Under the pieces are notes generated by a model. It searched no databases, was not told the origin of the DNA, and saw only the letters and a list, made by a program, of their open reading frames with translations. From positions 1-40,366 of the forward strand of contig DYML01000007.1 in the NCBI GenBank assembly GCA_020721605.1: a stretch of DNA of 40,366 nt. Reading direction: 5' to 3'. Positions 1-40,366 of the stretch are shown here, one piece after another; the stretch's first letter is position 1; each line of letters opens with the position of its first letter. Made by a program: the position numbers and the translations under genes. Source of the stretch: Anaerolinea thermophila. GTDB taxonomy: Bacteria > Chloroflexota > Anaerolineae > Anaerolineales > Villigracilaceae.

Positions 1-765
1 CTCACCCATCCACAAGGTGGATTAAAAAATATACCCGCCCAGGCGCGGCGCGTGGTTTTTCTCAACCAGGCAGATACCCCCACCCTGCAATCCATCGGCG
101 GGCGGATGGCGCGTGACCTGTTGAGCCACTTCGACTCGGCGGTGGTTGGCTCGCTTCAACAAGACAGCCTGCAAACATTTGAACCCAGTGCGGGAATACT
201 CCTCGCGGCAGGAGAATCCAGCCGATTTGGCGCACCCAAACAATTGTTAGACTGGAAAGGCAAGCCCTTTGTGCGGCAGGTGGCAGAAACCGCCCTGCGG
301 GCTGGGCTAGACCCAGTAATTGTGGTGACGGGCAGCCATGCCGCCGAGGTTGAATCTGCTTTGAGCGGGCTGCCGGTAAAAATAATTTACAACCCCAACT
401 ACCCGCAAGGGCAAAGCACATCCATTCACGCGGGGTTAACGGCGCTGGCAGGCAAGGCAGGGTCGGCAGTCTTTCTTTTGGCAGATCAGCCGCAAATTCC
501 TGCGGAGGTAATTCGGGCGCTGATTGAATCTCATGGGCAAGCCATGCACACCATTCTCGCGCCGCTGGTACTGGAAAACCGCCGCGCAAACCCCGTCCTC
601 TTTGACCGCAGCGCCTTCCCCGACCTGCTGAACTTAAAAGGTGACGTAGGCGGGCGCGAAATTTTTAGTAAATATGGGGTGCAATATCTGCCCTGGCACG
701 ACGAAATTTTATTGTTGGACGTAGACAAGCCGCAAGACTATCAAACGCTGAAGGATTTAGAATGA
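1..765 (+). CDS. YqeC (selenium-dependent hydroxylase accessory)-like C-terminus fused to MocA-like molybdenum cofactor nucleotidyltransferase; 5' truncated by window edge
   Basis: Frame +1 is open from base 1 (LTHPQGGLKNIPAQARRVVFLNQAD...), upstream of the listed ORF start at 52; then GILLAAGESSRFGAPKQLLDWKGKPFVRQV, FLLADQPQI, GDVGGREIF typical of MobA/MocA NTP transferases. Confidence 0.85.
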   Translation, partial: LTHPQGGLKNIPAQARRVVFLNQADTPTLQSIGGRMARDLLSHFDSAVVGSLQQDSLQTFEPSAGILLAAGESSRFGAPKQLLDWKGKPFVRQVAETALRAGLDPVIVVTGSHAAEVESALSGLPVKIIYNPNYPQGQSTSIHAGLTALAGKAGSAVFLLADQPQIPAEVIRALIESHGQAMHTILAPLVLENRRANPVLFDRSAFPDLLNLKGDVGGREIFSKYGVQYLPWHDEILLLDVDKPQDYQTLKDLE

Positions 766-1328
766 ATGTTTCTGCTGTAATTCTTGCGGCTGGAAAATCA
801 ACCCGCATGGGGCAGCAAAAAATGCTGCTGCCCTGGGGCGATACCACCGTACTCGGCAAGGTGATTAAAACCCTGCAAAACGCAGAGGTGAAAGACATTC
901 TCCTTGTCACCAATTCGAACATTGCGCCGCACATTGCAAATTACAACATACGGGTTACGCTCAACAACGAGGGCGAAATGCTCGAATCAATTCAGATCGG
1001 TTTGCGCGAACAAGAACCATCCACCACGGCAGCGCTCATTTGTCTTGGTGACCAGCCCCAAGTAGAGGAAGAAAACGTGCGCAAGGTGTTGGCTGGCTTC
1101 CATCAAAATCAATATCAAATTGTCGTACCCAGTTATCAAATGCGGCGCGGGCATCCCTGGTTAATTGCCAAAAAATTTTGGGATGAAATTTTGCAGTTAC
1201 GCGCGCCCCAATCCATGCGGAATTTTCTAAACACGCATCAAAGTGAAATATTTTATGTAAATTGCCATTCGGAGAAAATCTTACAAGACCTCGACAACCC
1301 TGCCGATTACTTGAAATACAAACCATGA
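762..1328 (+). CDS. MocA-like molybdenum cofactor cytidylyl/guanylyltransferase family protein
   Basis: AVILAAGKSTRMGQQKMLLPWGDTTVL, ALICLGDQPQV, VPSYQMRRGHPWLI; overlaps the upstream stop (ATGA). Confidence 0.85.
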   Translation: MNVSAVILAAGKSTRMGQQKMLLPWGDTTVLGKVIKTLQNAEVKDILLVTNSNIAPHIANYNIRVTLNNEGEMLESIQIGLREQEPSTTAALICLGDQPQVEEENVRKVLAGFHQNQYQIVVPSYQMRRGHPWLIAKKFWDEILQLRAPQSMRNFLNTHQSEIFYVNCHSEKILQDLDNPADYLKYKP

Positions 1329-1357
1329 CGTGCTATTGTAAAGAAAAGGAGGCAGAC

Positions 1358-1645
1358 ATGTCTAACATAACCTTAATTGCCGAAGACATTCTCAATGCCA
1401 TGCACGCCACTGAAGATGCCTATCACGCCACACAATCGCTGCGCGAAAAAACCGATACTGCCGCATTTGATATGTTCCGCGCCAAAATGGTTGCACTACA
1501 AGACCGCCTGAGCAAGATCAAAATGGTGCTGGACAATGAAGAAGCGTTTGTGATAGATGAAATAGCGGACGCGCTCAGTATGGCAAACACCGGTCACCGC
1601 GCCGAGTACCGCAAAACACCGCGCATGAATGAAAAGATAGATTGA
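1358..1645 (+). CDS. hypothetical protein (~95 aa)
   Basis: ATG at 1358 preceded by AAAGGAGG; helical, charged protein; listed ORF starts upstream at 1262 but overlaps the previous CDS. Confidence 0.6.
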   Translation: MSNITLIAEDILNAMHATEDAYHATQSLREKTDTAAFDMFRAKMVALQDRLSKIKMVLDNEEAFVIDEIADALSMANTGHRAEYRKTPRMNEKID

Positions 1646-1697
1646 CAACCAAACTCACAAAAGATAAACTCGCCCCATTCAAAATTGGAGCGAGCTG

Positions 1698-2618
1698 ATG
1701 AAATATTTTATAATTGTGAATCCCACCTCAGGACATGGATTTGGTGAAAAATCCATTCCGAAAATCGAATCCAGCTTGCGCAAAAGCGGGCTGGATTTTA
1801 CATTGGCGCGTACCGAGCGTGTTTGGCACGCCGCAACCCTGGCAGAAAGCGCAGCGCGGGACGGCTACGATGTCATCGTCTGCGCCAGCGGTGATGGCAC
1901 AGTAAACGAAGCGATTAATGGAATTATGCTAGCCCAAAAAGCGGGGTTTCATGGCGCTGCATTTGGCGTATTAAGCATTGGCACAGGCAACGACTTTGCT
2001 GGCGGAACGGGCATTCCAGGCAATTTGGAAGACGGATTAAAAGCCCTGAAAGAAAACAAACGCAAGAAGATTGACCTGGGCTTCGTAACGGGCGGGGACT
2101 ACCCCCAAGGCAGATATTTTGGAAACGGCATTGGAGTTGGCTTTGACGCAGCAGTGGGCAACGAAGCCATTAAAGTGCGTTGGGCGCGCGGCATAACCGC
2201 ATACTTAATTGGCGTAATTAAAACAGTCTTTCTATATTACCAGCCGCCGCATGTGGAAATTTTGTTGGACGACAAGGAAACCATCAACCAAGTTTCGCTG
2301 ATGATCTCGGTGATGAACGGAAAGCGCATGGGCGGCGGCTTTAAAATGACCCCAGAAAGCAAACCCGACGACGGGCTTTTTGACCTGTGCATTGCAGAAA
2401 CAGCCTCCAAAGCGCGTATCTTTGGGCTCATTCCCCACTTTTTGCGCGGAACACAGGCAACCCAGCCCGAAGTAAAAATGCGCCGCGCCAAAAAAGTTTC
2501 CATCCGCTCGTTGGATAAACCCTTTCCCGCCCATGCAGACGGGGAATTTATCTGCCTGGATGGCAAATCCCTCACTTTGGAGATATTGCCGCGCACACTG
2601 GAAATTATCTGCGCTTAG
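1698..2618 (+). CDS. diacylglycerol/lipid kinase family protein (DagK/YegS-like)
   Basis: IIVNPTSGHGFGEKSIP, ICASGDGTVNEAINGI, GVLSIGTGNDFAGGTGIP, HADGEFI; GGAGCGAG upstream of ATG. Confidence 0.9.
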   Translation: MKYFIIVNPTSGHGFGEKSIPKIESSLRKSGLDFTLARTERVWHAATLAESAARDGYDVIVCASGDGTVNEAINGIMLAQKAGFHGAAFGVLSIGTGNDFAGGTGIPGNLEDGLKALKENKRKKIDLGFVTGGDYPQGRYFGNGIGVGFDAAVGNEAIKVRWARGITAYLIGVIKTVFLYYQPPHVEILLDDKETINQVSLMISVMNGKRMGGGFKMTPESKPDDGLFDLCIAETASKARIFGLIPHFLRGTQATQPEVKMRRAKKVSIRSLDKPFPAHADGEFICLDGKSLTLEILPRTLEIICA

Positions 2619-2712
2619 ACCTGTGCTGGCATGATCCTATTCAAAAAAGGGGAGATAAAACCTTTTACCGCTTGGGTTTCCCCACAATCGAAAATGATAA
2701 AAATGGAAAAAC

Positions 2713-3387
2713 ATGAACTGGCTGATTAACTTTATTATTCGAGTCTACACACGCATTACCTGCAAAATAGACGCCCCCAACCTGCAAACTACGCCAATGC
2801 AGGGCCCGTTAATTATTATCACCAATCACACCGGGCAAATTGAAGTACCCATGCTATACGCCCATCTCCAACCGCGTAAATTAAGCGGCTGGGCAAAAAG
2901 TGAAACATGGAATAACAAATTTCTAAACTGGGTTTTCGGCGTGTGGGGCATTATCCCTGTGCGGCGCGGTGAAGCGGATCTGCGCGCGCTACGGGCTGCC
3001 TTGCGCGCGCTCGAACAAGGATACATCTTTGGCATTGCCCCCGAAGGCACACGAAATCACAACGGAATATTAAGACGCGCCCTGCCTGGCGCAGTTACAC
3101 TTGCCCTGCACACAAGCGCACCCGTTCTGCCCATTGCGCACTGGGGCGGCGAGAATTTTATGCAGAATTTCAAGCATTTTAAACGCACAGCGTTTCACAT
3201 TCGCGTGGGCGAGCCGTTTAAGGTACAGGTTGAAGGAGTAAAGGTAACAGCGGAAATTCGGCAGCAGATTGTGGATGAGATGATGTACAAAGTGGCAAAA
3301 CTACTCCCTGAGCAATATCGGGGAGACTATTCAGACCTGAGCCTGGCAACAGAAAAATTTTTGGTGGAATGTGAACTGAATAAATAG
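2713..3387 (+). CDS. 1-acyl-sn-glycerol-3-phosphate acyltransferase (PlsC-like)
   Basis: NHTGQIEVPM (HX4-type motif), GIAPEGTRNHNG. Confidence 0.8.
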   Translation: MNWLINFIIRVYTRITCKIDAPNLQTTPMQGPLIIITNHTGQIEVPMLYAHLQPRKLSGWAKSETWNNKFLNWVFGVWGIIPVRRGEADLRALRAALRALEQGYIFGIAPEGTRNHNGILRRALPGAVTLALHTSAPVLPIAHWGGENFMQNFKHFKRTAFHIRVGEPFKVQVEGVKVTAEIRQQIVDEMMYKVAKLLPEQYRGDYSDLSLATEKFLVECELNK

Positions 3388-3392
3388 GGCAA

Positions 3393-3821
3393 TTACAACT
3401 TCATTTGATAGGCGTTTGTATCCCGCTTTTTGAAGCCCATTCGCAAGTACAAGCGATTTGCCGCCAGGCGCAAGGGGTTGGAAGTGAGCGAAATATTCTT
3501 TGCGCCCTTCTCTCTGGCTGTTTCAATGGCGCACTTCATTAAGGCTTCGCCAATGCCCAATCCGCGAGCGGCGGTATCTACGATAACATCTTCAATAATG
3601 GAACGAACGCCGGTGGGGACGCGGTACACGCAAAGACTTAAAGCGCCGACAATTTTACCTGAGTCATCACGGGCTACCATCAGCGTGGAGGATGTCTCGC
3701 GGACGAGATCAGCCAGGTCGGCTAGAGAAGGCGGCGGGTTATTCTGGGTCAGTTGCGGAATCAAGCGCTGAAAAGCGCTGTGCAGTTCCTCGTCTGCCTG
3801 AGTCACAAGATCAACTTGCAT
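3393..3821 (-). CDS. GNAT family N-acetyltransferase
   Basis: IEDVIVDTAARGLGIGEALMKCAIETAREKGAKNISLTSNPLRLAANRLYLRMGF. Confidence 0.9.
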   Translation of the reverse strand: MQVDLVTQADEELHSAFQRLIPQLTQNNPPPSLADLADLVRETSSTLMVARDDSGKIVGALSLCVYRVPTGVRSIIEDVIVDTAARGLGIGEALMKCAIETAREKGAKNISLTSNPLRLAANRLYLRMGFKKRDTNAYQMKL

Positions 3822-4539
3822 GGTTTTTTCGCTTGGGGATTAAACTCAATACCAGGTAATACGCCACATAAGCCAGTGATACCCAGACGATCCAACCGGG
3901 TGTGTGGGGATAGAGCATTAAGCCCCAAATACCAATGACTGCATAAAGATAGGTTAAGCCGAGCGTGAGGCGCCGCAGATAATTATTGCGGCTGGGGTAA
4001 ATATATTTAACAGGAACAAAAACCAACACGTTAAAGAGCATAAGAAAGCCAAAGTTCACCCAGGGCGGCAGGTTCATCAGCAGCATATAAAGCGCGGCAA
4101 CATTCCAATAAGATGGAAAACCTTTGAAATGATGGTCGTCAGTTTTTGCATCGCTCTGTGTAAATTGATAAGCAGAAGTCAGCAAGATGGTGAAGGCGGT
4201 AAACAATTTAACGGTGTCTGGCAGAAAGTCGGCTTTGATGAGGAAGAGGACTGGCACAAGGACATAGTTGAGGTAGTCTAAAATATTATCGAGCAGTGCG
4301 CCATCTACCCCGGTGGCGTATTTTTTCACATCTGCCCAGCGCGCCAACATACCATCGAAACCGTCCACCAGCATGGCGATGATCATGTAGAGAATCATCA
4401 ACTTGTACTTTCCGTCAAAAATAGCAAGAATGCCGAGCAGCCCCCAAATTGCGCCAGTGGCGGTGAAGAGATGCACACCGTAAGCGGCAATTGAGCGCAG
4501 GAGATTTGTTTTTTCTTTGAAGATGTCTGAAGCATTCAT
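3811..4539 (-). CDS. CDP-alcohol phosphatidyltransferase, phosphatidylcholine synthase (Pcs)-like
   Basis: DGFDGMLARWADVKKYATGVDGALLDNILDYLNYVLVP (CDP-alcohol motif DGxxAR...GxxxD), QFTQSDAKTDDHHFKGFPSYWN typical of Pcs; multiple TM segments. Confidence 0.8.
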   Translation of the reverse strand: MNASDIFKEKTNLLRSIAAYGVHLFTATGAIWGLLGILAIFDGKYKLMILYMIIAMLVDGFDGMLARWADVKKYATGVDGALLDNILDYLNYVLVPVLFLIKADFLPDTVKLFTAFTILLTSAYQFTQSDAKTDDHHFKGFPSYWNVAALYMLLMNLPPWVNFGFLMLFNVLVFVPVKYIYPSRNNYLRRLTLGLTYLYAVIGIWGLMLYPHTPGWIVWVSLAYVAYYLVLSLIPKRKNHAS

Positions 4540-4701
4540 GGCGATGTCCTTATCAGTTGGAGTTTCTCCTTATTTTAATCGCATTGTGAGATTTTTCCCG
4601 ACATAAAAGACCTGGCGAGTTTTACAAATCTCCGAGGTTTTAGAGAACCCATGCCGCCAAGCGCCCGAAAAAATCAACCGCACCCCGACGCCCCAGCCTG
4701 C

Positions 4702-4731
4702 TTGACAATGGCAATCGCGCAGTTATATACT
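4702..4731 (+). promoter_or_regulatory. putative sigma70-type promoter upstream of the SPFH gene
   Basis: TTGACA (4702-4707), 18-nt spacer, TATACT (4726-4731), ~75 bp upstream of ATG 4805. Confidence 0.55.
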
Positions 4732-4804
4732 GATATTAACAATTGTTGTAGTTATATTGGGTCTCTTCCTAATTTCATCGGCAATATACATATCGGGATA
4801 AAAA

Positions 4805-6259
4805 ATGAGCAATGCTTGGCAGACTTTCCTCCTTATCTCACCTTGGTTTTTATATTTGCTTTTAATCATAGGCTTGGCGTGGATTTATCTGGCAACCTCT
4901 GCAAACAGTGGCTTTAGGGGAGTGATAACCTACCTGACACATTTGCTTATTTTTGTTGTAGGGTGGGGTTTGGGAAAATGGCTGGGAATTTTACTAATTT
5001 CATTTCCTATATTAATTTACTATTACTATATGCTATTCCATCTTTCCATGGTGGTAGTCCCAATCTCTGACCCCGATATTTTTAGCGATTGGTGGCTACG
5101 TTTTTTAATCTTCGTTCGTTACCAATGGGGCGTTCAATATCCGCATTGGATGACAGCAGAAACAACAGGCGGAAAAATTGAAAAACGGATTAAAGGCGAT
5201 CAGTTTTCTTTTTTTACCCCTGGGTTGATCTCCGCACGTTCACATCAAGTAATAGGAATCACTACCGGCATGACGTTTTCTCGCGTGCCAAACCCAGGCA
5301 CGATCTTCACCAAGCGCTATGAAAGCCCCCTGGCAGTTGTGGATTTAAGAACCCAAATACGGTCTGCCTGGATTGAAGTAGTATCCAGCGATGGCATACC
5401 ATTTTGGGCATTATTATTTACTGCCTTCCGAGTAGACCAAGAAAATTGGAGCCGAGAACTGTATCACAAGTTGCGCAGACAAAACCCCCTATTTGAAAAC
5501 GCGCACAAGCCAGACTATCAACAAGGCGCCTATCCCTTTTCCAAACCGAGGCTTCAGGCTTTATTCAGCACCATCGGAGTCAGTTCACCTGAGAACATAA
5601 ATGAAGCGCCGCGAACCCTCTCATGGGATGAGCGGGCGTTTAATCAAATTGAAAAGACCGCACGCGAAGCGCTTTCGCAGCGCAAAATTAATGAATTATG
5701 GCAGCCCCAGAACGATAATGATGGCGCCAGCGCAATGGATGAAATTGCCATTGAAATTAAAGAAAACTGCACCGATGACCTTCGGCGGCGCGGAATTTTG
5801 GTATACGCTTCCAGAATTGTGGATGTTGAATTCCACAAAAATGGAGAGCCACACCACGAGGAACAGGAAAAAAATGGAGACGCTGAAATCAACTCACCGC
5901 AAAATACAGAACAAGCGGGAGAAGAAGACCCAATTGCACAAAAGCAAATCACAGCCTGGAGCATTGACTGGCAGCGCGAGGCAACCAAAACCCGCGCAGA
6001 AGGCAAGGCACATGCCGACTTTCTAACGCAAGAAGCACATGCCTATGCATACACCACCCTGCTAACCGCTTTTGCCGAAGGCATGGAAGAAGCCCGCCTG
6101 CTCGACCCTCAACTTCCCCGCTATGTCATCGCCGTCAGATTTGTCGGCGCCCTCGAAAAAATAATCGGGCAACAATCAGATACTCAAGCCATAAGTGAAG
6201 CGCGCGCTTCACTTGATCAAATAAAAAAAATGATACCCTGGGGTATGGATGGAGGCTAG
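4805..6259 (+). CDS. membrane protein with SPFH/band-7-like domain
   Basis: N-terminal hydrophobic segments; then TIFTKRYESPLAVVDLRTQIRSAWIEVVSSDGIPFWALLFTAFRVD resembling the SPFH core; charged/helical C-terminus. Confidence 0.55.
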   Translation: MSNAWQTFLLISPWFLYLLLIIGLAWIYLATSANSGFRGVITYLTHLLIFVVGWGLGKWLGILLISFPILIYYYYMLFHLSMVVVPISDPDIFSDWWLRFLIFVRYQWGVQYPHWMTAETTGGKIEKRIKGDQFSFFTPGLISARSHQVIGITTGMTFSRVPNPGTIFTKRYESPLAVVDLRTQIRSAWIEVVSSDGIPFWALLFTAFRVDQENWSRELYHKLRRQNPLFENAHKPDYQQGAYPFSKPRLQALFSTIGVSSPENINEAPRTLSWDERAFNQIEKTAREALSQRKINELWQPQNDNDGASAMDEIAIEIKENCTDDLRRRGILVYASRIVDVEFHKNGEPHHEEQEKNGDAEINSPQNTEQAGEEDPIAQKQITAWSIDWQREATKTRAEGKAHADFLTQEAHAYAYTTLLTAFAEGMEEARLLDPQLPRYVIAVRFVGALEKIIGQQSDTQAISEARASLDQIKKMIPWGMDGG

Positions 6260-6264
6260 CCAAC

Positions 6265-7590
6265 ATGTCTTTTGAACGCGGTAACGAATCTGTCAGCACC
6301 TGGCTGCGTTTCTATTTTGCCATTCGCTCCCTAAACCGCAGTTTTCGTCAAATTCTGCTTGTGAGCATTCCTTTAATAGCCATTGCCATGTGGGTTTCTT
6401 TTGTCTTCCTACTCTTTTTCCATCTTGACGGACATGCGCCCGAATTTACAGAAAAGCCGTCATTTTTTTCCTACCTGATCTTTACGCTGCGCTTTGCCCT
6501 GCCTGCAATACTATCAATTTTAATTGGCGTTTATTTTTTGTTAAACAGGGCGCATGAATATATTTTCACTCTCTACCAGCCTTTGCCTGAAACCAAATTA
6601 GAAATAAAGCAACGCATCTGGCATCGGCTTTGGGGCTGGCATGGACTTCTTCTATTTCAAAACTATATGGTTGTGAACAGCACCAACCTCGAACCGAGCA
6701 ATCATTGGAGCCTGTGGCTTGGCGGTCCTGCTTTTTTAATTATTTATGATGGATTCGCCGTTTACCTGGAACGCGGCAATCGCTTCTCGCGCATCGTTGG
6801 CGCCTTTCCCATTACCTATCTTGATGCGCGCGAAACGATAAAAGGAATCGTTGATCTGCGCCCTCACACACGCTGCGGCAAAGTGACAGCGTGGAGCAAA
6901 GACGGCATTCGCATTGAATTTAAAATATGTGTTGAATTTCAAATTGAACCTGGGCTGCCAACCCACAATGCAAATGAAAAACTACTCTACCCTTTCAACC
7001 CGCTCGCTGTGCGAAAAGCAGTTGAATACACGGCTGTCGGCGCGCACGATGGAAAATTGCAAGAAGTAGACTGGTGTGAAGGCGCCATGGGCAGAGTTAA
7101 AGGAATTATTGGACGGCACGTTTGCAGCCGCCGTATTGATGAATTATTCTTAAAAAACGGAGGCGGAGGACAAATGCTTTCGCCCACTGTAACTACAGAA
7201 TTAATGGAAAAAATAAACGCGCGTCTTGTCAAAGATGCGGGCACACGAATGCTCAGTTTACAAATTACAGATATTACCATCCCCCTCGGCGTGCGCCGTC
7301 AGCGGCTGGATGTGTGGGAGGCTGAAAAAGATAGTTTGATTACCCGTGTTCGGGGCGAATCACAGGCGTATGAAATACGCACAAATGAAGCCGCAGTGGC
7401 AAAAGGTCAGCGTGATCTCATTGTGGCAATTGCAAAAAATTTAAAGAGAATAGACCCATCCCACTTTCCCGAACCTTTGCTTTTATCTGTATCGGGCATT
7501 TTAGATCAAGGATTAAGAGACCCATTGGTTCAAACCTATATGGCAAAGGGAACCTTAGATTCTTTGAAAAAAATTCAAGATCTACTCTAA
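6265..7590 (+). CDS. membrane protein with SPFH/band-7-like domain (paralogue of upstream gene)
   Basis: Two or more TM helices, then LIIYDGFAVYLERGNRFSRIVGAFPITYLDARETIKGIVDLRPHTRCGKVTAWSKDGIRIEFKICVEFQI and an EAEKDSLITRVRGESQAYEIRTNEAA helical region typical of SPFH proteins. Confidence 0.65.
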   Translation: MSFERGNESVSTWLRFYFAIRSLNRSFRQILLVSIPLIAIAMWVSFVFLLFFHLDGHAPEFTEKPSFFSYLIFTLRFALPAILSILIGVYFLLNRAHEYIFTLYQPLPETKLEIKQRIWHRLWGWHGLLLFQNYMVVNSTNLEPSNHWSLWLGGPAFLIIYDGFAVYLERGNRFSRIVGAFPITYLDARETIKGIVDLRPHTRCGKVTAWSKDGIRIEFKICVEFQIEPGLPTHNANEKLLYPFNPLAVRKAVEYTAVGAHDGKLQEVDWCEGAMGRVKGIIGRHVCSRRIDELFLKNGGGGQMLSPTVTTELMEKINARLVKDAGTRMLSLQITDITIPLGVRRQRLDVWEAEKDSLITRVRGESQAYEIRTNEAAVAKGQRDLIVAIAKNLKRIDPSHFPEPLLLSVSGILDQGLRDPLVQTYMAKGTLDSLKKIQDLL

Positions 7591-7608
7591 CCTGTTTTCT
7601 ACGAGGAT

Positions 7609-8616
7609 ATGATGAACAATGAAATTACCGAGATATTGCAAGAGTATCTCCTCATTGAAGAAGATTCCTTAAAACATATTTTGCTGGATATATTGGATCT
7701 GTGCAAAAGCGAAAGGGGCGCCAGCGACGCCATTGTTCAACTTGAATCCACCCTGGAAGATTACTCTTCCGGTCTCGAATTTCTTGACCGCGTTCCCCTT
7801 TATTACATATTTTTATCGTATGCACAATATAAATGGGGCGAATTCCCCAACTCTATAAATTCGGCTTCCAACGCGCTTCAAGGCTTTAAACAAAAAAACA
7901 ACATTAGAAACAGCGTCATTGCCCTGTGGATGCGCGCACTACTCCACCAGGAAAGCGGTCATATTGACGCGGCGAGAGACGACACCGCCAGTGGAATTAA
8001 TTTGGCTGAGAGAGAATTGGAAGACAGCAAACGCACCAGTCATTATAAAGAATTAGAAGACTCCAAAATTATTTATTCACGAATGCTCGCTCTTCGTCAA
8101 TGCCTAAATTCCGGTTTTTCAAAATCATCGTACGCTCCCCAGCCGCAATTTTCATTCCTGTCTTTTCCAATTTACACACTTCACATCACACCCGAAGGAA
8201 AAATTGCATATGAAAACGCTCCCCAGGGTGAAGTAATTGTTCAAACTTTAACCATCAAAGGTTTGCCGCACACAATCCATAGCCTCAGCAATTGGTCCGA
8301 AGTAATTATGCGCCCGGCTGCCTATCGTTGGCTCCAAATTCAAGGGGACGGAATGGACAACGCCAGACCCATCCCCATTTTAGACGGAGATTGTGTCCTC
8401 GTAATAGACATCCCGCGCGGAGATTACAAACCGCACTACGGAGAAATTGTCATTGCCGCCAGACATACCACAGACAATAAAGAAGAACCCGCGCTGCTCA
8501 AACGCTTTAACCGTGAAGGGCTATGCTCTGAAAGCAAAGAAAACCACCCGATCATTGCGCTGCAAGATGTATCCCTTTATGGCTTGGTAATTGCAGTTGC
8601 AAAACAGGTTAAATAA
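7609..8616 (+). CDS. helical/TPR-like N-terminus with S24/LexA-like C-terminal domain
   Basis: C-terminal LQIQGDGMDNARPIPILDGDCVLVIDIPRGDYKPHYGEIVIA...ALLKRF resembles S24 (GDSM...DGDxVLV...GxIVxA...KR); N-terminus helical repeat-like. Confidence 0.6.
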   Translation: MMNNEITEILQEYLLIEEDSLKHILLDILDLCKSERGASDAIVQLESTLEDYSSGLEFLDRVPLYYIFLSYAQYKWGEFPNSINSASNALQGFKQKNNIRNSVIALWMRALLHQESGHIDAARDDTASGINLAERELEDSKRTSHYKELEDSKIIYSRMLALRQCLNSGFSKSSYAPQPQFSFLSFPIYTLHITPEGKIAYENAPQGEVIVQTLTIKGLPHTIHSLSNWSEVIMRPAAYRWLQIQGDGMDNARPIPILDGDCVLVIDIPRGDYKPHYGEIVIAARHTTDNKEEPALLKRFNREGLCSESKENHPIIALQDVSLYGLVIAVAKQVK

Positions 8617-8662
8617 ATTTTATAGCGCGGCTTATTGGTGAAAAACTCAAATCACCACAAGA

Positions 8663-8710
8663 CAACACATCAAAAATGAACTGAAACGCCAGTTCATCTT
8701 TGATGTGTTG
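8663..8710. repeat. 21-bp near-perfect inverted repeat (hairpin) with 6-nt loop
   Basis: CAACACATCAAAAATGAACTG-AAACGC-CAGTTCATCTTTGATGTGTTG, one mismatch; no clear following T-run. Confidence 0.85.
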
Positions 8711-8969
8711 AATATGATGCCATCGCCTCCTTTTGATCTTGAAAATTTGACTTTTTTCATACCATCGACTCAGGCGGAACTGCATTGTGTACCGCAACCC
8801 TGACTCGTTAGGCTCAACCTATTTGCGATGCTTTTTACTGCTGGTCTCAACTAACTACAGTGTACAGGGTTTCGGTCAGCCAAATCAGACGCCTTGCTTG
8901 GATATTTCTGGCGCACAAATATCTTGTATCTTACACAAATCTAACCAGTAAAAAAATAAATGGAAAATT

Positions 8970-8997
8970 TTGTGATTGTGTTGAACTGCTATATAAT
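8970..8997 (+). promoter_or_regulatory. putative sigma70-type promoter upstream of leader ORF and membrane NTPase
   Basis: TTGTGA (8970-8975), 16-nt spacer, TATAAT (8992-8997). Confidence 0.45.
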
Positions 8998-9084
8998 AAA
9001 TTAAGAGTTGGAATAACAGCGCATTAAAATTCGCCGCCCAACCACAGGCTCATGTCATTAATCCCCATCAGGGAGATGTGAATT

Positions 9085-9141
9085 ATGCCGACTAAAAATC
9101 AAATAAAAATGTTTGAAAACATCATTTCAAAGGGGGCGTGA
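9085..9141 (+). CDS. possible 18-aa leader peptide MPTKNQIKMFENIISKGA, overlapping the start of the NTPase gene
   Basis: ATG at 9085 with GGGAG upstream; TGA at 9139-9141 overlaps ATG at 9141 of the next gene (TGATG/ATGA-type coupling). Confidence 0.35.
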   Translation: MPTKNQIKMFENIISKGA

Positions 9142-11468
9142 TGAAATATACCAAATTTTGGACTCCGCCCGCCTGGCTGGAGCCATCCTTTATTTTTATG
9201 GCATTTTTTGTTGCCGCCACAGCAGCGATGGCGCTTGTATTGTGGTTTCTCGTCACCTTTGTGGTTCCTTTTAATTTATACACCAAACAAACTGACTCTA
9301 TTATTTTGAACAATGGTCAGACGCTTCAAGTTGAATATCCAAACTTGGTATTGGTTGAAAACACACCAGCATACATTACTTTCATACTCCACGGCGAATC
9401 AAACGCAGTCGTTCCCGCGTCTTTCACCGTACAAATTCCCGTGGGATTAACCGTCGTAGAACCCTCAGCGCAGGCTCACACCAACAGTTTAACCATAACC
9501 GCCTTCGGGCTGGGCAGCGCAACCAAGCCAGACCAAATAAAAATTGGGGTTACAAATTCACACTCAATGAACAGCCTTTTGCTTTTTGTTCGCCGCCCTT
9601 TGATCATTAACTCAAATTTATTTTTGAGCGCACAAAAAATCCAAATAGGAATTGAGACCATTCGCTGGGTATCTGCCCGTGAAATTGTAAAAAATACAAT
9701 TAATGAAAAAAGCACCCTCATTTTATTAGTAACCGGATTTTTATCTGGCGCGGGAGCATTAATACTTCAATACACCAAAACATATCGTGACCGTCTCCGC
9801 GAAGATCGACAAAAAAAGGAAGAAAGATTTTATAAACTTCTCCAGCAAGATTTTGAAGGCGCTATAAGCGCATTTTTGCGAACTGGAAACGGCAGCCAAT
9901 TGCAAGATGATGATTTCATCATGTACAAAACATTGGTGGAGCAATTTAATTGGTATCATAAATTATCCGCCAATATCCGTGAAAATCTTAAAAGAAAAAA
10001 ATTTACCGAAGCCAGACGGCGGGTGAAAAATTTAAAAGAACTGAGCAAACTTGTCTCCGAACTGCAGGATGAGGAAAAAAATGAAATACAGATTTTATAT
10101 GATCTGTGCGAACTCGCCTCCATTTATGACCGCAAAAATAAAACATTGTCTCTGCAAGAGGTCGGCATTCTCAAATCGGCTTATCGGCGTTGGAATGATC
10201 TAGCCTCCATCATCACCGACTTAATTCAAGACTTCTCCTCTTCTCCGGGAAATTATTTTTTATTGCGTGATGTATTTCAACAAGACAAAGACGGCAAAAA
10301 GGTCTTACAAAATTCAAACCTGCAATATGTGATGGGAAAATGGCCCCAAAAAAAATTTGACGAACTTGGCAAGGAAGCGCTTGAAATTGCATATTCGCTT
10401 CACTGGCGACTGTCATGGTCTGGCATGGAAAGAAATTTATCAGAGAAAATTCAACGATGGCTTTCAGGGCATCGGTGTGAAACGCCAGACGCTCATACCA
10501 ATTTGTATCTCGGCTCTGAATATGCAGAGTTGGACTACAAATTAACAGAAATTGCCATTCAACATCCCGTTTTTAACCAAATCCACGAACCCTCTCCCTC
10601 CATTGTTTTTGGCGCAGAAGGCATGGGAAAAACAGCCTCTGCGTTGCGATCCGTTAAGATGTGTCAAAATTGGGCAAACTCAGGCGGGCGGCTTCCAAGA
10701 GTCTTCCCTGTTTATGCTCCCTTTGAACCTGGCGTCAGCGCAAAAAATTTTCTGGTAAAAAAAATTTCACACACGCTGATTAATTTTATATCTGATAACC
10801 CCAGAAGATTTCTCAACGCCCCTTCTGCTCAAAAGACTGCGATGGGGAGGTTAATGTTGCATTACGCAAAAAACATGGACATTTTGCGTCTCAACTTTTT
10901 TAGTTCCCCGTTTGAAAATTTTTTTAGCGACACAGAGCAGGTTCTTCAGTATATTTCAAACCTTGGCTATTCACCCGCAAATAGAATGGAAAAGGATGAA
11001 ATGCTAAATCTTCTTTATCTGGCTCTACCAGACGGCTTTGATCATATTTATTTTTTTTGGGATATTCAGAGTTGCGCCCCGCAAGCCGATATGATCGGTC
11101 AGGTAAAAGAAATTGAAAACCTGGCACTGCCGCTCTCAAGACAGAATATCTTTATCAAAATATTTTGCCCGCTGACAGCAAAGTACGCCTTAAAAAAACT
11201 GAACGGATTTCACCATCTAAGCGATATTAACTGGACAGAATCTCAATTAAGAGAATTAATAGAAACACGGATCAAAATGTTTGATGTTCTCTGGGAACGT
11301 GGGGTTGAAGATTCGGTCAGCCTGGTGGTATCTGCCGCGTCCTCTTCGCCGCGCCTCGCCATTCGGCTCTTGATTGCCTTGTTTGATTATGTGGACAAAC
11401 ACTTTCAAGAAGGCGATAAATTAAGCAAATATATATTTGATGAAGTTGTATCCACCCTGCAAGAGTAA
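9138..11468 (+). CDS. membrane-anchored P-loop NTPase: TM - extracytoplasmic domain - TM - helical region - NTPase
   Basis: TM segments near the N-terminus and near ILLVTGFLSGAGALIL; ~150-aa intervening domain; Walker A SIVFGAEGMGKTASAL; likely true start ATG at 9141. Confidence 0.7.
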   Translation: MMKYTKFWTPPAWLEPSFIFMAFFVAATAAMALVLWFLVTFVVPFNLYTKQTDSIILNNGQTLQVEYPNLVLVENTPAYITFILHGESNAVVPASFTVQIPVGLTVVEPSAQAHTNSLTITAFGLGSATKPDQIKIGVTNSHSMNSLLLFVRRPLIINSNLFLSAQKIQIGIETIRWVSAREIVKNTINEKSTLILLVTGFLSGAGALILQYTKTYRDRLREDRQKKEERFYKLLQQDFEGAISAFLRTGNGSQLQDDDFIMYKTLVEQFNWYHKLSANIRENLKRKKFTEARRRVKNLKELSKLVSELQDEEKNEIQILYDLCELASIYDRKNKTLSLQEVGILKSAYRRWNDLASIITDLIQDFSSSPGNYFLLRDVFQQDKDGKKVLQNSNLQYVMGKWPQKKFDELGKEALEIAYSLHWRLSWSGMERNLSEKIQRWLSGHRCETPDAHTNLYLGSEYAELDYKLTEIAIQHPVFNQIHEPSPSIVFGAEGMGKTASALRSVKMCQNWANSGGRLPRVFPVYAPFEPGVSAKNFLVKKISHTLINFISDNPRRFLNAPSAQKTAMGRLMLHYAKNMDILRLNFFSSPFENFFSDTEQVLQYISNLGYSPANRMEKDEMLNLLYLALPDGFDHIYFFWDIQSCAPQADMIGQVKEIENLALPLSRQNIFIKIFCPLTAKYALKKLNGFHHLSDINWTESQLRELIETRIKMFDVLWERGVEDSVSLVVSAASSSPRLAIRLLIALFDYVDKHFQEGDKLSKYIFDEVVSTLQE

Positions 11469-11525
11469 TGATAAAAATTATTTACACACGTACCGCAGCC
11501 ATCTATTGCCGGGTTTTATAAAAAA

Positions 11526-12869
11526 ATGCACAAAGATAAAGGTCTCTCAATTTTTATGACAAAAAATGCCGAGGCTGAACCCTGGCTAACTCAACACGCC
11601 TTTGTTGCCCCGCCAGATTTTGAATCCTTCACCAACTTTAACTCCAGTATTATTTATGTAAAAACAGGGGATGGAAAAACTGCCCTCTGCCAGGCTTTGT
11701 CTCAATATGCTCTTAATCAAATTCAATGTATGCCGGTTTCCTGGTCGCCCAATTTAACCTGCAATTTGCATGGTTCAGTCACAGACCTGGCTATGGCACA
11801 CTTCTCGAATATTCTTTCTGCCTGTGCCAGCCAAACTTTACATCGGTTGATGATTGCCCCCCAAAAACAGCAAAAGGAATGTCTGGCGGCTGGTTTTATC
11901 CCCCAGTTTCTACATCAATTTGCCATCGGCGAAGATCAAAAAATTATAAAAAAACAATTCAGCGCATCGAAGCCGTTTTCAATGAGCAAAAATATAGACC
12001 TGGTTACGCTTGCAACACAACTCATTAATGGCATTAAAAACATGGGGTTTTCTGGCGGAATTTGGATCATCGTGGACGGAGCAACGTGGACTTCCGCCAT
12101 CGAAAAACAAACCACGGTAGATGCTCTGCTCGCAATTCTCTCCACACTTCGCTTATTTGAAATTCAGGGTTTTCATTTTAAGATGGTTTTGCCCATTGAA
12201 TTGGAAAGAAACTTTTCTGAAATTCTCTCCAAAGATAAATGTCGGGTGATGATCTCCAGGGTTTCATGGGAAAAGAAACATTTGCAGCAGATGATTGAGA
12301 AACGCCTGCGGTTTGCCTTACAAGACACCGAAGCCAGCGTAGCGCAGATCTACGCTGCCGATGACTTATTTACCTGGCTTACCGCATGTAGCGGACTTTC
12401 GCCGCGCGGCTGGCTGGAATATTTCCGCCCCATATTTGCCACCGTTTGGGAAATTTATCAAACAGAGGGGCTGCGTATGCTGCAAAAAGATGAATGGATC
12501 GCAGCCCGAAAACGATCCTCTTTGCAATTAAGGTTTTACCCGGACTTAAATCAAATTGTGGTTGGGCAAAACGCCCCACAAACACTTTCGCAAGAAGAGA
12601 TGGCAATTTTTTCTTACTTGTATAAAAACGAAAATCAATATTGCACCAAACGCGAAATTTACAACAAGGCATATCTGCCATTTAATGTAAATAAGCAGAG
12701 CAAAGAAATAAGCGCACAGGACGATCTTCCAAAAGAATATGACGACCTCGTAAACACAGCCATTCACCGTTTGCGCAAATCCATAGAACCATTGCCCAAA
12801 GAACCTGTCTTTATTACCATGAAGAAAAACCTGGGCTACCGCCTTTCCCTTCAGGCATTTTACGAATAA
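11526..12869 (+). CDS. P-loop NTPase-like protein with C-terminal OmpR/PhoB-type winged-helix domain
   Basis: SIIYVKTGDGKTALCQAL (Walker-A-like), WIIVDGA; C-terminal LSQEEMAIFSYLYKNENQYCTKREIYNKAY...DDLVNTAIHRLRKSIEP...FITMKKNLGYRLS as in Trans_reg_C. Confidence 0.7.
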   Translation: MHKDKGLSIFMTKNAEAEPWLTQHAFVAPPDFESFTNFNSSIIYVKTGDGKTALCQALSQYALNQIQCMPVSWSPNLTCNLHGSVTDLAMAHFSNILSACASQTLHRLMIAPQKQQKECLAAGFIPQFLHQFAIGEDQKIIKKQFSASKPFSMSKNIDLVTLATQLINGIKNMGFSGGIWIIVDGATWTSAIEKQTTVDALLAILSTLRLFEIQGFHFKMVLPIELERNFSEILSKDKCRVMISRVSWEKKHLQQMIEKRLRFALQDTEASVAQIYAADDLFTWLTACSGLSPRGWLEYFRPIFATVWEIYQTEGLRMLQKDEWIAARKRSSLQLRFYPDLNQIVVGQNAPQTLSQEEMAIFSYLYKNENQYCTKREIYNKAYLPFNVNKQSKEISAQDDLPKEYDDLVNTAIHRLRKSIEPLPKEPVFITMKKNLGYRLSLQAFYE

Positions 12870-13013
12870 ACCATGTTAGTTTGTTGTTGGTTGGGCGCAA
12901 GATACATAAAAGACCCACAAGAGTTTTTTTCGCTACAATGATGCAATCTTAAGACCCTGTTAAAACGGGCGCTGTTTATATTTTATTTGCACTGTGATTT
13001 TGGCGCGGCTTGA

Positions 13014-14267
13014 ATGGTCTTTGACATGGACGAGATAAAAATAATGAGCAAAGAACAAAAAAAATCCATCCTGCCAGAAACCGCGCTCTCTAACTGGCTT
13101 TCCCGCATGGGATTGAATTTAAACCCTTTTGAATACATAGATGCCGGAAAAGACCCGCTGATTCCCAATTACCTGGTAGATCACGATCAATTTGCAAATG
13201 TGAGCGGCGACCAGCCATCTTTCATATTTGCGCCCGCCGGAGGCGGCAAGACCGCATTTCGCGTGCGGCTGGCGGGGGATTGCCGTGCGGGCAGGCAGGG
13301 TCACAAAATATTCCCTGTCATTTACCAGCCCACTGCGCCCGCTGTTCAAGGTCAAGATAACTATCAATTGGAAAAGACCCAGCGCACAGACCTGTTGCGC
13401 TTTGCCTGCCAGGAATTGCTCTTGTACCTGGTTTATCACCCATACTTGCTTGAAGAAATGCCCCTGGCGCTTCGCCAAAATTTTCTCCAAAATTTATCCT
13501 GGGGCTTGGATTTTCCACTTGCCTATTATCTTAACCAAATAAACAAAGCAAAGAGCCTCGAACCCATTCTCGCCGCATTTGATCCTACTGCCCGTTCATT
13601 GCCCAACCCGCCAGGCATGGAAGATATTAAATATCTTTATAAAAAATTAAACCACTCCCCCCCTCCGACTGGGCGTAAACCGAAAATTGAAAAAAGATTT
13701 AATATCCTATTTGACCTGATTCTCAACCAACTAAAGTTCGAATCTGTTTATCTTTTGATTGATGGCGTAGACGCATTCTTTGAAACCGCAAACAACCCCC
13801 AGTGCACACTTGGTACAATTTCCTGGCTGTTAAATAATGCGCCGCGTTGGCAGCAGGAGCATATTTACCCAAAATATTTTTTGCCCGATCAAATGTATTC
13901 CGCAGTGATGGCAGACCCAGGTTTTCATCTATTGACTTCGATGAGCAAAATCACTATCATTAAATGGAACGCAAAAGCGCTTGGCAAAGTAATTCAAAAA
14001 AGATTACAAGATGCCAGCGACGGCAAGTTTGACAGCCTAACAGCCATCAGCGACCGCGCCCTGCGCGCCTCTGGACATTCACCAGAAGAAGTAATAATCA
14101 CCGATTTTTGCAGGCTAAAAAAAATAAGCCCGCGCAGCCTAATTCGGTCTGTAGATTGGTTGTTCACCCACCATGTTCGGCATGAACAGCCGCAAGCCAA
14201 ACTTACCCCGCAAGACCTGCAAGCCGTGCGCAAATGGATTCGCAGCGAGTATTCTGCGAAAAAATAA
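13014..14267 (+). CDS. P-loop NTPase (STAND/AAA-like)
   Basis: GLNLNPFEYIDAGKDPLIPNYLVDHDQF...SFIFAPAGGGKTAFRVRL Walker A; VYLLIDGVDAFF Walker B; start may be ATG 13044. Confidence 0.75.
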   Translation: MVFDMDEIKIMSKEQKKSILPETALSNWLSRMGLNLNPFEYIDAGKDPLIPNYLVDHDQFANVSGDQPSFIFAPAGGGKTAFRVRLAGDCRAGRQGHKIFPVIYQPTAPAVQGQDNYQLEKTQRTDLLRFACQELLLYLVYHPYLLEEMPLALRQNFLQNLSWGLDFPLAYYLNQINKAKSLEPILAAFDPTARSLPNPPGMEDIKYLYKKLNHSPPPTGRKPKIEKRFNILFDLILNQLKFESVYLLIDGVDAFFETANNPQCTLGTISWLLNNAPRWQQEHIYPKYFLPDQMYSAVMADPGFHLLTSMSKITIIKWNAKALGKVIQKRLQDASDGKFDSLTAISDRALRASGHSPEEVIITDFCRLKKISPRSLIRSVDWLFTHHVRHEQPQAKLTPQDLQAVRKWIRSEYSAKK

Positions 14268-14361
14268 TGTACCAAGCCGATTTTGATCGGCGGACAATCT
14301 GGTTTTGGCGACTGGGTTAAGGTTGCAGTTGCTCACATCACTGGCGTGGGGAGCGTTTTCA

Positions 14362-15564
14362 ATGGCTACTTTCAGTTCTGATGAGTTTGTAAACCGCGAA
14401 GAAGAACTTAAGCACATAAAAGATAAAATTGTTAGGCTGGCGCGAGGCGACCCTTTTGCCCCAAAAGAAAGGGTCTTTCACTTGGTTGGACCATCGGGAA
14501 TAGGCAAAAGTTGCCTGCTTGAGGAGTGTTATCAATTTGTCAATTCTCTCCCGCAATCCATTCCCATATTGATCAAGTCCTACCCGCTTAGAAAAAAAGA
14601 CGGAGAATTTATAGAAAATTTTCTATTGGCAGTCTGCGAAGAATTTTATAAAAATCAAAAAAAAATAGTTTTAAACAAAAGCGGAAGAACATTACTTAAA
14701 TTTGGCGCCGATATTACAAAGCGTATTAACGAATATGCTGAAGAGCATGTTGTTGTTCTTCTTTTAGATGAAATGGACATCCATCAAAAAGAAGTATTGC
14801 AGTCAATTGAAGAACATTTATTGGAAAATCTGCTCGAAAACAGCAAGCGCGTTATGCTCATTACCGCAGGCAGAGAACCCGCAGCGCTAAATGTTTTTTC
14901 TCTACGCCCCGGACCGGAGAATATATTCAAACTCGCTGTCTTTGACGAAAAAAATACAACCAGACAGTTGGAAAAACTCAATCCAAAATTAGTGCGCATC
15001 GCGGGCAAAATTAGAAAATTAGGCGGGGGAGTTCCTGGAAATAACAAAAGGTTGGCTGGGCTGGTATCTGGAGAACCTTTGGATATTTTGGATGACCTGC
15101 AAGCCATTCAATTTTTATTGATTGATATTAAGCAAAAAATTGAAAAGCCATTTCATTTCATAGTGGAAGCCATTTGCATTTTGTCCGATTTTCACCCCGA
15201 AGATGTTGCGCCCTTACTTGAAAATCACCCGGCGTTGGGCGGGCAATGGGACGAGATTCGAATTAGAGAAGTATTTACCAATCTCAGACAGGCTCGAATT
15301 GGACCAGGCGGTTTAATTAATTGGGATAAAGAAAAAAGAAGCTGGGTGATGGAAGAACCAACACGTAAAATATTTGAGTTGGAATTGCAGCTGCAAGATG
15401 TAAACTTATGGAAGCAGTTACATTGCACCGCGTATCAAATGTATCAAAAGTGGGGCGAGGAATTAAATTCGCAACTGTACAGACAAAAAGCAATATATCA
15501 TCGGCAGTGCCTGCAATCTATGGGGTACGATTGTCTTAATCTCCAAGCGAGGGATGACCAATGA
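14362..15564 (+). CDS. AAA/STAND-like P-loop NTPase
   Basis: FVNREEELKHIKDKI, VFHLVGPSGIGKSCLLEECY Walker A, VVVLLLDEMDIHQ Walker B; ATG 14362 preferred over listed 14305. Confidence 0.8.
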   Translation: MATFSSDEFVNREEELKHIKDKIVRLARGDPFAPKERVFHLVGPSGIGKSCLLEECYQFVNSLPQSIPILIKSYPLRKKDGEFIENFLLAVCEEFYKNQKKIVLNKSGRTLLKFGADITKRINEYAEEHVVVLLLDEMDIHQKEVLQSIEEHLLENLLENSKRVMLITAGREPAALNVFSLRPGPENIFKLAVFDEKNTTRQLEKLNPKLVRIAGKIRKLGGGVPGNNKRLAGLVSGEPLDILDDLQAIQFLLIDIKQKIEKPFHFIVEAICILSDFHPEDVAPLLENHPALGGQWDEIRIREVFTNLRQARIGPGGLINWDKEKRSWVMEEPTRKIFELELQLQDVNLWKQLHCTAYQMYQKWGEELNSQLYRQKAIYHRQCLQSMGYDCLNLQARDDQ

Positions 15565-18500
15565 AAAAACAAGAGCATGGAATGGAATACGCGAGCGCCC
15601 GCGCAACCCCCAGCCTGGTGGGGCGCAAAGAAATCCTCGGCATTATCAATAGAGCCATTGAAGATAAAAGTGACCAAACCCAGATCATCTATATCACTGC
15701 ACGAGGCGGCATGGGAAAGACCCGCCTGCTTGAGGAAGTATTAAAACATTGGAACACGGCAAATAAAAGCAAATCAAAAAAGACAACCAAACTGATCAGC
15801 GTTCAACACCTTATAGATTTGTATCACACGCATACGCATAGTGAAGAGGGCTTGATTGCCGAAATTGTAGATGCGCTGGACCCACAATCAAAATTGTTTA
15901 CCCGCTACCCTAAAAAACGAGCGGAACTCACACACATGAAATATCAAAAAGGAGAAATACAGCCCATTCAACGCCTGCGTAAAGAAATGGAAGATGTCTT
16001 TTTGGAAGAATTGAATGAACTGGGCGGAAAATACGCCAAGATTGTTTTGGTCTTTGACACAGCCGAAGTTCTAACCTATGAGACCGACCGAGTTCAAAAA
16101 GCGCTGGGTCTGGCAGATCACCCCATTGGCGTGGCACGCTGGCTCACACAGGGATTTCTTAATAAAATTCGCAACGCAGTGGTATTAATTGCAGGACGAC
16201 CAGAAGACACATCCAAACAATTGATGGCAGAATTGACAAAGACCGTCTCAAAGGTGCTGGAGTACCCCCTGCCTGGTTTTAGTGAAGACGAAACATTTGA
16301 GTATTTTAAAGTAGTCACCGAAGCGGTTCGCGCTGAAAATGCGCAAAGCGCAAAGCGTATTGAAAGTATTCCAGAACAAACATTGCGGGCAATTCATCAC
16401 CTTACCGGCGGAGAGCCGTTTGTCCTTGCTCTATTAATTGACTACCTCGCCATTGCAAAAGAAATTCCATCCTTGACAGACCGAAGCCCGGAAATTTTTC
16501 GTGAAGAACTGCGCGACCTGATCGTGCAGACCATTCAAGAGGATTGGCGCCCATTAGATCAGGTTGTTGAGGCGCTTTCGTGGGCAACAAAAGGCATGGG
16601 CGCCGAACTTCTTGCCTGGGTTCTTCATCACCACGAACCAACTGAAGAAGAGATTAATAATGCCCAAAATAACATCCACGCCTTGCGCCAGTGGGAACGG
16701 CGGCTATCCTTTGTAAAAATTCGCGCGGCAGATGACCTGGTTTTTCTTCAAGACGAAATGTATGCCTTAATGGAGAAAATTCACAAAGAACCAAACGAAC
16801 TTGTGAAACGAAACAAAACATATAAAGACATCCTCGCATTTTATGAATGGAAAATTGGTCAGGCTCGCGCCAAAATTGAAGAGATGGAAAGAAACCTGCA
16901 ACTAATAGGAGAAATTACATCAGACAAATTAGCGCAGCCAGAGCAAAGCAACATTGCGCCCGAAGAAGAGAAAATGCGCAGAGCACGCGCTCTTTTACAG
17001 GCGTATCAAGTAGAACAGGTATATTACACATTGCAGGCAAATGTGCTGGAAGGTTTTAGACTGTATTCTCAATACGCTGAAGAGTCTTTTCAAAGCCGCG
17101 ATTTAAACCTGTGGCTCTTATTGCGTGACGAATTACTTCGCTTTGCCAATAAACCCGGCAGCCAATCTTCACTGCCTCTGAATGACATTGAGTCAGACAT
17201 AGGAGTTCGATGGATAAAAATTAGCCTGGCGGATGATGATTATATGGAAGCACAGCGCCAAATTACGCGCTTTCGTGAAACTTGCGCCGACCTGTTGCAA
17301 GCAGGAAGTTACGCCGACTTAAATTTAAAAATATGGGAAGCGCAGATTTTAATATATACCGGAAAGCAAAACGAGAAGGCGCAAGAACTGCTACATGAGA
17401 TTTTAACAAAGTCAGACCGCCTGCCTTCTGAAACCAGCCTAGATCAGTGGCGCATCAGTTTCTTAAGAGCCTACGCTATTTATTGGCAAGGCTATTTATA
17501 TCGAATGAAAGGCGAATTTAAGCAGGCAGTGGATAAATACTTGCTGGGGCTGCCCATCTGGCGCAACCTGAACTTCAAACTTGAAGCAGCCACCAACCTA
17601 AATGACCTCTCGTGGGCAGAAGCGGAAATGGGGGCGTTTGAATCCGCGCTTGTGCATTGTAACGACGCATTAAATCTGCGGCGCAAATTGGGCAGGCGCT
17701 ATCTGGTTGCCTTTAGCCTAAACACCCTGGGCTTAATTGAAACGCGGGCTGGTGCCCCCGAAAAAGCGCGCTTTCGCTGCGAGCAGGCGCTAAAAATCTT
17801 TCGCGGAATGGAAGATGCGCGTGGAACAGGTCTGGCTTGTCACGCCCTCGCAGAATCTCTGCGTAGAATAACCAACGGCGATTTATTAAACTACGAACAA
17901 ACCATAGACCACTTGCGCTTAGCCGCCGCCCGCGCCGAAGAAGCCGTTGGGATTTTTAGCAAACAAGTCCTTGAACCATTGCGCCTGACAGAGGCTTATA
18001 TTGAAGTTGGCTGTGTCTACCGAGAATGGGCGCGACATTTACCGCTTCGTAATTTTGAATTACTGGACAAAGTTGAAAAATGCCGCGCCGCGTACGAATC
18101 TGCTGTCTCTGTTGCCCAAGAAGGCGGCTACGAATACCGCGCCATAGATGCCCTCGTCAATTTAGCTTGGCTTTATTATTATGTGGGCGATATTGAAAGC
18201 GCAAAAAATGTACTGCGATCCAGAGTGCGTAGTTACCTGGGAGATGAGCATCTGTACACAACTGCACACGGTGTAGATGAAAGCCAGGCGCCAACCTCCT
18301 GGAATTGGGTGCAACTGGGCAAAACCAATGTACTGCTGGGAATGATTCATTTTGATGAATACAAGCAGGTTAATGGATTAAAAGAAAAAAATATGGCAGA
18401 ACAAAAACTGCGGCAAGCAGCCCACAACTGGACACTTTCCATGGCATATAATAGTTTGTACGGCAAAGACTTCCGCGATTTTGCCAAAGGACGAGACAAA

Positions 18501-18647
18501 GTGTATGAACGCCTGGGGCAACTCAACACCGAGGAAATGCGTTGGATTGTAGAAAGCATGAAGCAAACTCATATTAACTATCACATAGCAGAAGAGCAGA
18601 GAGCCTTTGAACAATTGTTAAAAAATCGCTTTGGATTATTGGTTTGA
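15561..18647 (+). CDS. STAND-like NTPase with C-terminal TPR repeats
   Basis: SLVGRKEILGIINRAIED, IIYITARGGMGKTRLLEEVL Walker A, IVLVFDTAEVL Walker B, then TPR-like repeats (LSWAEAEMGAFESALVHCNDALNLRRKLGRRYLVAFSLNTLGLIETRAGAPEKARFRCEQALKIF); ATGA overlap with upstream gene. Confidence 0.85.
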   Translation: MKKQEHGMEYASARATPSLVGRKEILGIINRAIEDKSDQTQIIYITARGGMGKTRLLEEVLKHWNTANKSKSKKTTKLISVQHLIDLYHTHTHSEEGLIAEIVDALDPQSKLFTRYPKKRAELTHMKYQKGEIQPIQRLRKEMEDVFLEELNELGGKYAKIVLVFDTAEVLTYETDRVQKALGLADHPIGVARWLTQGFLNKIRNAVVLIAGRPEDTSKQLMAELTKTVSKVLEYPLPGFSEDETFEYFKVVTEAVRAENAQSAKRIESIPEQTLRAIHHLTGGEPFVLALLIDYLAIAKEIPSLTDRSPEIFREELRDLIVQTIQEDWRPLDQVVEALSWATKGMGAELLAWVLHHHEPTEEEINNAQNNIHALRQWERRLSFVKIRAADDLVFLQDEMYALMEKIHKEPNELVKRNKTYKDILAFYEWKIGQARAKIEEMERNLQLIGEITSDKLAQPEQSNIAPEEEKMRRARALLQAYQVEQVYYTLQANVLEGFRLYSQYAEESFQSRDLNLWLLLRDELLRFANKPGSQSSLPLNDIESDIGVRWIKISLADDDYMEAQRQITRFRETCADLLQAGSYADLNLKIWEAQILIYTGKQNEKAQELLHEILTKSDRLPSETSLDQWRISFLRAYAIYWQGYLYRMKGEFKQAVDKYLLGLPIWRNLNFKLEAATNLNDLSWAEAEMGAFESALVHCNDALNLRRKLGRRYLVAFSLNTLGLIETRAGAPEKARFRCEQALKIFRGMEDARGTGLACHALAESLRRITNGDLLNYEQTIDHLRLAAARAEEAVGIFSKQVLEPLRLTEAYIEVGCVYREWARHLPLRNFELLDKVEKCRAAYESAVSVAQEGGYEYRAIDALVNLAWLYYYVGDIESAKNVLRSRVRSYLGDEHLYTTAHGVDESQAPTSWNWVQLGKTNVLLGMIHFDEYKQVNGLKEKNMAEQKLRQAAHNWTLSMAYNSLYGKDFRDFAKGRDKVYERLGQLNTEEMRWIVESMKQTHINYHIAEEQRAFEQLLKNRFGLLV

Positions 18648-18655
18648 GGACTAAA

Positions 18656-20179
18656 ATGAAACCCCATCTCACCAACGCCTTAAACACAAGAAGGGTTAAA
18701 CGGGAGAAAATAATGAGCAGAAACCCAATAAAAGTATTAATGGCAAATTCCGCCAGCCCGCAACCCAAAGGCGAACAATGTGACTGCGCCTGCGCCGAAA
18801 GCACTTCTGCAATTTTGCCGGCTCTCAATTCAGGGACTTTTCTTGGCATCTCTAACTTGTACTATCAAAAAATAACCCCTGAATATGAAATGGCATTTAA
18901 CCCGAACATTGGAAACGGCATGATGTTAATCAATTCTTCGGCAAAAGAATTGCTGAAAGCGTTTTCTCCCCCACGACCAATTAAACCCGCCGACCAGTCT
19001 CAAATCGTCAATCAAATGATCGGCATTGGTTTATTAACAGCGCCGAATGTTGATTCTGAAATTCAACTTCACCCCACGCCAAACATGCTTGGCGCATGGC
19101 TTCATCTAACCGATCGCTGTAACTTGCGCTGTTCTTATTGCTACCTTCCCCACGCCCACCAAGATATATCACTTAAAACAGGACGCGCTGTGCTGGACGC
19201 TGTTTTTCGCTCTGCGGTTGTGAACGGATTTAAGCAGATTAAACTAAAATACGCGGGCGGCGAACCTCTGTTGCGTTTTTCTCTGCTGCAAGAATTACAC
19301 TCATACGCACAGCAATTGGCAGAATGGCACGGGTTACAACTGGACGGAATTGTGCTCAGCAACGGCACACTGCTCACCGCCGAAATGATTACGACCTTAA
19401 AAAAACTTGACCTGCGGTTGATGATCTCCCTCGATGGGCTGGGGCAGCATCACGATAACTTGCGCCCCTACCAAAGCGGGCGCGGGTCTTTTGCCGATGT
19501 AGCCGCCGCGATAGACCTTGCCATTTTACACGGGCTGCCACCCAATATTTCCGTTACCGTTGGCGGTCATAATGTAGAAGGGCTGCCAGATCTTCTGCAC
19601 TGGATTTTAGCGCGTAACCTTCCATATAATTTAAACTTCTACCGCCCCAATGACCTTTCTGCTTTATCAGGTGACCTGCAATTGGATGAGCGCAAGATGA
19701 TTCGCGGTATGCTGGCGGCATTTAAGGTGATCGAACAAAAAATGCCGCGCCAAAGTTTTTTAGCGGGGTTAATAGACCGTGCCGATTTTTCAACGCCGCA
19801 CACACACACCTGCGGTGTAGGGCAAAATTACCTCGTGTTTAATTCAATGGGGCAGGCTGCCAAATGCCAAATGCATATTCAAAAACCAATTACAGATGTT
19901 CATGCAGAAGACCCGCTTGCCGTCATTCGTGCCGATCAAACTGGAATTTCAAACTTGTCTGTTAAAGAAAAAGAAGGCTGCCAGACCTGTGAATGGAAAT
20001 ATTGGTGCGCAGGCGGCTGCCCTCTTACAACTTATCGCGCAACGGGGCGCTATGATGTTAAATCACCAAATTGCAATATCTATAAGGCGCTGTACCCTGA
20101 AGTTTTGCGGCTCGAAGGTCTGCGGCTATTAAAGTATCAAAACGACCCTGAAGTTGTCAGCGTATTTCAACCATCATAA
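18656..20179 (+). CDS. radical SAM/SPASM domain protein with PqqD/RRE-like N-terminal region
   Basis: LHLTDRCNLRCSYCY (CxxxCxxC), KLKYAGGEPLLR, SPASM-type CGVGQNYLVFNSMGQAAKCQ...GCQTCEWKYWCAGGCPL...PNCNIYKALYP; ATG 18656 with GAGGA upstream, alternative ATG 18714 with GGGAG. Confidence 0.9.
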   Translation: MKPHLTNALNTRRVKREKIMSRNPIKVLMANSASPQPKGEQCDCACAESTSAILPALNSGTFLGISNLYYQKITPEYEMAFNPNIGNGMMLINSSAKELLKAFSPPRPIKPADQSQIVNQMIGIGLLTAPNVDSEIQLHPTPNMLGAWLHLTDRCNLRCSYCYLPHAHQDISLKTGRAVLDAVFRSAVVNGFKQIKLKYAGGEPLLRFSLLQELHSYAQQLAEWHGLQLDGIVLSNGTLLTAEMITTLKKLDLRLMISLDGLGQHHDNLRPYQSGRGSFADVAAAIDLAILHGLPPNISVTVGGHNVEGLPDLLHWILARNLPYNLNFYRPNDLSALSGDLQLDERKMIRGMLAAFKVIEQKMPRQSFLAGLIDRADFSTPHTHTCGVGQNYLVFNSMGQAAKCQMHIQKPITDVHAEDPLAVIRADQTGISNLSVKEKEGCQTCEWKYWCAGGCPLTTYRATGRYDVKSPNCNIYKALYPEVLRLEGLRLLKYQNDPEVVSVFQPS

Positions 20180-20195
20180 AGGGGAGAATCAAATT

Positions 20196-21206
20196 TTAAA
20201 CGGTATGTTTTGGCGCTGTGCGCTGGCTTTGCGCCTCTTCTGGGTAGTGCGCGGGTGATGCGCTCCAGAAACGGCAGCCATACCGTTCTACTACCTGGGC
20301 TTTACCGCTTTCTTCAAGTTCCTTTAAAGTTTTATTTACATCAACGGGGGGCCAGCGATTTAACGTAGTTACCAATTCGTCTTCACGCATGGGGTGACGG
20401 GTAACAATGCTGACCACTGCATCTACCAGCGAGGTGAATCCGCTCAGGTCGAAGGTTCCGCTGGCAGAGTGAATTACGCTGGCAACATTGCCCAGAATGG
20501 CGCGCGCTCGCAATATTCCTTCTTCATCAGGTGGTTGAACCCAGGTTTCCACCGGCGGGCGCGTGGGCAAAATGATGTGTACTTCATCTGGTTGAATGCG
20601 TTTGAGCGTGGATGCAATTTCAATTAGAGCCTCTTCTGTGTCGTTTAAATTCCGCACCAACATCACCTCTACCCATAATTTGCCGTGATATTGTTTACGA
20701 AAGGCAATTAGCCCATTCACATGGCGCTCAAAAGTCACATCGGGATGAGGACGATTAATTTTGCGATAGAGCGCCGCATTGCCCGCATCCAACGTGGGCA
20801 GCACTGCATCTGCGGCAGAGAGTTCTTCTCGCACTTCGGGCAGATGCAATAGTGTGCCATTTGTAATGACTGCCACTGGAATGGTTGTCTGCGCTTTTAC
20901 CTGACGAATGAGCCAGCCCATGTCTTTGTGCAAGGTGGGTTCGCCAGAGCCAACAAAAGTGATCCAGTCAATTTCGCCGACTTTGTGCGATTCCAAAGCA
21001 GATTTTACTTCCGCCATAATTTCTTCGCGCAAAATATATTCGCGCCGCTCATTTGTAAGCGGCAGGGTACGCCCCAACTGGCAGTAAACACAGTTCCAGT
21101 TGCAGGTTTTTAGCGGAATGGTGTCAATTCCCAGAGATTGACCTAAACGGCGTGAAGGGACAGGACCGAAGACGTAGTTCATCAGTTTGCTCCATATTTT
21201 CTGCAT
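20196..21206 (-). CDS. radical SAM protein (COG0731-like Fe-S oxidoreductase)
   Basis: [55 protein letters not shown]; likely start at 21182. Confidence 0.9.
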
Positions 21207-21374
21207 CGTTTACCCATGTGATAAGACACAGAATCAAAATTATATAATTTACAATTTAGACGCACTTGTACCACAAAATGTTACAGGGTGCGCAAAAATA
21301 ATGACAAATAAGTTGGGGTGCATAAACCGCGCGCGCAAGAAAGCAAGCCCTCCTCCTCCATTTTCAACATAGCC

Positions 21375-21403
21375 TTGACGAAACATCTGCCCAAGTATAC
21401 AAT
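21375..21403 (+). promoter_or_regulatory. putative sigma70-type promoter
   Basis: TTGACG (21375-21380), 17-nt spacer, TACAAT (21398-21403), upstream of the ORF at 21464. Confidence 0.5.
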
Positions 21404-21463
21404 CTGAGCCGTTGTTAATTCTTTGCCTCCGCAAGGGGGCTTATTTTCTGCCAAGAGCCAGAA

Positions 21464-21985
21464 ATGCCCAAATTAATTGAACAGCCTGAAAACGACCAAC
21501 CGCAAGTAAATAATCTATCGCAGGTAGGGGTGGAAGTGGTCAATGCGGAATTGGTGCGAATGCACCAAAGTTCGGCGCAGGTGATTCATGCCCAAGATTT
21601 GGAATTGAATCAAAGCGCGGCATTCAAATTAAATGCCAACCATGTTCAAGCCCGCCAATCTGCCTTCCTATTTGCACAAGCCGATGCGCTAACCATGCAA
21701 GAGGGGCTGCTAGGCGCGGCGCGGGCTGAAACCATCGCTATGAATGGCTCCGCAGGCTTGGTTGCCGCAAAAAATGTTGAATTCGGCAATGCATCCGCTT
21801 TAATAATTGCCGCACAGCAAGTGCGTGCAGAGCGCATTAAGTCTGTCATCCTTTTATCTCGCAATGTGCAAGGCAATGTTACAACCATGTTAGATACACG
21901 CGGCGCATTAATTGTCGGGTTGGTCGGCGGGTTGTTTGCAGGGCTGGCGCTGCGATTGGGGCGCAGCTTATTTAACCGAAAATAA
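21464..21985 (+). CDS. hypothetical protein with ~15-residue repeats and a C-terminal TM segment
   Basis: Repeated AxxVxMxQSAxxxxx units; C-terminal GALIVGLVGGLFAGLALRLGRSLFNRK. Confidence 0.7.
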   Translation: MPKLIEQPENDQPQVNNLSQVGVEVVNAELVRMHQSSAQVIHAQDLELNQSAAFKLNANHVQARQSAFLFAQADALTMQEGLLGAARAETIAMNGSAGLVAAKNVEFGNASALIIAAQQVRAERIKSVILLSRNVQGNVTTMLDTRGALIVGLVGGLFAGLALRLGRSLFNRK

Positions 21986-22078
21986 TTTAAATGTTTAGCG
22001 ACGCGGTCGCTTTTCAGAAATTCATATCACAGGGTGAAGGTAACCGTTAACACGGTGAGAGGCGCCCAAGGAGTAAAG

Positions 22079-22714
22079 ATGGATAAAATCGTATTAAAAG
22101 CAGTAAAACGAGATGTAACAGGCAAGCAAGTAAAGGCATTGCGGCGCGCTGGGCAGTTGCCCGCCGTAATTTATGGTCGTCATGTTGAGCCTATTTCCAT
22201 TTCACTAGATTCCCACTCAACCGGTCTGGCATTCTCCAAATTAACATCCTCCACCCTGGTAACAATTGACGTGGAAGGTGTGGAATACGCCGCGCTGGTG
22301 CGTGAAAAACAACGCGACTACATTAAAGGCGTTTTGACTCATATTGACTTTCTTGCTCTTGACCTTACCGAAAAGATTCGCACAAAAGTACGCCTCACAT
22401 TCACGGGCGTTTCTTCCGCAGTCAAAAACTACAGCGCAGTGCTTGTGCGGCGCATGGATGCCTTTGAAGTTGAATGTCTCCCCGCCGACCTGCCTGAGCG
22501 TATCGTCGTTGATATTTCTTCCCTGCAAGAAATTGGCAACAACATTCGCGTCTGCGATATTCCTTTGCCGGAGAATGTTTTAGTGCTGGGCGAGGCTGAC
22601 GACATTGTCATTATTGCCACGCTTGCCAAGGAAGAAACCGCTGAAGAAGGCGCAGCAGCTGAAGGCGCCCCCGGTCTTAGCGTAGAACGCGGCAAGAAAG
22701 ACGAAGAGAAATAG
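22079..22714 (+). CDS. rplY: 50S ribosomal protein bL25 (Ctc form)
   Basis: VLKAVKRDVTGKQVKALRRAGQLPAVIYGRHVEPISISLD, RDYIKGVLTHIDFLALD; AAGGAG upstream of ATG 22079. Confidence 0.92.
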   Translation: MDKIVLKAVKRDVTGKQVKALRRAGQLPAVIYGRHVEPISISLDSHSTGLAFSKLTSSTLVTIDVEGVEYAALVREKQRDYIKGVLTHIDFLALDLTEKIRTKVRLTFTGVSSAVKNYSAVLVRRMDAFEVECLPADLPERIVVDISSLQEIGNNIRVCDIPLPENVLVLGEADDIVIIATLAKEETAEEGAAAEGAPGLSVERGKKDEEK

Positions 22715-22769
22715 GCTTACCCGTTTAAATCTACTTTCCCATCAATACAAATGGGCGATTGAAGAAAAC

Positions 22770-22821
22770 AGACCTTCTGGCGAAGTTTTGTGTAAAAAAC
22801 GCAAAACAAGCTGGAAGGTCT
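22770..22821 (+). terminator. imperfect hairpin downstream of rplY, possible terminator/attenuator
   Basis: AGACCTTC (22770-22777) pairs with GAAGGTCT (22814-22821), with a further TTTTG/CAAAA inner pairing. Confidence 0.35.
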
Positions 22822-22877
22822 ATTTATAAATATAAACACGGCTTTCTCCCCAGTTACAAACTGTGTAAAATTAACCT

Positions 22878-23546
22878 ATGAAAAAATTTCTACGCTGGCT
22901 GATTCATGCGGTACTAAAAATAATTACCACAATAGATGTCTCCGGTTATGAAAATCTGCCGCAGCAGGGCGGGTTTGTGATTGCCGTAAATCACCTGGGA
23001 ATTTTAGACGCCCCCATGGCATATTACGCTTTGAATGATTGGAATCTTTTTATTCCCGTTGCCGAAAAATGGGAGCAAAGCCCGTTATTACGCTGGCTGG
23101 CAAAACACCTTAATTTTATTTTTATTAATCGCTTTCAGCCAGATCTAAAAGCCATGCGCCAAATCATTAAACGGATGGAAGAAGGACAAACGCTGGTGAT
23201 TGCCCCCGAAGGCACACGCGCACGCGATGAAAAAATGGCACAAGGAAAATCTGGCGTGGCTTATCTTGCTTCCAAAATGGGCTGGCAGATTGTGCCTGTT
23301 GCCATCTCTGGCACAGAAGACCGACTCTTTTTGAGCAACCTCAAGCATTTTCGGCGCACACACATAAAAGTTAAGGCGGGAAAATCTTTTATGCTTCCAC
23401 CGTTTCCCAGGGAAAATCGTGAAGAAGTATTACAGGAATATACCGACGAGATCATGTGCCGCATTGCCATCATGCTGCCAGAGCGCAGTCGTGGATATTA
23501 CGCCAAACACCCGCGATTAATACACCTGCAAAATGTAGCAGAATAA
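22878..23546 (+). CDS. 1-acyl-sn-glycerol-3-phosphate acyltransferase (PlsC-like)
   Basis: NHLGILDAPMAYY, FINRF, IAPEGTRARDEKMAQGKSGVAYLASKMGWQIVPVAISGTE. Confidence 0.88.
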   Translation: MKKFLRWLIHAVLKIITTIDVSGYENLPQQGGFVIAVNHLGILDAPMAYYALNDWNLFIPVAEKWEQSPLLRWLAKHLNFIFINRFQPDLKAMRQIIKRMEEGQTLVIAPEGTRARDEKMAQGKSGVAYLASKMGWQIVPVAISGTEDRLFLSNLKHFRRTHIKVKAGKSFMLPPFPRENREEVLQEYTDEIMCRIAIMLPERSRGYYAKHPRLIHLQNVAE

Positions 23547-23549
23547 GCA

Positions 23550-23713
23550 TTGAAAAGCGGCAGGCAAAATGCCCAGGTGTCGTGAGCAAGGTTCCGCACC
23601 CAGGTCTTTACTTGTAGATACGGGTCAATGGCTTTGGCGCACTCCAGTTCGTCCGCAGAATCAAATTTAGCAATGGCGTTGACGGGGTAACTGTTCAAGT
23701 TAAAGCAGAACAA
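23550..23713 (-). pseudogene. probable remnant of type III restriction enzyme/DEAD-helicase C-terminus
   Basis: AIAKFDSADELECAKAIDPYLQVKTWVRNLAHDTWAFCLPL resembles the FDSxxE..A..LD....VKxWVRN motif near the C-terminus of such proteins; no remaining helicase part. Confidence 0.5.
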
Positions 23714-23898
23714 TGTTGCAGCGGTTTGAGATTTGCCTTATAAAAAATAATTTAAGACATTTCACATATAAAATAAGTGACAGATTGAGCGCAATGGCTT
23801 ATTATTTCGTCTTATAATAAAACAGTTTTGTGCTTACTTTCACAAACCAAACTGTAATCATTATTTCAGCCGCAAAGCGGCACACCAAAAGGAAAATT

Positions 23899-26655
23899 AT
23901 GACACTCCCCACTCCCCCAAAAGCAGAAGAATGGTCACGCCTTGACCCTTCACAAGATATTTACCAATACACAGGAAGCCCGCTGAAGAGCATTTTTGCC
24001 CCCAAAAATGTGGCTGTAATTGGCGCAACAGAAAAGGAAGGCAGCGTTGGGCGCACCATTTTGTGGAATTTAATCAGCAGCCCATTTGGCGGCGCCGTCT
24101 TTCCAATCAACCCCAAGCGACCCAGCCTGTTGGGAATCAAAGCCTACCCCAGCATTAAAGACGTACCAGATCAAGTTGACCTGGCGGTCATTGTCACCCC
24201 TTCGATCGGCATCCCCGATTTAATCACCGAATGCGTGGAAGCCGGAGTAAAAGGCGCCATTGTCATTTCGGCAGGGTTCAAAGAAACCGGTCCTGAAGGC
24301 GTGGAATTGGAAAGACGAATGCTCGAAAATGCCCGCAAAGGCAATATGCGCATTGTGGGACCCAACTGCCTCGGTGTGATGAGCCCCATCAGCGGCATTA
24401 ACGCCACCTTTGCCGCCGGCATGGCACGCAAAGGAAATGTGGCATTTATTAGCCAGTCGGGCGCGCTCTGCACCTCGGTACTCGATTGGTCGTTCAAAGA
24501 AGATGTCGGCTTCTCACACTTCGTTTCGGTTGGCTCCATGCTGGACGTAGACTGGGGTGATTTGATCTACTACCTGGGCGATGACCCGCACACCGAAAGT
24601 ATTGTCATTTACATGGAAACCATCGGCGATGCGCGCTCATTTATCTCTGCCGCGCGCGAAGTTGCCCTCACCAAACCGATCATCGTCATTAAACCTGGTC
24701 GTACCGAAGGCGCCGCCCGCGCTGCCGCATCGCACACCGGCTCACTAACCGGCTCAGACGAAGTCTTGGAAGCCGCCTTCCGCCGCGCGGGTGTGTTGCG
24801 GGTGGAACGAATTAGTGAAATCTTCTCCATGGCAGAAGTGCTGGGTCGCCAGCCGCGCCCCAAAGGTCCGCGCCTGACCATCCTAACCAATGCCGGCGGA
24901 CCTGGCGTACTCGCCACCGACACCCTGCTAACCACCGGCGGAGAGTTGGCTGAGGTCTCACAAGAAACAATGGACAAATTAAGCGAATTCTTGCCGGCAT
25001 CTTGGAGTCACAACAACCCAATTGACATAATCGGAGATGCCAGCCCAGACCGCTATGCGAAATCTCTCGAAGTTGCAGCGCAAGACCCCAACAGCGATGG
25101 TCTACTGGTCATTTTGACCCCGCAAGCCATGACAGACCCCACCGCCACCGCCGAGGCGCTCAAAGCCTACGCAAAAACCTACGACAAGCCCATTTTGGCT
25201 TCCTGGTCGGGCGGAAAGGAAGTTGCCGCGGGCGAAGCAATTCTTAATAAGGCAGGCATTCCCACCTTTGAATACCCCGACGATGCCGCGCAAGCCTTCA
25301 CCTACATGTGGCAATCCACATCCAACCTTAACACGCTCTACGAAACCCCCAGCCTGCCAGACGATGAAGGCGCCGGACCAGACCGCGAGAAGGCAAAAGC
25401 CATTATTGATCATGTGCGCGAAACAGGGCGCGATTTACTAACGGAAGCAGAATCCAAGCAACTATTGGCTGCCTACGGCATTCCCACCACCCCCACGCTA
25501 ATAGCCGCCAACGCCAAAGAAGCCGGACAAATGGCAGCCGAACTAGGCTTCCCCGTTGTGGTCAAACTTCACTCCGAAACCATCACCCACAAAACCGATG
25601 TCGGCGGTGTGATCTTAAATTTGCAAGACGCCGCCGCAGTCGAAGCCGCATTTGAGTCGATTCAAAACTCAGTCAGCAAATTGGCGGGCGCCGAACATTT
25701 TCTGGGCGTAACCGTTCAACCGATGGTCAAAGTTGAAGGCTATGAACTCATCATCGGCTCCAGCATTGACCCGCAATTTGGACCCGTGCTGCTCTTTGGA
25801 ACTGGCGGTCAGTTGGTTGAGGTCTTCAAAGATCGCGCACTGGCGCTGCCACCGCTCAACACCACCCTTGCCCGCCGCATGATCGAACGCACTAAAATTT
25901 ACACCGCCCTCAAAGGTGTACGCGGACGCAAGCCCGTAGATTTGGATGCGCTCGAAAAATTACTGGTGCGCTTCAGCCAATTGGTTGTGGAACAACGCTG
26001 GATTAAAGAATTAGACATCAACCCCTTAATTGCCTCACCCGATGGGCTAATGGCGCTAGACGGACGCGTCGTACTGCACCCCGCCCACATAACCGAAAAA
26101 GAATTACCCAAACTTGCCATTCGCCCTTACCCCAATCGCTACGTTAGTGAATGGACAACCAAGAAAGGTCTGCCGGTCATTATTCGCCCGATCCGCGCGG
26201 AAGACGAACCGCTGATGCAGCGTTTTCACGAGACGCTGTCTGACCGCTCGGTCTACCTGCGATACCTCTCGCCCATGTTGCTCAGCCAGCGCGTAACCCA
26301 TGAACGCCTCTCGCGCGTCTGCCACAGCGATTATGCGCGCGAAATTGCGTTGGTAGTTGAAGTGAAGCAGAATGACGAGCGCATGATTTCGGCTGTTGGA
26401 CGCTTGAGCAAATTCCGTGGCGATGATGAAGAAGCCCGCATGAGCATTCTGGTCAGTGATAAATTCCAGGGCGAAGGCATTGGCTTGGAATTAATCAACC
26501 GCCTGATTGCCGTTGCCAAACGAGAAAAAGTTGCCCGTATTATTGCGGTCATGTCCAAAGAAAATGAAACCATGAAAGTTCTGTGTGAAAAGACAGGCTT
26601 TTCCTTTGTGACAAATGCCAAAACAGAAATGATCGAAGCCTCAATCAGTTTATAA
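23899..26655 (+). CDS. ADP-forming acyl-CoA synthetase (alpha+beta fused) with C-terminal GNAT domain (Pat-like architecture)
   Basis: [67 protein letters not shown]-grasp [17 protein letters not shown] and [63 protein letters not shown] 23899 preceded by AAAAGGA. Confidence 0.9.
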
Positions 26656-26664
26656 GAATTAACC

Positions 26665-26702
26665 AAAAAGCGTGGGCGGGGTTTATCCCGCCCATGCTTT
26701 TT
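26665..26702 (+). terminator. rho-independent-type terminator hairpin
   Basis: AAAAAGCGTGGGCGGG-GTTTAT-CCCGCCCATGCTTTTT, 10 bp after the stop codon. Confidence 0.85.
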
Positions 26703-26990
26703 AGTTTTCTGACTGAGTTCGGGCAGCGCGAACGTGTGATCAAAATAATTGCGCCAGAATAGAGCCAGGCAAACACGAAGGCAATGTCCATGCGCTCCAA
26801 TTGAACCGCGAAGACAAAAAATAAAACCTGTCAGCGTGAACCCCAACGGCATTCTGCCTTTCGGAATTCCGACAATGGCGGGCAGACCAGCAGACGTAAA
26901 ACTTCATACCAAAAAAGAGGCGGGAATCAAGAAGCAGTTTTTAGCGAAGAAGGTAGGTTATACTCCCGCCCAACCCAACGGAGACTCACT

Positions 26991-27563
26991 ATGCCCATTT
27001 TTGACCATTTTGATTTTCTTGCCCCGCTCTACGAAAAATTTATCCCACCCAAAAACCCACAGGAAATTTGGGCGCTGGCAGACCTGCCCACTTCTGGCGC
27101 ACTGCTTGATGCAGGCGGCGGCACCGGGCGGGTGGCGCAGTTTATGAACGGTAAAGCCCACCCAATTATCGTGGCAGACCTCTCTTGTAAAATGTTATCT
27201 GAAACCCGTCAAAAAAACGGCTTGCGCCCGGTCTGTACGCATACCGAAAAACTACCCTTCGGCGATGAAACCTTTGCGCGCATTATTATGGTAGATGCCC
27301 TGCATCATGTTTACAATCAACGCGGCACGGTAGATGAACTATGGCGGACTCTTGCGCCTGGCGGAAGGCTGGTCATCGAAGAACCCGACTTGCGACTCTT
27401 TGGTGTAAAGATGCTTGCACTGGCTGAAAAATTAGCGCTCATGCGCAGTCATTTCCTATCGCCGCCGCACATTGCCGCCTTATTTCATTACCCCAATGCC
27501 CGTGTTCACATCGAAACGGGGGAATTTAATGCGTGGATCATTGCTGAAAAGCAGCGAGAATAA
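26991..27563 (+). CDS. class I SAM-dependent methyltransferase
   Basis: ALLDAGGGTGRVAQFM, DALHHVYNQRGTVDELWRTLAPGGRLVIEEPD. Confidence 0.9.
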   Translation: MPIFDHFDFLAPLYEKFIPPKNPQEIWALADLPTSGALLDAGGGTGRVAQFMNGKAHPIIVADLSCKMLSETRQKNGLRPVCTHTEKLPFGDETFARIIMVDALHHVYNQRGTVDELWRTLAPGGRLVIEEPDLRLFGVKMLALAEKLALMRSHFLSPPHIAALFHYPNARVHIETGEFNAWIIAEKQRE

Positions 27564-27635
27564 AAAATAATCCACTGGAGTATACTTACCAAAAACGCCA
27601 CAAAATTACCATAACTTATAAAAAGGTCTGGAGCC

Positions 27636-28412
27636 ATGGATACATTTAATAGACTAATCATCGAAGATGATACCATCGTGGCGAGAACCATTGAACGCTG
27701 CCTGCGCGGAAATTAGTATCACATACAAGTGACAAACACCGGCGTGGCTGGGTTACGCGCCGCCCGCCGCAAAATACCAGATTTGGTTTTACTAGACGTA
27801 ATGATGCCGGGTATGGACGGCTACACAGTCTGCAAAGAAATGAGGGAAGACGCATTTCTCAAAGAAGTTCCCATCATCTTCCTAACGGCAAAGGGCAAAG
27901 TGGAAGATAAAATTGTGGGCTTAAGTGTTGGCGCAGATGATTATTTAACCAAACCTTTCAACCTGGACGAATTGCTGCTGAGGGTAAAAGCAATTTTACG
28001 CCGCACAACACGCGGCAATCAACAGGTAGATCAAACGACAGCCAAAAACTCCAAAGGCACAGATCGCAAAACCCAGCCCCTTGATCAGGCTGAAGTAGAC
28101 CCTGTGATCCGAATTGGCGAGTATTCATTAAACACACGCACATATGAATTTAGCAGCGCCAAGAAAGGCAAATTCCGACTTACGCCCGTACAATACACAC
28201 TGCTCTATCATTTGATGACACACCCCAACAAAATCTTCTCCCCCGCGCTGCTGCTCGATGAAGTTTGGGATTACCCATCAGATACGGGCAGCGCAGATTT
28301 GGTTCGCGTTCACATTAAAAATATTCGAGAAGCAATTGAAGAAGACCCCAAAAACCCGGTATTTATAAAAACAGTACAGGGATACGGCTACACCATACAA
28401 ACCGATGAATAG
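27636..28412 (+). pseudogene. OmpR-family response regulator interrupted by in-frame TAG (27714-27716)
   Basis: ATG 27636: MDTFNRLIIEDDTIVARTIERCLRGN-TAG-YHIQVTNTGVAGLRAARRKIPDLVLLDVMMPGMDGYTVCKEM... then Trans_reg_C; the TAG lies 78 nt from ATG, so it is in frame. Confidence 0.8.
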
Positions 28413-28436
28413 CGCGTAAATAACCAAACCAAAACG

Positions 28437-28458
28437 CCACCGCCATATATGGCGGTGG
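28437..28458. repeat. 22-bp perfect palindrome between the two two-component genes
   Basis: CCACCGCCATATATGGCGGTGG. Confidence 0.9.
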
Positions 28459-28517
28459 TCTGCTATGCAAAGAACAAACCTTTAACCCCAAAACATTCCC
28501 GATGGGAAAAAACAAAC

Positions 28518-30527
28518 ATGTCCAGCCAACCCAAAATATTAATTGTTGATGACGAATCAAGCGCAAGAGTGACCATGGAAGCCCTGTTATCAGCGGATAA
28601 ATACGAACTACAGTTTGCCGAAAATGGCGCAGAGGCAATTTTAATGGCAAATAAATTTCAACCCAATCTTATTCTGCTGGATGTAATGATGCCGGGGATG
28701 AATGGGTTTGAAACCTGTGAGAAAATACGCGCAATCCCCAACCTGGCAAATATTCCAATCATATTAGTTACCGCCCTAGACGACCGCGAATCGCGCATGG
28801 CGGGTATAAAAGCAGGGGCAGACGATTTTGTTGCCAAACCTTTTGACGCACAAGAATTGCGGCTGCGCGTTCAAAACATGGCGCGCCTAAACCGTTACAT
28901 GCAGCAAACTTTATACAACTCAATTGAAATTAAATTTTATGAATCATTTGTAGACGAACAGAACAAATACAGAGATCAAAACGCCATGCAATTAAATACC
29001 ATCAGCAACATCTGCGACTATGTAGAAGCAGATGTTGCTGCATTAATCTTATTTGATGCTGAAAACCCCAGCTTGGCAACCAAAAAAATATTAGGGACAG
29101 GACCCGTCTGGGAATCTGAAGAGGTTTTTCTCATCAAAAACAGCAACCTTATCAGTTCCATGACGCCAACCATCACTATAATTAATAACAGCGCCAACCT
29201 AGGCGGCGATCTGGAGCCTGCGCTGCATGGCATAAATATATATCCCATTCAAAATATAATTTTGGCGCCACTAAGCATCAACACCTCATTTTTGGGAGCC
29301 ATCATTTTTGTTAATCCCCTGCTGGATTTCAAAAAAGATGATCGCCGAACACGCTTCCTCAAGTTGATGGTTAAGGGGCTGGCGAATGCCCTTTTTGCAA
29401 TAGAACATACCCGCCAATTAACGGTCAGCAAAGCCGCATTGGAGGCAGGGCAATGGGAAATTCTCAATTCACGAAACACACTGCGAACTTTTTTTGACAA
29501 TATTCCAACCTGCGTTTACATCATAGACCGATCATATACCATTCTGGCAATTAACAGCCGCCGCAGTAACCGAATAGGCATGGAACCCAACGAGCTTGTC
29601 GGCGGAAAGTGCTATGAAAAACTATTTGGAAATTCAACCCCCTGCCCGCTCTGCCGTGTTGCAGAGACGTTTAACGGCATTCCAACTGTTCGCAATTTTA
29701 GAGAATGGGGTCCCAAAGAGGCATTCACCCATTGGGAAATTACAACCATCCCCATTCGGGAAAACAATCATTTAATTAACCGAGCCATTATCTTTGATGA
29801 AGACATCACCGAAAAATGGGTGCTGGAAGCCGGTCTGATTCAATCTGAAAAAATGGCATCCATTGGGCAGCTGGCGGCAAGCATTGCGCATGAGATCAAC
29901 AACCCGCTGGCAACAATTATTGCCAACACACAACTAATGCTGCGCGATTTAAAAAACGCAGACGAAGATACCATTGAGTCGCTTAAGTTGATCGAAACCG
30001 CAGGAATGCGCGCCGCCAAAATAGTCAGCGGTCTGCTGGAAAGCGCCCACAAGGAAAACCACGCAGACTTTGAAGAAATCTCTTTAAATACAACCATTCA
30101 AGATGCGCTTTCGATGGTTAATTTTGAAATCAAAAATCGTCTAATTACTGTTAACCTCAACCTGGAAGAGATGCCAAATATTCTGGCGGACAGAAATAAA
30201 TTAATAGGAATTTGGATTAATTTATTCAACAATGCACTGGGGGCAATCGAATCGGAAAAAGGCATAATCTCTGTTTCCACCCACTATGAAAAACGCGAGT
30301 ACTGCGTTACTTTTTCGGACAACGGAAAAGGCATTGACCCAGAGCATCAGGAACAAATTTTCAAACCATTCTTTACCACCAAAGGAGTGGGCAAAGGAAC
30401 GGGCTTGGGGTTGTATGTCAGCCTTCAGGTCATTAAAGAGCATCGGGGCGAAATGCACTTCGAGAGCAATCCTGGCAAAGGCACAAAATTTATCATCATT
30501 CTGCCAGATATTAATCGCACAGAATAA
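28518..30527 (+). CDS. receiver-PAS-histidine kinase hybrid
   Basis: ILIVDDESSARVTMEALL, LLDVMMPGMNGFETC, AKPFD receiver; PAS-like region with GGKCYEKLFGNSTPCPLCR; IAHEINNPLATIIANTQLML H-box; DNGKGIDPEHQEQIFKPFFTTKGVGKGTGLGLYVS ATPase. Confidence 0.92.
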   Translation: MSSQPKILIVDDESSARVTMEALLSADKYELQFAENGAEAILMANKFQPNLILLDVMMPGMNGFETCEKIRAIPNLANIPIILVTALDDRESRMAGIKAGADDFVAKPFDAQELRLRVQNMARLNRYMQQTLYNSIEIKFYESFVDEQNKYRDQNAMQLNTISNICDYVEADVAALILFDAENPSLATKKILGTGPVWESEEVFLIKNSNLISSMTPTITIINNSANLGGDLEPALHGINIYPIQNIILAPLSINTSFLGAIIFVNPLLDFKKDDRRTRFLKLMVKGLANALFAIEHTRQLTVSKAALEAGQWEILNSRNTLRTFFDNIPTCVYIIDRSYTILAINSRRSNRIGMEPNELVGGKCYEKLFGNSTPCPLCRVAETFNGIPTVRNFREWGPKEAFTHWEITTIPIRENNHLINRAIIFDEDITEKWVLEAGLIQSEKMASIGQLAASIAHEINNPLATIIANTQLMLRDLKNADEDTIESLKLIETAGMRAAKIVSGLLESAHKENHADFEEISLNTTIQDALSMVNFEIKNRLITVNLNLEEMPNILADRNKLIGIWINLFNNALGAIESEKGIISVSTHYEKREYCVTFSDNGKGIDPEHQEQIFKPFFTTKGVGKGTGLGLYVSLQVIKEHRGEMHFESNPGKGTKFIIILPDINRTE

Positions 30528-30541
30528 ACAAGATACCGAAA

Positions 30542-31363
30542 TCAACCGCCAGACCGCGCCAGGCGAAAACCAATGGAAGGTGAAAGATGGTCGGGTAAAA
30601 CCCCTTCGCGCACTGCGCAACGGGCAAGTTTGCGCGAGTAATACCACGCGCCGCCGCGCACAACATAACGCCCATTAATTTTCACTTCTTCACGATTTGT
30701 ATTTGGGCGATACGGGTAGGGCATAAACAGCGATTGCGTCCATTCCCAAACATTTCCAACCATATCTGCCGCGCCGCAAAGGCTGTCTCCACTGGGAGAA
30801 TAAAAGCCAACCGGGGTCGTTCCTTTTTTCATGCTTTCCGCGGTGTTACAGCGCCAGGGGTCAAATGTATTTCCCCAGGGGTAAATACGCCCATCTTCAC
30901 TACGCGCGGCGCATTCCCATTCGGCTTCGGTTGGAAGCCTGTAATTCATTTCCGTTTTTTGATTAAACCAGTGGATATATGCCTCAACATCCGTTTTAGA
31001 GACACCCACTACGGGATGACTGTCGGTGTCTTCGGGGTATGTATACCCGGGCCAATTGCGTGGAATTCGATAGCCCACGTCCCAGATGAATGTGTAATAC
31101 TCGGCATTGGTGACAGGGAATTGAGCAATTTCAAAGGCGGGAATAGTAATAAGGTGCTGCGGCTGTTCGGCAACAAACAATTCATTGTCGGACCATTCAT
31201 AAGCCCAGTCTGATTCTTTCAATTGCAATGTTTTGATGTTGTCGTCACTGGTTCCCATCAAAAAACTTCCTGCTGGAATGCCAATTAACAACGAGGGTTT
31301 TATTTTATGTGGGATTTTGGGGGTAATTTCCCAGCCTTCTGCGTTTAATTTAGAATCGGTCAT
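30542..31363 (-). CDS. SUMF1/FGE-sulfatase domain protein
   Basis: GIPAGSFLMGTSDDN, FEIAQFPVTNAEYYTFI, YRLPTEAEWECAARSEDGRIYPWGNTFDP, DMVGNVWEWTQS, RGGAWYYSRKLARCAVR, SIGFRLAR. Confidence 0.92.
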   Translation of the reverse strand: MTDSKLNAEGWEITPKIPHKIKPSLLIGIPAGSFLMGTSDDNIKTLQLKESDWAYEWSDNELFVAEQPQHLITIPAFEIAQFPVTNAEYYTFIWDVGYRIPRNWPGYTYPEDTDSHPVVGVSKTDVEAYIHWFNQKTEMNYRLPTEAEWECAARSEDGRIYPWGNTFDPWRCNTAESMKKGTTPVGFYSPSGDSLCGAADMVGNVWEWTQSLFMPYPYRPNTNREEVKINGRYVVRGGAWYYSRKLARCAVREGVLPDHLSPSIGFRLARSGG

Positions 31364-31377
31364 GCGGCACCTTCTTG

Positions 31378-32475
31378 TTAAGGTTGAGTAATAATGGAAG
31401 CGTACACTTTAATGACTTTATCAATATTCACGCTTACATCCTGGCTAATGGCAAAAAGAAACGCTTCGCGCGCGGCTTTTTTTTGACAGGTATCAATCTG
31501 ATCCACAGTATGCAAAATAGCAGTTTCCCAATCCGCCGCGCTGTTGGAAACAAATTGCCCGTATTGTGAAAATTCGTAAAACATTGATGGCTCACTGGCG
31601 ATCCAGGGAACTTTGGCTACCATAAACTCCAGCAGGCTGCCTGATCCAAGTCGCTGATCAAAACTACCGCGCATGGGAATTAAGCCAATATCCAATTTAA
31701 GAAGAATGCCTGCCCATTCTTCAAAAAAACGGGGGGCGTATCCCATCAATTGTTTGGGATTAATCTTCAGGTCAAAGCCATAGTCGGGTAACACCAACCG
31801 TACCTGCGAGCGTTCTTGACACACTTTTTCCAACGCCGAACCCAAGCCGCTTTTGTGAAAAGATTCAGATTGCGCATCATGCCCCAAGCCCACCCAAACT
31901 TCATCTTCATGGGTTGGGTGTAAAACAGGGTATTGATAAATGTTGATATAGTCCGGAATTACAGAAACATTGACACAGTGCGACCAGTCATCTGCCAGAC
32001 GAACAGAAGGCACGGTAGCGGCATGAACCATGCCCAGCCCCCACTTAAATTGTTCCAGCGGAGCGGGGTTTATTATTTTTCCTTCGCCGCCGCAGCCAGC
32101 CAGAGGCATGCCTTCAAACCAAAATGAATATTCCGGGGCGCTTTTGGGCAGATCATTAATTGCCTGATCAAAATCCACAATAATTTTTTTGTCACGCGCC
32201 TTCCAATATTGCAGAGATGTAAGAATGCCGTCATACAAATAACGATAAATGACAATCAGGTCAGACGCAGCGCAAATCTTTTGAGCCGCCAACGTATTAC
32301 GCGCAAAGGCATTAATGTTCAATAAATTTGCATGATGAATGCCGGTTCGATTAATCGCCTCTGCCAGGTTCTTGCATCGAAATTGAATTCTGATGCGGTC
32401 TTGAACGCAGTCGGAATACACATAAGTAATATTCACGCTATGACTCCAATACCGAATAAGATAAGGCGGCTTCAT
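31378..32475 (-). CDS. glycosyltransferase-like protein
   Basis: NLLNINAFARNTLAAQKICAASDLIVIYRYLYDGIL, LDIGLIPMRGSFDQRLGSGSLLEFMVAKVPWIASEPSMFYEF. Confidence 0.65.
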   Translation of the reverse strand: MKPPYLIRYWSHSVNITYVYSDCVQDRIRIQFRCKNLAEAINRTGIHHANLLNINAFARNTLAAQKICAASDLIVIYRYLYDGILTSLQYWKARDKKIIVDFDQAINDLPKSAPEYSFWFEGMPLAGCGGEGKIINPAPLEQFKWGLGMVHAATVPSVRLADDWSHCVNVSVIPDYINIYQYPVLHPTHEDEVWVGLGHDAQSESFHKSGLGSALEKVCQERSQVRLVLPDYGFDLKINPKQLMGYAPRFFEEWAGILLKLDIGLIPMRGSFDQRLGSGSLLEFMVAKVPWIASEPSMFYEFSQYGQFVSNSAADWETAILHTVDQIDTCQKKAAREAFLFAISQDVSVNIDKVIKVYASIITQP

Positions 32476-34102
32476 CTACTTTGGCTGCCTGGCGGATGGT
32501 TTGCAGCCACAAGCGCCCCAGATTATTCATCTCACGCAATTGAGCGGCTTGCCTGCCTGCCTGCCCCAAACTGCGGCGCAGTTCTTCATCCATCATCAAC
32601 TGTCTCAAATTAAAATGCCATTCGTCCAAAGATTCGGAGATAATTCCGCCCGCCTGCCAGCGGCGAAAGGAAGGAATTGCAGATGCCACCCAGGGGATTC
32701 CTTTTGCACACGCCTCAACCAAAATTGTATCTGGCAGAGAAGTGTTATATGGAGTATTGCGCAAAGGAACCAACAAAACATCTATCTGGCTTAATAGGTA
32801 GGGAAATTCTTCATGCGCCACAAACGGCAAATACATTCGCCTATTTTCGGATAAATTTTCAAACAAACGATACGCCTGAGGCTCGCCCACAATAACAACA
32901 CGGGTATTGGAAAATTCACGCACAATACGCACCATAAAACGGCGGATTAAGAGCAGGTCTTCCAACTGTCCACTTGCGCCCACCCAGCCAATATTAATAG
33001 TGGAGCGTTGATTGGAACTTTTATTCCAAAGTTTATTATGTTGAGACCACCCATCAGGAATTACGCAAACGGTTTGCGCCAGATTCTGCAAAGATTCCGC
33101 CATCGTTTCAGACGGAGCAGAAATCATGGCAGACATGGAAATTGCGGCGGCATAGGCGTTACTTCTTGCCTGATTGCCCAAGCCCTTGGTGTTGTAGTCG
33201 TGATGAGAAACAGGCTGTTTTTCAAAATCAGTGTCCAAGTCCGTAATCAGTGGAATGCCGTCAGATGCTAAAGCAGACAGGCTTTCAACAAGCGCCGGGT
33301 TTGTGTGCGGGTTGCTGGTGATAACCACATCCGGCTTGGCATCGCGCCCGGAAAGGTAGTCTTTCTTTTCTGTAACCCGACAGCCATAAAATTCCAGGGT
33401 GGATTTTAATAGCGCCATCCGTTTGGACTTATTTTCCAAATCGGGCAAGAGCAACAAGATATTGCCATTAAATTCAATGTTGGGCAATTCGGCAGTCTGC
33501 TGCCGCGCGAATGCGCCGCCTTCTTTTGCGGTCAGTTGATAATTAACATTAAGTTGCAGCGCGCGCAGAGAGTGCGCCATGTCAAAGCGCCCATCGGCGC
33601 GCGCCTGACGGACGTTCAACTCAATCAGGGCGGGCAGAAGCTCGTCAATTTCATCCAAATGAGCGGCGACCATTTCTGACGGGCTGTCGCTGTTGATAAT
33701 TTTTTCCAGCAAAAACGCCGCCCGCACAACATCCTCTTCACGAATGCGTTGTGTATCGCCGGTTAAACGCTGAAGCAAACGCGAGACAGCCGAAAGATCG
33801 GTTGGAATGGGTTCTACAACGCCATCCTTGTCGCACACTTCCTCCGCCAGCCGAATTTGATGTGAAATAATTACATTCTGCGGGTCTAATTGCTGGGCGT
33901 GTAAATAAATACTTTTGGCTGTTTTTCCATCTCCGCTTGCCAGATAAAAATTACCGAGGACATGAAGGGTTTCCAGGTCGTCGGGGTAGTCTGCCAAAAT
34001 TTTCGCAAAAATATCCAGCGCATCGGCAAGGCGGTTTTCATTCAAATAGGTTCTGCCTAAAATTTTTCTGGCGTTTAATTCTGGCTGCATGATCTTCACC
34101 AA
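32438..34102 (-). CDS. TPR-containing glycosyltransferase-like protein
   Basis: N-terminal LADALDIFAKILADYPDDLETLHVLGNFYLASGDGKTAKSIYLHAQQLDPQN (TPR); C-terminal INIGWVGASGQLEDLLLI...IDVLLVPLRNTPYNTSLPDTILVEACAKGIPWVASAIPSFRRW. Confidence 0.75.
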   Translation of the reverse strand: MVKIMQPELNARKILGRTYLNENRLADALDIFAKILADYPDDLETLHVLGNFYLASGDGKTAKSIYLHAQQLDPQNVIISHQIRLAEEVCDKDGVVEPIPTDLSAVSRLLQRLTGDTQRIREEDVVRAAFLLEKIINSDSPSEMVAAHLDEIDELLPALIELNVRQARADGRFDMAHSLRALQLNVNYQLTAKEGGAFARQQTAELPNIEFNGNILLLLPDLENKSKRMALLKSTLEFYGCRVTEKKDYLSGRDAKPDVVITSNPHTNPALVESLSALASDGIPLITDLDTDFEKQPVSHHDYNTKGLGNQARSNAYAAAISMSAMISAPSETMAESLQNLAQTVCVIPDGWSQHNKLWNKSSNQRSTINIGWVGASGQLEDLLLIRRFMVRIVREFSNTRVVIVGEPQAYRLFENLSENRRMYLPFVAHEEFPYLLSQIDVLLVPLRNTPYNTSLPDTILVEACAKGIPWVASAIPSFRRWQAGGIISESLDEWHFNLRQLMMDEELRRSLGQAGRQAAQLREMNNLGRLWLQTIRQAAKVDEAALSYSVLES

Positions 34103-34278
34103 TTGAGAGTCATCTTTTTTTGATTTCGGATTCAGTATAGTGTATTAATAAAGCAGCGCGTATAAAGCCTTTCTGAATATTGCGTAAAGATGAAGTAAAA
34201 CAATTTATGAACAAATCACATAAATTTTATGCGCCATTTACTCACAGTTTCAGGCATACGCTATAAAATAAAATCACC

Positions 34279-34947
34279 ATGACCTCTATCATCAGCCCAA
34301 TTCCCACGACATATTCACCTTCAGCAGCCAGCGCCCAGCCCGCAGGCAATGAATCATCCACAGCGGAGATGATTTCCTCTTTCAAAGAGATCATCTCCAG
34401 CATGATGTTAAGCGGCGGCGGGCTGGATTCGAGCCAACAAAGCAATTCCAGCATCACCGATTTAATGGCGCCGCTGATGATGATGATGCTGCTGGAAAAA
34501 TTGGTGGAAGGGCAAATGATTCAGGAGCCGACCACCGCCACCGCAACAGCAGAAAATTTAACGCAGACGCAAGGCGATTCCCAACCCATCCCCTCTGGGC
34601 GTCCTGTGGGCGGCGTATTAACCCAGGAATATCACACGGGTCACAACGGGTTGGACTTTGGCGTTCCCGTTGGCACACCCGTAGCAGCAACGATGGATGG
34701 CAAGGTGATCTACGCGGGCTGGAATAACCAAGGATATGGAAATTTAGTAATTGTGGAAAACGGCGGCTATAAAACCTACTATGCCCATCTTTCAAGCATC
34801 CCGATTGCAGTGGGCGATAGTGTGACCGCCGGAGCCACCATTGGGTTATCAGGAAACACAGGCAACTCGACGGGTCCGCATTTGCATTACGAAATACGCA
34901 AAGATAATTTTGCCATTGACCCAACCGCAGCCACACTAAACGCATAA
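34279..34947 (+). CDS. M23 family metallopeptidase, flagellar-locus associated
   Basis: HTGHNGLDFGVPVGTPVAATMDGKVIYAGWNNQGYGNLVIVENGGYKTYYAHLSSIPIAVGDSVTAGATIGLSGNTGNSTGPHLHYEIR. Confidence 0.9.
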   Translation: MTSIISPIPTTYSPSAASAQPAGNESSTAEMISSFKEIISSMMLSGGGLDSSQQSNSSITDLMAPLMMMMLLEKLVEGQMIQEPTTATATAENLTQTQGDSQPIPSGRPVGGVLTQEYHTGHNGLDFGVPVGTPVAATMDGKVIYAGWNNQGYGNLVIVENGGYKTYYAHLSSIPIAVGDSVTAGATIGLSGNTGNSTGPHLHYEIRKDNFAIDPTAATLNA

Positions 34948-34970
34948 AAATCAATGCAGAGAGAATTCCA

Positions 34971-35774
34971 TTGACACCAAAGGTAGATTTACTTCAAATA
35001 TTTAAACAAATTGCCAGAAACAAATCTGAGATTAAACTGTTAAACATCTACAAGGGATTGCCCATCTCTTACGATACCCGCATAGACTCGGTCATTGGCA
35101 ATGAAATTCACATGCGCAGCAACAAGCCCCAGCTGGCATGTCTTTATTATCAGGGTGTATCGTATTTTCAGGGGGAAGAACTGCCCTTTGTGATTCGATC
35201 CCAGGTGCTTAGTTTGAACCTGGCAAAAGAATCTGCCGTCTTTTCAAATTTTGAAATGGTAAAAAACAACATTGGAAATAGAGCGCAAATTCGAGTGGAA
35301 CCGAGCGAACCGCTGGTTGTTTCCATTCAATTTAACGGCGCTGCTACTGAAAGCCTTGCGCCCATTGCCGATATTTCAGCAGGCGGCGCCAGCATCTATT
35401 TTGATACTTACATGTTTCCCTCGCGACTAGCCCAGCCAGGAAACGGCTTCTCCATGTCCATTTCACTGCCCGATTCAACTTCCAGCAAAGTTAAAAAAGT
35501 TTCGCAAAAATCTGGCGGCGAAAGCAGAAAAATAAATTTATCTTCACGCGCCGCGCTGCCTGAAAAACAGGACGGAAAAATTGTCATTACAACCCGTGGG
35601 AAGGTGATTGAAGTCATCCCTGAATTTTACTTAAAGCGCTACCGTGTCAGCGTGGAATTATTCTTCAAAGACCTAAGCCGCATGGTCATTTTGCAATACA
35701 TCTCACAACGTCAGGCAGAAATTATTCAAGACTTGCGCATATTGTCCGATGAGTTATATAGCTTAAAAAAATAA
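34971..35774 (+). CDS. PilZ-domain-like protein
   Basis: RAQIR (RxxxR) and DISAGGASI (DxSxxG) in the expected order; upstream YcgR-like N-terminal region; start codon is TTG. Confidence 0.6.
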   Translation: MTPKVDLLQIFKQIARNKSEIKLLNIYKGLPISYDTRIDSVIGNEIHMRSNKPQLACLYYQGVSYFQGEELPFVIRSQVLSLNLAKESAVFSNFEMVKNNIGNRAQIRVEPSEPLVVSIQFNGAATESLAPIADISAGGASIYFDTYMFPSRLAQPGNGFSMSISLPDSTSSKVKKVSQKSGGESRKINLSSRAALPEKQDGKIVITTRGKVIEVIPEFYLKRYRVSVELFFKDLSRMVILQYISQRQAEIIQDLRILSDELYSLKK

Positions 35775-35777
35775 TTA

Positions 35778-37121
35778 ATGAGTTTCCCCGCGCCTCTTCG
35801 CGTTTCCAACATCAGCCCTGCCAATGTTCAAGGGGTTGAACTTCGCGCGTTTCAACGGGTGACCGCCCAAATTTTATCGGTGACAGGCACTACCGCAGTC
35901 CTCTCAATTGAGGGGCATTCCATTGTGGCGCAACTCACATCGCCCGATCAGGCAGCCGCACTGCTCACCCAACACAGCGCCCAATTTGTTGTAACTCAAA
36001 TGGGTGAAGAGACGATGACTCTAAAATTTATAAAAAATGAGCCTGCACCCGCACCTTTAACAACAAACGGCTTAAACCAACCCGACTTGGCGGCGCGCCT
36101 GCTGACGCAAAACAACATGCCGCTGACCACCCAGCATTTAATCATAGCGCGTTCAATGCTCAAACAGCATTTACCCGTTACAGCCCGCCTGCTAAATGAA
36201 CTGTATGATACGCTTTCAGAATACGGAACCTGGGGCGAGGAAGAAGCAGACCTGGCAGCAGCCGTGAAAGCCGATGGCGTACCCGTGACCGCTCAAAGCC
36301 TAAAACTGGCGGCACGGCAGGCGGCTGCAACGGGCGCAGGGGTATCTCAATTAATGGCAACACTTTCTCATTTAAGCAAACAAAATTTACCCGCCGAACT
36401 TTTAAAGCAGATTAATCAAAATTTGCAGATTTTAGACGCAACGATTTTAAAAGGAGAAGGGAATGCGGCACAGTTGGCGCAGGAACTAAAAGCCGCTGTG
36501 GATTTAATGGGCAGGTCATTGGAAAATATTTTACTGGCGCAGTCTCAAAACCCCGATCTGCCGCTTCCAGAAAAAAGCCTGCTGTCTTTGGCAAAATTAC
36601 AACAAATGCTGAAACAATTTGGGCAACAAGAAGGCGCGCAGGCAGTCAATCATTTTTTGGCAGACAGCCTGCAAAACCAATTTCTAAATATCAAACCCAA
36701 CCCGGCGCCAGGGCGGGGCGCATGGTCTAACGCTGAATTTATGATTCAGCGTGCGACCCAAAAAGCAGGTGAAAATTTTTCATCTATGCGGTTGCGAATT
36801 GCGCGCGAATCAAAAGCCGAAGCCGACCGAATTAATCCCGCCTATACCCGCCTGATCATTCAAGTGGATTTAGAATCGGGCGAAATGGTGGAAGTTGATC
36901 TTTCACTGGCTGGAAAACAAATCAAAACTTCGGTGATTGCGCCAGATACAGCATGGCGCGACTGTGCCGAACGCGAAGCGCCTTCTTTAATGGCTGCTTT
37001 GGAAATGCTGGGCTTTGCGCCAAAAGATATGCAAGTTGATGTGGGCAAGCCCCAGCCGTTTGACGGGGTTACAAAGAAAGCTGGCAGTGCGCCGCTGATG
37101 ACTGTCAATATTGAGGTATAG
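35778..37121 (+). CDS. FliK/flagellar hook-length-control-like protein
   Basis: Ala/Gln/Leu-rich N-terminus; C-terminal TRLIIQVDLESGEMVEVDLSLAGKQIKTSVIAPDTAWRDCAEREAPSLMAALEMLGF resembling the Flg_hook fold; flanked by flagellar genes. Confidence 0.5.
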   Translation: MSFPAPLRVSNISPANVQGVELRAFQRVTAQILSVTGTTAVLSIEGHSIVAQLTSPDQAAALLTQHSAQFVVTQMGEETMTLKFIKNEPAPAPLTTNGLNQPDLAARLLTQNNMPLTTQHLIIARSMLKQHLPVTARLLNELYDTLSEYGTWGEEEADLAAAVKADGVPVTAQSLKLAARQAAATGAGVSQLMATLSHLSKQNLPAELLKQINQNLQILDATILKGEGNAAQLAQELKAAVDLMGRSLENILLAQSQNPDLPLPEKSLLSLAKLQQMLKQFGQQEGAQAVNHFLADSLQNQFLNIKPNPAPGRGAWSNAEFMIQRATQKAGENFSSMRLRIARESKAEADRINPAYTRLIIQVDLESGEMVEVDLSLAGKQIKTSVIAPDTAWRDCAEREAPSLMAALEMLGFAPKDMQVDVGKPQPFDGVTKKAGSAPLMTVNIEV

Positions 37122-37122
37122 G

Positions 37123-37434
37123 TTGAATTACAAACGCTTCAAAATCTCACAACAAACAGGCACAGGCACAAAGCCAGTCACCGCCACCGCTTTGCAATAT
37201 GATCCCGAACAAAGCGGTGCGCCGCGCGTCATTGCCAGTGGACAACGCAAAGTTGCAGAAAAAATCCTCGCTGAAGCCAAAAAACATAATATTGCCATTT
37301 ACGAAGACGCCGCCCTAACTGCCGCCCTCTCCAACGTGAATTTGGGGGAAGAGATTCCCGCTGAACTTTACCAGGTCGTAGCCGAAGTTCTCGCCTATGT
37401 GTATCGCGTGACAAATCAGTCCAAGGGTCTGTAA
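37123..37434 (+). CDS. FlhB C-terminal-domain-like (FlhX/YlqH-type) protein
   Basis: ALQYDPEQSGAPRVIASGQRKVAEKILAEAKKHNIAIYEDAALTAALSNVNLGEEIPAELYQVVAEVLAYVYR; TTG start at 37123 or 37111. Confidence 0.85.
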   Translation: MNYKRFKISQQTGTGTKPVTATALQYDPEQSGAPRVIASGQRKVAEKILAEAKKHNIAIYEDAALTAALSNVNLGEEIPAELYQVVAEVLAYVYRVTNQSKGL

Positions 37435-37489
37435 ATCATTCACGTTTTGCGGCAAGCCGCCGTTCTTGCTTGAATCGGCAGAGCCATAA

Positions 37490-37527
37490 AAAAACATCCA
37501 GCGCCCAATTGAGCGCTGGATGTTTTT
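37490..37527. terminator. bidirectional rho-independent-type terminator between convergent flagellar genes
   Basis: AAAAACATCCAGCGC-CCAATTGA-GCGCTGGATGTTTTT, perfect 15-bp stem with A/T tails on both sides. Confidence 0.9.
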
Positions 37528-37551
37528 CTCCCTGCGACAAGCGCAAAAGGT

Positions 37552-38805
37552 CTAGCGTTTCAAATTAACCAATTCCTGCAAAATCTCATCCGAGGTGGTG
37601 ATAATACGGGACGAAGCCTGAAAACCACGCTGCGCAAGAATCATATTGGTGAACTCCTGCGCCATGTCTACATTGGATGCTTCAAGATAACTGGAGGCAA
37701 TCGCGCCGCGCCCGCCGGTGGCGGCAGCGCCAATTTGAGGATCGCCAGAGTTAAGACCAGCAATGAAACTGGTATCATCCGCTTTGACCAAGCCGGTGGG
37801 ATTTGTGAAACGCGCCAGGGCAACCTGCCCAACCTTCTCTGCCATTCCATTGGAATAAATCAACGAGATAACGCCGTCATTGGGCGAGATGTACACATCC
37901 GATACTGAGCCGGCAGCCAGACCATCCTGACTGGTGGCAGAGGCGCTGCTGGCAGAAGCCAACTGTGTCAGGTTGGAAAAGTCGAGAGTTAAGGCAAGCG
38001 GGTCTGCGCCAGCCGAAACAGGAATATCAATTGCGGTGCCGCTGGTTGATGCGGTCAAGTCAATTTGACCATTGGCATCAAATGTGATCGTGCCATCGCC
38101 CGTTCCCGCCACAGGCGGATCCACAGTCGTGTCCATCACCTGCCAGGTCCACACGTTGGTTGGGACAGCCGCCGTACCGCCGCGTGTAAAACGGATCGAG
38201 GCGGTTTGCAAAGCGCCCAACGAGTCGTACATGCCCACCGCAACGGTATCCGTCCCGCCGCCCTCCGTGTTTGCGCTTAAGTTGCCGCCCAGCAAAACAT
38301 TTTCGGTCGCCTTCGCCAGAGTTTTATCGGTATCAATCTGAATATCATCCACAGTCAGATCGGTGTCAATATTTCCATCTGCATCTGCCAGCCAGCCTTG
38401 CGTGCGCAAACCAGAGGCAGAATTGACCAAATTTCCTTCCGAATCAAGACTCATCGAACCTTCACGCGAATAGCGCCGAACTGCGTCTTGTCCGTAGATA
38501 AAGAAGCCATCACCCTGCACGCCCAAATCCATATTTCTGCCCGTGCTTTGCAAGGCGCCCTGGGTAAAGTTGGAAGAGATGTACCCCAAATTTACGCCAA
38601 GACCAATTTGCGTGGGATTGGTGCCGCCCAGCGCATCGGTAGGTGCGGAACCCTGACTCAAAGTTTGAGCGAATTGATCCTGAGAAAGCACACGGCTGGC
38701 TTTGAAGCCTGTGGTGTTGGCGTTTGCCAGGTTGTTGGAAACAACATCCAAATACTTCTGTTGCAGGCTTAAAGAACTAATTGCGGTATACATTGAGCGA
38801 ATCAT
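37552..38805 (-). CDS. flgE: flagellar hook protein FlgE
   Basis: MIRSMYTAISSLSLQQKYLDVVSNNLANANTTGFKASRV, GVQGDGFFI, SYLEASNVDMAQEFTNMILAQRGFQASSRIITTSDEILQELVNLKR. Confidence 0.93.
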   Translation of the reverse strand: MIRSMYTAISSLSLQQKYLDVVSNNLANANTTGFKASRVLSQDQFAQTLSQGSAPTDALGGTNPTQIGLGVNLGYISSNFTQGALQSTGRNMDLGVQGDGFFIYGQDAVRRYSREGSMSLDSEGNLVNSASGLRTQGWLADADGNIDTDLTVDDIQIDTDKTLAKATENVLLGGNLSANTEGGGTDTVAVGMYDSLGALQTASIRFTRGGTAAVPTNVWTWQVMDTTVDPPVAGTGDGTITFDANGQIDLTASTSGTAIDIPVSAGADPLALTLDFSNLTQLASASSASATSQDGLAAGSVSDVYISPNDGVISLIYSNGMAEKVGQVALARFTNPTGLVKADDTSFIAGLNSGDPQIGAAATGGRGAIASSYLEASNVDMAQEFTNMILAQRGFQASSRIITTSDEILQELVNLKR

Positions 38806-38873
38806 GATATTTTCTCCTTGGTTGGTTTTCAGGCTTCCTCCAGGAGGGCCAGCCTGTGGGTTAAATAAACGGA

Positions 38874-39302
38874 TTATCCTTTTAGATCAATAGACGACTT
38901 CACGCTGTCTTCTGCGGGGTCAGCAAAAACAACACTGTCAATTTGGGTAAACACCCCTTCGCCGCGTTGATTTTTGTCCAGGGCGGTCACAACGGTTCGG
39001 CTCTGAATATTGACAATGAAAGCCAAATCATCCACCATGACCAGCGAAGATTTTCCACCGCGTTTTTCTGCCTTGTCAATGGCGCTCGAAAGGCGGTTTA
39101 CATTTTCACTGCTCATATTAATCTCACGGCTTTGCAGGCGGCTTTGCGCGTGGTTTGAAAATCGAACGCCCTGTACATTTTCAAGCGTCTCCAAAAAACT
39201 GGCTGCGCCCTGCACAGATGCAGCGGCTGTGCTGGCTGGTTTTACAGACTGTGCGCCAACACCATTTACCCGTCCGAGTTGAACGCCAAATGGCTCTGTC
39301 AT
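38874..39302 (-). CDS. flagellar operon protein (TIGR02530-like)
   Basis: VRFSNHAQSRLQSREINMSSENVNRLSSAIDKAEKRGGKSSLVMVDDLAFIVNIQSRTVVTALDKNQRGEGVFTQIDSVVF. Confidence 0.88.
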   Translation of the reverse strand: MTEPFGVQLGRVNGVGAQSVKPASTAAASVQGAASFLETLENVQGVRFSNHAQSRLQSREINMSSENVNRLSSAIDKAEKRGGKSSLVMVDDLAFIVNIQSRTVVTALDKNQRGEGVFTQIDSVVFADPAEDSVKSSIDLKG

Positions 39303-39305
39303 ATT

Positions 39306-39713
39306 TCACGCTCCTCTTATTTCAAGAACATCACTCAAATCTACAGCTTCAGACCCAATCAAAACCTGGGGGCTATCGCTATCGGCAATCACGCCATCTA
39401 CAACGCCTTCCAAAACTTCGCCATCGGGGCGGCTCGCCTTGACCATTTTCCCGATCAGGCTGGCAAGATAATTGGTCTGATTGGAAACCGATACTTTGTC
39501 CATCGCCGTGTGAATATCGCGCAGTTCTTGCAGCGAATTAAGCTGCGAAAACTGACTCATCATCTCGTTACTGTCCATCGGTTCCAGTGGATTTTGATGG
39601 GTTAACTGCGCCATCAAAATCTGCATAAACTGATTCGAATCCAGCGCGGCGCTGCCGGAAGCGCCAACACGGCTGGCAGAAGGTTGCGCGCTTGAAATAC
39701 CACTAACTTCCAT
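39306..39713 (-). CDS. flgD: flagellar hook capping protein FlgD
   Basis: LDSNQFMQILMAQLTHQNPLEPMDSNEMMSQFSQLNSLQEL. Confidence 0.9.
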   Translation of the reverse strand: MEVSGISSAQPSASRVGASGSAALDSNQFMQILMAQLTHQNPLEPMDSNEMMSQFSQLNSLQELRDIHTAMDKVSVSNQTNYLASLIGKMVKASRPDGEVLEGVVDGVIADSDSPQVLIGSEAVDLSDVLEIRGA

Positions 39714-39779
39714 TTGCTTTCTCCTTTTGTTGCAAAAATAATCAGGGGGTCAGATTTCGCCCGCACGAGAAGTTATCCA

Positions 39780-40366
39780 TTAAATCCAATAATCAACTTC
39801 TGAAGCAGACCTGACCAACGGCTCCGGGCGACTTACTTCTGCGGCGACACTTTCAGCCTGCGATGGGTTGCGCTGAAAATTTGACCCGAAATACGCGCCT
39901 TGCTGTAAAAATCCTCCTTCCTGTTTGGGTTGATCGTGCTGGCTCACATTAAGACCTGTCAGTTCTACGCCAACGTCCTTTAGTGACTGGCGCAATTGAT
40001 TCATTTGGGTCTCAAGCAAATGTTCGGTACTTGCCTGCTCGGCAAAGAAGGTCACCTGAACGCCCTCTGCGCTTTTTACCATTCGCACCTCAATGCCGCC
40101 CAAATCTTTCGGGTTCAATTGCAGGCGCATGGATGTGCTTCCGCTTTTTATTTTCACCTTCATCTGGCGCGTCAATTGCTGAACCACATCAGCCGCCTGC
40201 GCCGCAGTCCATTTCTCCAGCGGCTTCAACCCCGTTTCATAAATTTCCCCAGCCGCAAGAGGGATGACAGGAAACTCTTGCTCGGATTCATCGGATATTT
40301 TTGGGCTAGGAGAAATTGAATCAAGGGGATGCCCCGCCGCGATAGATTCTTCAGCAGACTGCCCCA
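39780..40366 (-). CDS. fliK: flagellar hook-length control protein FliK, C-terminal part (truncated by window edge)
   Basis: STSMRLQLNPKDLGGIEVRMVKSAEGVQVTFFAEQASTEHLLETQMNQLRQSLKDVGVELTGLNVSQ; reading frame open to the window end beyond the listed start at 40229. Confidence 0.88.
   Translation of the reverse strand, partial: GQSAEESIAAGHPLDSISPSPKISDESEQEFPVIPLAAGEIYETGLKPLEKWTAAQAADVVQQLTRQMKVKIKSGSTSMRLQLNPKDLGGIEVRMVKSAEGVQVTFFAEQASTEHLLETQMNQLRQSLKDVGVELTGLNVSQHDQPKQEGGFLQQGAYFGSNFQRNPSQAESVAAEVSRPEPLVRSASEVDYWI

What the first reader, a model, noticed from the sequence alone, without database searches (positions are those of the whole stretch)
4805..20179. Candidate undescribed multi-NTPase / SPFH / radical-SAM system
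Ten consecutive + strand genes without a recognisable housekeeping function: SPFH-like x2, TPR-S24-like, coupled mini-ORF, membrane NTPase, NTPase-wHTH, two NTPases, STAND-TPR, radical SAM/SPASM. Five P-loop proteins of differing architecture next to membrane-scaffold-like proteins and a peptide-modification-type radical enzyme do not match any system I can name. The last three genes are tightly packed (14362-20179, two overlapping junctions). Hypothesis: membrane-linked signalling or conflict (defence/RiPP-like) module. It could equally be two or three adjacent units: 4805-8616, 9085-12869, 13014-20179.
Basis: partly seen in the sequence, partly recalled or inferred. Interest (0 to 1): 0.85.

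Follow-up and report, generated by a model that had tools for sequence, protein, structure and literature searches.

The report
Self-peptide radical-SAM, NTPase conflict operon
Six neighbouring genes form a bacterial system, conserved across the phylum Chloroflexota and apparently not described before, in which a chain of NTP-hydrolysing proteins is wired to interchangeable 'kill' domains and to a peptide-modifying radical enzyme that seems to carry its own cysteine-rich substrate fused to its front end.

Summary
The ORFs are real, but the block is two units. 4805-8616 (SPFH1, SPFH2, TPR-S24) is a separate three-gene module; it occurs in none of the other ~110 loci of the second unit. 9085-20179 is one conserved system. 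Its order, first-gene NTPase > NTPase-wHTH > NTPase > NTPase > STAND-TPR > radical SAM/SPASM, recurs across Chloroflexota, and STAND-TPR lies beside the radical SAM gene in 90 of 94 testable loci.

First, the first gene carries interchangeable N-terminal effector domains in relatives (TIR, SIR2, CHAT, caspase, trypsin-like, C25); here the slot holds a membrane region. This is the logic of NTP-dependent conflict (immune/cell-death) systems. Second, the radical SAM protein has a hypervariable N-terminal tail with up to 4 copies of D-C-A-C (110 copies in 111 proteins; shuffles give 0.16; 0 of 73 control enzymes), followed by an RRE-like domain. No conserved separate precursor gene was found, but one distant relative lacks the tail and has a separate 35-aa CDAC peptide gene just upstream.

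Best reading: a self-substrate radical SAM maturase (precursor fused to enzyme) inside a polymorphic-effector conflict system. Chemistry and phage defence are untested inference.

The parts
9085..9141 (+). 18-codon mini-ORF (MPTKNQIKMFENIISKGA) overlapping the start of the next gene; probable translational coupling leader
   Evidence: sequence; not tested for conservation
9138..11468 (+). first-gene NTPase ('memNTP'): TM-like segments near residues 16 and 192 around a beta-rich segment, C-terminal Sll1717/DS41_1-like P-loop domain; the N-terminal part is the effector slot of the system
   Evidence: in relatives this slot holds TIR, CHAT, caspase, trypsin or SIR2 domains
11526..12869 (+). NTPase-wHTH (Sll1717/DS41_1-like P-loop domain + PhoB-type winged helix)
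   Evidence: conserved position
13014..14267 (+). NTP6, Sll1717/DS41_1-like P-loop NTPase
   Evidence: conserved position
14305..15564 (+). NTP7, AAA_16/ORC-like NTPase (likely start ATG 14362)
   Evidence: next to STAND8 in most loci
15561..18647 (+). STAND8, AAA_16/NACHT-type NTPase with C-terminal TPRs
   Evidence: within 2.5 kb of the radical SAM gene in 90 of 94 loci
18713..20179 (+). rSAM9, tail - RRE-like domain - radical SAM - 7-Cys SPASM (frame open from 18644)
   Evidence: start
18734..18745 (+). leader-like strand IKVL in the rSAM9 tail
   Evidence: AlphaFold strand E31-34 in a low-confidence region; hydrophobic strand upstream of the motif in 94 of 100 relatives vs 74.3 shuffled
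18782..18793 (+). DCAC motif (CDCACAE, holds C-X3-E), proposed self-substrate core
   Evidence: invariant D47 C48 A49 C50 in a 12-member alignment; statistics
18833..19033 (+). RRE/PqqD-like domain (about residues 64-130)
   Evidence: strands 66-97 then helices 98-127 in the model; CteB profile match begins at profile position 77
4805..8616 (+). separate neighbouring module: SPFH1, SPFH2, TPR-S24; not part of the system

Best explanation
9085-20179 is a Chloroflexota NTP-dependent conflict (immune or cell-death) system with a built-in peptide-modification step. Inferred mechanism: the Sll1717-like NTPases (first gene, NTPase-wHTH, NTP6) and the NTP7/STAND-TPR pair form an NTP-switched complex that senses an insult and releases the effector at the N terminus of the first gene (a membrane region here; TIR, SIR2, CHAT, caspase or trypsin-like domains in relatives). 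The radical SAM/SPASM enzyme binds its own N-terminal hydrophobic strand with its RRE-like domain and cross-links Cys to nearby Asp/Glu in its own DCAC repeats (PapB/CteB-type thioether chemistry). The modified tail then acts as tag, ligand or released peptide, most simply read by the TPRs of STAND8. Shown: gene order, effector swapping, the motif, its repeats and enrichment, enzyme class. Inferred: self-modification, bond type, who reads the tail, and the trigger.
For: Operon: same order in relatives; STAND8 adjacent in 90/94 loci, NTP7 in 70/92, at least one Sll1717-like NTPase in 49/81. Rate: 43/399 phylum genomes, 75/396 class genomes. Effector swap: 41 first genes give 7 TIR, 7 SIR2, 3 CHAT, 2 trypsin, 1 C14, 1 C25 plus EAD7 and TCAD2 adaptors. 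L266 (TIR) and L267 (TM) share 75% identical rSAM9, yet their first genes align only from residue 170/234 onward. Substrate-like tail: 110 DCAC and 223 [DE]C in 111 tails; shuffles 0.16 (max 2) and 55.7 (max 76); controls 0/73 DCAC. Tandem units such as L290 x4 and L301 x3. Tail mostly evolves faster than the enzyme core but keeps nearly all cysteines in close pairs. C-X3-D/E at 45 of 110 DCAC against 11% acidic background, the PapB motif (PMC9413430). All 10 radical SAM + SPASM cysteines are invariant without the tail. Split form: L091 lacks the tail and has MNFKNAQIINDKKIKADKKILYGQCDACGNDNNLE behind AAAGGAGGTG just upstream. No conserved separate small ORF elsewhere.
Against: No biochemistry or phage assay. 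The split precursor rests on one long-branched MAG locus that has no STAND8 nearby. The AlphaFold model is shallow (8 sequences, mean pLDDT 65) and the tail is below 50 except near the strand. Second Cys and C-X3-D/E are not universal; deep branches have only one [DE]C. No protease or exporter is regularly present to release a peptide. In some clades the operon is syntenic between species, which fits a housekeeping role too. In the window itself no effector domain was recognised.
Confidence: 0.58

Rival explanations
1. The DCAC tail is not a substrate but a redox or metal switch (extra Fe-S or metal site, thiol sensor) that controls the radical SAM enzyme, which modifies some other protein or peptide.
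For: Asp-Cys-x-Cys is a plausible metal ligand set; the tail is nearly always in cis; no released product or protease is evident.
Against: Copy number 0-4 and variable position; deep members have a single [DE]C; the enzyme's own cluster ligands are complete; tandem strand+core units look like a multi-core precursor; L091 encodes the segment as a separate gene.
Confidence: 0.2
2. The system is ordinary signalling or stress regulation rather than immunity; effector-like domains act on host targets in development or homeostasis.
For: Conserved local synteny within some genera; a wHTH subunit; no match in plasmids or phages at the limits used.
Against: Effector domains are those of known defence and cell-death systems and are swapped between close relatives; distribution is patchy.
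Confidence: 0.25
3. The enzyme acts on an unrecognised separate precursor peptide that is not in the locus or too divergent to see; the tail only recruits it.
For: Most radical SAM peptide maturases have separate precursors.
Against: No conserved small ORF near rSAM9 in 111 loci except clade-restricted, mostly alternative-frame ones.
Confidence: 0.12
4. All ten genes 4805-20179 are one SPFH-linked membrane system.
For: Same strand and direct adjacency in the window; a Band_7 protein lies downstream in L090.
Against: SPFH1/SPFH2/TPR-S24 hit none of the other radical SAM loci; in other genomes the SPFH trio stands alone; there is a 468-bp gap between 8616 and 9085.
Confidence: 0.04

Closest known systems
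Peptide-processing VMAP-/FtsH-ternary conflict systems (FxSxx peptide + radical SAM-SPASM + AP-ATPase-TPR; Kaur et al. 2020, PMC7159879)
   Same: STAND/AP-ATPase-TPR next to a radical SAM-SPASM maturase; swapped effector domains; class includes Chloroflexi
   Different: No vWA-MoxR-VMAP core in the window and no zincin peptidase; the precursor is not a separate gene; a Sll1717-like NTPase trio takes the core place
Ranthipeptide maturases PapB and CteB
   Same: Top NCBIfam hit (PapB) and top sequence and fold matches in the PDB (CteB); RRE + radical SAM + SPASM; Cys with Asp/Glu in the substrate motif (PapB)
   Different: PapB score 126.5 against a cut-off of 340; substrate fused in cis; context is a conflict operon
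Borosins (OphMA-type) and burpitide cyclases
   Same: Working principle: RiPP core fused to its own modifying enzyme
   Different: Different enzymes (N-methyltransferase, copper cyclase); in borosins the core is C-terminal
FxsB and HaaB/HaaT cyclophane systems
   Same: Radical SAM maturase in one cluster with a TPR protein; STAND8 hits HaaT weakly by its TPRs (2.6e-11)
   Different: Different motifs and separate precursors; far below family cut-offs
DS41_1 anti-phage protein / Sll1717-family ATPase
   Same: NTP6, NTPwHTH and memNTP match both models (DS41_1 5.8e-23 for NTP6)
   Different: All far below cut-off (81.6 vs 370 bits at best); gene context not compared

Membership tests
Radical SAM/SPASM peptide maturase | CxxxCxxC radical SAM motif | tested here: met
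   C159, C163, C166 invariant; PF04055 1.5e-14
Radical SAM/SPASM peptide maturase | 7-Cys SPASM motif for auxiliary clusters | tested here: met
   C390, C408, C446, C449, C455, C459, C477 invariant
Radical SAM/SPASM peptide maturase | RRE (PqqD-like) leader-binding domain | tested here: inconclusive
   Strand/helix pattern in the model and CteB match from position 77; no direct RRE profile hit obtained
Classical RiPP cluster | Separate precursor peptide gene | tested here: not met
   No conserved small ORF within 2.5 kb in 111 loci; candidate only in L091
PapB ranthipeptide maturase (NF047865) | Score above curated cut-off | tested here: not met
   126.5 vs 340 bits
PapB ranthipeptide maturase (NF047865) | Cys-X3-Asp/Glu substrate motif | tested here: inconclusive
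   Window CACAE fits; 45 of 110 DCAC copies fit
PapB ranthipeptide maturase (NF047865) | Cys-Asp/Glu thioether formed | not testable with these tools
   needs mass spectrometry
VMAP-/FtsH-ternary conflict system (Kaur 2020) | vWA + MoxR (+VMAP) core genes | tested here: not met
   None among the window operon proteins; vWA and MoxR-like genes seen next to L285 only
NTP-dependent conflict systems, broad class | NTPase/STAND core with swappable effector domains and EAD-type adaptors | tested here: met
   TIR, SIR2, CHAT, C14, trypsin, C25, EAD7, TCAD2 at the first gene of relatives; not recognisable in the window's own first gene
NTP-dependent conflict systems, broad class | Anti-phage or cell-death activity | not testable with these tools
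   experiment needed
DS41 anti-phage | Score above equivalog cut-off | tested here: not met
   81.6 vs 370 bits at best
Known defence systems in PADLOC | Match of the window proteins to a system model | tested here: not met
   Only weak BrxL, TPR, PtuA and viperin-type cross-matches
Borosin (fused RiPP precursor) | N-methyltransferase domain with C-terminal core | tested here: not met
   The enzyme is radical SAM/SPASM and the proposed core is N-terminal; only the working principle is alike

The most novel reading that the evidence does not exclude
A self-modifying radical SAM enzyme, its RiPP precursor (leader strand plus one to four DCAC cores) fused to its own N terminus, works as a covalent signalling part of a bacterial STAND-type immune complex with interchangeable effectors, conserved throughout Chloroflexota.
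Probability: 0.42. Interest if true: 0.95.

Novelty: new variant of a known kind. Interest (0 to 1): 0.85.

Why it matters
It would join two fields: radical SAM peptide chemistry and STAND/NLR-like bacterial immunity. A precursor fused to a radical SAM maturase would be, as far as the papers searched here show, the first case of the borosin principle in this enzyme superfamily, and the tandem DCAC units make the substrate question directly testable. The operon is also a phylum-wide candidate immune system with effectors (TIR, SIR2, caspase, trypsin) whose readouts are easy to assay.

Tried and rejected
Single ten-gene system: rejected. A separate precursor in the locus: searched, none conserved. 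Other split-precursor cases in the order of L091: none in 93 genomes. Spread on mobile elements: no match in plasmids (E<=1e-40) or phages (E<=1e-20), and only one weak partial viral-contig match. Exceptions to the motif were followed up: L204 has ETDCACP upstream in the same frame beyond the called start, L216 has ANDCTAP beyond a frame change; L092, L268, L273 and L295 lack the start of the protein; L279, L298 and L300 have CAC without the acid; several f30 members have NEC/DEC. A literature search for 'DS41' gave nothing. Long-branch joins in the tree (L091 with L309) are not used as evidence.
Full report
WHAT IS THERE. The window is a contig of a draft genome (G000:C93) whose relatives in genome contigs are titled Anaerolineales, Caldilineaceae and Roseiflexus, all Chloroflexota. 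Five proteins have P-loops. memNTP, NTPwHTH and NTP6 are distant members of the Sll1717/DS41_1 kind (below family cut-offs); NTP7 and STAND8 are AAA_16-like, STAND8 with C-terminal TPRs; the last protein is radical SAM/SPASM.

TWO UNITS, NOT ONE OR THREE. Searching 99 genomes of the same family with SPFH2 found 40 carriers, usually as an SPFH1-SPFH2-(TPR-S24) run. Searching with NTP6 found 14 carriers, mostly in a different neighbourhood: NTPwHTH-NTP6-NTP7-STAND8. Wider flanks showed the full order memNTP-NTPwHTH-NTP6-NTP7-STAND8-rSAM9. None of the other radical SAM loci holds the SPFH trio. So 4805-8616 is an independent neighbour and 9085-20179 is the system.

DISTRIBUTION. A profile of 12 rSAM9 proteins (A1) hit 43 of 399 genomes sampled over the phylum (E<=1e-40) and 75 of 396 sampled over the class (E<=1e-60). 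One scan of genome contigs gave Chloroflexota records and one Patescibacteria MAG as close relatives; the next hits are other radical SAM enzymes at about 25% identity. Of 111 rSAM9 loci collected (L088 and L278 are identical in the tree), 94 have 4 kb or more upstream; 90 of these have a STAND8 homologue within 2.5 kb. NTP7 is found in 70 of 92, at least one Sll1717-like NTPase in 49 of 81, all three in 22 of 81. The labels rest on profiles built from the window and the first loci. The own genome holds a second copy (L209).

EFFECTOR SLOT. The first gene keeps a C-terminal NTPase part but its N-terminal part changes. Among 41 first-gene proteins Pfam finds TIR_2 in 7, SIR2_2 in 7, CHAT in 3, Trypsin_2 in 2, and C14 caspase, C25, vWA, EAD7 and TCAD2 in one each (individual hits; PADLOC agrees with Thoeris ThsB-type TIR, caspase and CHAT models). 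In some loci the effector domain is a separate small gene rather than a fusion (SIR2 genes, the L292 TIR gene). L266 and L267 have 75% identical rSAM9 but a TIR in one and a TM region in the other, with first-gene similarity starting only after that part; L053 (TIR) and L052 (TM) behave the same way. In the window the slot holds two TM-like segments around a beta-rich stretch with no family match, so a membrane effector or envelope sensor is the local guess. SIR2+PNP genes and GNAT genes join in other clades.

THE TAIL OF THE RADICAL SAM PROTEIN. Aligning rSAM9 showed a hypervariable N-terminal tail in which only D-C-A-C is invariant. In 111 tails there are 110 DCAC and 223 [DE]C; 1000 shuffles give means of 0.16 and 55.7 (maxima 2 and 76); 73 control radical SAM enzymes from the same scan have no DCAC. 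Seventy-six proteins have DCAC, 101 have [DE]C, and the ten without are truncated, frame-disrupted, CAC variants or the split case. DCAC copies range from 0 to 4, often as tandem units of hydrophobic strand + spacer + core: L290 GENDCYAPDAPVRF / GEDDCFAPDAPVQF / GEDDCACAP / GENDCACAV; L301 ILWSSPT..ESDCACAE / VMLCSSP..DSDCACVE / VWRSSTTPDCDCACAE; L214 GDCACDSP twice. A hydrophobic strand lies upstream in 94 of 100 (shuffled 74.3), so that signal is modest. In close pairs the tail usually evolves faster than the enzyme core (dN/dS 0.09-0.80 against 0.03-0.29) while nearly all its cysteines stay. Behind the tail comes an RRE-like domain: the model shows strands 66-97 and helices 98-127 plus an isolated strand 31-34 = IKVL at low confidence, and the CteB match starts there. 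The best structural match is CteB, a ranthipeptide maturase, then TigE, ChlB and anSME.

SPLIT RELATIVE. In Patescibacteria locus L091 the enzyme begins at the RRE-like domain. Thirty-eight bases upstream of its start ends a 35-aa gene MNFKNAQIINDKKIKADKKILYGQCDACGNDNNLE with the ribosome-binding site AAAGGAGGTG. The fused N terminus of L268 (cut by the contig end) reads EGQCDACPAG. This is the pattern expected if the tail is a precursor peptide; it is one case and has no STAND8 beside it.

MECHANISM. PapB links Cys to Asp or Glu in C-X3-D/E motifs and tolerates spacings of 0 to 6 (PMC9413430). The window motif C-A-C-A-E fits, as do 45 of 110 DCAC copies. I therefore propose that rSAM9 cross-links its own tail. 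What reads it is inference: TPR regions are plausible peptide readers, STAND8 is the most constant partner, and Kaur et al. (PMC7159879) describe AP-ATPase-TPR proteins regularly beside peptide-processing genes, with radical SAM-SPASM enzymes for the FxSxx type. The conflict role is inferred from effector domains, not shown.

NOVELTY. Searches of the held papers found fused enzyme-precursors in borosins (and burpitide cyclases, partly from my own knowledge) but none in radical SAM enzymes, and no description of this operon. Absence there is not proof. I rate it a new variant of a known kind (NTP-dependent conflict system with peptide processing), with one part, the fused radical SAM precursor, that may be categorically new.

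Noticed in passing
window 4805-8616: Independent SPFH1-SPFH2-TPR-S24 module (SPFH2 relatives in 40 of 99 family genomes); in the window the S24 nucleophile motif reads GDGM where several relatives have GDSM, so this copy may be catalytically dead.
   Followed up: partly
L285:3482-11268: rSAM9 operon next to vWA and MoxR-like AAA genes, a possible bridge to the MoxR-vWA ternary conflict systems.
   Followed up: no
L209 (G000:C102:500-20400): Second, divergent rSAM9 operon in the same genome as the window, with its own DCAC tail.
   Followed up: partly
L220, L219, L222, L224 (family f30): SIR2-like gene upstream of NTP7 and a SIR2+PNP-phosphorylase gene downstream of rSAM9, in conserved synteny.
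   Followed up: partly
L269, L271, L274, L287, L294, L295, L304, L305: A related extra gene of about 160-270 aa between STAND8 and rSAM9; the L287 member is a GNAT acetyltransferase.
   Followed up: no
L309:13213-14475: rSAM9 with an extreme tail DYDCDDCACDCACDCDCACDCDYDC and no room for an RRE-like segment, beside a TPR protein and a type ISP restriction enzyme.
   Followed up: no
window 37552-40229: Flagellar-type genes (hook protein, FlgD-like, FliK-like) at the right end, suggesting a motile host (reading).
   Followed up: no
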